Shown here: one piece after another, positions 1 through 64,000 of the stretch
Layout: every line of letters starts with the position of its first letter
Position numbering within the stretch: position 1 is the stretch's first letter
Source: Thermotogae bacterium
GTDB taxonomy: Bacteria; Thermotogota; Thermotogae; Mesoaciditogales; Mesoaciditogaceae
Assembly: GCA_026988035.1 (NCBI GenBank)
Contig: JALSLY010000009.1
Span: 1 to 64,000 of the forward strand
DNA: 64,000 nt
Reading direction: 5' to 3'
Translations under genes and position numbers: made by a program
The notes under the pieces: model-generated
What the model saw: the letters and a program-made list of their open reading frames with translations, nothing else
Database searches by the model: none
What the model was told of the DNA's origin: nothing

Positions 1-138
1 CAAAAAAACTGGGGTTCCATTTTAGCTCAATTAGCGATATACTTTAAAGAAAGGGTTGAATCTTATTTATGATTTTCATTATCTCAGGAAAAAATACAAA
101 TACACAAAAAATGAGACAGACCCAAAAGGGCTTTTTTT

Positions 139-1383
139 GTGCTTTCTCTATTGTCCGTTTTCGGTGTTTCGTTGGTTTTTGCTTTTACAACTGTGACTTT
201 CATGACAGATTGGACAGGTCCTGAGCTCCAGGTTATCACCTCGATAGCGAATCAGTTTAATTCCATACAAAACGAGTATAAAGTCAAGATCGTAAGTGTA
301 AGTAACATCGCAGAGAAGTTTCTTACGTCGCTTGCAGCTGGAAATCCACCAGATATACTTCACGCCAACCATCAATACATAGCACCGCTAGTTGCAATGG
401 GTGCTGTAGAGTCTATAGATGATATAACTAAGTACGGTTTAAATTTAAAAGAGTACCGCGAAGAAGTCTTGAAAAGCGCAGAATATCACGGTCATCTTTA
501 TGCTGTACCCATGAAATTGGACATATTTGGCCTGTTTTGGAATAAAAACTTGTTCAAAAAAGCAGGATTAAATCCCAACGATCCACCTTTAACGTTGAAA
601 GAACTAAAGGAATATGCGAAGAAGCTAACGGAGTATGATTCAAATGGAAATATAAAAGTTCTTGGCTTTGATCCTGGATACAACAGCAAGTGGACATGGT
701 CTCACGTATGGCCATATTATTTTGGTGGAACATTGATCAACGAAAAAACAGGAGCAATAACTGCTAATAGTTCTTTGTGCATAGAATCGTATGAATGGCT
801 CCGGGGATTGTCAAAAATGTATGGGTCTGAAAAACAACTTGAAAAGTTCGTAGGAGGTTATGGACCTTACTGGTCGAATAGTAATCCTTTTGTCTCGGGA
901 AAAGTTGCCATGACTTTTGGCGGAGATTGGATCGCAAAAATTATAGATATTTACAATCCCAAAATGGAGTGGGGGTTTGCACCTTTTCCAAGTGCAAAGG
1001 GGAAGTTAATGGCATATACGGAAATAGATATGGCTGTAATCCCAAAGGGCGCAAAACACATGAAAGGTGCTAAAGAATTCATGGCATTCGTCGCAAAACC
1101 CAAGAATCTTCTTAAATTTCTTACACCTGTTCCAGTACTAAAAAAAGAATATGTTGAAAAATACGAAAATGCTATAGTACCGTATCCACATAGAAACCTA
1201 TTCGTGAAAATTTTTCAAAAAGTCCATCTTTTCTTTGCTCCAACTACACCGGTATGGCAAAAATATGATGCTCTTTTAAAGGATGCGCTTTTGAACATAC
1301 TATTTCTTAGAACATCGCCTCAAGTGGCACTGAACAATGTTCAAATGAAAATGAAAAGAGCTTTAGAAATGATGGGAAGATAA
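139..1383 (+). CDS. ABC sugar-binding lipoprotein/solute-binding protein (family 1)
   Basis: This is an extracellular solute-binding protein of the UgpB/MalE class, which captures a sugar outside the membrane for the two permeases that follow. The 414 residues have a hydrophobic leader (about 1-16), then a typical family-1 fold with the GNPPDILHA and AYTEIDMAVIPKGA segments near the usual positions. The GTG start at 139 has only a weak AAAGGG site before it, and the leader lacks the usual positive charges. Another frame starting with ATG at 111 would give a better leader (MRQTQKGFF...) if the run of seven T at 132-138 had six. The ligand cannot be read from sequence. The function class is sure; the N-terminus is not. 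Confidence 0.85.
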   Translation: MLSLLSVFGVSLVFAFTTVTFMTDWTGPELQVITSIANQFNSIQNEYKVKIVSVSNIAEKFLTSLAAGNPPDILHANHQYIAPLVAMGAVESIDDITKYGLNLKEYREEVLKSAEYHGHLYAVPMKLDIFGLFWNKNLFKKAGLNPNDPPLTLKELKEYAKKLTEYDSNGNIKVLGFDPGYNSKWTWSHVWPYYFGGTLINEKTGAITANSSLCIESYEWLRGLSKMYGSEKQLEKFVGGYGPYWSNSNPFVSGKVAMTFGGDWIAKIIDIYNPKMEWGFAPFPSAKGKLMAYTEIDMAVIPKGAKHMKGAKEFMAFVAKPKNLLKFLTPVPVLKKEYVEKYENAIVPYPHRNLFVKIFQKVHLFFAPTTPVWQKYDALLKDALLNILFLRTSPQVALNNVQMKMKRALEMMGR

Positions 1384-1392
1384 CCATTTTTG

Positions 1393-1423
1393 AGAAGTGC
1401 CTTTTTAAAATCAAGGCACTTCT
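1393..1423 (+). promoter_or_regulatory. Hairpin between binding-protein and permease genes
   Basis: A perfect 11-bp inverted repeat (AGAAGTGCCTT / AAGGCACTTCT) with a 9-nt loop lies 10 bases after the binding-protein stop. No long T-run follows, so it is more likely an mRNA-stabilising or partial-attenuation hairpin than a full terminator. It would let the binding protein be made in excess over the permeases. Confidence 0.7.
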
Positions 1424-1465
1424 TAACTTTCCTATTGGAGGGAGCAAACAATAAGGAGTTTTGGC

Positions 1466-2356
1466 ATGACAAAAAGGGAGAAAAAGGAATTTATATGGGG
1501 AGTGGTTTTTGTTTTTCCATGGATGATTGGTCTTGCCTTGTTTTATTTTTACCCCATACTTACTTCTTTATATTACAGCTTTACAAGATACACGATTATC
1601 AGTGCTCCAAAATGGGTAGGACTGTTGAATTATAAATGGTTGTTGACAGATAACATTTTCTGGACGTCTGTTGAGAATACGCTTTATTTTATGGTAATAG
1701 GAGTTCCACTCACACAAATAACAGCTCTTGTCATAGCTTATATGTTTTACTATGTGAGAAAGAGCAAAACTTTGGGCTTTTTGAAAGTTTTTTATCTATT
1801 CCCAGTTTTGGTTCCTGGAGTTATTCTCGCTATTGTATGGAATCTAATGCTGAACAGTCAATACGGAGTGTTTAACTTTTTCCTCCACTTGTTAGGAATT
1901 AATGGCCCAAATTGGCTGGAAAGCACGTATTGGACAAAACCAGCCATAGTGTTAGTTGGCTTGTGGTACATAGGGATGAGCATGATAATCTACATAGCAG
2001 CTTTAAATGATGTTCCAAAAGAACTATATGAAGTTGCAGATTTGGACGGTGCTAAATGGTGGACAAAACTTTCCCAAATAACAATTCCTATGATCTCCCC
2101 TGCCGTATTATTCAACATAATAACCGGCATGATATCAATTATTCAACTTTTTGATCTCCCTTACATTTTAACGAGTGGGGGTCCGAATTATTCAAGTTAT
2201 ACATGGGCAATGCAAATATACGATAATGCATTCACATATATGAACATGGGATACGCATCTGCGTCTGCTTGGTTGTTATTTTTGATCACTTTTGCCCTTA
2301 CCGTTCTAATATTTATTCTCAGTAAAAATAAAATTTACTATGGAGGAGAGGAATGA
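1466..2356 (+). CDS. Sugar ABC transporter permease, MalF/UgpA type
   Basis: This is one of the two membrane subunits of a carbohydrate ABC importer in the inner membrane. The 296-residue protein begins with a short cytoplasmic segment, has about six hydrophobic helices, and carries the EAA-loop motif EVADLDGA followed by a QITIP turn where the ATPase docks. An AAGGAG site stands before the ATG. It overlaps the next permease by four bases (ATGA), which indicates translational coupling. No ATPase gene is present in this operon, so an ATPase encoded elsewhere must serve it; the one at 22520-23614 is a candidate. Confidence 0.92.
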   Translation: MTKREKKEFIWGVVFVFPWMIGLALFYFYPILTSLYYSFTRYTIISAPKWVGLLNYKWLLTDNIFWTSVENTLYFMVIGVPLTQITALVIAYMFYYVRKSKTLGFLKVFYLFPVLVPGVILAIVWNLMLNSQYGVFNFFLHLLGINGPNWLESTYWTKPAIVLVGLWYIGMSMIIYIAALNDVPKELYEVADLDGAKWWTKLSQITIPMISPAVLFNIITGMISIIQLFDLPYILTSGGPNYSSYTWAMQIYDNAFTYMNMGYASASAWLLFLITFALTVLIFILSKNKIYYGGEE

Positions 2357-3189
2357 AGATGAGACCACATATTCGAAAGCTCCTCGTGGTCCTTGTTTTG
2401 GTATTTTTTGCAGCCATCTTTGCCTTTCCTTTTTATTGGATGGTAATAACATCTTTTGAGCCTTTGAAAGATTTTATGAAACTTCCACTTGTGTTTTTTC
2501 CTCGACATTTTATTCCTGAAAATTACATAAGGGCTATTCATTATATGCCGTTCTTTAAGTATTTTTTGAATTCAAGCTGGATTGCGATCATGTCAACTAT
2601 TGGAACAACTTTAACCTCGTCATTTGTAGCCTATGGTTTTTCGAAAATAAAATGGCCAATGAGAGATTTAATATTTATGATCACGTTGGCTACTATGATG
2701 ATCCCTTTTGTTGTTCTTATGATACCTCTTTACATAGAATTCAAAAGCTTCGGATGGATCGGTAGTTTCAAGCCTTTATGGGTTCCTGCATGGTTTGGAA
2801 GTGCATGGAGTATTTTCTTTTTAAGGCAATTTTATATGACGATTCCTTCTGAACTAGTAGATGCTGCAAAAGTTGACGGAGCTTCTCACCTTCAGATATG
2901 GTTTAGAATAGCTTTACCATTGACGAAACCAGCTTTATCTGTGGTTGCTTTATTTAACTTCATTTGGTCATGGCAATCTTTTTTGCAACCTTTAGTCTTC
3001 CTTAACAATAAAGATATGTACACTTTAACTTTAGGATTAGCGTCATTTCAACAAAGGCATGGAGGAGTGGAATGGAATCTTTTGATGGCTGCTGCTACTT
3101 TAGCAACTATTCCCATCTTGATTATTTTTGTGTTCATGAACAAATATTTGATAGAGGGTATACACATAACTTCTGGCTTGAAGGGATGA
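2353..3189 (+). CDS. Sugar ABC transporter permease, MalG/UgpE type
   Basis: This is the second membrane subunit of the importer. The 278-residue protein has an N-terminal membrane helix, the DAAKVDGA EAA-loop motif with an IALP turn in its second half, and the short C-terminal IEGIHITSGLKG tail typical of MalG-like subunits. GGAGAGG precedes the ATG, and the start overlaps the stop of the first permease. Its stop overlaps the start of the following PHP gene, so all three are probably co-translated. The substrate is unknown. Confidence 0.92.
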   Translation: MKMRPHIRKLLVVLVLVFFAAIFAFPFYWMVITSFEPLKDFMKLPLVFFPRHFIPENYIRAIHYMPFFKYFLNSSWIAIMSTIGTTLTSSFVAYGFSKIKWPMRDLIFMITLATMMIPFVVLMIPLYIEFKSFGWIGSFKPLWVPAWFGSAWSIFFLRQFYMTIPSELVDAAKVDGASHLQIWFRIALPLTKPALSVVALFNFIWSWQSFLQPLVFLNNKDMYTLTLGLASFQQRHGGVEWNLLMAAATLATIPILIIFVFMNKYLIEGIHITSGLKG

Positions 3190-4484
3190 TAGTACAGATG
3201 CAAAGTGTGAATTTCGAATTTTCCGAGAATGAACAATTTTCTACTAAACTTTTTCGTTTCGATGTTAAGGAAGGAACAAATAAACTTTCTTTAAGGTTTG
3301 TTTATAAAAATGTTGGAATTGTCAAGAATGAGTTAAAAGTCTTGGTCTATGATTCCTGTGGAGAATTCAGAGGCTGGATGAGTCAAGAAAAGCGAGAACT
3401 TCTTATAGCGATTAAAGAGGCAAGCGTCAACGGCATAAAAGGATATATTCCCTCTGGTGAATGGATGATATTGATTGAATCAGGAACAATTTTGCATGCA
3501 TTAAGGTATACAGTTGAGATATCTCCTCAGGTCGGGGAAATACACAAAAATTGGTACACAGGAGAGTTGCATTCTCACACAACGAGAAGTGATGGAACCA
3601 TGTGTCTAAGTGAATTGATTAATGAAGCAAAAAAACACAAATTAGATTTCCTATTTGTTACCGATCATGATATGCCATTACGTAGAAATAATGAACTTGA
3701 CAGCGATCTAAAAGTGTTTCCTGGTGTTGAAATAACTTCCTACAAAGGACATGCGTTAGCACTTGGAATTGAGAGGCATATAAACCCCCAATTAATGGCT
3801 GAAAATCTTGAGCTTTCATCGAAGTTGGTAAGAAATGATGGAGGAGTTTTCGGAATAGCGCACCCCTTTTTCCCCCCAAGTCCCTATTGTAGTGGCTGTA
3901 AATGGAGTTACAAATTATCACCTGCAAGTATAGACTTTTTGGAATTGTGGAACAGTGGGGGAACGGCTTCTTTTTTTCCGGGTTTCAATTTAGCTACTTT
4001 GTCTTTATGGGTAGGGTTCTTAAATAAAGGCTTAAAAATATGTGCAACCTCGGGAGGGGATATTCATAATGATAAGGATTTTAACGATCTTTGGCTCCCA
4101 TATCATGTTCGAGCAACTGAGCTATCACTTAAATCGATTATTTGTTCTATAAAGACTGGAAAAGGGTATGCATCCAAGGAAAATTTTTATTTTGAGGTTC
4201 TCTATAAGGATAAAAAATATTATTGTGGAGATACCATCAATGTAGCTAAAGATGACTTTGTAGAAGTAATGGCAAGTTCCGAAGCGGCTGACAAAACTTT
4301 GTTGTTAACTTCTGCTGGAGTTATGAATTTTGATACTTCTTCTTTTAATAAAAAATTCCGGGCTCGAGATGTGAAATGGTTAAGTATCTTGTTTTTGCAT
4401 CGTGAAACGATTGTCGGTTTTTCAAATCCCGTTTTTCTACGTATCTTAGGAAATTCTAATGCTCAAGTGGAAGAACAAAAATGA
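3186..4484 (+). CDS. PHP-domain metallohydrolase (CehA/McbA-like)
   Basis: The middle of the protein is a PHP domain, a trinuclear-metal phosphoesterase fold. It has GELHSHTTRSDG, then FVTDHDMP, FPGVEITS, GIAHPFFPP and ATSGGDIHND, which supply the expected His/Asp metal ligands. The roughly 110 residues before it look like a beta-rich domain, as in CehA-type proteins. I chose the ATG at 3186 because it overlaps the permease stop; 3198 is also possible. The frame is open further upstream, but that part is a shadow of the permease gene. Position in a sugar importer operon suggests it removes a phosphate or ester from the imported compound. That role is inference; the fold is clear. Confidence 0.8.
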   Translation: MIVQMQSVNFEFSENEQFSTKLFRFDVKEGTNKLSLRFVYKNVGIVKNELKVLVYDSCGEFRGWMSQEKRELLIAIKEASVNGIKGYIPSGEWMILIESGTILHALRYTVEISPQVGEIHKNWYTGELHSHTTRSDGTMCLSELINEAKKHKLDFLFVTDHDMPLRRNNELDSDLKVFPGVEITSYKGHALALGIERHINPQLMAENLELSSKLVRNDGGVFGIAHPFFPPSPYCSGCKWSYKLSPASIDFLELWNSGGTASFFPGFNLATLSLWVGFLNKGLKICATSGGDIHNDKDFNDLWLPYHVRATELSLKSIICSIKTGKGYASKENFYFEVLYKDKKYYCGDTINVAKDDFVEVMASSEAADKTLLLTSAGVMNFDTSSFNKKFRARDVKWLSILFLHRETIVGFSNPVFLRILGNSNAQVEEQK

Positions 4485-4710
4485 TGAAATGGTACTTGCG
4501 GATGGCAAAAGCATGAAGGCCAAAAATCGATAAGGTAAAAAAATCGCTTTGCAAGTCTTTAAAGATGTTGGTGAGAAAAAAATTTAGTGTTGATCATGGC
4601 AGAAGAGTACAGAACAAAAATATTTGAGTAAGCTACGGGAATTAGTAAATGAATTGTTGTCACAAAAGTACGATTCTAAGATCAAAGGAAACTACAAATG
4701 AGGTAACAAC
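4485..4710 (+). other. Short intergenic stretch, possibly a gene remnant
   Basis: These 226 bases hold no intact gene. A frame open from 4594 to a TGA at 4699-4701 would encode 35 residues with a helical ending (YLSKLRELVNELLSQKYDSK), but it has no start codon or ribosome site. The other frame has a short ATG-started piece. This could be the tail of a decayed gene or chance. Confidence 0.25.
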
Positions 4711-5430
4711 ATGAGACCATATTTGCTGATGGACGCGGGTGGAACTTTAGTATTTCCAAATATTGAATGGATTTCAGATTTACTGAAAACGTATGGATAC
4801 AAAGTGAATCCTTATAAAGTGTTGAAAGGTTTCTTTGAAGTAAACCGAGAGGAAGATGAATCTCTGAAAATCGGAAAAGTTTTTGGTGAGCATCTTTGGT
4901 GGGAGAAATTGTTCTCTAAATTTGTAAGCTCGAAGTCAGAAGTAGTTGAACTTGAGAAAGAGTTTTTAAATAGAGCTAAATTCGAAGATCTTTTTGCTTA
5001 CACATTTGATTGGACAAAAGAAACTCTTAGAGCACTTAGAAATTCCGGATATTCGATCTCTGTTATTTCAAATTACAATGGGACCATGCCTATCTTGTTG
5101 AAAAAAGTGGGTGTGGATATCTACCTTGATAAGGTATACGATTCTGGACTTGTCGGTTTTGAAAAGCCTGATCCAAGAATCTTTGAAAGAGCTTTGAAAG
5201 AGCTTTCCATCGAGCCTCAAAATAGTATTTTTATAGGTGATATGTTCTATATAGATGTTTTAGGAGCTAACAGAGCAGGAATAGCAGCCATTCATCTTGA
5301 TCCATTTAATTTGTATGAGAATTGGCCAGGATTCAGGATTCGTAGTATAAAAACGTTGTTTAAGCTGCTTAGGAAGTTAGATTTAGGCTCTAAAAACTTG
5401 TTTCCATTTGGAGAAATTGCCATTGAATAA
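4711..5430 (+). CDS. HAD-superfamily hydrolase
   Basis: This is a haloacid-dehalogenase fold phosphatase of 239 residues. The nucleophile loop is MDAGGTLVF (residues about 7-15), motif II is ISNYNGT, motif III is the lysine in FEKPDPRIF, and motif IV is GDMFYIDVLGANRAG. The helical cap between motifs I and II fits the subfamily I class. The first aspartate of the usual DxD pair is present, but the second position is Gly, as in several HAD proteins annotated as REG-2-like. Its place between a PHP hydrolase and sugar isomerase/kinase genes suggests a sugar-phosphate phosphatase. The substrate is not identifiable. Confidence 0.82.
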   Translation: MRPYLLMDAGGTLVFPNIEWISDLLKTYGYKVNPYKVLKGFFEVNREEDESLKIGKVFGEHLWWEKLFSKFVSSKSEVVELEKEFLNRAKFEDLFAYTFDWTKETLRALRNSGYSISVISNYNGTMPILLKKVGVDIYLDKVYDSGLVGFEKPDPRIFERALKELSIEPQNSIFIGDMFYIDVLGANRAGIAAIHLDPFNLYENWPGFRIRSIKTLFKLLRKLDLGSKNLFPFGEIAIE

Positions 5431-5525
5431 GAGAGATTTATCAAACTTAGATTTATTCTATTTGATTGAGGATTTTATTAATGCAAATTATTCGGTGTTT
5501 TTAATAAATTGGAGGTGTGATCGCA

Positions 5526-6590
5526 ATGTCCACATTTGCTGAAGAAATCGAAGAACAACCTAAAGCTTTACAAAAACTGATAGACAATATTTCGTCGATA
5601 GAATATGGTGTTTCCAAAATCGCCTCTAAGGTGTCGAGAATTGCCTTTTTTGGTATGGGAAGCTCGCTGTATTCTGTATTTCCCGCTGTGTATCTCTTAC
5701 GTGCTTCAGGAATAAGTGCAGACTATTATGATGCTTCTGAAGCTTCTTGGTATTTACCCAAAGAATGGTTCAAAAAAGTGGATGTCTGTGTATTGGTTTC
5801 GCAATCTGGAGAAACCGTAGAGATCCGCAATCTCATTGATAAAATTAAAGATACGAATGTTGTTAAAATAGGAATAACAGCTAATATCAATAGCTATCTC
5901 TGGGCAAATTCAGACATCACGTTGGACATATTATCAGGCAAAGAACGATCTGTTGGTTCGACCAAGACGCATATGAACTCGGTAATTGCTAATATTTTGT
6001 TTTCAATGATCATCACAAGACAATTGGAAAGGGAAATAAGAAATGTTCAAAAATTACCTCACATGTTAGAAACTGTTATAGTCGAAGCTCATAAAGACGT
6101 AGATGTGCTTTTAAATTCCGGGATCGTAGATAAAATAGACGGTTCAATCATCACATCCAGAGGATTTGCTTTAGGTGAGGTATATCAATCTGCTTTAACT
6201 TTGAATGAAATAGCGCGAGTAAATGTGTTTCCTATATCGGCTGGAATGCTAAAACATGGCCCCATGGAACTTTTTGTGGACAAACGTGGAATGATCTGCT
6301 TTATTCCCGACTCACCAAACAGGCATTTATTGATCAAACTTTGTCGTGAAATTTCTAATAAATCCGGGTTTACTTGGATCATATCTAATAGTACTGTAGA
6401 AATGAATGATATGCTGTCTGTGTCTGATAGACTGATTTTTGCCAATTCGGTGAACGCTGATTTGCCGGAGTATCTCCAGAATTTGCTTTTCCTTCCGTAT
6501 GTACAAATTTTGTCTTATAGAATCAGAAAAGCAAAAAAAATAGCAGACGACGATTTTCACTTAATAAGTAAAGTGACAACGGAGGAATGA
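5526..6590 (+). CDS. SIS-domain sugar-phosphate isomerase/deaminase (GlmS-C/AgaS-like)
   Basis: The protein has two SIS domains like the isomerase half of GlmS. Visible elements are FFGMGSSLYSVF, the phosphate loop VSQSGETVE and GSTKTHMNS in the first domain, and SAGMLKHGPMEL in the second. Length (354 residues) fits stand-alone aldose/ketose isomerases or hexosamine-phosphate deaminases. The ATG at 5526 is preferred because GGAGGT lies nine bases upstream; a GTG at 5517 abuts that site. It is followed after four bases by a PfkB kinase, so it probably forms a ketose phosphate that the kinase phosphorylates again. The exact sugar is inference. Confidence 0.8.
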   Translation: MSTFAEEIEEQPKALQKLIDNISSIEYGVSKIASKVSRIAFFGMGSSLYSVFPAVYLLRASGISADYYDASEASWYLPKEWFKKVDVCVLVSQSGETVEIRNLIDKIKDTNVVKIGITANINSYLWANSDITLDILSGKERSVGSTKTHMNSVIANILFSMIITRQLEREIRNVQKLPHMLETVIVEAHKDVDVLLNSGIVDKIDGSIITSRGFALGEVYQSALTLNEIARVNVFPISAGMLKHGPMELFVDKRGMICFIPDSPNRHLLIKLCREISNKSGFTWIISNSTVEMNDMLSVSDRLIFANSVNADLPEYLQNLLFLPYVQILSYRIRKAKKIADDDFHLISKVTTEE

Positions 6591-6594
6591 TCAC

Positions 6595-7557
6595 ATGACA
6601 GAACAAGCTTATGTTGTAGGAAACCTGAATATAGACGTGATTATAGGAAATTTTAATGACTGGCCTGAAATGGGTTCAGAGGTTACCGGTGATTTTTTCG
6701 ATTTTAGATATGCAGGAGCAGCTGGCAACAGCGCCATAGCACTTAATAAACTGGGCTTTGACACCCATGTAATATCTGCTATTGGTAGTGACGAAATGGG
6801 AGAAAATTTTGTTCGAACTTTAGAAAAAACAGGAATAGATCTTTCAAAGTGCAAAGTGGGACCTGGGAAAACTGGGATATCAATAGGGATAACCACCAAA
6901 AAGGATGAGAGAACTTTTTTTACTTTTCTTGGAAACTTGAGTAATCTAAATAACGATTTCTTTTTTGAAAAGATTAAAAATATTCACCGTTCCTGGATTA
7001 TAATATGTGGGTTTAATCTTATTTCGGCTTTTCAAGAGGAACGTTTTGTTGACATTGTAGAGTTGATGAAATCTAATGAAAATAGAATTTTGTTTGATCC
7101 AGGTTGGCCACCCGATGGTTGGACCGAGAGAGAAACAAAACAGGTATTGCAAATAGCTAAACTAAGTGATTGGTTCGTTCCAAATCTGAAAGAAGCCTTG
7201 GCAATATCGCAAAAAACCTCTTTGGACGATTCCTTAAATTTTTTCAAGAAGCGAGGAGTTCATAGTTGTATTGTCAAACTTGGAAAGGGAGGAGCTCAAG
7301 GTTTTGTAGATACTGATAATGTTTCAACTCATGCTTTTTATTTTGGAGACATAAAAGACACGGTAGGAGCTGGTGATATGTTCAATGCTGCTTTATTGAA
7401 AGGTATATCTTTAGGTTGGAAGAATGTTGAGGCAGTGAAATTTGCCACTTTTTATGCTTCTCTTGGAATAACTAAGATTGGCGAACACAGATATTCAACT
7501 TTTGGTGAAGCGTATCGTAAGTTTCAAGAAAAGACCCAAAATGCAAATAAGGATTAA
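6595..7557 (+). CDS. PfkB-family sugar (phosphate) kinase
   Basis: This is an ATP-dependent ribokinase-family kinase of 320 residues. It begins VVGNLNIDVI, has the GAAGNSAIALNKLG substrate-binding stretch, and ends with the catalytic anion-hole motif DTVGAGDMFNAALLKG, where the aspartate is the base. The ATG follows GGAGGAATGATCAC. Directly downstream of a SIS isomerase and upstream of GH4, it may phosphorylate a ketose 6-phosphate (for example tagatose-6-P or fructose-6-P) to the bisphosphate. It could equally act on a free sugar. Class assignment is firm; substrate is open. Confidence 0.87.
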   Translation: MTEQAYVVGNLNIDVIIGNFNDWPEMGSEVTGDFFDFRYAGAAGNSAIALNKLGFDTHVISAIGSDEMGENFVRTLEKTGIDLSKCKVGPGKTGISIGITTKKDERTFFTFLGNLSNLNNDFFFEKIKNIHRSWIIICGFNLISAFQEERFVDIVELMKSNENRILFDPGWPPDGWTERETKQVLQIAKLSDWFVPNLKEALAISQKTSLDDSLNFFKKRGVHSCIVKLGKGGAQGFVDTDNVSTHAFYFGDIKDTVGAGDMFNAALLKGISLGWKNVEAVKFATFYASLGITKIGEHRYSTFGEAYRKFQEKTQNANKD

Positions 7558-7577
7558 GCAAGGAATAAAATACCTAA

Positions 7578-9026
<1,449 letters not shown>

Positions 9027-9083
9027 CAATCGTGTTACGTCGATGAGTTTTTAGCATGCATCAAAGTAGAGGCGAAAGAGAGA

Positions 9084-10298
9084 ATGCTTGAAAGCGGAAG
9101 TTATTATCGCTGGGTAATGGCTGCTGTTACAGGCACACTTGTAACGACAAGCTTCATCTCTCTCACATCTTTTGGAATTGCAACGCCTTTCATTGCAAAG
9201 TCTATGAGCATAGGTGTAAGTGCTGTTGACAATTTTGGAGTGGATAGCTTTTCAATAGCTTTGTTTGCGGCTTTTTTCCTTGGAAGCAGTGGTTTTTTTG
9301 ATACCAGAATAAAATTGGGTGTTTTTATAGCCCAAGTGTTTTTGATCGTACCACAGTTTTTGATTCCTAATGTGCATTCACTTTGGCTCCTAACAATTCT
9401 ACGATTCTGCCAAGGTCTTGTTATCATGATGTTAGCGCTGTTTTCGTTGCAGCTCTCCGGATGGTTTAAACCATCCGAGAGAGCTATATCTCTTTCTTTC
9501 ACGATGGGTGCTGTGCCTTTAGGTGGAGCTATAGGAGGAATATTGTCAGGTCGTTTGCTGATCTTTGGATGGCGGTGGATGTATTATATAAGTGCGTTGT
9601 TCATGATAGCAGGTGCTATTACGTATTTCGTTTTTGCTCGAAATGCCAAACAATTCGAAGAAGAGGTATTGGCATCTAAACAGATATCACATGGTAGTGT
9701 GTGGAATCGGGAGCTAACATGGATAATGGGATTTCTTCCCGCACCTGTTGCATGGTCTCTATTCAGCATGGGCGGATTTCTTCCAAGCTTTGGTTATCAC
9801 CTTGGCTACAAAGCCTTTCAGATTGGAAATCTCATGCTTGTTTGGGGCATCGCAGGAGCTATCTCATGTTTCATTGGAGCTTTGATGGGAGATAAAATGG
9901 TTAAAGGGAAATATAAAAACGATGACATATTTCATGCTCGTCTTAACGTTATGATGGTGGCAAATGTTCTTGTCGGAGTTGGTGCTTTAACAATAATGCT
10001 TCTGGGTCCTCACTCTTTTGCCTGGCTTATAGTAGGTGCTATTATTAACGCGTTTTCACAAATTCTGGTTCCAAATTACTGGGCCTCCTTATCGAATATT
10101 TTTCCGATTGCCTTGATGGGAAAGGGCGCATTCGCTATGGGCCTTTTATCTAACATCCCAAGCGCGGTTGGACCTTTAGTTTCATCTTTTATGATAAATG
10201 GAATTGGCTGGTTAGGTTTTTTTCTGATCATGGTGATTCTTTCAATAGTTGGGGTGTTTCTTAACATGTTAGCTGCGCATTCCGAGCCACTTACATAG
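9084..10298 (+). CDS. MFS transporter
   Basis: This is a major facilitator superfamily membrane protein of 404 residues with about twelve hydrophobic helices. The first half contains the FxxGxxxxxxxR-like stretch around SGRLLIFGWRWMYY and the GGAIGGILSGRL motif typical of sugar/anion:proton symporters. It sits between a GH4 glycosidase and a second MFS gene, so uptake of the GH4 substrate or export of a product is plausible. Direction and ligand cannot be read. Confidence 0.82.
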   Translation: MLESGSYYRWVMAAVTGTLVTTSFISLTSFGIATPFIAKSMSIGVSAVDNFGVDSFSIALFAAFFLGSSGFFDTRIKLGVFIAQVFLIVPQFLIPNVHSLWLLTILRFCQGLVIMMLALFSLQLSGWFKPSERAISLSFTMGAVPLGGAIGGILSGRLLIFGWRWMYYISALFMIAGAITYFVFARNAKQFEEEVLASKQISHGSVWNRELTWIMGFLPAPVAWSLFSMGGFLPSFGYHLGYKAFQIGNLMLVWGIAGAISCFIGALMGDKMVKGKYKNDDIFHARLNVMMVANVLVGVGALTIMLLGPHSFAWLIVGAIINAFSQILVPNYWASLSNIFPIALMGKGAFAMGLLSNIPSAVGPLVSSFMINGIGWLGFFLIMVILSIVGVFLNMLAAHSEPLT

Positions 10299-10308
10299 GA
10301 AAACGATT

Positions 10309-11484
10309 ATGATAGAGGATAAATCAATTAAGAGATATGATCGTTGGAGATTTTATATTTTAGAACTCTCGATCTATGTACCAGGAGCGTTTTTCTCATT
10401 TATTGGAAATTACTTCAATCAAATTCATCTTTCCAACTTTCAAAATGGTGTTCTCGGTAGCATTTCAGCGATAGTGCTACTTATATCAAATCCATTCTGG
10501 ATGCGCATTGCTGATAGAAGAGTCAAGAATAGTGTTCTCGCTTTTCTTGCGTTCGGAAGCGCCTTACTAATTTGGGGAGTATTCATTTTCAAAATATTTT
10601 GGTTCATACTCTTTGCAACGATAGCCGTCGCTTTCTTATGGACTGCTGTTGTTCCAATTGCAGAATCTATATCATTAGTGTATTCTAAAAGGGGGGATTT
10701 TTCCTTCGGAGTAGCCAGAATGATGGGCTCAATTGGATATGCACTTGTTATTATGACACTCGGATATATTAAGAATTACGTAGAATTTTTTGCCATAGGT
10801 TCATTAGCATTTATATTAATAGGTATTACTTCCTTTTTTGTTCCAAAGACAAAAGGATTTAATGTCGGAAGGAAAGTTCATTATTCCTTTAAAGATGTAC
10901 CGATGGCATTTTACAGGATGTTACTCTTGGAAATTGTTGTTCTGCCTTCAGCTGCGTTTGGTTCATACTTTTTACCGATTCTGATGAGAACAAGAGGAGA
11001 AGCTGTTTCATATGCTGGGATTGCTATGGGCATACCTGCACTTTCTGAAATACCTTTCTTGCTTTTTGCAGATCGAATAATAGAATTTTTAGGAGTCAAA
11101 CGCATGCTAGTGATAGCTTCTCTTCTGTTTGGAGTTAGGTGGATCCTGACATGGGTATTCATTGCCCCGTTGATTGTGATTGCTGTTCAAAGCCTTGAAT
11201 TTTTTAACTGGATCGCCATATATTACGCAATTCTGCATTATGTGAATTTCGAAATAGATTCTTCTCATCGTTCAGATGCGCACACGATCTTTTGGATGAC
11301 AACCAGTGGATTTTCAATGATACTTGGGCTTGCTCTTGGAGGGTGGCTGGCTAACACTATTGGAGTGGTAGACACCTATGCTTTCTTTGGAATACTGTCG
11401 ATCGCAGGTGGCTTATTCTATTGGATGATTGAACATTTTATAAATGTCAGAAAGCCAAAAACATTTTTAAATAGCAGAAAATGA
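10309..11484 (+). CDS. MFS transporter (MFS_1-like)
   Basis: The 391-residue protein has about twelve transmembrane helices. It resembles the nucleoside/sugar-proton symporter-like MFS branch, with YFNQIHLSNFQNGVLG near the N-terminus, NPFWMRIADRR as the loop 2-3 motif, and FSFGVARMMGSIGYAL in helix 5. The start is ten bases after the preceding MFS stop, so the two are co-transcribed. The pair may be two separate transporters for the same pathway. A helper role for one of them cannot be excluded. Confidence 0.8.
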   Translation: MIEDKSIKRYDRWRFYILELSIYVPGAFFSFIGNYFNQIHLSNFQNGVLGSISAIVLLISNPFWMRIADRRVKNSVLAFLAFGSALLIWGVFIFKIFWFILFATIAVAFLWTAVVPIAESISLVYSKRGDFSFGVARMMGSIGYALVIMTLGYIKNYVEFFAIGSLAFILIGITSFFVPKTKGFNVGRKVHYSFKDVPMAFYRMLLLEIVVLPSAAFGSYFLPILMRTRGEAVSYAGIAMGIPALSEIPFLLFADRIIEFLGVKRMLVIASLLFGVRWILTWVFIAPLIVIAVQSLEFFNWIAIYYAILHYVNFEIDSSHRSDAHTIFWMTTSGFSMILGLALGGWLANTIGVVDTYAFFGILSIAGGLFYWMIEHFINVRKPKTFLNSRK

Positions 11485-11527
11485 GGTGATCCCGAAGGTC
11501 TGTTTTTGCATGGCGTGATGCATGATG

Positions 11528-11556
11528 TTGAAAAATTCCATTTAATCATTTATAAT
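11528..11556 (+). promoter_or_regulatory. Sigma-A-type promoter of the deoR-family gene
   Basis: A -35 box TTGAAA (11528-11533), a 17-bp spacer and a perfect TATAAT (11551-11556) stand upstream of the regulator gene. The spacer end carries the half-site TTAATCA, so a bound repressor would block RNA polymerase. Confidence 0.75.
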
Positions 11557-11591
11557 TAAGTTCAATCAGGAAAATGCATTTATGTGATTGA
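11542..11591 (+). promoter_or_regulatory. Putative DeoR-family operator (half-site plus 30-bp palindrome)
   Basis: TTAATCA lies at 11542. Exactly 20 bp on, TCAATCA (11562-11568) starts a 30-bp imperfect palindrome that ends in TGATTGA (11585-11591), with 11 of 14 arm positions paired. The same layout occurs at 14693-14742 before the second ABC operon, which supports autoregulation by the protein encoded at 11613. Confidence 0.65.
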
Positions 11592-11612
11592 TTATGAGTA
11601 AGGAAGGTGAAT

Positions 11613-12374
11613 ATGCTTACAAACGATAGAAGATTGAAGATATTTGAATATATTAAAAGAAATACGAGTGCAACAACAAAGGAATTATCAAAAGTGTTCA
11701 ACGCCTCAGGTAGTACCATTCGTAGAGATCTGGAATACCTTGCAAAAAGGAAATTGATCATCAGGTCTCATAACGGTGCGATGGTGAATTCTCCTCATGC
11801 TGAAAGTGGCTTTTTGTTTAATTATCACCGTATGCGAGAGGAAAAAAAGCTCATAGCTGAAAAAGCAGTGAAGTTCATAAAAGATTACGATTTCATAGCA
11901 CTAAGCGGTGGCACCACTTCTTACATATTGGCGTCTGAGATACTAAACTCTACGATTCAAGGGTTGACGATTCTTACCAATTCAATAAACATTACCACGT
12001 TAATTTTGGAAAGTGTGAAAGACTTCCAAGTAATAGTAACCGGTGGTATGCCAAGAAAAGGGACTTATGAATGTATCGGTGAGATAACCCTAAGAACAAT
12101 CCGTAATTTTAACATAGACAAATTTTTTGTGGGAGTAAATGGGATTTCAATAAGTGGTGGAGTATCTTTCTCAAATATTGAAGAAGCTGAGGTTGCCAAA
12201 GAAATTTACAATCGTAGTCGCCAAACATACATCATAGCCGATCACACAAAGTTTGGGATAACAAAACCTGCTCAGCTGGTAGATCTTTCTAAAGTTGATA
12301 CCATTATAACTGATTCTGTCCCTGAAGAATTTCAAAGAGAATTGTTGAGATACGGAAATGTGGAAATCGTTTGA
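11613..12374 (+). CDS. DeoR-family transcriptional repressor
   Basis: The protein has a DeoR winged helix-turn-helix at residues about 5-55 (TTKELSKVFNAS then STIRRDLEYLAKRKLIIR). A DeoRC sugar-phosphate sensor domain follows, with SGGTTSYILA as phosphate loop, TNSINITTL, TGGMPRKGTYECIG and IADHTKFG. Such proteins usually repress sugar operons and are released by a phosphorylated sugar. The ATG at 11613 has AGGAAGG five bases upstream; a GTG at 11607 overlaps that site. The shared operator geometry predicts control of its own gene and of the operon starting at 14938. Confidence 0.88.
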   Translation: MLTNDRRLKIFEYIKRNTSATTKELSKVFNASGSTIRRDLEYLAKRKLIIRSHNGAMVNSPHAESGFLFNYHRMREEKKLIAEKAVKFIKDYDFIALSGGTTSYILASEILNSTIQGLTILTNSINITTLILESVKDFQVIVTGGMPRKGTYECIGEITLRTIRNFNIDKFFVGVNGISISGGVSFSNIEEAEVAKEIYNRSRQTYIIADHTKFGITKPAQLVDLSKVDTIITDSVPEEFQRELLRYGNVEIV

Positions 12375-12425
12375 GGCATTGGCAGATTAAAATGGGAAAA
12401 TAGAGGATGTGAGGGAGAGGATAGT

Positions 12426-13424
12426 ATGAAAATGGGAATGAGTTACTTTGGAAACAGGTATGTAGAATGTGCCAAAGCACATTTGAAAAACATGAAAGAA
12501 ATGGGAGCTTCTTATGTTGTTTTTACATTCAGTGAGAACGACTTTTTCTACTACGAACGTACTATGCAAGAACTTTTTGATGCTGCTCATCAGAACGGTT
12601 TGGAGGTCTGGGTTGATCCTTGGGCCATCGGTGGCATTTTCGGTGGAGAAGCATTTAGCAAATTTCTTTTAGACAATCCAGATACGTGGCAGGTGAGAAA
12701 TGATGGGGTGAGAGTGCCACATGCATGTTTGAATTCTGAAAAATTCAAGGAGTTTCTCAAAAAATTGGTAAACTCAATTGCTGCAAGTAAAGCAGATTAC
12801 ATTTTTTGGGACGAACCTCACTGGTATATTCCTCAATGGGATGGAGTTAAAGATGATTCAGTTTGGGCATGCAGATGTGAACATTGCCAAGAGCTTTTCA
12901 AAGAAAAGTATGATTATGATATGCCTACAATTGCAAATGATAATGTTGTAGAATTTAAGAAAAGTTCGGCGTTTTCTTTCTTTAAAGAAATGTCAAGATA
13001 CACAGAAGAAAAAGGGCTCAAGAATGCCGTTTGTTTTCTTCCAATTGAGAATGAAAAAGACATTAGCATTCCGTATGAGAAAGTGGCCTCTCTTGATACT
13101 ATTGACACGATAGGTTCTGACCCCTATTGGTACATATTTGGCAGGAATATTGATGATTTTGTAAAGCCTGTAACGAAGCGAATGTTGGAGATAGGTAGAA
13201 AGTACTCTAAGAAAGTTCAAATGTGGTTTCAAGGTTATAAGGTTCCTATGAACAGGGAAGAAGAGATGAGAAAGGCCGTTGAGACAATGTACGAACTGGG
13301 TGTAAGGAATGTTGCTGTTTGGTCATATAATGGAGCTGCTCACATGTCTTATTTGAGATCTGAAGATCCACAAAAAGTGAATCGTGTTCTTAAAGAAATA
13401 TTTAGCGAGTTCGCAAAGCGATGA
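12426..13424 (+). CDS. Uncharacterised TIM-barrel (glycoside-hydrolase-like) protein
   Basis: I do not recognise a characterised family. The 332 residues read like a (beta/alpha)8 glycosidase-type barrel: GASYVVFTFSENDF, GLEVWVDPWAIGG, the strand-end motif ADYIFWDEPHWYIP with acidic residues where a catalytic acid would be, IGSDPYWY, and RNVAVWSYNGAAHMS. A CRCEHC cluster around residue 146 could bind a metal. There is no signal peptide, so it acts in the cytoplasm. GAGGGAGAGGAT stands before the ATG. It lies between the repressor and the acetyltransferase, probably in the same regulon. A hydrolase or isomerase acting on the imported sugar is possible. Confidence 0.65.
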   Translation: MKMGMSYFGNRYVECAKAHLKNMKEMGASYVVFTFSENDFFYYERTMQELFDAAHQNGLEVWVDPWAIGGIFGGEAFSKFLLDNPDTWQVRNDGVRVPHACLNSEKFKEFLKKLVNSIAASKADYIFWDEPHWYIPQWDGVKDDSVWACRCEHCQELFKEKYDYDMPTIANDNVVEFKKSSAFSFFKEMSRYTEEKGLKNAVCFLPIENEKDISIPYEKVASLDTIDTIGSDPYWYIFGRNIDDFVKPVTKRMLEIGRKYSKKVQMWFQGYKVPMNREEEMRKAVETMYELGVRNVAVWSYNGAAHMSYLRSEDPQKVNRVLKEIFSEFAKR

Positions 13425-13521
13425 GTCCGTTTGTTTCATTTTTTATAGTCTCTCTCTTTTTTGCTGTGCTTAGCAAACAAAAAGGTTGCATGACGAAAAC
13501 TTCAAGGAGTAAGGTGATGCA

Positions 13522-14541
13522 GTGAGCGTAAGGAGGCTACCTGAAAGCAGACTTGAAGAAGCGGTAGAACTTTCGGACATGATCTTTAGATCCAAAGGCG
13601 GTTCAATGAGGAAAGACTTTCCCCTTCTCTTTTCAAAAAGCAATTTGCAAAATATTCTGTATATAGAAAAAGACGGGAAAATTGTGTCAATGCTTGGTTT
13701 ACTCTTCAGGAAAATCCAGTTTTTTAGTGCACGTGTCCAAGCTGTTCTTGTTGGCTCAGTTTGTACTCATCCTTCTTATAGAGGTAGAGGATATTCAACT
13801 GAATTGATAAAAGAGGCTGAAAAGATTTCCTTGGAGAGAAAAGCTCCATTAATGATGATTTCTGGAGACAATTCTATATACAGAAAATTTGGAGCTGTTG
13901 ATGCTGGAATTTATTTCACTCATAAAGTAGAATCGAATTTCTTTTCAAAAGTTAAATACGTTAAGTACAAAAAAGTTAGTTCCACAGCTGATCGGGATTT
14001 TATTATTCTTCTTCATTCAAGAGAGAATGTGAGGTTTGTGAGAAAACCCGAAGATTTCCAAAAGATGATTGAATTATCTCGAGCGGTTGACCGACCAGCC
14101 CGAATATTTGTTTCGGAAGCTGCTTATGCGGTAATGGTAAGAGATGAGCATGGAATCAACAACTGTGTCGAGAGTGCTGGGAATCCAATTGCTATAGCCG
14201 ATCTTGTGCGTTCTATCGCAAATGAGGATGGTATGGTATTGATGCACACTACGCTTGCAAATTGTGCACTTAATTCTCTCCTTTCAAACGAAAATACAAA
14301 GAGAAGGAGATTCATGGGAACTGTAAAAGTCTTGAATAAGAAAATGTTGATAGAACAACTAACTCCTTATCTCGAAGAATCATTAACTGATTCTGGGACG
14401 GAAAGATTGAATAATTTTATGAATATGGATCTTTCTGATTTCACGAGATCGATCTTTGGGTCTAAGGAAAGTGATGAAAACCTTTCAAATATTTCTGCTT
14501 TTCCAATACCTCTTCCGGATTATGGCATGGATTACGTGTAA
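13522..14541 (+). CDS. GNAT-family N-acetyltransferase-like protein
   Basis: The N-terminal half is a GNAT fold. VLVGSVCTHPSYRGRGYSTELI (about residues 73-94) contains the acetyl-CoA pyrophosphate loop RGRGYS, and MISGDNSIYRKFGAVDAG matches the later strands. The roughly 180 C-terminal residues resemble the second, degenerate domain of Eis-like proteins, though weakly. Start is GTG at 13522 after AAGGAG. It may acetylate an amino sugar or amine, in keeping with the hexosamine-like enzymes downstream, but that is guesswork. Confidence 0.7.
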   Translation: MSVRRLPESRLEEAVELSDMIFRSKGGSMRKDFPLLFSKSNLQNILYIEKDGKIVSMLGLLFRKIQFFSARVQAVLVGSVCTHPSYRGRGYSTELIKEAEKISLERKAPLMMISGDNSIYRKFGAVDAGIYFTHKVESNFFSKVKYVKYKKVSSTADRDFIILLHSRENVRFVRKPEDFQKMIELSRAVDRPARIFVSEAAYAVMVRDEHGINNCVESAGNPIAIADLVRSIANEDGMVLMHTTLANCALNSLLSNENTKRRRFMGTVKVLNKKMLIEQLTPYLEESLTDSGTERLNNFMNMDLSDFTRSIFGSKESDENLSNISAFPIPLPDYGMDYV

Positions 14542-14678
14542 AAACTACTCACAATAATTCTAATTTTCAAGCAGAAGAGAAAAAAGAGCGTTCAACAGCT
14601 ATCCTAAGCTTTTGCCGTCTAATCGGATGTATTTAAGTATAGCAAAGGATAAAAGTTGAAAATGCTCCTTTTTTGACA

Positions 14679-14707
14679 TTGGATTTTTTTCTTTAGTCAT
14701 TTATAAT
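14679..14707 (+). promoter_or_regulatory. Promoter of the second sugar ABC operon
   Basis: TATAAT at 14702-14707 is preceded by a 17-bp spacer and TTGGAT (14679-14684). A TTGACA at 14673 is too far from the -10 box. The arrangement mirrors the promoter at 11528, including an operator half-site just before the -10 box. Confidence 0.6.
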
Positions 14708-14742
14708 CATGATTAGTCAAAAAAATGTATTTTTGTGACTAA
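14693..14742 (+). promoter_or_regulatory. Putative DeoR-family operator, near-perfect palindrome
   Basis: TTAGTCA at 14693-14699 is repeated 20 bp later at 14713-14719. The second copy forms, with TGACTAA at 14736-14742, a 30-bp palindrome in which 13 of 14 arm positions pair. The repeat geometry is identical to that at 11542-11591. Binding here would cover the -10 box and the start of transcription. Confidence 0.7.
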
Positions 14743-14937
14743 GGGTGAGTAAGAAGAATGTACGAGTTGTGCTACTAAAGAAAAGCGAAAAAAATGGTAC
14801 ATTTTGATAATGTTATTCTTTTGCTCTCAAAGAAATAAAATCCTTCGAAAGAAACTGGAAAGAGTTTATTAAACGCAAATTTAGAATAGTTTTTAATTCC
14901 TGGGGTTCCCAGGAAAAGTTGAAAGGAGGGATTTGAA

Positions 14938-16158
14938 GTGAAGAAATTCCTATTTATCGCATCAATTTTGGTGCTAGGGACGTTGCTGTTTGGGGCTCAA
15001 ACTTTAACTGTGCTTATGCCAATTGGCGGAGGCTATACTATTCAAAGCCAGGAGGTCATAGCAAAGTCTTTTGAGCAAGCACACCCTGGTGTGAAGGTCA
15101 ACATGGAATTCGTTGGATGGGCTAATCTGTGGAACAAAATCATAACATCTTTCGGAGCCAACGCTGCACCAGATGTTATGTACATAGCCTCAAGATGGAT
15201 ACCGGCGCTTGCAAGCATGGGAGCATTGGCACCTCTTGAAAACTATATAACAGTTCAAAAAGAACACATGTATTATCCATCAGTGTGGAGCAGCTTGATC
15301 TATAAAGGTCATTATTGGGGCGTCCCCAGGGCTATGTCAACAAAAGTTTTCGTTTATAACAAAAAAATCTTTAAAGAGAACGGAATAACGAAAGTTCCAA
15401 CGAACTGGAATGAACTGTTAGAGGATGCTAAAAAGATTTACAATCCCAAGAAGGGAATCTATGGAATTCTCATGGCTGGTAAAAAATTCGTTTCAACGGT
15501 TACACAATTTGAACAATATCTTTGCGCAAATGGTGGAGAAATTGTTGACCCAAACACGGGTAAAGTGGAAATAGATTCTCCACAAGCCGTAAAGGCGTTG
15601 AGTTTCTACAAAGAACTTTCTAAGTATGCTCAGCCAGGTATTACCAATTGGACGAGAGAGGATCTCATCAAACTTTTTGAAGCTGGCAAAGGTGGAATGT
15701 ACATAGATCACGTTCATAATGCTATAAAAGCAATGAAAGCAGGAATAGATGTAGGGTTCTTCCCAATTCCAGGTGGTCCTGATTCAAATGCTCCATATTC
15801 TACGGTTGTTGTTGTTGACTGTATGGCCGTATCCTCACAGGCCAAGAACAAAGAATTAGCATGGGAATTTATAAATTATATGTCCACGCTAAAAGAGCAA
15901 ACAAGATGGGATACGCTTCAAGGATTCGTGCCACCGATGATAAAAGAAGCTCAAGAATCAGAATTTCAAAAATGGTATTGGAAGCCATATATTCAAGCTT
16001 TGAAATATGGTCATCCTCAAGCAGCAGGTATAAAGGACTGGGTTAGCACTGCTAATGCTATACTTAATGCCATTCAAAGTGTCTTGCTTAATCAATCAAC
16101 TCCACAAGCAGCCCTTGAAAAGGCAGCAAAAACGATATCTGTGCTTCAAAGTCAGTAA
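14938..16158 (+). CDS. ABC sugar-binding protein (family 1)
   Basis: This is an extracellular sugar-binding protein of 406 residues. It has a clear Sec leader (MKKFLFIASILVLGTLLFGA, residues 1-20) and a family-1 body (VLMPIGGG, APDVMYIASRWIPAL, GVPRAMSTKVFVYNKK, FEAGKGGMYIDH). Start is GTG with AAAGGAGG upstream. It opens an operon with two permeases, a SIS isomerase, a BadF-type kinase and an aldolase, so it likely brings in an amino sugar or related hexose. The exact ligand is not visible. Confidence 0.93.
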   Translation: MKKFLFIASILVLGTLLFGAQTLTVLMPIGGGYTIQSQEVIAKSFEQAHPGVKVNMEFVGWANLWNKIITSFGANAAPDVMYIASRWIPALASMGALAPLENYITVQKEHMYYPSVWSSLIYKGHYWGVPRAMSTKVFVYNKKIFKENGITKVPTNWNELLEDAKKIYNPKKGIYGILMAGKKFVSTVTQFEQYLCANGGEIVDPNTGKVEIDSPQAVKALSFYKELSKYAQPGITNWTREDLIKLFEAGKGGMYIDHVHNAIKAMKAGIDVGFFPIPGGPDSNAPYSTVVVVDCMAVSSQAKNKELAWEFINYMSTLKEQTRWDTLQGFVPPMIKEAQESEFQKWYWKPYIQALKYGHPQAAGIKDWVSTANAILNAIQSVLLNQSTPQAALEKAAKTISVLQSQ

Positions 16159-16182
16159 GATAATTAAGACAGTTCTTTATAC

Positions 16183-16208
16183 AAGAGTGGGGAAACTTCC
16201 CCACTCTT
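16183..16208 (+). promoter_or_regulatory. Hairpin between binding-protein and permease genes
   Basis: An 11-bp stem (AAGAGTGGGGA / TCCCCACTCTT) with a four-base loop lies after the binding-protein stop and just before the AAGGAGG of the permease. Only three T follow, so read-through is expected. It resembles the hairpins at the same place in the other three importer operons. Confidence 0.75.
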
Positions 16209-16224
16209 TAAGGAGGATGTAAAC

Positions 16225-17130
16225 TTGAAAGCAAAAAAAAGCACGCCTTACATTTTTCTTTTGCCTCTGTTAATGGCTTTTGGACTGTTTTTGTTCTATC
16301 CATTAACCAAAGTGGTAATGGATTCTTTTTACAAATTCAATTTTCTTAACCCTTCTCACAAAGTTTGGGTTGGCGGGTTTAATTACAAATGGCTATTTAC
16401 ATTTAGACTTTATAGTCCTACTTATTCCTATTTTGTAGGAGCTTTGCTAAAAACGGTGATATGGGTTGGAGGATCTGTAGCAATAAAGGTTCTTTTGGGG
16501 CTCGGGGGAGCTTTGCTTTTAAACAGTGAATTTCTAAAGTGGAAAAAAGTCTATCGTACTTTGTTGATAATTCCATGGTCTATTCCATGGGCAATGTCAG
16601 CTATGATATGGTATTGGACATTAAACGGACAGTTTGGTATTATAAATTCTCTCCTTCTTCATCTTCATATAATAGAAGAGCCTGTTTCTTTTTTAGCTTA
16701 TCCTGTTAGTGCTTTCATATCTACTTTTATTGTCGATGCGTGGATAGGGTTACCTTTTATGGTTATAATGTTATTATCTGGTCTTCAAACCATACCGAAA
16801 CATCTCTATGAGGCTGCTACAATTGATGGAGCAGGAGATTTCGTAAAATTCACAAAAATTACTCTTCCAATGATAAAGCCAGTTTTGCTAACTGTAAGCT
16901 TGCTTTCAATAGTTTGGACTTTTAATTCGTTTGCACCCATTTGGATTCTGACAAGAGGAGGTCCAGTAACTTCTACAACTACTCTCCCCATAGCGATTTA
17001 CAATACTTCTTTCAGATATCTTATGTTTGGAGGTGTTGGTAAAGCATCTGCCATGACAATATTCCAGGTACTCCTTGTAACCTCGTTGTCCCTGTTCTAT
17101 ATAAGGACTTTGAAAGGAGAAAAGTCATGA
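16225..17130 (+). CDS. Sugar ABC transporter permease, MalF/UgpA type
   Basis: This is an inner-membrane subunit of the second importer. The 301 residues hold about six helices and the EAATIDGAG EAA loop with a KITLP turn. The start is TTG at 16225, supported by AAGGAGG eight bases upstream and by the MalF-like KKSTPYIFLLPLL N-terminus. It overlaps the next gene by four bases. As in the first importer, no ATPase gene is included in the operon. Confidence 0.92.
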   Translation: MKAKKSTPYIFLLPLLMAFGLFLFYPLTKVVMDSFYKFNFLNPSHKVWVGGFNYKWLFTFRLYSPTYSYFVGALLKTVIWVGGSVAIKVLLGLGGALLLNSEFLKWKKVYRTLLIIPWSIPWAMSAMIWYWTLNGQFGIINSLLLHLHIIEEPVSFLAYPVSAFISTFIVDAWIGLPFMVIMLLSGLQTIPKHLYEAATIDGAGDFVKFTKITLPMIKPVLLTVSLLSIVWTFNSFAPIWILTRGGPVTSTTTLPIAIYNTSFRYLMFGGVGKASAMTIFQVLLVTSLSLFYIRTLKGEKS

Positions 17131-17969
17131 AGAAAAGTACGGAGAAAAAGGTAAAAAGTATATCTTACCAAGTTCTTGCGATCATATTCGCTTCGTTCAT
17201 GCTCATTCCAATTTATCAGGCAGTGATAACTGCACTAACACCGTCAACTTCTTCTTGGATTTCGCCTGCTCCGTTGCTTCCAAAAAATATTACTTTTTAC
17301 AATTTTTTAGCTGCCTTTCAGCTTGTTTCGCGCTTGCCGATTTACTTGCTAAACAGTTTCATATATGGAATAGGAGTGAGTACATTTTCTTTGTTAATAG
17401 CGATCCCAGCCGGTTACAGCTTGGCGCGTTTTAGATATAGATTAAGGAATCCGATGATGATTTTCGTCATATATGCGAATATGTTTGCGCCGATAATGCT
17501 CCTTGTTCCCTTGTATGTGATAATGAAAGCTTTTGGATTGGTTAATACGTACCTTTCAATGGTTTTGGCTGGTTCGGTTTTTACCATACCACTTTCAACA
17601 TGGTTAAGCGTTTCGTATATGCAAACTATTCCAGTGGAAATTGAAGAAGCTGCATTGATGGATGGCTGTACCCCTTATTCGATTGTATATCGGATCATCA
17701 TTCCGTTGATGAAACCCGCATTAGTGGCCATTTTTATATATGCTTTTATAACTGGGTGGAGTCAACAATTTACCTTGGCATTGGTCCTGATTTCGAACGA
17801 CAAAATGATGCCAATCACCCAAGGCTTGTATCAGTTTTTTAGCCGTAGTTCTGTGAGTTGGGGACCGTTGATGGCTGCAATTTTGATATCAACATTGATA
17901 CCAGTGACGTTGTTCTTATTGGTTGAAAAATACATAGTTCAAGGTTTAACATCTGGAAGCATAAAGTGA
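17127..17969 (+). CDS. Sugar ABC transporter permease, MalG/UgpE type
   Basis: This is the second membrane subunit of the importer at 14938-17969. The 280-residue protein has an N-terminal helix, the EAALMDGCTP EAA loop with a RIIIP turn, and the C-terminal YIVQGLTSGSIK tail of this family. It starts at an ATG that overlaps the stop of the first permease and is followed 15 bases later by a SIS-domain gene, so import and the first metabolic step are made together. Confidence 0.92.
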   Translation: MKKSTEKKVKSISYQVLAIIFASFMLIPIYQAVITALTPSTSSWISPAPLLPKNITFYNFLAAFQLVSRLPIYLLNSFIYGIGVSTFSLLIAIPAGYSLARFRYRLRNPMMIFVIYANMFAPIMLLVPLYVIMKAFGLVNTYLSMVLAGSVFTIPLSTWLSVSYMQTIPVEIEEAALMDGCTPYSIVYRIIIPLMKPALVAIFIYAFITGWSQQFTLALVLISNDKMMPITQGLYQFFSRSSVSWGPLMAAILISTLIPVTLFLLVEKYIVQGLTSGSIK

Positions 17970-17984
17970 AAGGAGGACTTTCTC

Positions 17985-19007
17985 ATGATAACATTCGATG
18001 AAATAAACGAGCAACCTTCCAATTTTGCAGAAATTTCTAAAAGATATTCTGACCTATCTAAAAGCATTGTTGATTTTCTAAAAGAAACAGCTCCATCCGA
18101 AATTGATTTTGTTGGATGCGGTTCATCTTACAACCTTGCGATGGGTCTATCTTTTCAAGTTAATCGCTTAAGTAGCGGTAAAGTTTTCTCACGCTATTTC
18201 AGCGGATCAGAAATAGCTTTCGGATTCCGGAAGTTCAGCAAGGATGCCGTGCTTGTTGGATTATCAAGATCAGGTGAATCCACCGAAACAGTTCAAGCTT
18301 TGAAACGTGCTAAAAATAAATTTGGCATAAAAACTATGGCGATCAGCTGTGAGCCAGAAAGTCCACTAACAAAAGTGGCCGATGCATTTTCAGTTTTGAA
18401 TTTTGTGGATGAAAAATCTGTAGTTATGACAAAATCCTTCACTTCTATGGCTTTTCTCGCTTCAGCGTTGATTCGCGATATATTCAAACCAAATCTGTTC
18501 AAAAGTTATTTGAAGAGTATCCTGGAATCTGCCCAGGTGATTTTGGAGAGTTCTAAAGATTTATTTAAGAAAATTGATTTTAGGAGATATGATCATTTTG
18601 CTTTTCTTGGATATGATGAGTATCTTGCAGCTGCTATGGAAGGAATTATAAAAGTAACCGAGACTTCTCTTTCTGATGTAAGTGCATTTCAAACATTAGA
18701 ATATCGTCACGGACCAAAGTCAAAGGTAGGAAAGGAAAGTATGGTGTGTATTTTTGCGAGTAATTTAGCGCATTCAGAGGAAGAAAAGATGGCGCAAGAG
18801 ATCAAGAGTCTTGGAGGAACAGTTGTCAACGTGTCATCGAAAAGAATGAATGCTTCTCACAATTTACTCATTCCATATAGTGCTGGTGATTTCGGTGATT
18901 GGTTTCTAAAAGTCATTCCTGCACAAATCATAGGAGTTGAAGTAGCTAAAGTTAAGGGGCTTAATCCAGATAATCCTAAGAATCTCACGAGAGTGGTGAA
19001 ATTTTGA
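17985..19007 (+). CDS. agaS: AgaS-like SIS-domain sugar isomerase/deaminase
   Basis: The protein has two SIS domains, with VGCGSSYNLAMGLS and LSRSGESTETVQALK in the first and FQTLEYRHGPKSK in the second. The C-terminal KGLNPDNPKNLTRVVKF is the hallmark ending of AgaS/GlmS-C-type enzymes. Relatives isomerise or deaminate hexosamine 6-phosphates. GGAGG precedes the ATG. The next genes are a BadF-type kinase and a LacD-type aldolase, so deamination of galactosamine-6-P to tagatose-6-P fits the neighbourhood. The glucosamine analogue is an alternative. The symbol is by family resemblance. Confidence 0.8.
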   Translation: MITFDEINEQPSNFAEISKRYSDLSKSIVDFLKETAPSEIDFVGCGSSYNLAMGLSFQVNRLSSGKVFSRYFSGSEIAFGFRKFSKDAVLVGLSRSGESTETVQALKRAKNKFGIKTMAISCEPESPLTKVADAFSVLNFVDEKSVVMTKSFTSMAFLASALIRDIFKPNLFKSYLKSILESAQVILESSKDLFKKIDFRRYDHFAFLGYDEYLAAAMEGIIKVTETSLSDVSAFQTLEYRHGPKSKVGKESMVCIFASNLAHSEEEKMAQEIKSLGGTVVNVSSKRMNASHNLLIPYSAGDFGDWFLKVIPAQIIGVEVAKVKGLNPDNPKNLTRVVKF

Positions 19008-19009
19008 GA

Positions 19010-19978
19010 ATGAGATATTTTCTTGGAGTAGATGGCGGAGGAAGTAAAACTATTGCTACTGTAGTTAATGAAAATGGCAAAAAAGTTGGTCTCGGAGTTT
19101 CTGGTTCTATTGATATTCTTAACGAACCTGTGGAGAGATTCAAGGAGAATCTTTTTTCGGCCATAGAGATCGCCCTAAAGGCTCGAAAGTTGAAACTAAA
19201 AGATATAGCCGCATCATGTTTTGGTGTCCCAGTTGTAGGAGATGTGGAAGGGATAGAAGAAAAGATCAAACCTGTGATCGAAGGATTAGGTTTGAAACAT
19301 TATACACTTGTTAATGATGTGAGAGTTGCCTTGGAAGGAGCTTTGCCAGAGAGTTCGGGTGCAGTCTTATTAGTTGGAACTGGTGCCATGGTTATGGCAA
19401 AAGATAAAAACGGCAACGTCTTTAGAGTTGACGGCTGGGGAGAACACGTGGGGGATCTCGGGAGTGGCTACTACATAGGCCAAATGGTACTTCGAAGAGT
19501 ATTCGAAGAATACGATGGTCGTTCAGAGTATACACCTCTTTCGGATATGGTAAAGAACTTTGCCAAGGTTGCAGATATCAGAGAAATACTTGTTAAATGT
19601 AAAGGAGCAAATGTTAGAACATATATTGCAAGCTTTTCACGTGTTGCTTGTCAAGCGGCTCAAACAGGTGTTCGGGAAGCTTGTAAGATACTCGATAAAG
19701 CTGTTGATGAGCTTCTCAAAAGTATTCAAGCTATCACAAAAAAAATGACCACTCCAAATGATCTGCTTTTTCTTTCTACTGTTGGGGGACTGTTTAATTG
19801 TGAGTATATTCGTGAGAAATTTAAGATTTCTGTTGCTAACATTCCGAGTGTCAAACTTGTTGAGGCAAAATTTGCACCTCATATAGGAGCTGTGATAATG
19901 GCTGCAAAACACGTTTTAAATGATCGTGAAATGAAAATGTTCTACAATGGACTGAATTCGGGAGGTCAGGTACAGTGA
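19010..19978 (+). CDS. BadF/BadG-type ATPase fold kinase (hexosamine kinase-like)
   Basis: This is an ASKHA-fold kinase of the N-acetylglucosamine kinase/BadF group. FLGVDGGGSKTIATV is the phosphate-1 loop, VNDVRVALEGA and LLVGTGAMVMA are the phosphate-2/connect region, and DGWGEHVGDLGSGYYIG is the sugar-binding stretch. The ATG at 19010 is preferred; a TTG at 19004 overlaps the previous stop. It probably phosphorylates the imported (amino) sugar at C6 before the AgaS-like enzyme acts. No deacetylase gene is present, which argues for a free amine rather than an N-acetyl sugar. That is an inference. Confidence 0.8.
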   Translation: MRYFLGVDGGGSKTIATVVNENGKKVGLGVSGSIDILNEPVERFKENLFSAIEIALKARKLKLKDIAASCFGVPVVGDVEGIEEKIKPVIEGLGLKHYTLVNDVRVALEGALPESSGAVLLVGTGAMVMAKDKNGNVFRVDGWGEHVGDLGSGYYIGQMVLRRVFEEYDGRSEYTPLSDMVKNFAKVADIREILVKCKGANVRTYIASFSRVACQAAQTGVREACKILDKAVDELLKSIQAITKKMTTPNDLLFLSTVGGLFNCEYIREKFKISVANIPSVKLVEAKFAPHIGAVIMAAKHVLNDREMKMFYNGLNSGGQVQ

Positions 19979-20919
19979 ATATAGGTGTGGGAAAATTTAA
20001 AGGATTTATGAGAATTACCAACAATTTAGGTCAATTCCAAATGCTGGCTTTAGATCAGAGAAATTCTCTTAAAAAGATGATAATCGAACGGAAAGGATCT
20101 GTAGACGAGCGGGATCTTGTGAAGGTTAAGAGATCAATTCTGAAGAGTTTGTCTGGTAAGGTGACAGCAGTTCTTGTGGACGGAGAATATGGATTTCCTG
20201 AAAATTTAAAGTATGTTTCCCATTACACAGGGATCATTCTATCTGCTGAAAAAAGTGGTTACACTGTTGATGAAAAGAATCCAGGTGAGCGGTTAAGCAA
20301 TTTATACCGCAAAGATATTTGTGAATTTGCAAAAAGGAACAGCATGGATGCCGTTAAATTGCTTATTTATTGGTCTGAAAATGCACATAGGGAAACTAAG
20401 AATCACCAAATGAGAATGGTTGAGGAACTTGGGCAAACTTGTGCTGACCAAGATCTTCTTTACATATTGGAAATCTTGACTTACAATGTGGAAGAGAGAG
20501 AAAAAACAAAATCGATTTTAAGGGCTATCAAAGTATTTAGCGAAGAGAAGTACAAAGTCGATTTGTTCAAAGTAGAGCCAATTGTAAAATCACCGGATTT
20601 TGAGTTGAATAGGGAAAATGTTTACGAATTTTCAAATGGAAAGCCGTGGGTAATACTCAGTGGAGGTATGGATGTTGAAAAATTCAAAGATATTGTGAAG
20701 TGGAATTGCCAATTGGGAGCCTCAGGATTTCTGGCTGGTCGTGTGATATGGAAAGGAGCACCCTTATATATAGATGCTCCAGAACTTATGGATTTACACT
20801 TAAACAGTACCGCTTTGTACAATCTTGAATTGCTAAAATCGAGTGCCGCTGAAGCCATTCCTTTCTTTAAAACTCCATATTTTAAAGGTTTGGAGAATGT
20901 GAAACTTACCATACGATGA
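19975..20919 (+). CDS. lacD: LacD-like tagatose 1,6-bisphosphate aldolase
   Basis: This is a class I aldolase of the LacD family, splitting tagatose-1,6-bisphosphate into dihydroxyacetone phosphate and glyceraldehyde-3-phosphate. Features are FQMLALDQRNSLKKMI near the N-terminus, AVLVDGEYGFPE, AVKLLIYW with the expected Schiff-base lysine, and VILSGGMDVEKF as phosphate site. Length (314) is about that of LacD. The GTG start overlaps the preceding kinase by four bases. It closes the operon, which ends convergent to the inositol operon about 40 bases away. Confidence 0.83.
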   Translation: MNIGVGKFKGFMRITNNLGQFQMLALDQRNSLKKMIIERKGSVDERDLVKVKRSILKSLSGKVTAVLVDGEYGFPENLKYVSHYTGIILSAEKSGYTVDEKNPGERLSNLYRKDICEFAKRNSMDAVKLLIYWSENAHRETKNHQMRMVEELGQTCADQDLLYILEILTYNVEEREKTKSILRAIKVFSEEKYKVDLFKVEPIVKSPDFELNRENVYEFSNGKPWVILSGGMDVEKFKDIVKWNCQLGASGFLAGRVIWKGAPLYIDAPELMDLHLNSTALYNLELLKSSAAEAIPFFKTPYFKGLENVKLTIR

Positions 20920-20959
20920 GGACATATTCCCTCTTTGTTGTTGAATAATGTTTATATCT

Positions 20960-21787
20960 TCAACCGTGATAAGGTCCAGGGTATTGCATTTTTTTTGAAG
21001 TGATATCCGCTGCGAAACGTGTGGCATCTTTTAAGTCCATTTTGTTCATAGCTACAAGAAACGCCGCAGTGCAGGTATCACCTCGTCCTGTACGTCCTTC
21101 AAGCTTCCAATTTCCAAAATTGGCTTCGTAGAATTTCTTACCGTCGTAGACCGAAACACCCTTTTGATGCGTGGTAATCACGATGGAAGCTCCCATATCG
21201 TGAATTACCTTAGCCCCGATTTTTATGTCGTTGTCTCCAGTAAGTATTTTAGATTCGTTGATATCGACTTTGAAAAGATCAAAATATTTGAGGTAATGTT
21301 CCTTACCTTTCCAATCTCTATATGTCATAGTTCCATTTTCAACATTTCTCAGAAATCCCTGTGCGTCACCAACTAAAAAATTTGCCTTTTTTCTAACTTC
21401 GGGAATTAATTCTTCAGGGAATTCCCCATACCATAGGGGATTTATATGTAATATTCCTTCATTCATATCTTGTACGTCAGCTATCTTGAAAGGTTCTGCC
21501 AGTGAAAGTACGCGGCTGCGCCTGTCATCTGGGTTTGAAGTAGGATACACATTTTCAATGCTTGTAGATGAAGGACTATGAAGAAAACGGGTGTTTACGC
21601 CTACATTCGGCATTTTGTCAAAGAGCGGAATATCTTCAGTAGCACATTTTGTAAAAACTGTTACTTCTGCACCAAGCTGAGAGGCTGCTATACTTCCAAA
21701 AAAAACTCCTCCACCTGCAACGATCATTTTTTTGTCAATAATGATGTTTACATCTTTTGATACATGCCCAATGAAAGTAATTTTCAT
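20960..21787 (-). CDS. iolK: PfkB-family kinase, IolK/TM0415-like
   Basis: This kinase (275 residues) matches my recollection of T. maritima TM0415 (IolK) along most of its length: FIGHVSKDVN at the start, AGGGVFFGSIAAS, HINPLWYGEFPEE, FLVGDAQGFLRNVE, KYFDLFKVDINE and EGRTGRGDTCTAAFLV with the catalytic Asp. TM0415 lies in the T. maritima inositol cluster and is thought to act on inositol or a derivative. The start overlaps the FAM151-like gene by four bases. It is the last gene of the inositol operon. The substrate (free inositol, or a breakdown product of an inositol phosphate) is unproven here. Confidence 0.85.
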   Translation of the reverse strand: MKITFIGHVSKDVNIIIDKKMIVAGGGVFFGSIAASQLGAEVTVFTKCATEDIPLFDKMPNVGVNTRFLHSPSSTSIENVYPTSNPDDRRSRVLSLAEPFKIADVQDMNEGILHINPLWYGEFPEELIPEVRKKANFLVGDAQGFLRNVENGTMTYRDWKGKEHYLKYFDLFKVDINESKILTGDNDIKIGAKVIHDMGASIVITTHQKGVSVYDGKKFYEANFGNWKLEGRTGRGDTCTAAFLVAMNKMDLKDATRFAADITSKKMQYPGPYHG

Positions 21788-22509
21788 ATTCTTATCGGTG
21801 CTCCCTTTTTATCTATCAGATCAACAAAGGTTCTATTCTTATCCATATTGCTTTTTATCCAATTTTTAAGTTTCTCACTGACTCTAACCTTTTTGATATC
21901 CCAAATCGTTATTGTATCCTCGGATTTTTCAAAAATCTCTCTGAGAGCATTCCATGATCGTGGCATATAATATGCCAACACTGAGACTGTTACGGGAATA
22001 ATGCTTTCTCTGCCTGCAGAAATCATATCATTAACCATCTTGGAAGTGTACTTGCCAAGCAACGTATATCCAACCGTCCATCCCAAAGACAAGTAATTAG
22101 CCTTTGAATAGTATTCATTGCAATTAGAAATGAATTCTGATGGATTAAAAACAAGATCAGAACCACCCGGTCCTCTTAGAATATCAGCATTTAAGAAAAT
22201 AGGTATATCGATTTTCATCTTTTCAAGTTCCTTCAACACCGGGATCACCACTGCTGGATCTTTGAAATCCAATTTTGCACCTTTATGAAACTTCAAAATC
22301 GTTTCAATCCATTCGTCAAAAGTCAAATCACTCTCTCTCTTTGGGGGATGAGCCATTATGATTTCCCCATTTTTCGAAAGCGAAATATCTCCTTCTATCA
22401 TCATAGTATTGTCAGAACAAAATCTTTTAAGCCTCTCCTTATCATTTACCGCATGTGCCCATGTTACGTCCCACGGCCTCTTCACTTTAAAAAATTCCAG
22501 CATTTTCAT
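21784..22509 (-). CDS. FAM151/menorin-like (DUF2181) GDPD-superfamily protein
   Basis: The sequence shows the FAM151/menorin pattern related to glycerophosphodiester phosphodiesterases: WAHAVND, MMIEGDISLSKNGEIIMAHPP, GAKLDFKDP, PIFLNADILRGPGG, and SLGWTVGYTLLGKY. The His/Glu-Asp/His positions match the GDPD active-site layout. There is no signal peptide, so it acts inside the cell. ATG at 22509 follows GGAGG at the usual distance. It lies between the transporter ATPase and the IolK-like kinase. It may split an inositol phosphodiester such as glycerophosphoinositol. That role is inference; the fold resemblance is fairly strong. Confidence 0.72.
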   Translation of the reverse strand: MKMLEFFKVKRPWDVTWAHAVNDKERLKRFCSDNTMMIEGDISLSKNGEIIMAHPPKRESDLTFDEWIETILKFHKGAKLDFKDPAVVIPVLKELEKMKIDIPIFLNADILRGPGGSDLVFNPSEFISNCNEYYSKANYLSLGWTVGYTLLGKYTSKMVNDMISAGRESIIPVTVSVLAYYMPRSWNALREIFEKSEDTITIWDIKKVRVSEKLKNWIKSNMDKNRTFVDLIDKKGAPIRI

Positions 22510-22519
22510 TTTTGGCCTC

Positions 22520-23614
22520 CTAAAATACCGCTGCTTCGGTTTTGGAATCAAACAGATGTACACGATCCGGTTTTAATTTCAAAACGACGCGTTGCTCTTT
22601 TTCAAATCTTGATTCCGGATCAGCTATAACCTTAAAAATGTTTCCAAAAGCTTCTATATTTACTACAACCTCTCGTCCCAAGTGTTCCAAAAGATAAATT
22701 TTACCTGGTATACCAATCTCGTCATTCGGAACGATTTTACAATCTTCAGGTCTAAATCCGAGGATCAAATCTTCACTTGGAGCATTTTCAAATTTATCAA
22801 GATTCTTAGAAGGTACTTCTACGAGTTTTTTGCCTTCTTTCTCTATATAAGCGGTTCCTTCGTTCTTGATCAAACGTGTGCCGCTCAAAAAATTCATCGA
22901 TGGGCTTCCAAGGAATCCTGCCACAAAGATGTTTCTCGGAGAGTAGTATATATCTTCAGGACTTCCTATCTGCTGTAATATTCCATGATTAAAAACCGCT
23001 ACCCTGTCAGCGAGCGCCATTGCTTCTGATTGATCGTGAGTGACGTAAACAGTTGTTATGCCAAGCGTTTCCTGAAGTCTTTTTAATTCTCCACGCATAA
23101 TGATCCTCAATTTGGCATCAAGGTTAGAAAGCGGTTCATCAAAGAGCAAAATTTGTGGTTCTTTGGCAAGGGCTCGAGCTATGGCAACTCTTTGCTGCTG
23201 TCCACCAGATAACTCTGATGGCTTGCGTTCTAATAGCGAAGCTATTCGCATTTTATCGGCCAATTCTTCCACCTTTGTTTTAATATCAGTTTTGGAAATA
23301 TCTTTCACAGTTCTTAATGGAAAAGCTATATTTTCGAATACCGTCATGTGGGGGTACAGGGCGTAATTTTGAAAAACCATGCCTATCTTTCTATAACGCG
23401 GCGGAATGTCATTCATTATTGTATCGTTCATGTAAATAGCCCCACCCGTTGGCCTGTATATACCCGCTATTGTTAACAGCGTTGTGGTTTTACCACAACC
23501 CGAAGGACCTAATAGGATGATAAACTCCCCATCCTTTATTGTTAGAGATACGTTGTTGACCGCTATAACCTTATTAAATTTTTTTGTCAAATTTTCCAAT
23601 TTTATAGTTGCCAT
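22520..23614 (-). CDS. Sugar ABC transporter ATPase (UgpC/MsmK type)
   Basis: This is the only sugar-importer ATPase in the window. Walker A GPSGCGKTT is at residues 36-44; the Q-loop FQNYALYPH, the signature LSGGQQQRVA, Walker B ILLFDEPLSNLDAKLR and switch VTHDQSEA follow in order. The C-terminal third is an OB/TOBE regulatory domain (ILGFRPEDCKI). Start is ATG after GGAGG, overlapping the permease end. It powers the inositol-type importer encoded just before it. MsmK-type ATPases often serve several importers, so it may also drive the two ATPase-less systems at 139-3189 and 14938-17969. Confidence 0.95.
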   Translation of the reverse strand: MATIKLENLTKKFNKVIAVNNVSLTIKDGEFIILLGPSGCGKTTTLLTIAGIYRPTGGAIYMNDTIMNDIPPRYRKIGMVFQNYALYPHMTVFENIAFPLRTVKDISKTDIKTKVEELADKMRIASLLERKPSELSGGQQQRVAIARALAKEPQILLFDEPLSNLDAKLRIIMRGELKRLQETLGITTVYVTHDQSEAMALADRVAVFNHGILQQIGSPEDIYYSPRNIFVAGFLGSPSMNFLSGTRLIKNEGTAYIEKEGKKLVEVPSKNLDKFENAPSEDLILGFRPEDCKIVPNDEIGIPGKIYLLEHLGREVVVNIEAFGNIFKVIADPESRFEKEQRVVLKLKPDRVHLFDSKTEAAVF

Positions 23615-23615
23615 A

Positions 23616-24482
23616 TTATCCTTTTATACCTCCTAATGACATTTGTGTCATATATTTATTTGCGAAGATAAAGAGAATGGTAACTGGAAGTATGTACCAA
23701 ACGGATATTGCAGTGAGCAAACCATAATCTGCAAATCTATATCCTCCAAGAGCTGTGTAGGTGTATTGCGACAACGTCCACCATTTGTTGCTGAATATGA
23801 ATGTCGTTATGAATATGAACTCTGACCATCCGCTTAAGAATTCAAAAACTGCGATCACGATCAGTCCTGGTTTTACCATAGGGAGTAAAACCTTTCTCCA
23901 TATGGATATTCTACTATACCCGTCTATAGCACCAGCCCATTCAATTTCTCTGGGAATGCCATCGTAGAACCCTTTTATGATCCAAGTCGCCCACGGAATA
24001 TCCATAGATGCGCGTAAAAGAATAACGCCTAAAAGAGAATTGAGTAAGTGAGTCATTCTTAATATGTAGAATATGGCCACCATAAGAGATACGGTTGGGA
24101 ATGCATGTAGCATCAAAAGCAGTAAAAGCAATTTACCTTGTCCTTTGAATGCAAATCTTGAGAGTGCAAAGCCAGACATACTACTGACAAGTAGCACAAC
24201 TCCAGCTACGCTACCTCCCAATATAAAAGTGTTAAATGTGACATGCCAAACATTTGGAAGACCGCTTATTTGTTCCCACATAAATCTCCAATTGCTAAAA
24301 GTCAAGCCCGTAGGAATGAACCCATGTGCCATACCTGTACTGAATGAACGCAAAAAGAGCCAAGCATACGCCAGAACAATTGGAGAGCTTAAAACTATTA
24401 GAAGTGCATAAACGGTCACGTTGAAAATCTTTGAACTATTTCTTTGTAGGAAACCGATCTTATAATATTCACCTTTTGTCAT
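23616..24482 (-). CDS. ABC transporter permease (MalG type) of the inositol-linked importer
   Basis: This is an inner-membrane subunit of 288 residues with about six helices. It carries a somewhat unusual EAA loop (EWAGAIDGYS with a KVLLP turn) and the MTQMSLGGIKG C-terminus of MalG-like proteins. GGAGG precedes the ATG. It lies between the partner permease and the ATPase in the inositol operon. The position and gene order match the T. maritima inositol-phosphate importer described around TM0418-TM0421, which is the basis for the assignment; the ligand itself is inferred. Confidence 0.9.
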   Translation of the reverse strand: MTKGEYYKIGFLQRNSSKIFNVTVYALLIVLSSPIVLAYAWLFLRSFSTGMAHGFIPTGLTFSNWRFMWEQISGLPNVWHVTFNTFILGGSVAGVVLLVSSMSGFALSRFAFKGQGKLLLLLLMLHAFPTVSLMVAIFYILRMTHLLNSLLGVILLRASMDIPWATWIIKGFYDGIPREIEWAGAIDGYSRISIWRKVLLPMVKPGLIVIAVFEFLSGWSEFIFITTFIFSNKWWTLSQYTYTALGGYRFADYGLLTAISVWYILPVTILFIFANKYMTQMSLGGIKG

Positions 24483-24512
24483 CGGATTTTACCTCCGTAA
24501 CTTCTCATATTT

Positions 24513-25418
24513 CTAAATTTCTAAAGCATTGCCACTCGTGCTCTCAACATGAATATTGTGGATGTACAGCAACCCAGCAATTACTCCAACCACAACGAGC
24601 ACCAATGACAGTGCCGCACCATATCCAAATTTAAAGTCGGAAAAAGCTGTTTGGTATGTATAAAGTGCCCAAACATTCGTCCTGTTCACGGGACCACCAT
24701 TTGTGATTATCAAAATATATTGGTAAGACGTGAAAAGTGACAATGTTTCGTATGCAGTTATGAATAGAAGATGCCATCTGATAAGTGGCAAAGTTATTTT
24801 TCTAACCATGGTGAACCATCCTGCTCCATCCACCATTGCGGCTCTATAATACTCAATTGGAATAGCCTTTATTGCTGCTGAGAAAACCATCATTCCCATT
24901 GAGGCACCGACAAATCCATTTGCGAAGACTATCAACAGCATGGGATTATGGTGGAACATATCTTGAGAGGGCATGCCGAGAACTGAAAGAATAATATTTA
25001 AAAGTCCGTTTTTGCTTGGATCAAATATCCAAAGCCAAAGCAACCCATAAACTACAGATGGTGTTATCCTGGGAAGCATCCACAAAGTTCTGAAAAACCC
25101 GCCCCATCTGTCGCTTATGGAAGTGGTTAATAAAGACAATAGCACTGCCATCCCAAAATTAAACACGATAAGAGTGAAAAAAACATATATGAAAGTGTTG
25201 CCTATGATCTGAGGGATTATCGGATCTCGCGGGATATTTCTGAAATTTTCCAACCCCACAAATAACCATTTGAATGACAAGCCCATGCTTGTGAAAGATA
25301 ATGGCATTGTTATAACGATTGGCAATATATAAAACATTAAAACTAAAATTACCAATGGTAAAAGCAAAATCCACGGAAGTGCTTTATTGAAAGGCCTAAG
25401 TTTTGTTTTTTCAACCAT
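24513..25418 (-). CDS. ABC transporter permease (MalF type) of the inositol-linked importer
   Basis: This is the membrane partner of the MalG-type subunit, 301 residues with about six helices. It has the EAA loop RAAMVDGAG with a KITLP turn and a long periplasmic segment after helix 1 (GLENFRNIPRDP). The ATG at 25418 is preferred since AGGAGG lies seven bases before it; the ATG at 25424 almost touches that site. A hairpin separates it from the binding-protein gene upstream. Confidence 0.9.
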   Translation of the reverse strand: MVEKTKLRPFNKALPWILLLPLVILVLMFYILPIVITMPLSFTSMGLSFKWLFVGLENFRNIPRDPIIPQIIGNTFIYVFFTLIVFNFGMAVLLSLLTTSISDRWGGFFRTLWMLPRITPSVVYGLLWLWIFDPSKNGLLNIILSVLGMPSQDMFHHNPMLLIVFANGFVGASMGMMVFSAAIKAIPIEYYRAAMVDGAGWFTMVRKITLPLIRWHLLFITAYETLSLFTSYQYILIITNGGPVNRTNVWALYTYQTAFSDFKFGYGAALSLVLVVVGVIAGLLYIHNIHVESTSGNALEI

Positions 25419-25448
25419 GTTCATGCCTCCTTATGAGGTGAATGAGAA

Positions 25449-25478
25449 GCCCAGCTTTTCTTGAGAAGAAAGCTGGGC
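25449..25478 (-). promoter_or_regulatory. Hairpin between binding-protein and permease genes
   Basis: A 10-bp perfect stem (GCCCAGCTTT / AAAGCTGGGC) that can extend with one bulge lies 11 bases past the binding-protein stop on the minus strand. No T-run follows. It takes the same position as the hairpins at 1393, 16183 and 45043. Confidence 0.72.
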
Positions 25479-25488
25479 AAAATATTTT

Positions 25489-26841
25489 TTACTTTTCGAC
25501 TATTACACGTCCTGGATACAAACCTTGAAGTCTCGCAAGCATTTGATTTGTAACAGAATTCACTGATTCTCCAGATTCAACTGCACTTATAGCGTTGAAA
25601 AGAACGGCATTATACTGAGTGGTGTAACCAAAGTCTGGGCTGTTTGGAACGAATGAAGTAAATGGAAGCATCTTTGTACCCTGAACCATTATGTAATTCT
25701 TGGTGTATTCAGGATATCCCATCTCCGTGTATGCTACTGGAAGATGTCCACTTGCTAAATCATGCTTGAAATTCAGATCAGGAGCAGTTGCCAATGTTAT
25801 TATTAAAGCTGCAATGGCGGGGTGCTTTGAGTTCTTGGTTATCATGTAAGCAAAAGGATGCGACAAAGTAACTGGCCTTCCTCCCTTTTCAACAGCTGGA
25901 AGAGGAATCGGTAAGAACATGTTTTTAAGCTCTTTATTCGTCTTATGCCACACTTTTTGCCACTCAGCCCAGTTCCAAGTTCCTCCCATAAAAGCGAAAA
26001 CCTTGCCAGATGTTACTTCTCTATGTATTGAATTCCAGGGGGAACCTGTTAATGTTTTAGGAGTAACTTTCCAAACATTTGTAAGGTCGTAGAAGAATGT
26101 CAGGACTTTTTTCATACCCGCTTTATCGAATATGAACTTTTGTTGTTGAGAATCGTAGAATTTGACGCCGTAGTCGTTTAGAAGTTCAAAGAAATCTACT
26201 CCAACAACAGGTCTGTGGTAGAATCCCCATTCTACGTATCCTTTCGACTGAGCCTCTTTACCCAACTGTATCAGATCGGAAAGAGTGAATTGGCCATCAT
26301 AAACTTTTTGAGGGAGGGCATCTATTTGTGATTCTGTCCATCCGAGCTTTCGAAGTGCTATTTTGTTGACAAATACGGGTCTAGCCTCGGTATCTTGAGG
26401 CACCCCATAGATTTTCCCGTTGTATTTCATGGCTTTCCACAGAGATGGGATTATGGCTGAATAAGTTGAATTCCAATACTCTTTTACGTATTTGTCCATC
26501 GGGATCAGATAACCAGCCTTTGCCCAACTGGCAATCAAATCGTGACCTGTACACAAGATATCAACCGGCTGGCCAGATTGGAGACCGAAAACGACTTTTT
26601 TAAGATAGTCGCTCCAATTCACAGTGTCAAAGAAGCCTTTGACCTTGACTCTAATATCAGAGCCAACGGTTTCTAACATCAGATTCAAACGACTTGCTGC
26701 CACTGTCAAGTTGTCAAATCTGTTCACAGACGGGATATCCGGGCCAACAGTCCACGCAGTAATGGTGATGGTTCTGATGGCAAAAGCACTTCCTATCAGA
26801 AGCACTCCCAACAGTAACGCAACGATAAGAAACTTTTTCAC
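25489..26841 (-). CDS. ABC solute-binding protein, inositol-linked (InoE-like)
   Basis: This 450-residue periplasmic-type binding protein has a leader (MKKFLIVALLLGVLLIGSAFA) and a family-1 body: TITAWTVGPDIPSVNRFDN, PVDILCTGHDLIASWAKAGYL, GVPQDTEARPVFVNK, VFAFMGGTWNWAEWQ. Start is GTG with AAGGAGG upstream. In T. maritima the corresponding protein InoE binds myo-inositol phosphate rather than inositol, so this one may import a phosphorylated or phosphodiester form. The ligand is inferred from context only. Confidence 0.88.
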   Translation of the reverse strand: MKKFLIVALLLGVLLIGSAFAIRTITITAWTVGPDIPSVNRFDNLTVAASRLNLMLETVGSDIRVKVKGFFDTVNWSDYLKKVVFGLQSGQPVDILCTGHDLIASWAKAGYLIPMDKYVKEYWNSTYSAIIPSLWKAMKYNGKIYGVPQDTEARPVFVNKIALRKLGWTESQIDALPQKVYDGQFTLSDLIQLGKEAQSKGYVEWGFYHRPVVGVDFFELLNDYGVKFYDSQQQKFIFDKAGMKKVLTFFYDLTNVWKVTPKTLTGSPWNSIHREVTSGKVFAFMGGTWNWAEWQKVWHKTNKELKNMFLPIPLPAVEKGGRPVTLSHPFAYMITKNSKHPAIAALIITLATAPDLNFKHDLASGHLPVAYTEMGYPEYTKNYIMVQGTKMLPFTSFVPNSPDFGYTTQYNAVLFNAISAVESGESVNSVTNQMLARLQGLYPGRVIVEK

Positions 26842-26877
26842 AACGATACACCTCCTTGTTTTTTGTTACCGAATCTC

Positions 26878-27912
26878 CTAACCATTTAGTAGAGAGGAGA
26901 TATCTTCTAATTCCTCAATCTTGATCGTTCTGTTTTCCCTTGCAGACCTTGTTGCGGCTTCGGCAATAAGAATAGCCTTATAACCATCTTTAGGTGTAAC
27001 TAAGGGTGTTTTATTTTCGACAAGACACCGGACAAAGTCTTGCATTTCTGCATTAAATGAATCGGCATACCTTTTTTGAAAATTAGGTAAAGGTTTATCC
27101 ATGGTCACGGTTTCATGATTTTTTAGTTCAACGTTTGTTTCTCGATCGTTCAGTGATGTAATTCGGCCTTTGGAACCAAAAACCTCCATTCGTTGATCAT
27201 AACCATAAACAGCTTGTCTGCTACTATCGATCACACATAATGTTCCACATTTCATTTTTAAGACTGCAAATGCCGTGTCATAATCACCTGCGTTTTTGAT
27301 CTCCGGATCCCATCGAACACTTCCACCAGCATAAACTTCTTCAACTTCTGAGTTTGTCACGAATCGAATATTGTCAAATTCGTGAATAAAGAAATCGAAA
27401 AATATCCCACCGGATTTTTTCACAAACTCAATATTTGGAAGGAAAGGATCTCTTGCCGTTATTCTGATAAGATGAATTTCCCCAATCTGGCCAGAAGCCA
27501 CAAAATCGCGAATCTTTTTGTAGTTGTGATCAAATCGCCTGTTGAACGCTACCTGCACTTTCACATCTGTTTTCTCTAGCAAAGCCAAAACTTTTTTTGC
27601 AGATGCCAAGTCGTGACTCAAGGGCTTTTCAGTGAATACGTGCTTTCCCGCATTGGCAGCAGCCGTGATCATTTCCGCATGAAATGTGGTTGGTGAGGTA
27701 ATCACGACAGCATTAATTTCAGGATCGTTAATGACAGAATGCCAATCGGGTACGACTTTGGGAATGCCTAAATTATCCGTCCATTCCTTAATAGCTTCCA
27801 ATTGTGGATCTGCTATAACTTTGACTTTAACACCGGAAATCCTCATAAGATTCATCGTATGTATTTTCCCAAGTCTGCCAGCGCCAATAATACCGAACTT
27901 AAATGTTCTCAC
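26878..27912 (-). CDS. Gfo/Idh/MocA oxidoreductase, second IolG-type inositol dehydrogenase
   Basis: This is an NAD-dependent sugar/cyclitol dehydrogenase of 344 residues. The Rossmann motif FGIIGAGRLGKIH opens the protein, HVFTEKPLSHD contains the catalytic Lys, and GGIFFDFFIHEFDNIRF supplies the Asp and His five residues apart seen in IolG. It is clearly a paralogue of the next gene upstream (27935-28957). It may handle a second inositol isomer (scyllo- or chiro-inositol) or a second oxidation. Start is GTG after GAGGAA. The enzyme class is sure; its exact substrate is not. Confidence 0.88.
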   Translation of the reverse strand: MRTFKFGIIGAGRLGKIHTMNLMRISGVKVKVIADPQLEAIKEWTDNLGIPKVVPDWHSVINDPEINAVVITSPTTFHAEMITAAANAGKHVFTEKPLSHDLASAKKVLALLEKTDVKVQVAFNRRFDHNYKKIRDFVASGQIGEIHLIRITARDPFLPNIEFVKKSGGIFFDFFIHEFDNIRFVTNSEVEEVYAGGSVRWDPEIKNAGDYDTAFAVLKMKCGTLCVIDSSRQAVYGYDQRMEVFGSKGRITSLNDRETNVELKNHETVTMDKPLPNFQKRYADSFNAEMQDFVRCLVENKTPLVTPKDGYKAILIAEAATRSARENRTIKIEELEDISSLLNG

Positions 27913-27934
27913 GCTTCACCATTCCTCTGATAAT

Positions 27935-28957
27935 TCACAGTATTTCTTCCAATCTTACGGGTCTTTTTTCTTTTGCAGATTTAGTAGCAGCTACAGCAAT
28001 CGCCATTGCTTGAAATCCATCTTTTCCTGTAACTAATGGCTCTTCGTTGTTCTTCAGACAGTCTATGAAATCCTGCATTTCTTGCACAAAAGACTCTTTG
28101 TACCGTTCAAGAAAGAAGTAGAGAGGTTTGTCCATATAAACAGCATCTTGTGTACTCACCACTACGTTGGTTGGTCGATCGTTATAAGCTATCGCACTTC
28201 CTTTGGAGCCAAATACCTCAACACGCTGGTCGTAGCCGTAAACAGCTTTTCGACTGTTGTCAATTGTGCATATTGCACCATTTTCAAATTCAAGCGTTGC
28301 AATAATCGTGTCATAATCTCCAACCTCGCCAATTTTGGGATCTACAAGAACGTTGCCTACCGCATAAACTTTTATTACTTCACTTCCCGTTAAATAACGA
28401 GCCATGTCAAAATCATGTATTGTCATATCCACAAAGATGCCCCCAGAACTTTTTACATATTCTATTGAAGGGGGATTGGGATCTCTTGACGTGATATTCA
28501 CAATGTGAACATCGCCAATTTCACCATCTTTTACGAGAAGACGGATCTTTCGAAAATTATGATCAAAGCGACGATTGAATCCAACTTGAAATTTCACTCC
28601 AGCGTCCTTTACTTCCTCCAGAGCGGTTTCAATTCTGCTCAAATCGCGATCGATGGGTTTTTCACAGAAAATATCTTTTCCTGCTTTGGCAGCTTTAATG
28701 ATGAGATCAGCATGTGTGTTTGTGGGAGAACAAATGACCACAGCATCTATATTGGGGTCTTGAATGGCTTCAGTAGGATCTGAAATAACCCTTTCAACGC
28801 CTATCTTTTTTGCCCATTCCTCAGTTTTATCGACTTGAATATCTGCGACACAAACCACTTCGGCTTCAGGTATTTTGTTGACAAGGTTCTCTATGTGGAT
28901 TTTACCTATGCGTCCTGCTCCAATTACAGCTACACGAATTTTATCTTTGTCCGACAT
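27935..28957 (-). CDS. iolG: myo-Inositol 2-dehydrogenase
   Basis: This gene encodes the NAD-dependent oxidation of myo-inositol to 2-keto-myo-inositol. The 340 residues show VAVIGAGRIGKIHIENL, DIFCEKPIDRD with the catalytic Lys, GGIFVDMTIHDFDMARYL with catalytic Asp and His, and YGYDQRVEVFGSKGS. It lies directly after iolE in an operon with iolB and iolD, which supports the inositol assignment. A paralogue follows 23 bases later. Which of the two is the main inositol dehydrogenase is a judgement based on adjacency to iolE. Confidence 0.88.
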   Translation of the reverse strand: MSDKDKIRVAVIGAGRIGKIHIENLVNKIPEAEVVCVADIQVDKTEEWAKKIGVERVISDPTEAIQDPNIDAVVICSPTNTHADLIIKAAKAGKDIFCEKPIDRDLSRIETALEEVKDAGVKFQVGFNRRFDHNFRKIRLLVKDGEIGDVHIVNITSRDPNPPSIEYVKSSGGIFVDMTIHDFDMARYLTGSEVIKVYAVGNVLVDPKIGEVGDYDTIIATLEFENGAICTIDNSRKAVYGYDQRVEVFGSKGSAIAYNDRPTNVVVSTQDAVYMDKPLYFFLERYKESFVQEMQDFIDCLKNNEEPLVTGKDGFQAMAIAVAATKSAKEKRPVRLEEIL

Positions 28958-28971
28958 AAGCTTTCTCCTTT

Positions 28972-29868
28972 CTACAGACCCGCTTTTTCTCGTATATATT
29001 CTCTTGCTTTCTTCGCATACTCAAGTGGTGGTGCAATTTTGGGATCTTGTTCAGCTTCGACAACTATCCAACCCTTGTAATTTATTTCATTCAGTGCATC
29101 TATGATTGGAACAAAATCGATCATCCCATCTCCAGGGACCGTAAAAACGCCAAGTTTGACGGATTTCAAGAAACTCATATCCTCCTGAATGGATCTTTTC
29201 ATGATCATCTCGCGGATGTCTTTAAAGTGAACATGTTTCACGCGATTTCCAAATTTTTTAATGAGTTCTACTGGGTTTCCGCCGGCAAGAACTATATGTC
29301 CTGTGTCAACGAGGAGACTTACTAATGTTGGATCTGTAAGACTCATGAGCTTCTCAATTTCTTCGAATGTTTGAATCCCTGTTCCCATATGGTGATGGTA
29401 GACGATGTTCATATCCTTTTCGGCAGCTAATTTACCAAGTTCGTGAAGACCATCGACAAGCTTTTTCCATTCTTGATCGTTGAAAATTGGTTTGTTGCTG
29501 TATAAGGGTGTATTGATATTGCCATGTATAGATCTCCCGCATTCCGCAACGACTATGACTTTTGCTCCCATAGCATGAAGAAAATCACGATGTTTTATGA
29601 ATTCTCGAATTGTTTCTTTAGCGTCTTTGGTTGTAAAAAAAGTGCTAAACCAGGCACTCGCTATGCTTAACTCTCGTGGTTCCAGTGCTTTTTTCAAAAT
29701 GTTCGGATCTCGAGGAAATTTGTTGCCAACTTCGCAGCCTTCAAATTCTGCTTCAGCCATTTCATCTATACATTGTTCAAATGGAATATCTCCTCCAAGT
29801 TCTGGCATGTCATCGTTTGTCCATCCTATTGGTGCAATACCAACCTTCACTTCGCCCTTTTTGACCAT
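28972..29868 (-). CDS. iolE: Inosose dehydratase
   Basis: This enzyme dehydrates 2-keto-myo-inositol to the cyclohexane-1,2-dione intermediate. The 298-residue TIM barrel opens with VGIAPIGWTNDDMPELGGD, which is diagnostic of IolE. It also has EFEGCEVGNKFP, NIVYHHHMGTGIQT, LLVDTGHIVLAGG, HVHFKDI and VVEAEQDP, giving the metal-binding Glu, Asp, His and Glu. ATG at 29868 follows GGAGG by seven bases. It lies 16 bases after iolD and 14 before iolG. Confidence 0.93.
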   Translation of the reverse strand: MVKKGEVKVGIAPIGWTNDDMPELGGDIPFEQCIDEMAEAEFEGCEVGNKFPRDPNILKKALEPRELSIASAWFSTFFTTKDAKETIREFIKHRDFLHAMGAKVIVVAECGRSIHGNINTPLYSNKPIFNDQEWKKLVDGLHELGKLAAEKDMNIVYHHHMGTGIQTFEEIEKLMSLTDPTLVSLLVDTGHIVLAGGNPVELIKKFGNRVKHVHFKDIREMIMKRSIQEDMSFLKSVKLGVFTVPGDGMIDFVPIIDALNEINYKGWIVVEAEQDPKIAPPLEYAKKAREYIREKAGL

Positions 29869-29884
29869 CAAAAAGCCTCCTTAT

Positions 29885-31762
29885 TTACCAACTTCTTGCA
29901 TTTTTGGAAAAATATTCAAGATCTCTACGATAGGCTTCCATCACGTTTGGATTATCTGAAACATGCGCGACACCAACCCTCCACCACGATTCATAGCCAT
30001 TTGATTGCGTTCCAGGTTTGATCTTTACATCTATTAGTGTACTTATTTTCTCTTTCTTGGAATTCCTAAGGGCTTCTTTGAGTTCGTCAAGGGTATTTGC
30101 AGTGTAGGACTTAGCTCCAAGACTTCGGGCCAACCCTGCAAAATCAATTTTCATGTATTCTCCGTCCAATCTGCCAGTTTCCTTGGAACGATACCTCAAT
30201 TCGTTTCCGAAGCCTTTAACACTACCATGGCCCTTTTGGAGACTGTTTATGCTCTGGAACCCTCCGTTATCAAAGATGATCACGTTGATCTTGATACCTT
30301 CTTGGAGACTGGTTAACAATTCCGAATGAAGCATGAGATAACTTCCATCGCTCAAGATGGCATAGACTTCTTTTTCTGGTTCTGCCATCTTTACGCCAAA
30401 AGCACCCGCAATTTCATAACCCATGCAAGAAAAACCGTACTCCATGTGATATGTCTTGGTACCCTTGCATCTCCATAACCTGTGAAGATCACCAGGAAGA
30501 CTACCAGCGGCGGCTACTACAATATCGTTTTCAGTCATGAACTCGTTTACGACTCCCAGTGCGGTGGTTTGCATAATTCCGTTTTGTGAATCAAGAGAGT
30601 AGAGTCTATCTACCTCTTTGTTCCATTTGTGCTTTAGCCCATTCAAATAGTCTGTTGAATAAGAGGTCTTGTAATTTCTCTTTTCCAACGCGTTGCTCAA
30701 TTCTTTCAATGCAAGTTTTGCATCAGATTGCAAGAAAACGGAATTCATTTTTAATCCGTCAAATGTGCTAACATTGATATTCAAGATCTGAACTTCCGGA
30801 TTTTGAAAAGCTGTTTTTGAAGCAGTGGGAAAATCCATAAGTCGTGTTCCCACTGCGATGATAAGATCAGAATTTTTTGCCAGAAGATTAGCCGCTAATG
30901 TTCCGGTTGTTCCAATTCCTCCCATGTTGAGAGGGTATTCCCATGTTAAAACACTTTTTCCCGCTTGTGTGACTGAAACGGGAATGTTGAATTTTTCAGA
31001 AAATTCTTTGAGCTCTTTTGCAGCTTTGGAGTATCGCACTCCTCCACCTGCAATGATCAATGGTTTTTTCTTGTTGGTGATCAATTCAACTGCTCGTTGA
31101 AGAGAAAATTCAGTGGGGGGTCTTCTGTCAATGTGATAAACACGTTTGTCAAAGAAGCTCACAGGGAAATCATATGCTTCACCTTGAACGTCCTGTGGCA
31201 ATGCCAATGTGACAGCACCAGTTTCAACTGGATCAGTCAGCACCCTTAAGGCATTTAACGCGGCAGTTATAAGCTGTTCTGGTCTTTCAATACGATCCCA
31301 ATACTTACTTACTGCTTTAAAAGCATCGTTAGATGTTATAGTGTAGTTATAAGGCATTTCAATCTGTTGAAGAACGGGATCTGGTTGCCTGTCAGCGAAA
31401 ACATCTCCAGGAAGAAGTAAAACCGGGATTCTGTTTACGCTTGCCGTAGCCGCTCCAACTATCATGTTTAAAGCCCCTGGACCTATTGAACTTGTACATG
31501 CAAAGATTTCGAGGCGATCTTTTTGCTTGGCGTAAGCTGTTGCAGCGTGTACAATGCCTTGTTCATTATGCCCTTGTATGAACTTCAGGGAAAGACCTTT
31601 CATGTTCTCAAGCGCTTCTCCAATTCCAAGAAGATTTCCATGACCGAATATTCCGTAAACACCCTTGATAAATTTATGTTCGATTCCATCAAGCTCCACA
31701 TATTGAGCATCCAAAAATTTCAGTAAAGCTTGGGCAGTTGTCAATCGAATAGTTTTTTCCAT
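29885..31762 (-). CDS. iolD: 3D-(3,5/4)-trihydroxycyclohexane-1,2-dione hydrolase
   Basis: This is a thiamine-diphosphate enzyme that opens the inositol ring to 5-deoxy-glucuronate. The 625 residues have the N-terminal ThDP glutamate in [13 protein letters not shown], a central Rossmann-like domain with [14 protein letters not shown], and the C-terminal cofactor motif beginning [15 protein letters not shown] and continuing to IFDNGGFQS. The real start is the ATG at 31762 behind AGAGGTG; an upstream extension would overlap iolB. Length is close to known IolD. It lies between iolB and iolE. Confidence 0.94.
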
Positions 31763-31763
31763 G

Positions 31764-32558
31764 TTATTCACCTCTGTCAGACCAGATCGGTGCATCTTTT
31801 TCCATTACCCAGGTATGTTCAGGTTCAAAAACAGGCTTTATGTAAGGATTCCCATCCAAGTGTCTAATAACCCATATGTAGTACATAGCGTATCCCGGAG
31901 CTGAAACTTGAGGGTGAACTCTATCATTTAATATTTTCACTGTGTCACCATTTCTCACTTTATACACGCTATCTCCAACAGTTGCAAATCCAAACCCGTT
32001 TTCTGGTAAGAATCTGTAGTGATATATTTCAGGTTGTGGATGATGATGTGGAGGATAACTCGACCATTTACCTGGATAATTCACAACTTCGCCAAGTACG
32101 AGATTTGCATTTTTCGCATTACTCTTATCAAATATAGTTCTTACTATGCGTGTTGACGTCTCTTGCATAGTACCCTTTCCGCGATATTCATTTTCAACAT
32201 CAGACGATGTGTAAAATTCAGGGGGAAATGTCTTGTCATTAGTTGTACTTATAATTGCGATTTCTGAATCTGTAAGAGCTGCGATCTTTACATGGGTTTT
32301 TTGGTCGACATGTAAGCATGATGGTCCTTCATCGAATAGAGATTTTCTTGTTGCACTTTTTTCTGTTTCATCAATAAAGAAAGACACTTCTCCTTTCATT
32401 AAAAGAAAGGCACGTTCTTTTTCAAGACCGTGTTCGTAATTTTTTCCGGCTTCAAGGCGAAGTATCCCAAAGTCCATCATTGTGTTTTCGGAAATCTCTC
32501 CCTCCTTGGTTATGACTGTATAACCCCACCCGAATTCTTTGTTTTTGAGTAGAAACAT
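31764..32558 (-). CDS. iolB: 5-deoxy-glucuronate isomerase
   Basis: This cupin isomerase turns 5-deoxy-D-glucuronate into 2-deoxy-5-keto-D-gluconate. The second cupin carries [18 protein letters not shown], whose His and Glu residues bind metal, with a later His in [18 protein letters not shown]. Length (264) is normal. GAGGCG lies upstream of the ATG, and the end lies just before the start of iolD. It is the last inositol-pathway step clearly encoded in this operon. Confidence 0.93.
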
Positions 32559-32610
32559 AAAGTTCGCCTCCTAATCAATCACCAACAATACTGTTAATCC
32601 ATATGCTGAT

Positions 32611-33678
32611 TTATGCCATCTTTTTCATGCTGTTTCTTATCGCTTCTCCAACCTCCTGAGTGGTAGAGTTTCCACCTATATCAGGTGTTAAATATTTCCC
32701 TTCTTCTGTTACAGCCTCGATAGCATCAAATATTAGTTTTGCGCTCTTCTTTTCACCTAAAAAATCCAACATCATAGAAGCTGCCCAAATTGCACCAATT
32801 GGATTGGCTATTCCTTTACCTGCCAAGTCCGGTGCCGATCCACCTATAGGTTCGAACATCGAAGGATATTTTTTCTCAGGATTTATGTTTCCACCTGCCG
32901 CCATACCAATGCTTCCTTGTATAGCAGCTCCTAAATCAGTTAATATATCCCCAAAAAGGTTCGATGCCACAACCACGTCTATCTGCTCGGGGTGAAGTAT
33001 AAAATGGCCTGATATCGCATCCACATGCATGTGTTTGCTCTTGACGTCTGAATACTCCTTTGAAATTTCTTCAAATACGTCATCCCAAAACACCATACTG
33101 TAATTAAGGGCATTTGACTTTGTAACAGATATAAGATCTTTTTTCCTCTTTCTCGCCAATTCAAAAGCATATCTCATAACACGCTCTGTTCCTTTTCGAG
33201 TGAAAATGGATGTCTGAATTGCTACTTCTGAGGGGTTACCTTTGTATAAACGTCCGCCGGAGCCGGCGTATTCACCTTCTGTATTCTCTCTAACTACTAC
33301 GAAGTCTATGTCTTCTGAATTTTTTCTTAACGGGCCCTTTATTCCTTTTAGCAACTTTATCGGTCTTAAATTTATATACTCGTCAAATTCAAATCTTATT
33401 GGCAAAAGTAATCCCCACAGCGACACGTGATCGGGAACTCCTGGAAACCCAACTGCTCCCATGTATATCGCGTCGTGATCTTTCAAAATCTTCAGACCAT
33501 CGTCTGGCATCATTTTTCCGGTTTCTTTGTAATACTTGCAACTCCATGGAAGGTGAGTGTATTCTGCTTTAAAACCACCGTCGATCTTCATGGCTGTCTC
33601 AATGACTTTTACTCCCTCGCTGATCTCGTCTACTCCTATGCCATCTCCTGGTATTAGAGCTATTTTGTATTTGTTCAT
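32611..33678 (-). CDS. Tartrate/D-malate dehydrogenase-like (isopropylmalate dehydrogenase family)
   Basis: This beta-decarboxylating dehydrogenase (355 residues) shows ALIPGDGIGVDE, the YINLRPIKLLKG segment, VVVRENTEGEYAG, TKSNALNY, DVVVASNLFGDILTD and EPIGGSAPDLAGKG. DHVSLWGLLLPIRFEFDEY is characteristic of the TtuC/DmlA branch (tartrate dehydrogenase, D-malate dehydrogenase) rather than LeuB. ATG at 33678 is preferred over the adjoining TTG. In an inositol operon it could oxidise a hydroxy-acid breakdown product. Its role there is not known to me. Confidence 0.85.
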   Translation of the reverse strand: MNKYKIALIPGDGIGVDEISEGVKVIETAMKIDGGFKAEYTHLPWSCKYYKETGKMMPDDGLKILKDHDAIYMGAVGFPGVPDHVSLWGLLLPIRFEFDEYINLRPIKLLKGIKGPLRKNSEDIDFVVVRENTEGEYAGSGGRLYKGNPSEVAIQTSIFTRKGTERVMRYAFELARKRKKDLISVTKSNALNYSMVFWDDVFEEISKEYSDVKSKHMHVDAISGHFILHPEQIDVVVASNLFGDILTDLGAAIQGSIGMAAGGNINPEKKYPSMFEPIGGSAPDLAGKGIANPIGAIWAASMMLDFLGEKKSAKLIFDAIEAVTEEGKYLTPDIGGNSTTQEVGEAIRNSMKKMA

Positions 33679-33733
33679 CAACTTGCACCTCTTTTGCTTT
33701 TAGAAATGCCAAGCAGGCACGTAGGCACTGCCT

Positions 33734-34699
33734 TTATTTTCTTTTAAGAACCCTTTTAACACTCTCAACTATGTCTTCAGCTGTAAGATGAAACTTCTTT
33801 TTTAGATATTCAATATCTCCCACTTCTCCAAATTGATCTTGAACACCTACTCTTTCCATCGGTACAGGTGCATTTTCCACTACCACTTCGGCAACGGCTG
33901 AGCCAAGGCCGTTTATAAAATTGTGATTTTCAGCAGTTACGATGGCTCCGGTTTCTTTTGCACATTTCACAATAATTTCTTTATCTATGGGTTTAAGGGT
34001 AAATATATTCACTATTCTAGTCGAAATCCCTATATTTTCGAGTATTTCAGCCGCCTCTAAAGCTTCTGAAACCATGATCCCTGTCGCGATAACGGTCACA
34101 TCTTTGCCATTTTTCAAAATTATTCCTTTGCCAATTTTAAAAATACTCCCTTCTTCATATATCCTAATTGGCTTCTTTCTGAACACCCGAACATAGAATG
34201 GGCCATAAGTATAAGCTATTTGCTCAACAAGTGCCTCCATCATCACACTATCAGTTGGCTCAACTATGGTCATCGTTGGAATTTCACGCATGATACCCAT
34301 GTCTCCAAATGACATGTGAGTACCTCCGTTATAAGTCGCGGCTATACCTGGATCAGTTGCTACAATCTTCACATTTAACTTTGCGTAGGCGGCAGAGATG
34401 TAAACTTGGTCAAGATCCCTTCTTGCTGCAAAACATGTAAAAGTGTGAGCAAAAGGTATTTTCCCCGTTGCAGAGAGTCCACCGGCAAGCCCTATCATGT
34501 TAGCTTCCTGAACACCTACATTTATACCTCGATCTGGGAAGATTTCCTTGAATTTATACGTGTTGTTGGAGTGCATGAGATCTGCGTCTAAGACAACGAT
34601 CCTCTCATCCTTTTTTGCAAGTTCTATAAGTTTTTCGATGTACGCATCTCTCATTTCTTTGTTATCGATTCTTCTTTCACTTGCTATTTTCACCATCAT
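33734..34699 (-). CDS. Transketolase, C-terminal half (split enzyme)
   Basis: This is the pyrimidine-binding and C-terminal domains of a split transketolase, 321 residues. VGVQEANMIGLAGGLSATG contains the catalytic Glu, TFTCFAARRDLDQVY and GGTHMSFGDMGIMREIP are typical, and the C-terminal domain starts around VTVIATGIMVSEALEAAEIL. The start overlaps the partner gene's stop (ATGA), so the halves should be made in equal amounts. Split transketolases next to catabolic genes often act on special ketose phosphates (for example apulose-4-P). The specificity here is open. Confidence 0.9.
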   Translation of the reverse strand: MMVKIASERRIDNKEMRDAYIEKLIELAKKDERIVVLDADLMHSNNTYKFKEIFPDRGINVGVQEANMIGLAGGLSATGKIPFAHTFTCFAARRDLDQVYISAAYAKLNVKIVATDPGIAATYNGGTHMSFGDMGIMREIPTMTIVEPTDSVMMEALVEQIAYTYGPFYVRVFRKKPIRIYEEGSIFKIGKGIILKNGKDVTVIATGIMVSEALEAAEILENIGISTRIVNIFTLKPIDKEIIVKCAKETGAIVTAENHNFINGLGSAVAEVVVENAPVPMERVGVQDQFGEVGDIEYLKKKFHLTAEDIVESVKRVLKRK

Positions 34700-35550
34700 G
34701 CTGGATCTCCTGCCTTCTCTGGAAATTTCTTTTCAAGCTCTTTGATTGCATTCGCTACTTGTTCTTCTGTAAAATGCATGTGATGGTTCAATTCGACACC
34801 TTCAGCAAAATTGCATCCCTTTCCTTTTATTGTATGCAAAATAATCACATGACTTCTGTTTTTTACTTGCTTTGCCATTTGAATTGCTGTGTAGATATCG
34901 TTTACGTTATGTCCGTCCACTTCCTGCGTGTGCCATCCAAATTCCTCCCACTTCTTGCTAAGATCTCCAAGGGAGTTTATGTTATCAACGTAGCCGTCCA
35001 ACTGTTGTCTATTGTAATCCACAAAAACTATCAAATTGTCCAAATTGGCATTCCCACCGAAAAGCGCTGCTTCCCAAACTTGACCTTCTTGAGATTCACC
35101 GTCTCCGATTATGATGTAAACATAGTTCTTTTTTTTGTCCATTTTTAATCCCATGGCTATGCCCATTCCGGTGGAGATCCCCTGGCCAAGTGCACCTGTT
35201 GACATGTCCACACCTGGGGTTAAATTTCTGTCGCAGTGACTCGGCAAATTTGTTCCTCCTCGATTAAGAGTATAGAGCCAATCTTTGGGGAAAAAGCCTT
35301 TCAATGCTAATGTTGCGTAAAGTGACGGACCTGAGTGTCCCTTTGATATTACAAGCCAATCTCGATCCTTCCACTTTGGATTTTTCGGATCGACCCTCAT
35401 AACTTTTCCGTAAAGAACAGCAAGAAGCTCAATGATGGACATTGCTCCACCAATGTGCCCAAATCCTAAATGTCCAAGTTCTTTTAAAGTTTCTATTCTT
35501 ATCTGGTTTGCGAATCTTTCAAGTTCTGTAACCTCCACATCTGTTAACAC
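34696..35550 (-). CDS. Transketolase, N-terminal half (split enzyme)
   Basis: This is the ThDP-pyrophosphate-binding half, 284 residues. It shows GHLGFGHIGGAMS near residue 25, ISKGHSGPSLYATLAL, STGALGQGISTGMGIA, and the cofactor motif GDGESQEGQVWEAA ending in VDYNRQQLDG. Start is GTG. It pairs with the overlapping C-terminal half. Coupled with GAPDH and PGK in the same operon, it may connect the products of inositol breakdown with pentose phosphates. Confidence 0.9.
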   Translation of the reverse strand: MLTDVEVTELERFANQIRIETLKELGHLGFGHIGGAMSIIELLAVLYGKVMRVDPKNPKWKDRDWLVISKGHSGPSLYATLALKGFFPKDWLYTLNRGGTNLPSHCDRNLTPGVDMSTGALGQGISTGMGIAMGLKMDKKKNYVYIIIGDGESQEGQVWEAALFGGNANLDNLIVFVDYNRQQLDGYVDNINSLGDLSKKWEEFGWHTQEVDGHNVNDIYTAIQMAKQVKNRSHVIILHTIKGKGCNFAEGVELNHHMHFTEEQVANAIKELEKKFPEKAGDPA

Positions 35551-35610
35551 GATCTCACCACCTTGAATTAGAGTTTCAACGTTAAGTTAGGGCGCATCAC
35601 GAAAAATTCT

Positions 35611-36870
35611 TCATGACTTTTTGTAAGCTTTTTTTAGTGCTTTGAGAAGGGGAAGCTCCACGCCTGACAAGAACCTTACCATCGCACCACCAGCCGTGCA
35701 AATATAGCCAAATTTCTCTTCGACGTTTTCTACCAATTTTTGAGCTGCGCTGACACTATCTCCTCCACCAATCACACTGTATCCTTTTGCATTCGCTATC
35801 GCATTCCAAATCTCTTTTGTTCCCAGTTCGAAGAGATGATTTTCATAAACTCCTGCAGGTCCATTGACAAATAGCGTACCAGCTTTGGATATCTCTTCCT
35901 TAAAAATTCTTATTGTTTTTGTTCCAACGTCGAGGAAAAGAGCACCATCTATCGGCAACGAATCAAGGGAGCATTCCACTCTTTTCCCCTCTTTTTCGTA
36001 TGCAAAATCCACTGGGTTGACAAAATGATCGCCAAATTTATTCATGAATTCACGTGCCGGTTCAAGAAAAACATCAAGTGAACGATCATGTACGAATTTC
36101 TCCTGAGCTTTTCCAAACTTTTTTCCTTGTGCCATCCACATGATTATTCCCGTTACACCACTGGTGAGTATCTTATCTGCTGTGCCGTTCTCTAAAACTT
36201 GTTTCATCATTCCAAAAGCGTCAGATATTTTCAATCCTCCAAGAACGAAAACGGCAGGTTTCTCTGGATTCTGCATAACCTTTGTTAAGGCCTTCACTTC
36301 AGCGATCAGTTGCCTGCCACCAGCGGAAGGAAGAATTTCTTCAAAAGCTACCATAGAAGGAGAATTTCGGTGAGCTGCTGCAAAAGCGTCGTTGACGTAG
36401 TAATCTGCCAATGGGGCTAAATGACGAACTATGTAGGTTTCCAGCATCTCTTCTGGTTTGAGTTTTACCACGTTTTCGAAAGTAGACACTTCTTCAGTCA
36501 GGTAGCGAACATTTCCAAGAAGAACAGCTTCACCATTTTTAAGTGATTTCACCATTGCTTGAGCCGCAGGTCCAGCCACATCATCTATATATTTAACTTT
36601 TCTTCCAACTTTTTCTGAAAGTTTCTTTGCATGCTCTTCTAATGAGATTAAGTTGTGATAATCAAGAGTATCCCCTTGATGCGCAAGAACGGCTAATTTA
36701 GCGCCCTTATCCATCAGTTCTTTTATCGTTGGGACACTTTTGTTTATCCGATTTTCATTTACTATCTTTTTTGTTTTAGGATCTATTGGCGAGTTTATGT
36801 CTATTCTCAAAATCACGGTTTTGCCTTTGAATTCGAAATCGTCGATCGTGTTGATTTCGAGATCAGGCAT
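35611..36870 (-). CDS. pgk: Phosphoglycerate kinase, archaeal type
   Basis: The enzyme converts 1,3-bisphosphoglycerate and ADP to 3-phosphoglycerate and ATP. Several signature stretches are archaeal rather than bacterial: VILRIDINSPID where bacteria have RVDFNVP, VLAHQGDTLDYHNLISL, NDAFAAAHRNSPSM, FVLGGLKISDAFGMM, FVNGPAGVYE and VIGGGDSVSAAQK. Length (419) fits the archaeal form. I use ATG at 36870; the frame extends to a TTG at 36885. It overlaps the end of the GAPDH gene. Transfer from an archaeon with GAPDH is a reasonable inference. Confidence 0.9.
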   Translation of the reverse strand: MPDLEINTIDDFEFKGKTVILRIDINSPIDPKTKKIVNENRINKSVPTIKELMDKGAKLAVLAHQGDTLDYHNLISLEEHAKKLSEKVGRKVKYIDDVAGPAAQAMVKSLKNGEAVLLGNVRYLTEEVSTFENVVKLKPEEMLETYIVRHLAPLADYYVNDAFAAAHRNSPSMVAFEEILPSAGGRQLIAEVKALTKVMQNPEKPAVFVLGGLKISDAFGMMKQVLENGTADKILTSGVTGIIMWMAQGKKFGKAQEKFVHDRSLDVFLEPAREFMNKFGDHFVNPVDFAYEKEGKRVECSLDSLPIDGALFLDVGTKTIRIFKEEISKAGTLFVNGPAGVYENHLFELGTKEIWNAIANAKGYSVIGGGDSVSAAQKLVENVEEKFGYICTAGGAMVRFLSGVELPLLKALKKAYKKS

Positions 36871-37891
36871 CTTTGTTGCCCCCAATTTTCAGATACTTGT
36901 TTGTTAGATTAACAGCCTCCAAGCGTTCTGTTTGCATTTCCATAGCAGCCCTGATGCCATCTATGTTCTCTGGAATGACTACTGCTTCTTGTGGAATGTT
37001 TATTGCGTAGATGATACTACCTTCGAAGATCGTGACAGTTTCTTCCCACACTGCTATTTCGTACATGTCTCCCCTTGGATTGCCAAGATCTCTGGCATAT
37101 TTGAACAAGGAAGCATTTCCAAGGAAGCCATCTTCGATTCGAACCACTCTGATCCTAGGATGCGCTTTAAAGAGATTGAGAACCTCTTCTTTTGTAGTTT
37201 CTCTCTTTGGTTTTGCCACAACGGAAATTATATGGCCATGGGTGACAGGTGTGTGTACAAGAACTCCTGTGGCTTTGACATGGGGCATGACAAGCATCAG
37301 ATCGACCGCTTGATGATTGGGAACAGGATCAACTTTTAAAGCATTCGTTAATCCTCTATGATAATCGCCAGGATCCGCAACACGACGAATAATGGTAATT
37401 GCCACATTATCAATGCCTATTTCCCTGTCCAGACAATCAACAGAACGTATCAAACCTGTTGTGTTACAGGAAGTTAATTTCAGAAATTGTTTTCCCAATC
37501 CTTTTTCGTAGTTAGCGTATCCATGGAAGAATACATCTGCCACACTGGTTTTCTCCCCACCTTGAAAGATCGCTTTCTTTCCGTATTTTTCATATAGAAC
37601 TTTGTTTTTGGCACCCACTCCGGCATTTGTGGCGTCCAATATTATGTCTACTTTCTGGATAAGATCTTCGAGAGAGCCAGAAATTGGAATATTATACTTT
37701 TCCAGTTTTTCCTTGTTTTCCGACATAGCGAGGTAAAAATCATATGGCATTCCTTTTTCCTTCAACGCAAGTACCGCTAATGTAGGTGCAACGTCAGCAA
37801 CACCGACAAGTTCCATATCTTTCTGTAGCGCCACACCATCTGCTAATCTCTGCCCGATCGTTCCGTAACCAACTACACCAACTTTTACCAT
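36863..37891 (-). CDS. gap: Glyceraldehyde-3-phosphate dehydrogenase, archaeal type (type II)
   Basis: This is a phosphorylating GAPDH of the archaeal class. VGVVGYGTIGQRLADGV is the Rossmann motif, LKLTSCNTTGLIR contains the catalytic Cys, and DYHRGLTNALKVDPVPNHQAVD and THGHIISVVAKPKRE are the archaeal-type segments. Bacterial GAPDH has a quite different ASCTTN environment. GGGAGGG precedes two adjacent ATGs at 37894 and 37891; either is possible. It is the first enzyme after the LacI gene and is followed by an archaeal-type PGK, forming an ATP-yielding pair. Confidence 0.9.
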   Translation of the reverse strand: MVKVGVVGYGTIGQRLADGVALQKDMELVGVADVAPTLAVLALKEKGMPYDFYLAMSENKEKLEKYNIPISGSLEDLIQKVDIILDATNAGVGAKNKVLYEKYGKKAIFQGGEKTSVADVFFHGYANYEKGLGKQFLKLTSCNTTGLIRSVDCLDREIGIDNVAITIIRRVADPGDYHRGLTNALKVDPVPNHQAVDLMLVMPHVKATGVLVHTPVTHGHIISVVAKPKRETTKEEVLNLFKAHPRIRVVRIEDGFLGNASLFKYARDLGNPRGDMYEIAVWEETVTIFEGSIIYAINIPQEAVVIPENIDGIRAAMEMQTERLEAVNLTNKYLKIGGNKDA

Positions 37892-37989
37892 CATCCGTCC
37901 CTCCCTTGTGCATTCATGCTAAATTAATAATATTATGAGAGTATTAGCTATTTGTTATCTCATAGCTGGTGATATATTTAGTGTGATAA

Positions 37990-38991
37990 CTATGTACTCT
38001 CCCTGATTAAAAGATCTGCACTCAAAACGATTCTATCTTTCGCATTTGGGTTTAAAAGCAGCTCAAAAGCAGTTTTACCCATAAGTTGCTTTTTAGTTTT
38101 CATTGTTGTAAGACGTGGGGTAATGATCGAAGCATGGAAAATGTCGTCATATCCTATCACCTTGACTTTACTCGGAATGGATATGCCTGCTTCTTTTAAA
38201 GCTTTAACTACTCCAAAAGCCATCAGGTCATTGTAGGCAAAGACTCCATCAAAATTCACTTTATCATTTAAAAGTTCTCTCAGATGGTTATAACTACTTT
38301 CAACTTCCATAACACCGTTTCGGATTGAATTTGTGCTGATCTTGATTAATGAACTATCGATTTCTATTCCTGCCTCTTTTAAAGCCAATTTATACCCTTT
38401 GCATCTTTCGATCGATGCCGTGTTGTAAGATTGGGCACCGATGAAGGCAATCTTCTTGCATCCTTTCTTTATAAGGTGTTTCGTTGCAGTATAACCACCA
38501 TTAACGTCATCTGTATAAACCATGGGAGTTTCCAAACCTTCGACATGTCTTCCCATTATTACGAAAGGTATACCTCTCTCTTTCAATTCCAGCAAATCAT
38601 CGTATTTTTCTTGATTTGGAACTATTAAAAGTCCATCAACACGTCTTTCGAGAAGTAGTTTTATATTTTCAACCTCATTGCGATAGTTTCTATCCGTGTT
38701 GACGAAAATGATATGATAACCGTTTTCCCTTGCCGAAATCTCTATTCCCTTTAGAACCTCGGACCAAAATGGATTTGAATTGTCCTCCACGATAACACCT
38801 ATAGCATAAGTTTTCTGCTTTTTTAGGGATAAGGCAGACCTATTGGGAAGATATCCCAGTTTATTTGCTGTTTTGAGGACTTTCTCTCTTGTTTCTTCAC
38901 TAACGTCCATTTTTCCATTTAAAGCTCTTGAAGTTGTGCTAAGTGAAACACCAGCTGCTTTTGCAATTTGTTTTAAAGTTATATAGCTCAA
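37990..38991 (-). CDS. LacI-family transcriptional regulator
   Basis: This regulator of the inositol operon has the LacI helix-turn-helix at residues 4-26 (LKQIAKAAGVSLSTTSRALN) and the hinge helix NRSALSLKKQ. A periplasmic-binding-like sensor domain follows (AIGVIVEDNSNPFWSEVLKG, VDGLLIVPNQ, IPFVIMGRHVEG, FAYNDLMAFGVVKAL, VIGYDDI). The start is TTG with GGAGG upstream. The gene is transcribed in the same direction as the operon, about 100 bases ahead of GAPDH. LacI-type operators lie just upstream at 39009-39044, so self-repression is expected. Confidence 0.93.
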   Translation of the reverse strand: MSYITLKQIAKAAGVSLSTTSRALNGKMDVSEETREKVLKTANKLGYLPNRSALSLKKQKTYAIGVIVEDNSNPFWSEVLKGIEISARENGYHIIFVNTDRNYRNEVENIKLLLERRVDGLLIVPNQEKYDDLLELKERGIPFVIMGRHVEGLETPMVYTDDVNGGYTATKHLIKKGCKKIAFIGAQSYNTASIERCKGYKLALKEAGIEIDSSLIKISTNSIRNGVMEVESSYNHLRELLNDKVNFDGVFAYNDLMAFGVVKALKEAGISIPSKVKVIGYDDIFHASIITPRLTTMKTKKQLMGKTAFELLLNPNAKDRIVLSADLLIREST

Positions 38992-39008
38992 GGTGAACCT
39001 CCGTTTCT

Positions 39009-39044
39009 GGCAACGATACCGGAAACGTTTCCGGCAACGTTACC
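39009..39044 (-). promoter_or_regulatory. Three abutting LacI-type operators
   Basis: GGCAACGATACC (39009-39020), GGAAACGTTTCC (39021-39032) and GGCAACGTTACC (39033-39044) follow each other without a gap, all centred on CG. The middle box lies in a perfect 16-bp palindrome (39019-39034). A fourth, degenerate CG-centred element lies 12 bp further at 39002. The block sits between the LacI promoter and its ribosome site. Confidence 0.8.
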
Positions 39045-39050
39045 AAAAAA

Positions 39051-39078
39051 GTTATATCATTTTATGTTGTTTTTGCAA
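39051..39078 (-). promoter_or_regulatory. Promoter of the LacI gene/inositol operon
   Basis: On the minus strand, TTGCAA (39078-39073), a 16-bp spacer and TATAAC (39056-39051) form a plausible sigma-A promoter. Transcription would begin near 39044, at the edge of the operator block, so a bound LacI protein would block initiation. Confidence 0.55.
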
Positions 39079-39084
39079 AATTCA

Positions 39085-39140
39085 TTTTATGCCGATTTTG
39101 AACGTTTTTGAGCGGTTTTAGGTGTTTAACATCGTTTTTA
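39085..39140. repeat. Phased T-tracts with about 10-bp period
   Basis: Successive ten-base units from 39091 read with CG at positions 39093, 39103, 39113 and 39133, each followed by a run of three to five T. The tract at 39085-39088 continues the phase. Phased A/T-tracts bend DNA. The position, just upstream of the LacI promoter -35 box, suits an upstream activating curve. Confidence 0.5.
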
Positions 39141-39314
39141 TGCTTATATCACAGAATTCCTTTAATTTTCTCGCTTTTTGGCACAAGTTTCCTTGGCGTA
39201 ACTTAGATTGTATAGAAATTCAAAGATATTTCGAGTTTTTTAAAGGAAAAATAAGAAAAACCCGAATAATTTTTCTAACTCCTTGTAAATAATCTTAAAT
39301 TCCCCAAAAGTAGA

Positions 39315-39342
39315 TTTGACTTTTTTGGTTTCGTATGGTTTC
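39315..39342 (+). promoter_or_regulatory. Possible promoter/operator of the uronate-isomerase operon
   Basis: TTGACT at 39315-39320 could be a -35 box, but no good -10 box stands at the right distance. GGTTTC is repeated exactly 10 bp apart (39327, 39337), a layout sometimes bound by DeoR-family proteins. The DeoR-family gene at 40653 is the natural candidate. Confidence 0.3.
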
Positions 39343-39389
39343 ATTTAATTGCTTTTAATTTTGTTATGTTGAGTCTGGAGGATATAAAA

Positions 39390-40637
39390 ATGAGAATCGA
39401 AAATGGTGATTTGAAAGAAGTTATTAGAAAAGTTGTGAATGAAACTGCAATTGTTGATGTGCACACTCATTTATTCAACCCAAGTTTTGGTTCTCTGCTT
39501 CTTTGGGGAATAGATGAACTTCTAACCTATCATTATCTTGTTGCCGAAGTAATGAGATACTTAACGATGCCCTATGAGCGGTTTTGGGAATTGTCTAAAA
39601 AGAAGCAAGCAGATGTAGTTTGGAATACCCTATTTGTTGACAGAAGTCCTATAAGTGAATCAACAAGAGGTGTATTAACAGTTCTGAACTCTCTTGGATT
39701 GGATGTTTCATCAAGAAACCTGGAATCTTACAGAAAATTCTTTGAAAATCAAGAAGTTGAACGTTACATAGATTCTGTCTTCAAACTGGCTAATATAAAG
39801 TACATTGTTATGACAAACGATCCGTTTGTTGATGAAGAAAGAAAAGTTTGGCTTGAAAGCTACAAAGATGATCCCAGATTTAAGAGTGCATTGAGAATAG
39901 ATCCTCTTTTGAATAAATGGTTGGAATCTTACAAGAAACTTGCAAGTTGGGGATACAATGTTGGTGAAAAAATAGACTCGAAAACTCTCTCGGAAATACG
40001 AAATTTTCTGTCAGATTGGATAGAAAGAATGAAACCTGTATATATGGCTGCATCCTTACCTCCGACATTTCATGTTCCAGAAGACAGTGTAAGATCTGTG
40101 ATCGTTGAAAAAGCAATTTTGCCTGTGGCTCAAGAGCATGACATTCCATTTGCAATGATGATAGGAGTCAAAAAGCTGACCAACCCAGCTCTGAAACTTG
40201 CAGGAGATTCTGTTGGAAGGACAGACATGGGTACTGTCGAATATTTATGTAGGAATTATCCTAAGAACAAATTCCTTCTGACTGTCCTCTCAAGAGAAAA
40301 TCAGCATGAACTGGTGGTTGTCGCACGTAAATTTAGAAATCTTCATGTATTTGGGTGTTGGTGGTTTTTGAACAATCCATCAATAATTGAAGAGATGACA
40401 AATGAGAGAGTGGAAATGCTTGGCTTGAGTTTTACTCCACAACATTCTGATGCCAGAGTTTTAGATCAATTGATATACAAATGGAAGCATTCGAAAGAAA
40501 TCATAACAAATATACTTGCGAAAAAATATTCTCAAATTGTAGATAACGGCTGGAAACTCTCGGAAGAAGAAATAAGAAGAGATGTAAGGATTCTGTTTGG
40601 TGGTGAATTTGAGGAATTTTTGAAAAGAAAATTTTGA
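39390..40637 (+). CDS. uxaC: Uronate isomerase, BH0493-like
   Basis: This enzyme interconverts glucuronate/fructuronate or galacturonate/tagaturonate. It belongs to the amidohydrolase-superfamily uronate isomerases and is strikingly like the Bacillus halodurans BH0493 type: VDVHTHLFNPSFG, LLLWGIDELLTYHYLVAEV, YIVMTNDPF, LPPTFHVPED, FAMMIGVKK, TVLSRENQHELVVVARKF and SFTPQHSDARVLDQLIYKW. I chose ATG at 39390 since GGAGG lies eight bases upstream; 39366 is an in-frame alternative. It opens a cluster with a DeoR regulator, an aldolase fusion and a TRAP importer, in keeping with uronate use. Confidence 0.88.
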   Translation: MRIENGDLKEVIRKVVNETAIVDVHTHLFNPSFGSLLLWGIDELLTYHYLVAEVMRYLTMPYERFWELSKKKQADVVWNTLFVDRSPISESTRGVLTVLNSLGLDVSSRNLESYRKFFENQEVERYIDSVFKLANIKYIVMTNDPFVDEERKVWLESYKDDPRFKSALRIDPLLNKWLESYKKLASWGYNVGEKIDSKTLSEIRNFLSDWIERMKPVYMAASLPPTFHVPEDSVRSVIVEKAILPVAQEHDIPFAMMIGVKKLTNPALKLAGDSVGRTDMGTVEYLCRNYPKNKFLLTVLSRENQHELVVVARKFRNLHVFGCWWFLNNPSIIEEMTNERVEMLGLSFTPQHSDARVLDQLIYKWKHSKEIITNILAKKYSQIVDNGWKLSEEEIRRDVRILFGGEFEEFLKRKF

Positions 40638-40652
40638 AATTGGAGGAATTTC

Positions 40653-41438
40653 ATGTTAGATGAAACGCGCAAAGAAATGGTAATTGAACTTATAAAAGAA
40701 CGAGGAGAAATAACTGTTAAAGAGCTGTCAAATCGGTTGGGTGTAACGAGCGTAACTATAAGAAAGGATTTAAAAGAATTAGAAAATCTTGGTTTGATCA
40801 TACGTACCCATGGTGGTGCCGTTTTGCCTTCTCACACTAAAGTGGAATGGAATTTCATTCAAAAGTCGAAACAACATGTGGAAGAAAAACTCGCGATCGC
40901 GCGAAAAGCTCTTGAATTTGTGAAACCTGGAGATAGCATAATACTTGACAGTGGAACCACCACACTTGCCATGGCAAGAGAGATAAAGCGAATGCATTTG
41001 TATCCCCTCACTGTTGTGACGAACAATCTTTTTATAGCGACTGAACTTGTAGGGACCTCCGCGGATCTCGTCGTTTTAGGTGGTTCTGTACGAGAAAACA
41101 GTTTTTCATTAATAGGGGCTCTATGCGAAGAAAATTTAAAAAAGATCTATGTGGATAAGGCATTCATCGGGGCAACAGGCTTCTCCATCGAAGGCTTCAT
41201 GACTCCGGATATAAACGAGGCAAAGATCAAAAACACGATGGTTTCACAAGCAAGTGAGATCTTCATTGTTGTAGATTCTTCTAAGTTTGCTCATCCATCG
41301 TTTGCAATATATACCACTTTTGACAAGATTGATCATGTGATAACAGATTGGAGCATACCGTCTGAGACTGAGAAATTGTTAAAAAGCTTAGGGATGGATG
41401 TTGTAAAAGCATCCAAAGAAGGAGGAGATAAAAATTGA
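40653..41438 (+). CDS. DeoR-family transcriptional repressor
   Basis: This protein has an N-terminal winged helix (EITVKELSNRLGVTSVTIRK, residues about 17-36, with RTHGGAV ending the wing) and a DeoRC sensor domain with DSGTTTLAMA, VVTNNLFIATEL, VLGGSVRENSFSLIG and VVDSSKFAHPS. It is encoded directly after the uronate isomerase and overlaps the fused aldolase gene by four bases, so it likely controls this cluster. It is only distantly like the other DeoR protein at 11613. Its effector would be a phosphorylated intermediate of the pathway. Confidence 0.9.
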   Translation: MLDETRKEMVIELIKERGEITVKELSNRLGVTSVTIRKDLKELENLGLIIRTHGGAVLPSHTKVEWNFIQKSKQHVEEKLAIARKALEFVKPGDSIILDSGTTTLAMAREIKRMHLYPLTVVTNNLFIATELVGTSADLVVLGGSVRENSFSLIGALCEENLKKIYVDKAFIGATGFSIEGFMTPDINEAKIKNTMVSQASEIFIVVDSSKFAHPSFAIYTTFDKIDHVITDWSIPSETEKLLKSLGMDVVKASKEGGDKN

Positions 41439-43579
41439 TCCTCGAAAAAAACATGGTAACCGTTGTACACCCGATGGCATTTCCTGGTCGACAAAATACA
41501 AACTCAATGCTCAGGGGCGAGCCTGGTGAACGCTACCTTATGGAATCTCTCAAAGTTTTGGCTAAGGATCCGTATTTCGGTGGAATTGAATTAACTCGAA
41601 TAAAGGATCCATCCTTGATGAAAAAGGCGATCGACTACTTATCAAAAACAGATCTTCATATCTTTTTCACAGCACAGCCCGTACAGATATTGAACGAAGA
41701 AGGATATGCTCCAACAGATATTTCTTCGATCAATGAACTTGACAGAATAAACTCTATCAATCGACTCAAGGAAATGATCGATCAAGCATATGAATTTAAC
41801 GCAGAAGGCTTCACTTTGATGAGCGGGCGGGATCCCGGAGAAACTTTGCGCGAAAGTGCGAAATTATCGCTGATCAGATCTATTCACGAACTTTGTGAGT
41901 ATTCAAGTAAACGTGCGAAGACTTTAAAGAAAAAGCCATTGAAGATCATTCTTGAAATGTTTGACAGAATAGACGATCCACGTGGTCGTTTCCACAACCA
42001 ACTTATAGGCCCCACTTTTGAAGCCATTGAAATTGCCAGGAGACTGCGCGATGAGTATCATCATGATGAGTTTGGGCTCCTGTACGATCTTACTCATATG
42101 TTCCTCATAAGGAACATTCACATAAAACATGAAAACATCAACATCGAAGTTCCCACTGAAGCAACATCTGGTTCAGCAACCACACAGAAATATGAAAATT
42201 TAGTGAAAGAAGAAATGGTGGAGGAGCCAGAAACAACAGAGGTACTTCAATATCTTATGCCTTACCTTTTTCATGTGCATATAGGGAACTGTGTTCTTGA
42301 TCCAAATGATCCAAATTACGGAGATTCACATATTTCTTTTGCTTATCCAAACGGAGCGATAAAGCTTAGAGAAGTTGCAGATTTTATCAAAGCACTCCAT
42401 GAAATGGGATACAAAGGCCCCATAGGTTTTGAGATCATGCCACGAGGTCGTGAGGGAAGTGTGCCGGTTCTTCAACATGCTAAGTCATTCTATGATGACG
42501 TCCGGACATGGCAAGATGTGATATATGGCGTGGGTAGGTACAAATTCGTCACACGCGAATATTTTCCTGAATGGGCATTTTTTAAGCTCACGGATCTGAG
42601 AATCAAAAATTCAGAAATAATAGAGGAAACTCTAAAATCGAGAAAGAAACGAAAGGATTTAACAAATGATGGCTATCTTGTTATTCTCGCTGCAGATCAC
42701 CCGGCAAGACGTGTCACAAGTGTTGGAAATTCTCCGACAGCGATGGGAGACAGGCTTGAGTATCTTGGCAGGATTGTCAGAACTTTAACCTCGGGCTACG
42801 TTGATGGTGTTATGGCAACTCCCGACATAATAGATGAGTTAGCCATGATCGATCATTTGTACAAAAAGGCAGGTCGAGAAGGATTTTTAGATAACAAAGT
42901 ACTCATTGGGAGCATGAACAGATCTGGCCTTTCTGGGATCGAATACGAAATGGACGATATGTTGACATCATACTGGCCAAGAGATCTCGTTCGAAATAAT
43001 CTCGACGCTGGGAAATTGTTGTTTAGACTTGAGACAGGCCGTTACTCAAGATGGTCTGTGAGGACCCTGCAAATTTGTGCTGAAGCTGTTAGAGAATGTA
43101 GTGAACAAGGACTCCCGGTTTTCCTCGAGCCACTTCCTGTTGCTAAAAAAGATGAAGAATCTTCATATGAGACTATCATGGATGCTGATGAGTTGATAAA
43201 AATCGTTGGGATTGTTTCTGGAATAGGTGGTTCAAGTGCAAAAACATGGATAAAAATTCCGTATGTACCAAATTTTGAAAGAGTCGTAAGGGCTACTACC
43301 CTTCCCATTTTGATACTTGGAGGAGACTCCAAAGAGGATCCCACATATACAATAGAAAATATTTCCAAAGCTTTAGAAAGCGGTCCAAATGTACGGGGAG
43401 CTTTGGTAGGAAGGAATATTCTTTTCCCAGGAGATGATGATCCGGCAGCTGTAATGTATGCGGTGTACAAGACAGTGCATGAAGGATTATCTGCTATGGA
43501 GGCGTTAGAGGAAATGATAAAGGTGAGAAACAAGAACTTCGACGAACTAAAAGAGATTTTCAAAGAAACCTTAATGTGA
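41435..43579 (+). CDS. Fusion: xylose-isomerase-like TIM barrel + Cgl0159-family aldolase
   Basis: This is a two-domain protein of 714 residues. Residues about 1-380 resemble the xylose isomerase/IolE-like barrel (FGGIELTRIKDPS, IILEMFDRIDDPRGR, YLFHVHIGNC, GFEIMPRGREG). From about 410, VILAADHPARRVTS, VDGVMATPDIIDEL, VLIGSMNRSGLSG, GKLLFRLETG, FLEPLPV and AKTWIKIPY match the Cgl0159 family, a DeoC-like (beta/alpha)8 fold found in actinobacterial inositol clusters and thought to be the aldolase there. Start is TTG with GGAGGA upstream. The fusion could join isomerisation with C-C cleavage. I have not seen this arrangement described. Confidence 0.75.
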   Translation: MILEKNMVTVVHPMAFPGRQNTNSMLRGEPGERYLMESLKVLAKDPYFGGIELTRIKDPSLMKKAIDYLSKTDLHIFFTAQPVQILNEEGYAPTDISSINELDRINSINRLKEMIDQAYEFNAEGFTLMSGRDPGETLRESAKLSLIRSIHELCEYSSKRAKTLKKKPLKIILEMFDRIDDPRGRFHNQLIGPTFEAIEIARRLRDEYHHDEFGLLYDLTHMFLIRNIHIKHENINIEVPTEATSGSATTQKYENLVKEEMVEEPETTEVLQYLMPYLFHVHIGNCVLDPNDPNYGDSHISFAYPNGAIKLREVADFIKALHEMGYKGPIGFEIMPRGREGSVPVLQHAKSFYDDVRTWQDVIYGVGRYKFVTREYFPEWAFFKLTDLRIKNSEIIEETLKSRKKRKDLTNDGYLVILAADHPARRVTSVGNSPTAMGDRLEYLGRIVRTLTSGYVDGVMATPDIIDELAMIDHLYKKAGREGFLDNKVLIGSMNRSGLSGIEYEMDDMLTSYWPRDLVRNNLDAGKLLFRLETGRYSRWSVRTLQICAEAVRECSEQGLPVFLEPLPVAKKDEESSYETIMDADELIKIVGIVSGIGGSSAKTWIKIPYVPNFERVVRATTLPILILGGDSKEDPTYTIENISKALESGPNVRGALVGRNILFPGDDDPAAVMYAVYKTVHEGLSAMEALEEMIKVRNKNFDELKEIFKETLM

Positions 43580-43596
43580 CAAAGGAGGCGATTTCT

Positions 43597-44043
43597 ATGA
43601 TTTTTGACATAAGAGATAGAAATCTTATTTTTGTAAGATTCGACAACGGAGACAACTTTTACGATTCGCTTTATTCTGTGATAGAAAAATATTCAATCGA
43701 TACAGGTGTGATCTTGTCGGGAATGGGAATGTTGAGAGATTTTGAAATCGGATGGTTTAACGGAAAAGAATATGAAAAAACGAAAGTAGAGACTCCTCAT
43801 GAGCTTGTGGCAATGACTGGGAACATAGAGAAGAAAGATGGAAAGCCCTTTGCACATATTCATGTGGCACTTGCAGGACCAGATAAAAAACTTGTCGGAG
43901 GTCACCTCTTTAGTGCAATTGTGAACGTCACAAACGAGATATTCATCTACAAAATTGATGGATTTAAGCTCGAGAGAGTTCAAAAAGGCGGCTGGACTCC
44001 ATTGAGTGGTAAATACGTGGATAACCCCAAATGGGGTGAATAA
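43597..44043 (+). CDS. PPC/DUF296-domain protein
   Basis: This is a small protein (148 residues) made of a single PPC (plant and prokaryote conserved, DUF296) domain: TGVILSGMGMLRDFEIGWFNG, then PFAHIHVALAG and VGGHLFSAIV, whose three His residues form the metal site of the prokaryotic trimers. ATG at 43597 is preferred because AAAGGAGG lies eight bases before it; the frame is open from a GTG at 43576. No biochemical function is established for the family. Its place between an aldolase fusion and a TRAP importer hints at a role in this sugar pathway. Confidence 0.85.
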   Translation: MIFDIRDRNLIFVRFDNGDNFYDSLYSVIEKYSIDTGVILSGMGMLRDFEIGWFNGKEYEKTKVETPHELVAMTGNIEKKDGKPFAHIHVALAGPDKKLVGGHLFSAIVNVTNEIFIYKIDGFKLERVQKGGWTPLSGKYVDNPKWGE

Positions 44044-44062
44044 TAGAGGAGGTGTTTTGGGA

Positions 44063-45037
44063 ATGTCAAGTAAGGGACGTCTTTTAGTAGTTCTTGCTTT
44101 GATGCTTTCTTTAGTAACTTTGAGCATCTTTGCCGTTACGTGGCGATTAGCTGATGATCAACCTGCTGGATATCCAACAACCATGGCAGATCAATTCTTC
44201 GCCAACATTGTCAGAGAAATGACAAACGGAAAGATTAATATTGAAGTTTACCACGGTGGACAACTTGGCGCAGAGACTCAGACTGTTCAACAAACTATGG
44301 CCGGGATAATACAGATCAACAGAGTCAATGCTGCTCCTTTGGCATCTTTTGTTCCGGAATTAAGTGTGTTGTCTCTTCCTTATATTTTCTCAAGTTCAAC
44401 TCAAGAATGGAAAGTACTTTACGGACCCATTGGTGAAAAACTTCTTAACAGCATGAAGGTAGCTGGGCTAATCGGTCTCACTTACTACGATTCTGGTCAA
44501 AGAAGTTTCTTCACGAGACACACGCCGATCTTAAAGCCATCTGATATGAAAGGGCTTAAAGTACGTGTACAAAAAGCTCCTGTTTTTGTCAAAATGGTTA
44601 ATGCAATGGGGGGTTCAGCTGTGCCTATGGCATACGGTGAAGTTTTCACGGCCCTTCAAACTGGTGTTATAGATGGTGCTGAAAATAATATCCCAAGCTA
44701 TTACACGATGAGTTTCTATCAAGTAGCCCCTTACTATTCTTTTGATGGACACTCGAGAGTTCCTGAAATACTCTTCATGAATCTAAAGGCTTGGAATTCG
44801 CTAACTCCTGAAGAACAAACTATATTTAAGACGGCTGCTATGGCTTCTTCTTTATACGAAAGAAAACTTTGGAATGCAAAAGTAGAAAAGGACATGGAGC
44901 TTCTCAAAAAAGCAGGAATACATTTTTATTATCCCACCAAAGCTGACATTGCTCTGTTCCAGAAAGCCGTTGCACCTGTTTATAAACAATACAGCAAATA
45001 TAAAGATCTGATAAATGCTATAAGAAGCACAAAATAA
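44063..45037 (+). CDS. dctP: TRAP transporter solute-binding protein (DctP)
   Basis: This is the extracellular receptor of a TRAP importer, 324 residues. The leader is about MSSKGRLLVVLALMLSLVTLSIFA. The body shows GQLGAETQTVQQ, LPYIFSSSTQEW, GLKVRVQKAPVF with the conserved carboxylate-binding Arg, PMAYGEVFTALQTGVIDGAENN and WNSLTPEEQ. TRAP receptors mostly bind organic acids, and the adjoining uronate isomerase suggests a uronate. ATG at 44063 is used, with GAGGAGGT upstream; the longer frame would overlap the previous gene. Confidence 0.92.
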   Translation: MSSKGRLLVVLALMLSLVTLSIFAVTWRLADDQPAGYPTTMADQFFANIVREMTNGKINIEVYHGGQLGAETQTVQQTMAGIIQINRVNAAPLASFVPELSVLSLPYIFSSSTQEWKVLYGPIGEKLLNSMKVAGLIGLTYYDSGQRSFFTRHTPILKPSDMKGLKVRVQKAPVFVKMVNAMGGSAVPMAYGEVFTALQTGVIDGAENNIPSYYTMSFYQVAPYYSFDGHSRVPEILFMNLKAWNSLTPEEQTIFKTAAMASSLYERKLWNAKVEKDMELLKKAGIHFYYPTKADIALFQKAVAPVYKQYSKYKDLINAIRSTK

Positions 45038-45042
45038 ATTTA

Positions 45043-45065
45043 CCGGGGAAGAATTTCTTCCCCGG
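45043..45065 (+). promoter_or_regulatory. Hairpin between dctP and dctQ
   Basis: A 9-bp G+C-rich stem (CCGGGGAAG / CTTCCCCGG) with a five-base loop lies just after dctP. Only a few T follow. It should protect the dctP message or reduce read-through into the membrane genes, as in the ABC operons of this window. Confidence 0.75.
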
Positions 45066-45091
45066 CATTTCCTTGATGGTGGTGATTTTGA

Positions 45092-45577
45092 GTGAAGAAG
45101 CTACTGTTTTTACTTAGTTACATTGAAAAAACTGTTGAGTGGTTTGGATTTATCTCGATTATTGTGATGCTTATCGTTTCTTTGATAGAAGTTTTTTTTA
45201 GGGATGTGCTTAATTCCCCACTAACTTGGTCACTTGATATCACTCTTTTAACCATGATTTGGATGGCAATGTTGGGTGCTGGTACAGGAGTAAGAAGCAA
45301 TTTACATATAAGAGTTGCTTTTTTTGCGGATAGTTTGACACCAAAAGTGAAAAAAATTGTGAATATAATAGTCTTTAGCATCATTTTTTATTTTGGTTAT
45401 TACATGATAGTTGGTTCATATTCAATGGCGATCTTGCCAGGCATAATACCAGATCTTGGAATATCAAACGCATGGCTCTACATTCCAGTTATGATAGGAG
45501 GAATATTTTCGATGTTATTTTCTGCTGAAAGAATTCTGGAGATCCTTTTGAAAAACAAGCCAAGGAGAGAGAAATGA
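45092..45577 (+). CDS. dctQ: TRAP transporter small membrane subunit (DctQ)
   Basis: This is a four-helix membrane protein of 161 residues. VSLIEVFFRDVLNSPLTWSLD near residue 30 is the family motif around the end of helix 1, and MIWMAMLGAGTGVRSNLHIRV is the conserved second-helix segment. It starts with GTG and overlaps dctM by four bases. It pairs with DctM in the inner membrane to move the bound solute with sodium or protons. Confidence 0.92.
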   Translation: MKKLLFLLSYIEKTVEWFGFISIIVMLIVSLIEVFFRDVLNSPLTWSLDITLLTMIWMAMLGAGTGVRSNLHIRVAFFADSLTPKVKKIVNIIVFSIIFYFGYYMIVGSYSMAILPGIIPDLGISNAWLYIPVMIGGIFSMLFSAERILEILLKNKPRREK

Positions 45578-46953
45578 AGGTAAAAGTTATTATCCTTATC
45601 ATTTTAGCTGTATTTATAGTTTCATTGTTTATTAAGGCTCCCTGGGTAAACTTTTTTTCTGTTACTCAATCGCAAATCATTTTCTTGTGGGGAAGTTTTG
45701 CGCTTTTTATTTTAATGGGGGTTCCAATTTCATTCTCGTTGGGCATATCAGCTTTTTTCACTGCCATATTTATTAAATTACCTGTCTTGGTAATTTTTCA
45801 AGATCTTACTTATGGTATAAATTCTTTTGCCTTCTTAGCCATAGTGTTTTTTATTCTTCTAGGACAAATTGTTAATTACAGTGGAATGGGAAATGATTTG
45901 CTAGATTTGGCAAATATTATAGTTGGTTGGTTGCCAGGTGGTCTTGCACTTGTTAATATACTTGCAAGTATGCTTTTTGGTGGCATATCAGGTTCTTCTG
46001 TGGCAGACACAGCTTCTATCGGAAGTGTCTTGATACCCATGATGAGAAAAGAAGGATATTCAACAGAATTTGCAACAGCTGTAACGGTTACTTCTTCGCA
46101 AGAAGGAATAATCATTCCACCAAGCCAAAATATGATCATATATTCTCTTGCAGCTGGTGGGGTATCTGTAGGGGCACTGTTTATGGCTGGGTACATTCCG
46201 GGATTAATCCTTGGTCTTGCTCAAATGTCTATTGTGCTTATACTTGCTCCCATTAAACATTTCCCGAAAGGAAGAAGAGTAAAAAAAGCAAGAATACCAA
46301 TGGTTCTAATACGATCTTTAATAATTTTAAGTATAGGTTTGATCGTTGTAGGTGGCATAGTCTTTGGATTTTTTACAGCCACGGAATCATCAAGTATAGG
46401 AGCAGCAACAGCGCTAATAGTTTCGTTTTTGTTTTACCGAAAAAACATGACTTTCAAAAATTCTGTCAAGATTTTCAAAGAAACCTTCAGAACTTCTGTT
46501 ATGGTTTTGTTCTTAATTGCAAATGCTGCAGCTTTTGGGTACGTCATGGCTTATTTACAAGTACCCTCAGCCCTTGCTAATGCTATAACATCTATCAGCA
46601 GTAATCCAATTATAATATTACTCATGATCAATTTACTCCTTCTTGTGTTAGGACTCGTAATGGATATGGCTCCTTTGATAGTTATAATGACCCCAATACT
46701 TTTACCACTTGTTGAAAAGGTTGGCATGAGCCCAATACAATTTGGAATAGTTATGCTCATCAATCTTGGTATAGGTCTGTGCACGCCTCCTGTTGGTAAT
46801 ACGTTATTTGTGGGTTGTGCTGTTGGTAAAACCACGATAGAGAGAACCACCAAAGAAATGGTTCCACTGTATATCGCCATGGTAATAGTCTTGATCATTA
46901 TTACATACGTTCCAAATTTGTCAATGTTCTTGCCGAATCTTTTTCATCTTTGA
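45574..46953 (+). CDS. dctM: TRAP transporter large membrane subunit (DctM)
   Basis: This is the channel-forming subunit, 459 residues with about twelve helices. Typical segments include LMGVPISFSLGISAF, LLGQIVNYSGMGNDLLDLAN, GGISGSSVADTASIGSVLIPMM, EGIIIPPSQNMIIYSLAAGG, GFFTATESSSIGAA, and LVMDMAPLIVIMTPILLPLV plus CTPPVGNTLFVG. Complete and normal in length. It closes the transporter trio; a sugar kinase gene follows after 18 bases. Confidence 0.95.
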   Translation: MKVKVIILIILAVFIVSLFIKAPWVNFFSVTQSQIIFLWGSFALFILMGVPISFSLGISAFFTAIFIKLPVLVIFQDLTYGINSFAFLAIVFFILLGQIVNYSGMGNDLLDLANIIVGWLPGGLALVNILASMLFGGISGSSVADTASIGSVLIPMMRKEGYSTEFATAVTVTSSQEGIIIPPSQNMIIYSLAAGGVSVGALFMAGYIPGLILGLAQMSIVLILAPIKHFPKGRRVKKARIPMVLIRSLIILSIGLIVVGGIVFGFFTATESSSIGAATALIVSFLFYRKNMTFKNSVKIFKETFRTSVMVLFLIANAAAFGYVMAYLQVPSALANAITSISSNPIIILLMINLLLLVLGLVMDMAPLIVIMTPILLPLVEKVGMSPIQFGIVMLINLGIGLCTPPVGNTLFVGCAVGKTTIERTTKEMVPLYIAMVIVLIIITYVPNLSMFLPNLFHL

Positions 46954-46980
46954 TGTCAATAAAAAGGTGGTATGAATTAT

Positions 46981-48297
46981 ATGATACTTGATAAGGTTTA
47001 TGATGCATCTATCAATTTTAGCATAAATCGTGCCAAGAGCTCGTCGGCAATTGCTCTTGGTTTCCATTCGGTAATAGATGGTTTAATTAGAGTAAAGCCT
47101 GAGAAGTTTAGTAACATTATGGACATAGACATTCCCAAAAATCTGGATATGCTACCAAAATCCATAAAAACAAAAGAGGACTTTTTCAAAAGTCTATTGT
47201 TTTCTTTTGTAAATGGTTCAGCACTTCAACTCATGATTGACTCTGAAGATGTTTATAAGTGGATAATGAAAGAATTCGGAACTGGTACTTTGCATTTAGG
47301 AGGAACTTCAGCCAACATGGCAGCAGCATTGACCTGTTTTCCGTTTCCCAAAGTATTGATCTATGCCTATCCTTTAACCGAGGAACTCGCAAAGCTCTTT
47401 CCGATTTCTCCCAATCTTTTTGTGGTCTACGGTGATGGATTAAAACAACCAAAAGAGATATATGGTCAGAAGGGGATAAAAGCGATTCACTGGATTTTTG
47501 AATTTTCTCAAGGACAGAAGATAAAAATTTCTGGGAAGAATTACATTTGTCCACGATCAAATAGATTTATAGCTTCCTGGAATCCTGTTAATTCTCGATT
47601 AGAAGTTAGGGAACCTTTTAAATCGTATGTTATAGAACACGCATCAGCGATCTCAAAATTTCTTCTATCGGGTTTTCACATAATGAGGGATGTTTATCCT
47701 GATGGTAAAACGGCAAGAGATAGAATTGACGATCTTGCAAATTTTATTCAAGATATGAAGAGGAGAAATCCACAAATTCAATTTCATGTTGAATTTGCAT
47801 CCATAAGGCGTGATGGTGTAAGAAAGGCCGTGGAAGATACCTTATTTCCAATTTCAGACAGCCTTGGAGCAAACGAAGTTGAGTTATCATGGATAGCTCG
47901 TGATTTAGGTATGGATACGAATGGGATAGAAAAGGGAGATGTTAAAAAGACTTCAGATGTGCTTTTGAAACTCAGGGAAATAGGCCTTAAGAGGGTACAT
48001 TTTCATACTCTTGGATTTTATCTTCTTGCTTTTGATGAAAAATTTTATGATGTTGAAGAGGAGAAACTTGCTCTTGCATTTGCAGCGTTAGCTGCAGCAC
48101 AAAGGGCAAAAGATGGCAAATTGATCTCTGACAATTTGAAAGACGTGCTTAAAATTCCAACATCGAGCATAGAGTATAAGGAGTGGAAAGAAAGCGACAC
48201 TAAGTTCGTTCTCTTTCCCACCAAAGTAGTTCCGAATCCCACAATCACTGTTGGACTCGGAGACACTATATCTTCATTGGGATTCGCGTTAGGGTGA
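46981..48297 (+). CDS. ADP-dependent sugar kinase (ADP-PFK/glucokinase family)
   Basis: This kinase uses ADP rather than ATP as donor in its characterised archaeal relatives. Marks are HLGGTSANMAAALTCFPF (substrate/GG motif), the FLLSGFHIMRDVYPDGKTA stretch, NEVELSWIARDLG, and the catalytic anion-hole GXGD in ITVGLGDTISSLG near the C-terminus. Length (438) fits the family. ATG at 46981 is preferred, ten bases after GGTGG; 46972 is possible. The family is mostly archaeal. Between a TRAP importer and sugar enzymes, it may phosphorylate a keto-sugar acid such as 2-deoxy-5-keto-gluconate. The substrate is inference. Confidence 0.82.
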   Translation: MILDKVYDASINFSINRAKSSSAIALGFHSVIDGLIRVKPEKFSNIMDIDIPKNLDMLPKSIKTKEDFFKSLLFSFVNGSALQLMIDSEDVYKWIMKEFGTGTLHLGGTSANMAAALTCFPFPKVLIYAYPLTEELAKLFPISPNLFVVYGDGLKQPKEIYGQKGIKAIHWIFEFSQGQKIKISGKNYICPRSNRFIASWNPVNSRLEVREPFKSYVIEHASAISKFLLSGFHIMRDVYPDGKTARDRIDDLANFIQDMKRRNPQIQFHVEFASIRRDGVRKAVEDTLFPISDSLGANEVELSWIARDLGMDTNGIEKGDVKKTSDVLLKLREIGLKRVHFHTLGFYLLAFDEKFYDVEEEKLALAFAALAAAQRAKDGKLISDNLKDVLKIPTSSIEYKEWKESDTKFVLFPTKVVPNPTITVGLGDTISSLGFALG

Positions 48298-48305
48298 TTA
48301 GATAA

Positions 48306-49343
48306 ATGCGAAGAGTTAGATTTGGGATAATAGGAGCAGGCAATGTAAGTTTGATCCACGCAAAAAGCATTTCCGAGATCGGAAATGCTGAACTTGTAGC
48401 TGTTTCAAGTCGTGCTGAAGAAAAAGCTTTAAGGCTTGCCAAAAAGTTTAAAAGTGAATATTATTCCGATTTTCATGAGATGCTTAAGAGAAATGATATA
48501 GATGCGGTTTGTGTTTTAACTCCCAGTGGGACACATGCCAAAATTGGGATAGAGGTTGCGCGTTCCGGAAAACATGTTATCGTTGAAAAGCCAATAGATG
48601 TTAATCTTAAGATGGCAGATGCCCTTATAGAAGAATGTAAAAAACAAAATGTTAAATTGAGCGTTATTTCCCAAAGGCGTTTTTCAGATGCTGTTATGAG
48701 AGTTAAACAGTCTGTAAAAAGTGGAGAGATGGGAAAATTGAATTTTGGCGGAGCTCAGGTGAAGTGGTATCGTTCTCAGGAATATTACAACAGTTCAGCA
48801 TGGCGTGGCACACGGATTTTAGACGGTGGAGGAGCACTTATAAATTAGTCTATACATTATGTAGATCTTCTCTGGTATGTAATGGGTCCTGTAGAAGAAG
48901 TTTTCAGTTATTGTGGAACAATGGCGCATGATATAGAAGTGGAAGATCTTTTAGTAGGAAGCTTAAAGTTTAAAAGCGGTGCTCTTGGGTTGATAGAAGC
49001 AAACACGACTGTGTATCCTGGACTTTTTGCCAGACTCGATATTTATGGAAAAAACGGAACGGCCGTTATTGTTGATGATGAGATAGAATTCTTTGCAACA
49101 AAAGATGGTATAAAAATAAAGAAAGCAAAGGAAAGAATGAGAGAAAGCGGCACTGCAAGTCCGAAAATATCATATGATCTTCACAAGAGGCAGTTAGAGG
49201 ACATCGTGGATTCCATTTTAAGCAACAGAAAACCACGAATCACCGGTGTGGATGGAAGAAATACGCTTGCAGTTGTGACAGCTTTATACGAATCATGTAA
49301 AACTGGTAAATCTGTAAAAGTGAACATCAGAGAAAATTCATAA
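48306..49343 (+). pseudogene. Gfo/Idh/MocA oxidoreductase interrupted by one TAG codon
   Basis: Read through one stop, this is a normal 345-codon NAD-dependent sugar oxidoreductase: FGIIGAGNVSLIHAKSI, HVIVEKPIDVNLK with the catalytic Lys, GGALIN, then TAG (48846-48848), then SIHYVDLLWYVMGPVEEV, and IDIYGKNGTAVI-like C-terminal strands. Relatives have NQSIH or NQGIH here, so the stop is most simply CAG mutated to TAG, just before the catalytic His. Both sides stay in frame and look unimpaired. It could be a recent pseudogene, a sequence error, or a suppressed stop. The intact product would oxidise a sugar or cyclitol. Confidence 0.85.
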
Positions 49344-49390
49344 AACTTTTTAAAAGATTGTTTATACTGGATAGTAAAGGAGTGAGACAT

Positions 49391-51628
49391 TTGGACTTTA
49401 AAGAATTCGAGATCTTAAAAGATGTAACAGGTCAGCTCATAGATTTTACATTAAACATGAGGCAAAGTGGTCATCCAGGAGGATCGCGCTCAAAAATGCA
49501 CGTGTTTTGGTCTTTGCTTCTTTCAGGAAAGATGAAATACGACATACGCCATCCAGAAAATCCCTTTGGAGATAGATTCATACTTAGCGCTGGCCATACT
49601 GTTCCGTTGGTTTATGCTGCTTTGGCGATAATCGGTGAAGCTTTCAAAAAGCGATTCGAAGAGACAAAAGATGAGAAATTTAGAATAGACCCTTCACGAA
49701 TTGTTTTGCTAAAGGATCTTTTGCGCTTTAGACATCGAGGAGGACTTCCTGGCCACGCGGAGTTTTCGGGAAAGACTCTCTTTTTGAAGTTCAACACAGG
49801 ACCATCCGGACATGGTTTGCCACCATCTGTAGGAGAAGCTTTTGCACTTAAACGTGCTGGATTGAGTAATGTGAGAGTTTGGGTGATAGAGGGTGAAGGA
49901 GGACTCACTCCTGGTGCATCGCACGAATCAAAAAACTCTGCATGGGGGCTTGGCCTTGATAATCTTTACTGGCTGATAGATTGGAACAATTATGGGATAG
50001 ATGATAGACCAACAAGCTCCGTTGTAAGTGGAACACCTCAAGAGTGGTTTGAGCCTTATGGATGGAATGTTGCCGGATGTGAAAATGGTCATGATTGGAA
50101 AGAAATAAGTGAAACTTTTGAAAAATTGGAAGCTCACAAAAAAGATAACGTACCTAACGTAGCGTGGTTTAGAACACGTAAAGGATACGGTTATGGTGTG
50201 TATGATAACAAATCTCATGGTACACCCCACAAGGCAAATTCAGATATATTTTGGAAGACAAGAGATGAATTCATTCAGCGTTACGGTGTCGAATTTGTTG
50301 GATATGGCAAAGTCGCCCCAGAGCATGAGCAATTTTTGAAACAAACTGAAGAAAATTTGAAAATCGCACTTGATGTTGTTTTAAGAAATGAGCAACTTTT
50401 AACACATCTTACAGATAGAATCATTGAAATAGCAGAAAGCATTCCGAAAACGAAAATAACTCTTGAACCTAAGATATTTAAAGACAAAGAGTTTTTTGAC
50501 TACATGAAATATCCAAAAGAAATCTTTTTTGAACCTGGCACAAAAGTTGCAAATAGAAAAGCGTTAAGTGTGTGGGGAGCTTGGATAAATTCCGAAAGCA
50601 AAAGGAAATACGATCGCCCTCTTTTCTTGGCAGCGTCTGCAGATTTGGCTGAGTCGACAAATATATCTGGTTTTGCAAAAGGTTTTGGAGATTTTGATGG
50701 TTATGGTTGGTACGACAAAGAGAAGAATCCAAATGGTGTTTTGCTTCCCCAAGAGATTACAGAGTTCACAAACGCTGGAATTTCTGCAGGAGTGGCTGCA
50801 ATTAACCTTTCGGACAAACCATTTGAATCGTTCAACGGATTTTACATGGCTACATCTACATATGGTTCATTTTCTTACCTTAAATATGGTGCATACAGGT
50901 TATTTTCTCAGATGACTCAGGATTGTCCTGTAAGACTTGGTAAAGTCCTATGGATTGCAGGACATTCCGGACCTGAAACGGCTGATGATTCGAGAACACA
51001 TTTTGGAATTTTTTCACCCGTTGTCACTCAGCTGTTTCCAAAAGGACACGTGATAAATTTATACCCATGGGAAGCTAATGAAGTACCAGTTTTGCTTGGT
51101 GCAGCATTTTCAACAAACATTCCGATAGTTGTTTTGCATCTTACAAGACCTCCTATCGAAATTCCAGACAGGCAAAAGTTGGGAATACCAACTTATTTCG
51201 AAGCAGCAAAAGGTGCATACATTCTAAAAGATTTTAAAGACGGGAAAAAGGATGGAACAATATTGGTTAGAGGAACTATGTCTACTTTTAACTTGTTAAA
51301 AGTTATGAATGAGATAGACCAAAAATATAACTTGAAAATTATTGCCATTCCTTCAAAGGAACTCTTTGACATACAACCTGATGAATACAAAGAAAAAGTT
51401 CTTCCGTGGGAAGAATGGGAAAATTCAATGATAATAACGAATGAATCATTGAGAGCCGTTGAAGACTGGCTGGCAACAAAGAAATGTGCTCAATACTCTA
51501 TGTCTTCTGATTGGGATAACAGATGGCGCACTGGCGGTACCTTAGAAGAAGTTATAGAGGAAGCCCATCTCGATCCGGAAAACATTCTTAAGGGGATAAA
51601 ACGATTTGTGGAAAAAAGTTCGCTTTAA
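49391..51628 (+). CDS. Large single-chain transketolase-like ThDP enzyme
   Basis: This 745-residue protein has transketolase order. NMRQSGHPGGSRSKMH holds the first His, ILSAGHTVPLVYAAL follows, and the ThDP motif appears as VIEGEGGLTPGASHE up to LIDWNNYGID (GEG instead of GDG). A pyrimidine domain has FLAASADLAESTNISGF and ITEFTNAGISAGVA, and the C-terminal domain follows. It is about 80-100 residues longer than standard transketolase, with an insertion in the middle (about 290-370). The TTG at 49391 is preferred, six bases after AAAGGAG. It closes the uronate-type cluster. The reaction is not known; it differs from the split transketolase at 33734-35550. Confidence 0.78.
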   Translation: MDFKEFEILKDVTGQLIDFTLNMRQSGHPGGSRSKMHVFWSLLLSGKMKYDIRHPENPFGDRFILSAGHTVPLVYAALAIIGEAFKKRFEETKDEKFRIDPSRIVLLKDLLRFRHRGGLPGHAEFSGKTLFLKFNTGPSGHGLPPSVGEAFALKRAGLSNVRVWVIEGEGGLTPGASHESKNSAWGLGLDNLYWLIDWNNYGIDDRPTSSVVSGTPQEWFEPYGWNVAGCENGHDWKEISETFEKLEAHKKDNVPNVAWFRTRKGYGYGVYDNKSHGTPHKANSDIFWKTRDEFIQRYGVEFVGYGKVAPEHEQFLKQTEENLKIALDVVLRNEQLLTHLTDRIIEIAESIPKTKITLEPKIFKDKEFFDYMKYPKEIFFEPGTKVANRKALSVWGAWINSESKRKYDRPLFLAASADLAESTNISGFAKGFGDFDGYGWYDKEKNPNGVLLPQEITEFTNAGISAGVAAINLSDKPFESFNGFYMATSTYGSFSYLKYGAYRLFSQMTQDCPVRLGKVLWIAGHSGPETADDSRTHFGIFSPVVTQLFPKGHVINLYPWEANEVPVLLGAAFSTNIPIVVLHLTRPPIEIPDRQKLGIPTYFEAAKGAYILKDFKDGKKDGTILVRGTMSTFNLLKVMNEIDQKYNLKIIAIPSKELFDIQPDEYKEKVLPWEEWENSMIITNESLRAVEDWLATKKCAQYSMSSDWDNRWRTGGTLEEVIEEAHLDPENILKGIKRFVEKSSL

Positions 51629-51642
51629 AAACTTGTTTTCGC

Positions 51643-52254
51643 TCATTTTTTCTGTTTCAACCTTTTCATACGGAAAAAATCATCTCTCTCTGATTCTTCT
51701 ATGTACGATTCTATGAATTTTACCGTTTCTTTGTATTGAGGAATGAGAACATTCTCAAGTGCGTTAACTCGGCGTTGAGTTTTCTTTATCTCTACAGCAA
51801 GTCTGTAAACAGTTGTTTCTATCTCTGTGAGTCGTGCTATCAGGGAAAGCGCACGTTTAAACGCTTTGTGAGCCTTATCTAAATTAGCATCCGTTCTCAC
51901 AAATCCATAAGAAGGAGTTATAGAATCATCTATTTCGTTGATATCCGGAATCTCAACTCCCATAATACTTCTAAGTCGTATAGAAAGATCGTCAACTTCT
52001 TCTACGGCTAAACCTACTTCTTCAACGTGCTCTATACCTATACTTAAGTTCGCTCTCTGAAGGCCTTCATAGGCTTCATCGAAGACCGTTTCCATGCTTT
52101 CCTGAATTTCTCGAGCAGAGTCAATGAAGCGCATCATTTCACGGATAAGAACGTTTCTTTTCTTGTCAAGGAGCGTATGCCCTTCAATAGCAAGTGCGAG
52201 AGCTCTCTTTGTTTCTATGAGTTTGCTTTTAGTCGGGGAGACTCTCTCGGCCAT
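51643..52254 (-). CDS. atpD: V/A-type ATPase subunit D
   Basis: This is the central rotor stalk subunit, 203 residues, almost wholly helical coiled coil. The N-terminal VSPTKSKLIETKRALALAIEGHTLLDKKR and the C-terminal RRVNALENVLIPQYKETVKFI are the conserved ends. It is the last gene of the ATPase operon and starts one base after subunit B's stop. It ends 14 bases from the convergent transketolase gene, leaving no room for a separate terminator. Confidence 0.96.
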   Translation of the reverse strand: MAERVSPTKSKLIETKRALALAIEGHTLLDKKRNVLIREMMRFIDSAREIQESMETVFDEAYEGLQRANLSIGIEHVEEVGLAVEEVDDLSIRLRSIMGVEIPDINEIDDSITPSYGFVRTDANLDKAHKAFKRALSLIARLTEIETTVYRLAVEIKKTQRRVNALENVLIPQYKETVKFIESYIEESERDDFFRMKRLKQKK

Positions 52255-52255
52255 T

Positions 52256-53641
52256 TCAATTCTCTCCTATTTCTTTATAATACTTTTTCAATTCTTCTTC
52301 ACTGACACGCGTAAGTTCTGAGGGTGGCAGATTTCCAAGCAGCTTCCAGCCAAGATCAAGGGTTTCCTCTATGGATCGATCTTCATCGTACCCTTGTGAA
52401 AGAAATTCCCTCTCAAAAGCGTCACCGAATTTCAAATACCTTCTATCGATATTGGTAAGTTCTTCTTCTCCTATTATAGAAGCAAGTGCCCTGACCTCTT
52501 GAACTCGGCTATATGCAGCAAAAAGCTGGCTTGAAACGTGCGGATGATCTGCACGTGTGTAACCTTCACCTATGCCATCCTTCATGAGCCTTGAAAGGGA
52601 TGGAAGAATGCCTATAGGTGGGTAAACTCCTTTTCTTTGAAGTTCGCGACTCAAAACTATTTGCCCTTCGGTTATGTAGCCGGTTAAGTCTGGTATTGGA
52701 TGCGTAATATCATCGTTTGGCATCGACAAAATTGGTATTTGTGTAACAGAACCTCTTTTATTCCTTATCATGCCAGCTCTTTCGTACATGCTTGCCAAAT
52801 CGCTGTACAAATAACCAGGATAACCCTTTCTCGACGGGACTTCACCCCTAGATGTAGAAAGCTCACGCAGCGCTTCACAATAGTTTGTCATATCTGTAAG
52901 TATGACAAGTACATGCATGCCTTTTTCAAATGCAAGATATTCTGCAGCTGTAAGCGCTACTCTTGGGGTAGCTATCCTTTCAATAGTTGGATCATCCGCA
53001 AGGTTCAAAAAAGTTACGACATTTTTGATAGCACCGGATTCTTCAAAATTGGAAAGCATAAACCGCGCGTCATCATGTTTTATCCCCATTGCTGCAAATA
53101 CTATTGCAAAATTGCCACTTTCTTCTCCTTTGATCTTTGCTTGCTTGGTAATCTGAACGGCAAGCCTATTATGTGGGAGTCCATTGCCAGAGAATATCGG
53201 GAGTTTTTGGCCACGTATTAGAGTCATCAACCCATCTATTGCAGATATGCCTGTTTGGATAAAATTTCTTGGGTACATCCTCGAGGCGGGATTTATGGGA
53301 AACCCGTTTATGTCTTGATAGACACCGTTTATGATGTCAACACCACCATCTATAGGTTCACCTATTCCGTTGAAAGTCCTTCCAAGAATTTCTTCGGAAA
53401 CTTTAACTTGGAGCGTTTTTCCAAGAAACTTGACCTTAGTTTCATTTACATTTAGACCTTCCGTTCCTTGAAAAACCTGAACAACGGCAAATTTGTCACT
53501 TATTTGAACAACTTGCCCAATCCTTGTTTCTTGACGAAAAGTAACTTCAACAACTTCGTTGTATCCTACATTGCCAACGTTTTCGATAAATATCAATGGT
53601 CCATTTATTTGAGAAAGTCCCATGTACTCTTTGAGGGGCAT
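52256..53641 (-). CDS. atpB: V/A-type ATPase subunit B
   Basis: This is the non-catalytic regulatory nucleotide-binding subunit of the A3B3 head, 461 residues. There is no true Walker A; the site reads [17 protein letters not shown], as in other B subunits. [31 protein letters not shown] and [21 protein letters not shown]-type segments are present. It lies four bases after subunit A. Assignment is secure. Confidence 0.97.
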
Positions 53642-53644
53642 GCA

Positions 53645-55432
53645 TTACGCCTCCTTTACTTTTTCGTATTTTTCATCAAGCGAGTCAAAGAAGCTTCTAA
53701 TAGTCTGTTCTATTTGTTTGAAATACTCAAGCTTATCATTTGAAACTGTTTCTTTCATTCTCATTAAAGTATTTACGATCTTTTCTTCAAGAACTTCAGA
53801 GATTGCTACACCTTTTGAAATTAGACTGTTAGCACGATCATAGTACATGAGAATGATCCTTAACATCTCATGTTGCTTATGCATATCACAGAAAGCATCC
53901 ACATCGCTGAAGGCACTTTGCTGCAAATATCCTACTTTTAGAATGTTTGCGACACGGACGATAAGTTTTTGATCGTCGGGCAAAACATCCTCGCCAACAA
54001 GTTTTATGATTTGCTGAAGATTGTTGTCTTCGCTAAGGAGGCTCATAGCTCGTTTACTTAATTTCGAGAAATTGGGATCGACATTTTGTTCAAACCAGTC
54101 TACAAGTTCTGTTGTGTATTCACTGTAACTATCTAACCAACTTATTGATGGATAATGCCGTGCATTTGCCAAAGATTTGTCAAGTGCCCAAAAACAACGT
54201 ACGAATCTTTTGGTATGTGTTGTAACAGGCTCCGAGAAATCCCCACCTGGAGGAGAGACAGCCCCAATAATTGAAATCGATCCGTTTTGGTCTTCTGAAC
54301 CAAGGATCCTGACTCTTCCGGCACGTTCATAAAACTCTGCTATTCTTGAAGAAAGATAAGGAGGAAATCCTTCCTCAGCTGGCATTTCTTCAAGACGTCC
54401 AGAAATCTCCCTAAGAGCCTCTGCCCATCTTGAAGTTGAATCTGCCATAAGTGCCACGTTGTAGCCCATATCCCTAAAATACTCTGCTATTGTTACGCCT
54501 GTGTATATAGAGGCTTCACGTGCGGAAACAGGCATATTAGAAGTATTGGCGATAAGAATGGTACGTTCCATCAACGGTTTGCCGCTTCGTGGGTCCATTA
54601 ACTTTGGAAATTCTTCAAGAACTTCCGTCATTTCATTGCCACGCTCACCACAGCCTATGTACAATATAATATCGGCATCGGCCCATTTTGCAAGTTGATG
54701 TTGTGTTACAGTCTTGCCAGTTCCAAACCCTCCTGGTATTGCAGCAGCTCCACCTTTACTTATTGGGAAAAAGGTGTCTATAACTCTCTGTCCAGTTATC
54801 AATGGTTCTGAAGGAGCCAGCCTTTCTTTATAAGGTCTGGAAACACGAACCGGCCAATTTTGGTAAAGTTTTACTTCGTGTTTCTCATCTTTAGATTCGA
54901 CTATCATCAAAACGGTATCGATCGTGTATTTTCCGGATTTCTGGACTTTTGTTGCTTTTCCGGAAATATTAGGAGGAACCATGATTCGGTGTTCCACCGC
55001 TGAAGTTTCGTTCACCTTTGCCACTATTTGACCTTCTTTGACTTCGTCACCTTCGTTTACTAAAATTTCGACATCCCATTGTTTTTCAAAATCAAGAGGT
55101 TCCGCAGAGATTCCTCTTTGAAGGAAATCACCGGATTTTGATCTCAAAACCTCTAATGGTCTTTGTATGCCATCAAAAACACTACCTATAAGACCAGGTC
55201 CAAGCATAACCGACAAAAGTTTACCGGTTCCTTCAACTGGTTCGTTAGGTTTGAGACCGGACGTTTCTTCATAAACCTGAATCGTTGCTGTATCGCCTTC
55301 GAGCACTATTACTTCTCCGGTTAATTTCAACTTTCCAACCTTTACCACCTCATGCATCATGACTCCCGTCATTTCCTTTGCTTTAACAACAGGACCATTT
55401 ACCATATAGATCTTACCTGCTCTTTTATTCAC
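53645..55432 (-). CDS. atpA: V/A-type ATPase catalytic subunit A
   Basis: This is the catalytic subunit, 595 residues. It has the N-terminal barrel, the bulge domain unique to A subunits (about 115-190, [16 protein letters not shown]), Walker A as [12 protein letters not shown] near residue 235, [13 protein letters not shown] with the catalytic Glu, and [16 protein letters not shown] as Walker B. No intein interrupts the P-loop, although inteins are common at this spot in archaeal homologues. Start is GTG, 13 bases after subunit E. Confidence 0.97.
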
Positions 55433-55445
55433 AGCACATCACCTG

Positions 55446-56057
55446 TCATGATTTAAGTTTCGAGAATAGTATAGAAGAAAATCTTTCCTTAATCTCTTCA
55501 AACTTGTTCTCGAGAGTGTTTTCGATGATCACACGACCATCTTCCGTTTCTACTATTACTCCACCAATGATGTCAGCATCTTCCTTCGAAAGATGAATGT
55601 CAACATCTTTCATTTCTTTTTTTAAAATGTCGAGGATTTTTTTGATTGTGGACTTGTCTTTCTTCCTGACTTTCACAACAACTTTTTTCTCTTCAAGAGC
55701 CTTAATCGCTTCGACGGTTGTTCTTTTGAGAAAATCTGCATAAGCTTCGTTATTTGTGATTCCACTTATCTTCTCCCTTAACTCGTCTATAGCAGTTCTT
55801 AAAATTTCATTTCGGGCATCCATAAGCATCTTTGAACACTTAGCGGAAGTTTGGGATATTTCGCGACGTATCAACAAGTCGGCATGTCTTTTTGCCTCTT
55901 CAATAATCTCATTGTAACTGTTTTCTGCTTTAACAACATAGCTCTCCTTTATTTCTTCTACGCGTTTTTGTGCATCTTTCACAATGCTATCAGCGTCAGA
56001 AGCTGCCATGGACTTGACATACTCCTTCAAAGAGCTTAATTTTTTCTCTATATTCAC
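55446..56057 (-). CDS. atpE: V/A-type ATPase subunit E (peripheral stalk)
   Basis: This is a 203-residue peripheral stalk subunit. The N-terminal half is a long charged coiled coil (ADSIVKDAQKRVEEIKESYV), and the C-terminal half is a mixed fold with ADIIGGVIVETEDGRVIIENTL, the hallmark of subunit E. The GTG start overlaps subunit F by four bases. It pairs with the coiled-coil subunit H encoded at the operon start. Confidence 0.93.
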   Translation of the reverse strand: MNIEKKLSSLKEYVKSMAASDADSIVKDAQKRVEEIKESYVVKAENSYNEIIEEAKRHADLLIRREISQTSAKCSKMLMDARNEILRTAIDELREKISGITNNEAYADFLKRTTVEAIKALEEKKVVVKVRKKDKSTIKKILDILKKEMKDVDIHLSKEDADIIGGVIVETEDGRVIIENTLENKFEEIKERFSSILFSKLKS

Positions 56058-56365
56058 TTCATTTTCACCCCTATCGCTTCTCGAACATAACGAGTGATAA
56101 AGTCTTTGGGCCTTTTGGTTCCGTGTCTGTCTGGGATGATGGTCAAGAGAGGAAGCGACCTTGATGTCCTTAATCGACGTACTGCTTCAGGAATAAGAGT
56201 CGCTATCTTCTCGGTCATAAGAATTATTCCAACATCTTTCCTCTTTTCGACTTCGTGTAACAAGGATAAAATCTCTTCCTTCTCATGAACAACTGCACCC
56301 TTAACGCCAACCAATCTCATTCCGATCTGGGTGTCTATGTTGTCGCTGATGAGAAAGAATTTCAT
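56054..56365 (-). CDS. atpF: V/A-type ATPase subunit F
   Basis: This is the small rotor subunit, 103 residues, with a receiver-like alpha/beta fold. FFLISDNIDTQIGMRLVGVKG at the start and DVGIILMTEKIATLI in the middle are standard, and PLLTIIPDRHG precedes the C-terminal helix. ATG at 56365 is preferred, with GGAAGGG upstream; a TTG at 56374 overlaps the previous stop. It binds the top of subunit D. Confidence 0.93.
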   Translation of the reverse strand: MKFFLISDNIDTQIGMRLVGVKGAVVHEKEEILSLLHEVEKRKDVGIILMTEKIATLIPEAVRRLRTSRSLPLLTIIPDRHGTKRPKDFITRYVREAIGVKMK

Positions 56366-56370
56366 TGTGC

Positions 56371-56829
56371 TCAAACCCTTCCAAAAATCATTATAGAGAT
56401 GATCAAACCATATATGGCCACGCCTTCTGCAAGTCCAACATATATAAGCGTTCGACCAAGCATGTCAGGTTGTTCACTTATAGCACCTATTCCTGATGCT
56501 CCAGCTATTCCAACACCAATTCCAGCTCCCATCGCGGCTAAACCAGTAGAAAGACCAGCACCAATGTATCCGAGACCCGGATTGATATTCGCTGCAACGG
56601 AAGTTGCTGCAGAACTCGTTGTAGCGGCAAGAACATGACCATCTGGAATCAAAGAGAGAATTGCAAATGTCATGAACCCGAACAAGGAAACCATATTAAC
56701 TCCCAGAGTTCTCTTACCTACTTTTACAGGAGAGTTCACGTGTTCCATAACCTTTTTGTTGCTGAAAATTACTCCGAGAGCTATGGTGGTGAACACGACT
56801 AAAGACATCAATACGAACAAAACAAACAT
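56371..56829 (-). CDS. atpK: V/A-type ATPase proteolipid subunit K, glutamate-bearing copy
   Basis: This is a c-ring proteolipid, 152 residues with about four helices. The last hairpin is the c-type unit: PGLGYIGAGLSTGLAAMGAG and IYVGLAEGVAIYGLIISIM. Glu135 (codon GAA at 56427-56425) matches the ion-binding Glu of Enterococcus NtpK. It is the only one of three tandem K genes that keeps it. The first two helices are more divergent and carry no second site. GGGAGGAG precedes the ATG. Confidence 0.93.
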   Translation of the reverse strand: MFVLFVLMSLVVFTTIALGVIFSNKKVMEHVNSPVKVGKRTLGVNMVSLFGFMTFAILSLIPDGHVLAATTSSAATSVAANINPGLGYIGAGLSTGLAAMGAGIGVGIAGASGIGAISEQPDMLGRTLIYVGLAEGVAIYGLIISIMIFGRV

Positions 56830-56845
56830 TTTAAAACTCCTCCCT

Positions 56846-57307
56846 TCAAATTCTACTCATTATAAGTATGGATATTATAAGACCGTAAGTTGCAACTCCA
56901 TTTGCAAGTCCCGCAAATATCATGGATTTCCCAAGAATTCTTGGATTGAATCTCAAGATGTTTATAGACTTGGCACCAACTATTCCTGTTCCGACACCTG
57001 CACCAAGTGATGCAAAACCTGTTGAAAGTCCGGAACCAATATATCCAAGACCTGGATTTATAAGGGTGGTTGCAATTTTGGTTATTCCTTCGCTATTTGC
57101 AATAGGTGTTGCCATCGCTTTGTCGGGAGAAACCATAACCAATCCAAATAACATAAGAGAACTCAAGACTCCTAAGTTGGAAATTATCAGCCCTTTTAAT
57201 TTCCGAATATAACAACTTTTAACAAATAGATTTTTGTTCAAAACGGTTTCTAACATCAATATTGTTATCGTAAGAGTGCTAAATATTCCTACAAACACAA
57301 AGGGCAT
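56846..57307 (-). CDS. V/A-type ATPase proteolipid subunit K paralogue with Asn at the ion site
   Basis: This is the second K paralogue, 153 residues from the ATG at 57307 (the frame is open from a GTG at 57316). The C-terminal hairpin reads PGLGYIGSGLSTGFASLGAG and FAGLANGVATYGLIISILI. The residue aligned with the ion-binding Glu is Asn (codon AAT, 56902-56900). The body is otherwise a normal proteolipid without frame damage, so it is probably made and may sit in the ring as a non-transporting subunit. Its 3' part is almost identical in DNA to the neighbouring K gene. Confidence 0.9.
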   Translation of the reverse strand: MPFVFVGIFSTLTITILMLETVLNKNLFVKSCYIRKLKGLIISNLGVLSSLMLFGLVMVSPDKAMATPIANSEGITKIATTLINPGLGYIGSGLSTGFASLGAGVGTGIVGAKSINILRFNPRILGKSMIFAGLANGVATYGLIISILIMSRI

Positions 57308-57325
57308 ATTGATCACCAGATTTCT

Positions 57326-57793
57326 TTAAATTTTACTGAGAATGAGAATAGAAATTATGAGGCCGTAGGTTGCAACTCCATTTGCAAGTCCCGCAAATAT
57401 CATGGATTTCCCAAGCATTCCAGCATTTAAACGACCAATCCTTATCGAAGCGCTGCCAACTATTCCGGTTCCCCACCCAGCGCCGATAGAAGCTAATCCG
57501 GTTGAAAGGCCTGCACCAATAAATCCAAGACCTGCAGAAGTAAGTGATTTCATCGCTGATGATATTGACGAGTTCATGGCTGCTGCTGTTATCTTATCTG
57601 GGGTGAGAAACAACGCAAGAAGAGCAAGACCAATGATGATATTTCCTCCAAGAGCTGTGTATTTGATTAACTTTACATCCGGGTTCTCTTTTCTTCTCTT
57701 TTTTTGTGTTCTTAGTATATTTCCCCTGAAAACCAGGAAAGATATCAACATCATCAAAAAGACTAGAAAAACAAGGAGTTGGAAAACTGTCAT
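57326..57793 (-). CDS. V/A-type ATPase proteolipid subunit K paralogue with Asn at the ion site
   Basis: This is the first K paralogue in transcription order, 155 residues. It has a charged loop after helix 1 (RTQKKRRKENPD) and the c-type hairpin AGLGFIGAGLSTGLASIGAG plus FAGLANGVATYGLIISILI. Asn138 (codon AAT, 57382-57380) replaces the ion-binding Glu. The start overlaps subunit I by four bases, so it is translationally coupled and presumably expressed. Function as a passive ring member, an assembly factor or a modifier of gearing is possible. Confidence 0.9.
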   Translation of the reverse strand: MTVFQLLVFLVFLMMLISFLVFRGNILRTQKKRRKENPDVKLIKYTALGGNIIIGLALLALFLTPDKITAAAMNSSISSAMKSLTSAGLGFIGAGLSTGLASIGAGWGTGIVGSASIRIGRLNAGMLGKSMIFAGLANGVATYGLIISILILSKI

Positions 57794-59733
57794 TCGATAT
57801 CACCTTCCAAGAAAAGGAATGGACGAAAGTCTTTTCCACTAGCTTCAAAAAATTTTGTGAAAAATTCATAATATACAAGTCTGAGATCCTGGATGAAAAC
57901 GACTAATCCTTCAAGACCAACAAGCATGAATTGACCAAGAAGGAATATGATCACTGCCCATACACCTCCACCTGGCGATGGCAGGACCATTAACGCCATA
58001 ACCCAGAAAGCAAGAAACAGGGCTTCATGTGTCAGTGCGAATGCTGCAAGTCTTACGTATGAGATAGCGTTGCTTAAAAATGAAATGAGCGTTTCGAACA
58101 TTCCAAAGCCAGCTTCAACCCAAAAACCTTTTGGCAAAGAGACTTTTTGATGCGAAACAAGTTGTCCGAGAATTTTCTTGAAAAACATCGCGATCAAGGA
58201 TGCAATTAAAGTGATAGTTAGCATCATACCGTTGAAAGGAATTTTTCCACTGATGAAATAAAAAGAAACTGCCACGATTGAGGGCCAATAGAAGGCTAAG
58301 CCTGCTATACCTTGTGCGCTAAAAATAGCCTTTTCCCAATTTTTTTGTCTGAAGCCATTGATGATGTTTAAAATCATACCAAAGCTCAACATACCTATTC
58401 CAAAATATATTGAGACAACAAGAAGTTGATTTATTTGTAAAATGGGTCTCAACCATAGGGCTGGTATCCAATCTTCAAAGCCAAAAACGGAACCGTACAT
58501 AAAACCAAAGAAAACTGATGACAATGCAGCACTCATCATAACCGTTCCAAATTTTTTGGAGCCTTTTTTGTGCATAAAGTATCCAAAAAGGAAAAGTATC
58601 GTGCCGTGAGCTACGTCTCCAAGCATAAACCCAAACATGAATATGAAAAAAGCAGTGACATATGGTGTTGGATCTATCTCACTATAATTAGGGGTCCCAA
58701 ACATCTTGGTTATGAATTCATAGCCTTGAAAAAGGAACCCTTTATTTTTGAGTTTAACTGGGATATCGATCTTTTTATCTCTTGGAAGCAATTCAGCTGG
58801 CTTGTTGATCATCAAAACATTTTCGTCCAGCTTCTTACCCAAATTCTTAACATCATCTTTTGGCATCCATCCACTCACGAAGTAAAGATTTTTCCCTGGT
58901 GTGCTATCATTGAAAGCCGCAAGATCGTAAATTCTTTTGTGCGCAAGAACAGTTGAGTAAACTTTGTCTATGAATTCTTTGCTAGCGTACAGAACTTTCT
59001 TTATCGCACTGTCATTTTCTTTTATGGATAATTTAGTGATTTCTATCAGGGATTCTATTCTTTCTTTAACTTCGTAAGGTGTTCCACGATAATCAACCGG
59101 CAATTTGTCTTCTTCAAAATAAGCAGATTGAAGGATTTTGTGAGCTTCACCCATGAAATCCGGTGTGGTAAAAACGAAAATCCAAGAATTGTCTTTGTCT
59201 CTGTTCACTTCAAGAACAAGGATTGGAACATTAAGTGAAGATTCAACAAGTGTCTCATAATGTCTTACTGGAACTCTACCAAATATCAGCTTTATTCTTC
59301 TGATCTCAGCGAGGTTCTCAAGCTCGACGTTCAAATTCACAAGAACTTTAACGTGAAAAAGCACTTTATTGTAGTCCTGAAGTTTTTTGTTAAGTTCATT
59401 ATTTTTGTCAAAGAAAGCTCTTACTCCCTTGTTCATGAGGCGAAATCTTTTGATAGCAGCCTCAACATCTAAATCTTCCCCGAGTTCGACCCGCTTTTTA
59501 TCAAACGGAGGCCTATAACCAGTAATTTTCAAAAAGCTGGTCATCTCGTTGTACAGTTCTTGATATGGATTTTCGCTTTCTCCGTGAAAGAGTTCTTTGG
59601 ATATTTCATCGTCAATGATCTCTTGAAATGGCATTGGTTCAAAAGCATTAGAAGAAATGAGATTCAAATGAACCTTTTCTAACTCCTTCTTGGAAAAAGC
59701 AAGTGTTACATTTTCCATTTTCGTTACAGCCAT
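57790..59733 (-). CDS. atpI: V/A-type ATPase subunit I (a subunit)
   Basis: This is the stator membrane subunit holding the ion half-channels, 647 residues. The first half is a cytoplasmic, partly coiled arm with YFVSGWMPKDD near its end. The second half has about eight helices starting after DPTPYVTAFFIFMFGFMLGD. SYVRLAAFALTHEALFLAF contains the essential Arg next to the ring. All expected pieces are present. It lies between subunit C and the three K genes. Confidence 0.95.
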   Translation of the reverse strand: MAVTKMENVTLAFSKKELEKVHLNLISSNAFEPMPFQEIIDDEISKELFHGESENPYQELYNEMTSFLKITGYRPPFDKKRVELGEDLDVEAAIKRFRLMNKGVRAFFDKNNELNKKLQDYNKVLFHVKVLVNLNVELENLAEIRRIKLIFGRVPVRHYETLVESSLNVPILVLEVNRDKDNSWIFVFTTPDFMGEAHKILQSAYFEEDKLPVDYRGTPYEVKERIESLIEITKLSIKENDSAIKKVLYASKEFIDKVYSTVLAHKRIYDLAAFNDSTPGKNLYFVSGWMPKDDVKNLGKKLDENVLMINKPAELLPRDKKIDIPVKLKNKGFLFQGYEFITKMFGTPNYSEIDPTPYVTAFFIFMFGFMLGDVAHGTILFLFGYFMHKKGSKKFGTVMMSAALSSVFFGFMYGSVFGFEDWIPALWLRPILQINQLLVVSIYFGIGMLSFGMILNIINGFRQKNWEKAIFSAQGIAGLAFYWPSIVAVSFYFISGKIPFNGMMLTITLIASLIAMFFKKILGQLVSHQKVSLPKGFWVEAGFGMFETLISFLSNAISYVRLAAFALTHEALFLAFWVMALMVLPSPGGGVWAVIIFLLGQFMLVGLEGLVVFIQDLRLVYYEFFTKFFEASGKDFRPFLFLEGDIE

Positions 59734-59742
59734 AAAATCACC

Positions 59743-60828
59743 TCAAAACGGCCTTATAAGATAACTCTTTATCTCGTCGGGTTTCATGCTGTATCTTACG
59801 CCTTCTGTGATAGTTGTTATATCCATTATCTCATATTCTTTAAGGTAAGAATAATGAAAAAAAGGAGCAATTGAAAATCCTCCAAGCACGGATAAGGCTT
59901 TCTTTGCCTTTTTATAAAGAAATCTCCTTGCACTTCGCGTTACCATATCGGGAGTTACATTCGCTACATTGGCATTCAAGTCTCTCAAAATTTCTCTGTA
60001 AGGGCTATCTGCAATAACACTTAAGACTTCATTAGTGTTGCGAGCATCACACAATTTGTGAAGATCTGAAATGCTCAGTTTGAATCGCATAGGTATAAGA
60101 GAATTGTAAAGCTCCTCTGGTCTTAAAGTGTAAAATTCTTTTGCTCGCACGATCCATTCCATGTTTATAAGATCTGCTCTCTCTCCAACCATTTCTTTTA
60201 TTATCATGTAATCATCGTATTTTAGATTGACCGTGGCTTTCAGAATTCCAAAAAAGAGCCATCTATCAAGAGCATTTTCAATTGCTCCAACCAAATTTGG
60301 TTGCTCTCCTTTGTAACTTGCAAAAATATTTCTAATAACTTCTTGATATGGAGTGTTTTCTAAATTGCTGAGTATCTCTTCTTTACTTGAAGATGATGCG
60401 ATTTTCATCGGATCAATGAGTGCTTTGTTCCCTATATCATAAAATTTTCCTTTTAACTCCTGGATGTTTTTTTTAGCCTCCGACTCCATAAGAGCATTTC
60501 TTATTGCAAGCTTCAGATTTTCTACTTCGTACCTTCTCAGTATGTAACCTGCAAAAGTTCTGTCGAGTGTGACAAAAAAGGTAAAGAATTTCCTTACGTC
60601 CTTAACAAGATCGGCTTTTAGGATAGTCTCGAGATCCCTTCTATGGATTTCTTCGGCATTAACATTTTTTAAAGCATCAGAATACATAGAGGTTCCTTGA
60701 AGATACTTGGTGATTTCCGGAACCGATTCTTTAGCTATTAAAGCCTCATAATCTTTCTTCTTAAGGAACCTACTCGCCATAGCAGCCAATTTGGCTCTTA
60801 CCCCGGCGTAAGTTAAAATACTACCCAT
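59743..60828 (-). CDS. atpC: V/A-type ATPase subunit C (AC39/d type)
   Basis: This is the funnel-shaped subunit linking the rotor stalk to the c ring, 361 residues, all helical. Recognisable stretches are LTYAGVRAKLAAMASRFL, TLDRTFAGYILRRYEVENLKLAIR and a second repeat near DYMIIKEMVGERADLINMEWI. Its gene normally lies near E in archaeal operons; here it is placed between H and I. The ATG overlaps the H gene end. Confidence 0.92.
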   Translation of the reverse strand: MGSILTYAGVRAKLAAMASRFLKKKDYEALIAKESVPEITKYLQGTSMYSDALKNVNAEEIHRRDLETILKADLVKDVRKFFTFFVTLDRTFAGYILRRYEVENLKLAIRNALMESEAKKNIQELKGKFYDIGNKALIDPMKIASSSSKEEILSNLENTPYQEVIRNIFASYKGEQPNLVGAIENALDRWLFFGILKATVNLKYDDYMIIKEMVGERADLINMEWIVRAKEFYTLRPEELYNSLIPMRFKLSISDLHKLCDARNTNEVLSVIADSPYREILRDLNANVANVTPDMVTRSARRFLYKKAKKALSVLGGFSIAPFFHYSYLKEYEIMDITTITEGVRYSMKPDEIKSYLIRPF

Positions 60829-61150
60829 TTTTCTTTCCCTGAACGATTTCAGAAATAAATTCAGAAATTACAATATCTTTAACTTTGGTGTATCTTTCTT
60901 TTATGAGTTTGATTTCATCCTGAGTTTTCTTTATCATTTTCTCCGATTGAGTTTTAGCTTCAGCTTCGGCTTTTTCAACAATACCTTTGGCAATTTCCCT
61001 TGCTTCACTTATTCTTGAATTTAAGAGCGTTTTTCCTTCTTTATCAGCAACAACTATCATCTTTTTCGCTTTTGTTCTTGCCTCATCTACAAGATTTCTG
61101 GAGTCTTTTTCAGAGGCTATCAACTCCTTGACTATGTCTTCTACTTCCAT
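60821..61150 (-). CDS. atpH: V/A-type ATPase subunit H/G (peripheral stalk coiled coil)
   Basis: This is a 109-residue, nearly all-helical, charged protein. VDEARTKAKKMIVVADKEGK and ISEAREIAKGIVEKAEAEAK show the right-handed coiled-coil pattern of subunit H, the partner of E. ATG at 61150 follows AGGAGG at the right distance; a TTG at 61156 is too close. It is the first gene of the operon. Confidence 0.87.
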   Translation of the reverse strand: MEVEDIVKELIASEKDSRNLVDEARTKAKKMIVVADKEGKTLLNSRISEAREIAKGIVEKAEAEAKTQSEKMIKKTQDEIKLIKERYTKVKDIVISEFISEIVQGKKNG

Positions 61151-61188
61151 TTCCAAGACCTCCTTAACTCAGAAAGCAAACTTGCTTT

Positions 61189-61197
61189 ATTATAGCA
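61189..61197 (-). promoter_or_regulatory. Extended -10 promoter of the V/A-ATPase operon
   Basis: On the minus strand TGC directly precedes TATAAT (61194-61189), an extended -10 element. No good -35 box stands at 17 bp, which extended -10 promoters do not need. An inverted repeat (AAAGCAA / TTGCTTT, 61173-61188) lies immediately downstream, around the expected start of transcription, and could be an operator or 5' hairpin. Confidence 0.55.
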
Positions 61198-61329
61198 CCT
61201 CATTTCTTCTTGATATGATAAACTTATATTTTGTAGTTACTTTTAAGGTCTCTTGATATTTCCTTGAAGCTCCTGGATGGTTGACTAAGTTTTCAACTCA
61301 GTCGTCTTTTGGACTATAGTAGCGATTTG

Positions 61330-61357
61330 TTGTGTAGAATCGTAAGTATGCTATAAT
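61330..61357 (+). promoter_or_regulatory. Promoter of metG
   Basis: TATAAT at 61352-61357 is preceded by TGC (extended -10) and, 16 bp further up, by TTGTGT (61330-61335). The TTG start of metG lies 28 bases after the -10 box, leaving a very short leader. Confidence 0.6.
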
Positions 61358-61384
61358 TATCAAAAATGTAAGAGGTGAAACAAC

Positions 61385-63283
61385 TTGCCAAGTACTTTTT
61401 ATGTCACAACTCCCATTTATTATATAAATTCTGATCCTCATATTGGTTCTGCTTACACGACTATCATTGCTGATGTTGTTGCAAGATACAAAAGAATGAT
61501 GGGATACGATACCTTTTTCTTAACTGGTACTGACGAACATGGTCAGCATGTGTTGAGATCGGCTCAAGCTGCAAAGAAAGATCCCAAAGAATTTTCTGAT
61601 GAACTTGCCAGACGATTTGTCAATCTTTGGAAAGAACTTGAAATATCTAATGATGCTTTCGTGCGAACTACAGATGATTACCATGTGAAAACTGTTCAGC
61701 TGTTCTTCCAAAAAATGTACGACAAGGGCGACATTTATCTTGGAAAGTACGAAGGCTGGTACTGTGTCAACTGCGAGACTTTTTGGACAGACAAAGACCT
61801 TGACGAAAACAATCTCTGTCCAACCTGTCAAAGACCTTTGGAACATGTTAAAGAGGAAAATTACTTTTTCAGACTTTCGAAATACACAGAACCGCTTTTG
61901 AAACATTTTAGAGAACACCCTGATTTTGTCGGACCGGATTTCAGACGAAATGAAATGCTTAGAATTCTTGAAGATGGTCTTGAAGATGTCAGCGTGTCGA
62001 GGACATCTTTTAATTGGGGTGTCCCAGTCCCGTTTGATTCTAAACATGTCGTTTATGTGTGGTTCGATGCACTTGTAAACTATGTCTCTGCTATAGGTTA
62101 TGGCTGGGATGAAGAAATGTTTAACAAATACTGGCCGGCTGATGTGCATTTTATCGGGAAAGAAATAAACAGGTTTCATTCCCTTGTTTGGCCCGCGATG
62201 CTTATGAGCATGGAGCTACCCCTACCGAAAAAGATCTTTGCCCATGGTTGGTTAACTGTGAATGGCGAGAAAATTTCTAAATCAAGGGGGAACGCGGTAG
62301 ATCCGAGAGTCTTGATTAAAGCCTATGGAATAGATGCGGTGAAATACTATTTGCTTAGAGACATTCAGTTTGGAAACGACGGAGACTTTTCTGAAGATAA
62401 CCTTATAGTTCGAATAAATGCCGATCTTGCCAATGATCTTGGTAACCTTATTCACAGGACTCTTTCCATGATATCTCAAAACTTTGATTCACTTCCAGCA
62501 CCATCAGAAGTAGGAGCTTATGATGATGAAATTGAAAAGCTCACAATTGAAACGATTAAAGAATATTTCAGATTCATGGATGAGTTTAAGTTTACAGAGG
62601 CTCTCACGAATGTTTGGAAACTCGTTAAGTTCGGAAATAAGTATATAGATCTGACAGAACCGTGGTTATTGGCACGTGATATTTCAAAAAAAGCGAGGCT
62701 TGCAACGGTTCTTTACAATCTTTCGGATTTGATCAGAAACGTTGCGATCATGCTTTCACCAATATTGGTAAAAACAAGTGATAACATTTTCAAGAAATTG
62801 GGTCAAAAATTTGAAGGGATCGAAACTCTTGGGTGGCATAAGACCATATCTGGAGTTAAAATCGTAGTTGGAGAGCCACTTTTCCCAAGAATAGATACTA
62901 AAAAATGGAAAAAGGTGATAAATATGACAAAAGAAGAAGCTCAAAAAACAAATGAAAACTCACAAGTAACGATAGAGGATTTTTCCAAACTTGATCTCAG
63001 AGTAGCACGCATTGTTAAAGCTGAACGTATTCCGAAATCAGAAAAGCTCTTGAGGCTTATTCTTGATGTTGGCGGAGAAGAACGCCAGATAGTTGCTGGA
63101 ATCGCTAAAATCTACACTCCAGAGTCTTTAATAGGTCGAGAAATAATAATTATATACAATCTTAAGCCAACAAAACTCATGGGAGTGGATTCGAACGGGA
63201 TGCTTTTAGCTGCAAAAGATTCTAACAAGTTGAGAATTCTGACAGTCGATGGACAAATAGATCCCGGTGCAAAAATATCGTGA
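61385..63283 (+). CDS. metG: Methionyl-tRNA synthetase with C-terminal tRNA-binding domain
   Basis: This enzyme charges tRNA-Met. The HIGH-type motif is PHIGSAYT (about residue 18), the zinc site is WYCVNCETFW plus LCPTCQRP, the KMSKS loop is EKISKSRGN (near residue 300), and the C-terminal part (from about 525) is a Trbp111/EMAP-II-like OB domain: LDLRVARIVKAERIPKSEKLL, QIVAGIAKIY and MLLAAKDSNKL. The TTG start is supported by GAGGTG seven bases upstream. Length (632) is normal for the dimeric type. Confidence 0.97.
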   Translation: MPSTFYVTTPIYYINSDPHIGSAYTTIIADVVARYKRMMGYDTFFLTGTDEHGQHVLRSAQAAKKDPKEFSDELARRFVNLWKELEISNDAFVRTTDDYHVKTVQLFFQKMYDKGDIYLGKYEGWYCVNCETFWTDKDLDENNLCPTCQRPLEHVKEENYFFRLSKYTEPLLKHFREHPDFVGPDFRRNEMLRILEDGLEDVSVSRTSFNWGVPVPFDSKHVVYVWFDALVNYVSAIGYGWDEEMFNKYWPADVHFIGKEINRFHSLVWPAMLMSMELPLPKKIFAHGWLTVNGEKISKSRGNAVDPRVLIKAYGIDAVKYYLLRDIQFGNDGDFSEDNLIVRINADLANDLGNLIHRTLSMISQNFDSLPAPSEVGAYDDEIEKLTIETIKEYFRFMDEFKFTEALTNVWKLVKFGNKYIDLTEPWLLARDISKKARLATVLYNLSDLIRNVAIMLSPILVKTSDNIFKKLGQKFEGIETLGWHKTISGVKIVVGEPLFPRIDTKKWKKVINMTKEEAQKTNENSQVTIEDFSKLDLRVARIVKAERIPKSEKLLRLILDVGGEERQIVAGIAKIYTPESLIGREIIIIYNLKPTKLMGVDSNGMLLAAKDSNKLRILTVDGQIDPGAKIS

Positions 63284-63293
63284 GGTGTAAATT

Positions 63294-64000
63294 GTGGAAG
63301 AAATAATAAGGAAATCGATTTCCGATGAACTTGTTGATTCGTATATAAATTATTCAATGAGCGTTATTATAGGTAGGGCCATTCCGGATGTAAGAGATGG
63401 TCTTAAGCCTGTTCAGAGGCGCATACTTTACGGTATGTATCAACTTGGACTCAAGAGTAGTGGTTCAACTAAAAAGAGTGCAAGAATAGTTGGGGAAGTA
63501 ATGGGGAAATACCATCCTCACGGTGACATGGCTATTTATGATTCACTCGTAAGAATGTCCCAAGACTTCACAATGCGGTATCCAATCGTACATGGTCAGG
63601 GTAATATGGGCTCAATTGATCGAGATCCAGCTGCGGCAATGCGTTACACTGAGGCAAAGCTTTCAAAAATAGCTGAAGAAATGCTTGCTGACATAGAAGA
63701 AAATACGGTTGATATGATTCCGAATTTTGACGAATCTTTGAAAGAACCTGTGGTTTTGCCATCAAAAATTCCAAATCTCTTGATGAATGGGGCCTCTGGT
63801 ATAGCTGTTGGGATGTCCACTTCTATACCCCCTCACAATCTCAAGGAACTTGTAGATCTCATGGTCGCTCTTATAGACAACCCAGAGCTTGGTGTTTCAG
63901 AAGTGGCTAATATGCTGAAAGGTCCTGATTTTCCAACTGGCAGCATTATTATGGATGCAGAAGCCATTCGAAAAATTTACGAAACAGGGCATGGTTCGTT
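63294..64000 (+). CDS. gyrA: DNA gyrase subunit A, 5' part (cut by window end)
   Basis: This is the breakage-reunion subunit of DNA gyrase. The frame runs open from GTG at 63294, with GAGGTG six bases before it, to the window edge (235 complete codons). Translation gives [53 protein letters not shown] and [16 protein letters not shown], the last with the catalytic Tyr. [20 protein letters not shown] follows. ParC of a topoisomerase IV is an alternative, but the motifs fit GyrA well. Only ten bases separate it from metG, so they may be co-transcribed. Confidence 0.93.

Follow-up and report, generated by a model that had tools for sequence, protein, structure and literature searches.

The archaeal ADP-dependent phosphofructokinases and glucokinases (PF04587), represented here by AncMsPFK (6c8z/6xio) and TlGK (1gc5), share one fold and a common set of residues (D36, R206, HXE, NXXE and G-L/I-GD), and the phosphofructokinases among them phosphorylate a ketose at C1. 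The part of PMC7948494 that bears on specificity describes substrates of two kinds only for this family, glucose and fructose-6-phosphate. For bacterial hexuronate breakdown, the corresponding part of PMC6353982 describes an isomerase route and an oxidative route only; the isomerase (uxa/uxu) pathway starts with uronate import and the conversion of uronate to ketouronate by a uronate isomerase. In the IolC-IolJ limb of myo-inositol catabolism, a PfkB-type kinase (IolC) and an aldolase work on the CH2OH end of a 5-keto hexonate and deliver DHAP. The inositol cluster of Thermotoga maritima includes IolO and a PPi-dependent kinase, TM0415.

The locus analysed here has something in common with each of these systems. 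Its kinase has the fold and catalytic residues of the archaeal enzymes, but shares only ~21-30% identity with them (in the fold comparison), has a different pocket, lies in a different kind of operon, belongs to a bacterial clade and scores below all curated phosphofructokinase and glucokinase cut-offs. Its operon shares the opening steps of the uxa/uxu pathway but is without a UxaA- or UxuA-type step; instead, we propose a direct attack on the ketouronate by the kinase and a class I aldolase. This resembles the IolC-IolJ limb, except that the proposed substrate carries an extra hydroxyl and would yield tartronate rather than malonate semialdehyde. In the group of genomes that we call f10, orthologues of the T. 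maritima inositol genes stand in divergent orientation to the kinase block; a control search of T. maritima itself found no PF04587 and no Cgl0159 match.

The window, as the whole 64,000-nucleotide stretch of Thermotogae bacterium contig JALSLY010000009.1 is called here, contains on its plus strand (39366-51628) what is, judged by its genes, a hexuronate operon of which the kinase is a member (Table 1). The earlier note had placed the kinase in a sugar-acid rather than a glycolytic setting, and the TRAP transporter, uronate isomerase and aldolase neighbours on the same strand confirm this. The reading that we favour, with the balance of probability somewhat on its side, is that the gene encodes an ADP-dependent ketohexuronate (fructuronate/tagaturonate) 1-kinase.

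Table 1. Coordinates of the features discussed (positions in the window unless a contig is named)
Feature	Position	Strand	Basis or remark
Inositol cluster	20963-37894	-	IolG (two), IolE, IolD, weak IolB, TM0415-type kinase, ABC genes
TM0415-orthologue PfkB-family kinase	20963-21787	-	E 4e-93; at end of iol cluster
LacI regulator	37993-38991	-	~40% identity to the LacI heading the L042-L044 kinase clusters
BH0493-type uronate isomerase (amidohydrolase superfamily)	39366-40637	+	phmmer to 2q08/2pnk, E 2e-163 over 16-421; no Pfam or NCBIfam match
DeoR-family regulator	40653-41438	+	conserved beside fusion
Fusion: xylose-isomerase-like TIM barrel (N-terminal), Cgl0159-type class I aldolase (C-terminal)	41435-43579	+	
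PPC/DUF296-domain protein	43576-44043	+	PF03479, E 3.8e-28; conserved in operon
TRAP transporter	44006-46953	+	membrane subunits by sequence and gene order
TRAP DctP-type binding protein	44006-45037	+	true start may be later
TRAP small membrane subunit	45092-45577	+	
TRAP large membrane subunit	45574-46953	+	
ADP-dependent sugar kinase (PF04587), proposed ADP-dependent ketohexuronate 1-kinase	46972-48297 including stop	+	Pfam, predicted fold, motifs; ATG at 46972, coding to 48294; 441 aa
GFO/IDH/MocA oxidoreductase	48306-49343	+	one in-frame stop in window genome
Specialised transketolase-like enzyme	49358-51628	+	PF00456; 756 aa
Divergent PF04587 proteins of another Thermotogota genus	L031:14802-16124; L032:153-1484		full PFK, GK and new pocket sets all missing

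The kinase is an intact member of the ADP-dependent sugar kinase family, far past chance, as had been supposed from its HLGGTSANMAA and VGLGDTISS motifs, both of which it has. The reading frame that the earlier note began at 46981 is real and uninterrupted; its start lies slightly upstream. The protein matches nearly the whole Pfam ADP_PFK_GK model (residues 26-439, 257.2 bits against a cut-off of 27, E 3.3e-76), and its best phmmer match among solved ADP-dependent kinases is 6c8z (E 2e-51). An AlphaFold2 model built on a 16-sequence alignment (pLDDT 91.6) returns ADP-dependent kinases (ADP-GK/PFK) as all of its best 22 Foldseek matches (1gc5 at E 1e-35, query TM 0.86). It is the one PF04587 gene of its genome, which is 97.6% complete. 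The catalytic set is retained: D431 (the Asp of GXGD), H272/E274 (HXE), N301/E304 (N/DXXE) and R198, the equivalent of R206. All 16 bacterial kinases compared have GLGD, and Leu or Ile at the X of GXGD is given as the ADP-donor residue in the relevant part of PMC5931981; the Leu at this place in the kinase is of that type, and ADP is very probably its phosphate donor. None of the three NCBIfam families that it matches reaches its curated cut-off: the best, the ADP-phosphofructokinase model TIGR02045 (P_fruct_ADP), gives 202.2 bits against 408.1, and the glucokinase models give 188.2 against 387 and 148.1 against 554; the PfkB-type IolC model TIGR04382 is not among them.

The sugar pocket was mapped by placing the published AncMsPFK residues on the window kinase through the phmmer alignment, the letters fitting the numbering of the paper at every site checked. 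D36, the GG of GGQ, R206, HXE, N/DXXE and the catalytic Asp (AncMsPFK numbering) are retained, and eight residues are replaced: N32 by H, N34 by V, E90 by Q (Q86 of the window kinase), Q116 by T, K179 by A, N181 by H, R212 by N and Q244 by H. The part of PMC7948494 on the pocket lists N32, N34, E90, K179, N181 and Q244 as contacts of the F6P phosphate, K179, N181 and R212 as conserved in phosphofructokinases and bifunctional enzymes only, and E90 as conserved in glucokinases and bifunctional enzymes only. With all the published contacts to the F6P phosphate replaced, and the glucose determinant as well, the kinase fails both determinant sets (with the caveat that TlGK too has His at the N181 site).

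In their place stands a new set, H32, Q86, T112, N115, A171, H173, W203-N204-P205 and H236, which is invariant in all 16 bacterial kinases compared, from at least four phylum-level groups. (The count leaves out the partial L030/L048, L049 and L050 and the duplicate contigs L034-L040; L049 matches the set where it overlaps.) None of the five archaeal references has the complete set, nor do the divergent Thermotogota proteins L031 and L032, single letters recurring elsewhere: His173 in TlGK, L031 and L032, Thr112 in L031 and L032, and Pro205 in three references. A phylogeny of the kind proposed in the earlier note, against archaeal ADP-PFK and ADP-GK, splits the 16 bacterial kinases from the other seven sequences (UFBoot 93, FastTree support 0.973). 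The pocket residues by themselves name no substrate. L031 and L032, on their residues, possibly represent a further specificity.

The C-terminal domain of the fusion protein is a Cgl0159-like aldolase (PF22649, 250.6 bits against a cut-off of 27; C-half to 3fok, E 4e-56). K607 and K527 are invariant in all eight sequences compared, and K607, which sits in a KxPY motif, is the candidate Schiff-base Lys. The N-terminal domain is less easily placed: its profile found no solved relative by sequence, and its predicted model is only fair (pLDDT 71), with generic ketose epimerases (among them the 3-epimerases 3wqo, 2zvr and 5b7y) and xylose isomerases as fold matches. It has no match to the hydroxypyruvate isomerase model TIGR03234 at E 0.01, and its barrel homologue in L041 scores 25.4 against 353 bits. 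The GFO/IDH/MocA homologues of L027 and L033 (genomes G012 and G015) are intact, and the in-frame stop in the window copy is either real decay or an assembly error. The transketolase-like protein passes Transketolase_N (PF00456, 85.1 against 22 bits) and falls below the bacterial equivalog TIGR00232 (123 against 682). A housekeeping role for it was rejected: the genome has an ordinary transketolase (about 630-670 aa) at another locus, as do G008, G010-G016, G087, G097 and G099, none being matched in G086.

Among 103 Thermotogota genomes surveyed, 13 have a PF04587 match: ten of this subfamily, a short remnant in G015 and a divergent form in G046 and G050. A strong Cgl0159 match (>200 bits) occurs in 12, all ten kinase-subfamily genomes among them, and in the remaining two, G013 and G014, the fusion lies close to contig ends. 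The hypergeometric probability of this kinase-fusion co-occurrence (3e-12) assumes independent genomes, which these are not; the presence of the fusion in every kinase-subfamily genome nevertheless supports a kinase-plus-aldolase route. The BH0493-type isomerase is found in eight of the 103, all fusion carriers. The transketolase-like gene, in 15 of the 103, also occurs where kinase and aldolase are decayed or missing from the contig, so that its tie to the kinase is not strict: G015 (L033) and G016 (L089) retain it beside remnants, and in G013 (L092) it directly follows the PPC gene on a contig with no kinase.

Athalassotoga, with three further genomes from the same genus, again has the block of isomerase, DeoR and fusion and that of kinase and transketolase. 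Two genomes of that genus (G008 and G011) have both on one contig, with ABC genes, a beta-glucuronidase and a GH4 enzyme between them. The order in Athalassotoga saccharophila (G008, contig L034), all on one strand, is isomerase, DeoR, fusion, PPC, ABC transporter, PIG-L, an unassigned gene, GH2, GH4, membrane transporter, kinase, PIN and transketolase-like (the PIG-L, GH2 and GH4 domains being read on the orthologous operon of G011). In G011 the GH2 has matches among beta-glucuronidases (6xxw, E 2e-113); its G008 counterpart reaches 488.6 bits on the beta-glucuronidase model, whose cut-off is 544. The GH4 is nearest to 1vjt, labelled alpha-glucosidase there and in NCBIfam, and belongs to a group that presumably includes an alpha-glucuronidase.

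The f10 genomes present a different arrangement. In them the genes for kinase, fusion, DeoR and transketolase-like enzyme run in divergent orientation to an inositol cluster of T. maritima type, made up of a Zn-ADH, a Gfo/Idh/MocA enzyme, a creatininase-like protein (the first and last of which we take to correspond to IolM and IolN), a TM0415-like kinase and IolO (395.7 bits, cut-off 300), with ABC genes that resemble those of the window iol cluster. No uronate isomerase was found in the f10 genomes. IolO is described in the pertinent part of PMC12632266 as a 5-keto-L-gluconate 4-epimerase that forms D-tagaturonate, and the divergent placement of the kinase block and the IolO genes therefore supports a ketouronate substrate. 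The PPC/DUF296 protein is common to the uronate operons and these inositol clusters.

An alignment-based profile scan of genome contigs, for which a single-protein query found nothing, gave 17 loci, eight of them on contigs already in the set and nine from eight other genomes. L041, from a Halanaerobiales MAG, has a CdaR-like regulator and the kinase, with the two domains of the fusion as separate neighbouring genes, a Cgl0159 aldolase and a TIM barrel. L042-L044 (unclassified) encode a LacI regulator, IolO-like and IolB-like proteins, an isomerase, Gfo/Idh/MocA, a Cgl0159 aldolase, the kinase, a glyoxylate/hydroxypyruvate reductase (450 versus 455 bits in L042) and a glycerate kinase (490 against a cut-off of 168), the families having been scanned on L042 and L043 and L044 assigned by gene order. 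L045, from a Chloroflexi MAG, has LacI, ABC, SIS, kinase and Cgl0159-type aldolase genes. The aldolase thus stands beside the kinase in Thermotogota, the Halanaerobiales and Chloroflexi MAGs and the unclassified lineage; the surroundings of the Latescibacterota and RI_285 kinase loci (three of the eight newly found genomes) are devoid of aldolase and uronate genes.

These contexts suggest the following route. Hexuronates would be imported by the TRAP transporter, or released from glucuronides in Athalassotoga, and the BH0493-type isomerase would turn them into D-fructuronate or D-tagaturonate. The kinase would then transfer the phosphate of ADP to the sole primary hydroxyl, that of ketose C1, adjoining the keto group. 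The chemical argument is that ADP-PFK acts at C1 of a ketohexose with an anionic C6, and a ketohexuronate offers the same anionic C6 (carboxylate in place of phosphate) and a single primary hydroxyl. Four contexts, namely the uronate isomerase, the beta-glucuronidase, IolO and the downstream pair of hydroxypyruvate reductase and glycerate kinase, all point to fructuronate, tagaturonate or an epimer close to these. We regard a ketohexuronate as the probable substrate. The aldolase domain would cleave the ketohexuronate 1-phosphate to DHAP and tartronate semialdehyde, an assignment of products that we put at about even. The reductase and glycerate kinase of L042-L044 fit tartronate semialdehyde, and would be pointless for the malonate semialdehyde derived from 2-deoxy-5-keto-gluconate (DKG). 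The fused TIM barrel would probably turn tartronate semialdehyde into hydroxypyruvate, or else epimerise ketouronates, and the transketolase-like enzyme may take hydroxypyruvate as an irreversible two-carbon donor, though the hydroxypyruvate/transketolase step is doubtful. Taken as a whole, it is possible, and we offer it tentatively, that this is a third bacterial hexuronate route, built like glycolysis, in which the ADP-dependent kinase and Cgl0159 aldolase lead to DHAP and tartronate semialdehyde, the latter going on to hydroxypyruvate. In the L042 type, hydroxypyruvate would then undergo reduction to glycerate, followed by phosphorylation; in the Thermotogota type, a dedicated transketolase would decarboxylate it and pass the two-carbon unit to glyceraldehyde-3-phosphate, making xylulose-5-phosphate. 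In the open-licence literature we found no paper on Cgl0159/cg0198, on a tagaturonate or fructuronate kinase or 1-phosphate, or linking ADP-dependent enzymes, uronates and Thermotogota.

Several observations count against a ketohexuronate kinase: the occurrence together, in one cluster of Athalassotoga G008, of UxuA, KDPG aldolase and a PfkB kinase; the transketolase-like gene retained without an intact kinase; the Latescibacterota and RI_285 loci and the f10 genomes without uronate isomerase; the failure of the fusion N-domain to match hydroxypyruvate isomerase; and the IolB-like gene of L042-L044, DKG being the known IolB product. One rival is the replacement of IolC proposed in the earlier note, taken here to mean that the kinase acts on DKG from the opposite-strand iol cluster, with the Cgl0159 domain as IolJ, to give DHAP and malonate semialdehyde. 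Window IolG, IolE and IolD pass curated cut-offs, the genome has one class II aldolase and no IolC above cut-off, DKG is a 5-deoxy ketouronate that the same pocket could hold, and the C. glutamicum namesake of the Pfam Cgl0159 family presumably lies in an iol cluster. However, nine of the ten kinase genomes are without IolD, four IolD clusters without this kinase are also without IolC within ~20 kb, and it offers no explanation for the neighbouring genes for uronate isomerase, beta-glucuronidase, hydroxypyruvate reductase and glycerate kinase; we consider this substitution distinctly unlikely. Quite unlikely, too, is a kinase for some other uronate- or inositol-derived ketose or keto-acid (an epimer supplied by the fused barrel, or 5-keto-L-gluconate) followed by aldol cleavage to DHAP: the likeness of the barrel to ketose 3-epimerases and IolO, and the inositol genes that f10 genomes carry in place of uronate isomerase, speak for it, but it needs an extra step to account for the uronate isomerase and no marker points to a particular epimer.

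The other role envisaged in the earlier note, that of KDG kinase, would suit a hexuronate operon, and the classical route requires such an enzyme according to the relevant part of PMC6353982. Across 17 genomes (kinase carriers and near relatives, including G013-G016, in which the kinase is decayed or missing), that route is incomplete as judged on UxaA (0/17), UxuA (1/17) and KDPG aldolase (3/17), all three being absent from the window genome; the aldolase of the operon, moreover, is of Cgl0159 type, not KDPG aldolase, and a KDG kinase is hardly credible here. Athalassotoga G008 may have the classical route as well. Family, fold, catalytic motifs and best curated model would fit an ordinary glycolytic ADP-phosphofructokinase or ADP-glucokinase that happens to sit in a sugar-acid operon, but the scores reach at most half of the respective curated cut-offs, K179, N181 and R212 and the glucokinase determinant E90 are replaced in 16 of 16, and the operon context speaks against it; this is very improbable, and action on glucose or F6P only appears unlikely from the pocket. 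The analysis instead supports, as the likely substrate, the keto-acid sugar that the earlier note had envisaged, which would be a new specificity.

The inositol cluster of the window deserves separate mention. The claim that no IolC-like kinase accompanies the iol genes needs amending, in that a PfkB-family kinase, the TM0415 orthologue, does end the cluster, and holds in that none passes the curated IolC model; elsewhere in the genome, where iolC was also to be sought, no PfkB protein exceeds that model either (six weak matches, the best 174.8 against 300 bits). This kinase carries RTGRGD, an instance of the RXGRGD motif that the part of PMC5931981 concerned proposes for PPi-dependent kinases, so that an ADP-dependent and a PPi-dependent kinase may occur together in this window. 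The cluster adds a split transketolase, a type II GAPDH, a PGK-like protein (296 against 883 bits) and a tartrate dehydrogenase-type enzyme (545, cut-off 470). IolD exceeds its cut-off in six of the 103 genomes and overlaps the kinase system only in the window genome and, as the fusion, in G014. G018, G020, G021 and G039 have syntenic iol clusters with split transketolase, GAPDH and PGK-like protein, the same make-up as in the window, and no IolC or ADP-kinase within ~20 kb of their iol genes; G018 adds a nickel malate racemase (507, cut-off 500) and G020 a malic-enzyme-like gene. Our guess is that transketolase cleaves unphosphorylated DKG to malate semialdehyde, which then yields malate and pyruvate.

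The proposed ketohexuronate kinase is probably a new specificity in a known family and part of a new hexuronate route for plant sugar acids. If so, keto-uronate would be the third specificity of the family, found in bacteria and with a clear residue signature for annotation, and the kinase and aldolase would replace the reductase-dehydratase limb of hexuronate breakdown, sparing reductant on a highly oxidised substrate.

What the first reader, a model, noticed from the sequence alone, without database searches (positions are those of the whole stretch)
56371..57793. Three tandem ATPase proteolipid genes, two of them without the ion-binding glutamate
The last helix reads GLAEGVAIYG in the third K gene (Glu135) but GLANGVATYG in the first two (Asn, codons AAT at 57382-57380 and 56902-56900). 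The Glu aligns with the ion-carrying Glu139 of Enterococcus NtpK. All three frames are intact and translationally linked. If Asn copies enter the c ring, fewer ions would pass per turn, changing the ion/ATP ratio much as loss of sites does in eukaryotic V-ATPase rings. A mixed ring in a bacterium with two inactive proteolipids is, as far as I know, not described.
Basis: partly seen in the sequence, partly recalled or inferred. Interest (0 to 1): 0.8.

Follow-up and report, generated by a model that had tools for sequence, protein, structure and literature searches.

The report
Ion-blind rotor subunits beside normal one
In a family of acid-loving hot-vent bacteria, the proton-pumping V-type ATPase operon carries one normal rotor gene and one or two conserved extra copies whose ion-carrying glutamate has become asparagine, which suggests a rotary pump built partly from rotor subunits that cannot carry a proton and so a lowered proton-to-ATP ratio.

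Summary
Inside a complete V/A-ATPase operon of a Mesoaciditogaceae MAG (Thermotogota), three tandem K (proteolipid) genes are intact; K3 has the ion-carrying Glu135, while K1 and K2 have Asn (AAT) there. It is not an isolated or sloppy change. Eight Asn copies occur in five genomes of three genera. All descend from one duplication, all lack every acidic residue in the rotor hairpin, and all are under strong purifying selection (hairpin dN/dS about 0.02-0.11). One related genome has lost them through visible decay while keeping the rest of the operon. In another, the K1-K2-K3 block was exchanged between genera as a unit. Every other V-type K seen in Thermotogota has Glu. One correction: these are single-hairpin proteolipids (Thermus type) behind a two-helix, signal-peptide-like leader, not four-helix NtpK-like subunits. 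Best reading: K1 and K2 are ion-inert spacer subunits in a mixed K ring, lowering H+/ATP. Ring membership is inferred, and the closest engineered test (one Glu-to-Gln in a PS3 c10 ring) killed the enzyme, so an assembly, register or inhibitory role remains a serious rival. New variant of a known kind.

The parts
57326..57793 (-). K1: V/A-ATPase proteolipid with Asn138 (codon 57382-57380) in place of the ion-carrying Glu; no Asp/Glu in its hairpin
56846..57307 (-). K2: second Asn-type proteolipid (Asn codon 56902-56900); the ORF can also start at GTG 57316, but the ATG at 57307 has the better ribosome-binding site
56371..56829 (-). K3: normal proteolipid with Glu135 (GAA 56427-56425); strongest Shine-Dalgarno of the three
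57584..57793 (-). K1 leader: N-terminal helix, basic cytoplasmic loop, second helix ending PDKITA|AA (signal-peptidase-like site, predicted; same layout in K2 and K3)
   Evidence: consensus inspection, not experimental
57790..59733 (-). Subunit I (stator a homologue) with both conserved arginines; Asp616 (codon 57888-57886) two residues before Arg618, fixed only in the Asn-copy lineage
59743..60828 (-). Subunit C (AC39/d) of the same operon
60821..61156 (-). Peripheral-stalk G-like subunit
   Evidence: below Pfam cut-off
56054..56365 (-). Subunit F
   Evidence: ATG at 56365-56363
55446..56057 (-). Subunit E
53645..55432 (-). Subunit A (catalytic)
   Evidence: assigned from the sequence and from homology across genomes
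52256..53641 (-). Subunit B
   Evidence: assigned from the sequence and from homology across genomes
51643..52254 (-). Subunit D (central stalk)

Best explanation
K1 and K2 are ring-forming but ion-inert spacer proteolipids of the V/A-ATPase. After leader cleavage each is a single c-type hairpin that packs, through the conserved glycine motif, next to Glu-bearing K3 hairpins in one mixed ring. An Asn position passes the stator permanently neutral, so each turn carries only as many protons as there are K3 hairpins and H+/ATP falls, turning the enzyme into a high-gradient, low-stoichiometry proton exporter next to a separate F-type ATP synthase. Shown: the genes, the Asn, the loss of all acids in the Asn hairpins, purifying selection, one origin, loss in one relative and exchange as a block in another. 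Inferred: leader cleavage, ring entry, subunit order and number, the altered stoichiometry, and the pump role.
For: K1, K2 and K3 all score above the Pfam ATP-synt_C cut-off over one full hairpin and sit between I and F in a complete V/A operon. 14 Gly positions are invariant among K1, K2 and K3. Eight Asn copies in G000, G007, G009 (K1+K2) and G005, G006 (K1 only) form one clade with 100/100 support. None has any Asp or Glu in the 69-residue hairpin, whereas all Glu-type K have Glu52 and loop Glu36 (hairpin numbering). Hairpin dN is 0.013-0.070 against dS 0.64-1.33 between orthologues; the 8 Asn copies have 41 amino-acid-invariant columns with synonymous variation. Fixed Asn/Glu differences include E52N, V48A and I56T, spaced one helical turn apart on one helix, plus V23T in helix 1 at the Gln32 ion-ligand position, and the whole cytoplasmic loop (32-39): a co-ordinated remodelling rather than one point mutation. 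In G009 the K1-K2-K3 block matches G000 at 79-86% over about 58000-56300 while the flanks are mostly 53-78%, and its I protein groups with G005/G006: the three genes moved together and stayed intact. The AlphaFold K1 hairpin matches c subunits of Thermus and others with TM (target) 0.73-0.80. The genome also has a complete F-type operon. Site-less hairpins in functional rings have precedent (PMC7911925, PMC2359735).
Against: One Glu-to-Gln subunit in the PS3 c10 ring abolishes synthesis and pumping (PMC8809890). No proteomics or structure exists. K3 has the best ribosome-binding site and K2 the weakest, so the Asn copies may be minor. G008 has lost them and keeps an otherwise intact operon, so they are not essential to the enzyme. 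Athalassotoga (G001 and its genus) is also acidophilic yet has K3 only, so acidity alone does not explain them.
Confidence: 0.5

Rival explanations
1. K1 and K2 are minor ring or Vo components with a structural job (seeding or sizing the ring, fixing the register with subunit C, plugging the ring lumen, or holding the rotor inhibited), present in one or a few copies; the H+/ATP ratio is not what is selected.
For: The cytoplasmic loop that meets the central stalk is completely remodelled from acidic (ISEQPD) to neutral/basic in all Asn copies; K1 and K2 have weaker predicted ribosome-binding sites than K3; they are dispensable in G008. Yeast c' and c'' are precedents for minor ring members with special roles (own knowledge).
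Against: A role outside transport does not by itself explain the remodelled positions around the ion site (48, 52, 56, 23); two separate Asn genes are maintained.
Confidence: 0.29
2. The Asn-Gly pair deamidates spontaneously to Asp (or isoAsp) at about 60 C, so that the mature K1 and K2 do carry a carboxylate with a shorter side chain.
For: Asn-Gly is the classic deamidation sequence, conserved in all 8 copies; growth at 45-65 C (PMC7795431); Asp in place of Glu keeps partial activity in PS3 (PMC8809890).
Against: The Gly after the site is also conserved in every Glu-type K, so N-G follows from E-G; deamidation is slow inside helices and membranes (own knowledge); direct mutation to Asp would be simple, and no Asp appears in any copy.
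Confidence: 0.07
3. K1 and K2 do not join K3 but form their own membrane assembly (channel-like or lipid-associated proteolipid).
For: Divergence in the loop that would bind the rotor shaft.
Against: Strict operon position between I and F, retained glycine packing motif, exchange of K1-K2-K3 as one block.
Confidence: 0.08
4. K1 and K2 are decaying duplicates without function.
For: The G008 remnant shows that decay can happen.
Against: dN/dS well below 1 between orthologues in both genes, 8 of 8 copies intact in 5 genomes, Asn and two flanking Thr fixed.
Confidence: 0.04

Closest known systems
Acetobacterium woodii / Clostridium aceticum F/V hybrid rotor (c1 with c2/c3)
   Same: Bacterial rotary ATPase with several proteolipid genes in one operon and hairpins in which the carboxylate has become an amide (Gln in c1), read as lowering ion/ATP (PMC7911925).
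   Different: There the site-less hairpin is fused to a Glu hairpin in one four-helix protein of a Na+ F-type enzyme; here whole single-hairpin proteins without any site are encoded separately in a V/A-type operon, and Glu became Asn.
Eukaryotic V-ATPase c and Enterococcus NtpK (duplicated hairpin, one Glu)
   Same: Half of the hairpins in the ring carry no ion; duplication followed by loss of one site (PMC2359735).
   Different: Duplication without fusion; separate genes allow a variable ratio; in some genomes two site-less genes per Glu gene.
Thermus thermophilus V/A-ATPase c12 ring
   Same: Single-hairpin V/A-type proteolipid with a presequence; closest fold and architecture (PMC7367684).
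   Different: A homomeric ring in which every subunit has Glu63.
Bacillus PS3 engineered c10 ring with one cE56Q
   Same: Ring with an amide in place of one carboxylate.
   Different: Artificial and inactive (PMC8809890); here the amide copies are natural, conserved and remodelled at further positions.

Membership tests
V/A-type ATPase proteolipid (subunit K/c, PF00137) | c-type two-helix hairpin above the family cut-off | tested here: met
   K1 45.1, K2 52.1, K3 69.6 bits against a cut-off of 24
V/A-type ATPase proteolipid (subunit K/c, PF00137) | Gene position in a V/A-ATPase operon | tested here: met
   between I and F; C, E, A, B, D also present
V/A-type ATPase proteolipid (subunit K/c, PF00137) | Ion-carrying carboxylate in the second helix | tested here: not met
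   K3 Glu135 meets it; K1 and K2 have Asn and no other acid in the hairpin. K1 and K2 are therefore K-family homologues but not ion-carrying K subunits
V/A-type ATPase proteolipid (subunit K/c, PF00137) | Physical presence in the rotor ring | not testable with these tools
   needs purification, mass spectrometry or cryo-EM
F/V hybrid rotor (A. woodii type) | Four-helix c1 with one lost site plus single-hairpin c2/c3 in an F-type operon | tested here: not met
   all three K are single-hairpin and the operon is V/A-type
F/V hybrid rotor (A. woodii type) | Mixed ring with site-less hairpins | not testable with these tools
   inferred only
Pseudogene | Broken frame or relaxed selection | tested here: not met
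   intact frames, hairpin dN/dS about 0.02-0.11; met only by the G008 remnant

The most novel reading that the evidence does not exclude
A natural rotary ATPase whose ring mixes Glu-bearing proteolipids with separately encoded, site-less ones. Because they are separate genes, the ion/ATP ratio could be set by evolution or expression through gene dosage (K1+K3 in one genus, K1+K2+K3 in two others, K3 alone in Athalassotoga and G008), with stator changes such as Asp616 beside the essential Arg618 helping the neutral positions past the stator.
Probability: 0.4. Interest if true: 0.87.

Novelty: new variant of a known kind. Interest (0 to 1): 0.72.

Why it matters
How many carboxylates a rotor ring needs, and how far apart they may be, is a central question of rotary ATPases; engineered rings with a single amide are dead, yet here evolution has kept amide copies for a long time. 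A family with natural 1:0, 1:1 and 1:2 gene sets of normal to site-less subunits, including a recent natural loss within one genus, makes the link between ring make-up and H+/ATP directly testable. It would also be a second, fusion-free route to the low-stoichiometry pump that eukaryotic V-ATPases reached by gene fusion.

Tried and rejected
A carboxylate elsewhere in the Asn copies taking over: rejected, since none of the 8 hairpins has any Asp or Glu, and the acids of the leader lie in its loop or at the outer end of its second helix. Sequencing error: rejected (8 copies, 5 genomes). Pseudogenes: rejected. Four-helix NtpK architecture: rejected. A Na+ site made of neutral ligands in K1/K2 (Asn, two Thr): considered and set aside, because without a negative charge a bound cation could not be carried through lipid (own reasoning). 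Acid habitat as sole driver: weakened, as Athalassotoga is acidophilic too and has K3 only (PMC7795431; G001 matches the published A. saccharophila genome in size and contig number, PMC7163026). Stator Asp616 as proven compensation: not accepted, because it is one of 12 lineage-fixed columns in subunit I and marks a single branch. AlphaFold models are of modest confidence (pLDDT 64 and 69), usable only for the hairpin; the Foldseek E-values of the matches are above 0.1.

Full report
Where it is. The window holds a V/A-type ATPase operon on the minus strand: G-like, C, I, K1, K2, K3, F, E, A, B, D. The genome is a Mesoaciditogaceae MAG: nearest named records of the K genes are hydrothermal-vent MAGs labelled Mesoaciditoga sp. 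and Mesoaciditogaceae bacterium (the vent origin of these isolates is my inference from the known habitat of Mesoaciditoga, PMC7795431). The same genome has a complete F-type operon on another contig.

Observation. K1, K2 and K3 are intact. The residue aligned with NtpK Glu139 is Asn in K1 (57382-57380, AAT) and K2 (56902-56900, AAT) and Glu in K3 (56427-56425, GAA). I and K1 overlap by ATGA; K2 and K3 follow 18 and 16 bases after the preceding stop.

Architecture. Pfam ATP-synt_C and the solved c subunits align only with the last ~65-70 residues. The first ~70 residues consist of a helix, a basic loop (5-10 Lys/Arg in residues 21-46) and a second helix that ends in a Pro-x-x-x-x-Ala or A-x-A pattern, conserved throughout Thermotogota K proteins; this looks like a signal-peptidase site and fits the presequence of Thermus K. 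The mature proteins are therefore probably single hairpins of about 85 residues. Leader cleavage is predicted, not shown. Evolutionary rates agree: between orthologues the leader varies much more at the protein level than the hairpin.

Distribution. In 103 Thermotogota genomes all other V-type K found are single and have Glu. A scan of 84,980 species genomes for the Asn-copy peptides LGKSMI[FY]A and ANGVATYG found relatives only in Mesoaciditogaceae; that scan reaches close relatives only, so site-less K of other descent elsewhere is not excluded.

One origin, long kept. The 8 Asn hairpins form one clade (100/100), nested beside the K3 of the same family; K1 of the two-K genus groups with K1 of the three-K genomes (98/94), so the K1/K2 split is likely older than the genera and K2 was lost in one. 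Orthologous hairpins show dN 0.013-0.070 at dS 0.64-1.33. Of 69 hairpin columns, 46 are amino-acid invariant in the 8 Asn copies, 41 of them with synonymous codon changes.

What changed. Disjoint residue sets between Asn and Glu types occur at 18 of 69 columns. Seven lie in the cytoplasmic loop 32-39, where ISE(Q/K)P(D/E) becomes neutral or basic. Around the ion site, E52N, V48A and I56T are spaced four residues apart, one helical turn each, and V23T is at the helix-1 position that holds the Gln32 ligand in Na+ c subunits. No Asp or Glu remains in any Asn hairpin. K3 lacks the Na+ ligands (Val at the Gln32 position, Gly-Val after the Glu), so it is most simply a proton carrier (inference).

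Natural experiments. In G008 the K1 region carries frameshifts and deletions and K2 is gone, while G, C, I, K3, F, E, A, B and D remain full length or nearly so: the enzyme can live without the Asn copies. In G009 the block from the end of I to the K3 hairpin is 79-86% identical to G000, whereas flanking genes are mostly 53-78% identical to G000 and its subunit I clusters with G005/G006 at 100/100. The simplest reading is exchange of the K block between genera by recombination in conserved flanks.

Stator. Both essential arginines of subunit I are present. Asp616, two residues before Arg618 (the equivalent of Thermus Arg622, which with Gln619 and Arg563 holds the rotor Glu, PMC7367684), is found in all six genomes of the Asn lineage and in none of the others, but it is one of 12 such columns. 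It is a lead, not evidence of compensation.

Expression. Predicted Shine-Dalgarno pairing is strongest for K3 (about -11.6 to -12.0 kcal/mol in the family), less for K1 (-9.8) and weakest for K2 (-5.8 to -9.2), which would allow K3 to be the majority, without fixing any ratio.

Mechanism. I favour the mixed ring with ion-inert spacers (0.5). A neutral Asn passes the stator without exchanging a proton, so H+/ATP is the number of K3 hairpins divided by three. For illustration only, at 50 kJ/mol per ATP, 4, 2 and 1.33 H+/ATP correspond to limits of about 130, 260 and 390 mV (arithmetic; ring size is unknown). Such an enzyme would be a proton exporter, with ATP synthesis left to the F-type enzyme. 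Against it stands the PS3 result that one Gln in a c10 ring stops both synthesis and pumping (PMC8809890). The A. woodii/C. aceticum rotor and the duplicated V-type subunits show that evolved rings tolerate site-less hairpins (PMC7911925, PMC2359735). The main rival (0.29) is a minor structural, register or inhibitory subunit, which the loop remodelling would also fit.

Status. The kind (mixed rotor with site-less hairpins) is known; the variant (separate, fully site-less single-hairpin proteolipids in a V/A-type operon, with variable gene dosage between relatives) was not found in the papers searched, which hold open-licence papers only.

Noticed in passing
L085 about 6328-6561 (G000 contig 75): The F-type c subunit of this genome has Glu at the Gln32 position plus Glu-Ser-Thr and Tyr in helix 2, the two-carboxylate Na+ motif of Fusobacterium nucleatum, so the cell may run a Na+ F-type and a H+ V-type enzyme side by side.
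   Followed up: partly
window 57888-57886 (subunit I Asp616): An Asp two residues before the essential Arg618 of the stator is fixed in all six genomes of the Asn-copy lineage and absent in the other Thermotogota compared (one of 12 such columns).
   Followed up: partly
L082 about 5900-7300 (G009), window about 58000-56300: The K1-K2-K3 block of G009 appears to have been exchanged with the window's genus, while its flanking operon genes follow the genus Mesoaciditoga.
   Followed up: yes
L055 2600-3600 (G008): Decayed K1/K2 remnant with frameshifts and deletions in front of an intact K3; the stator I of G008 also has unusual changes near the first Arg (ALMHGALF instead of ALTHEALF).
   Followed up: partly
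window 57414-57360 and 56934-56880: K1 and K2 are nearly identical at the DNA level over about 50 bases around the Asn codon, which may be gene conversion between the two copies.
   Followed up: no
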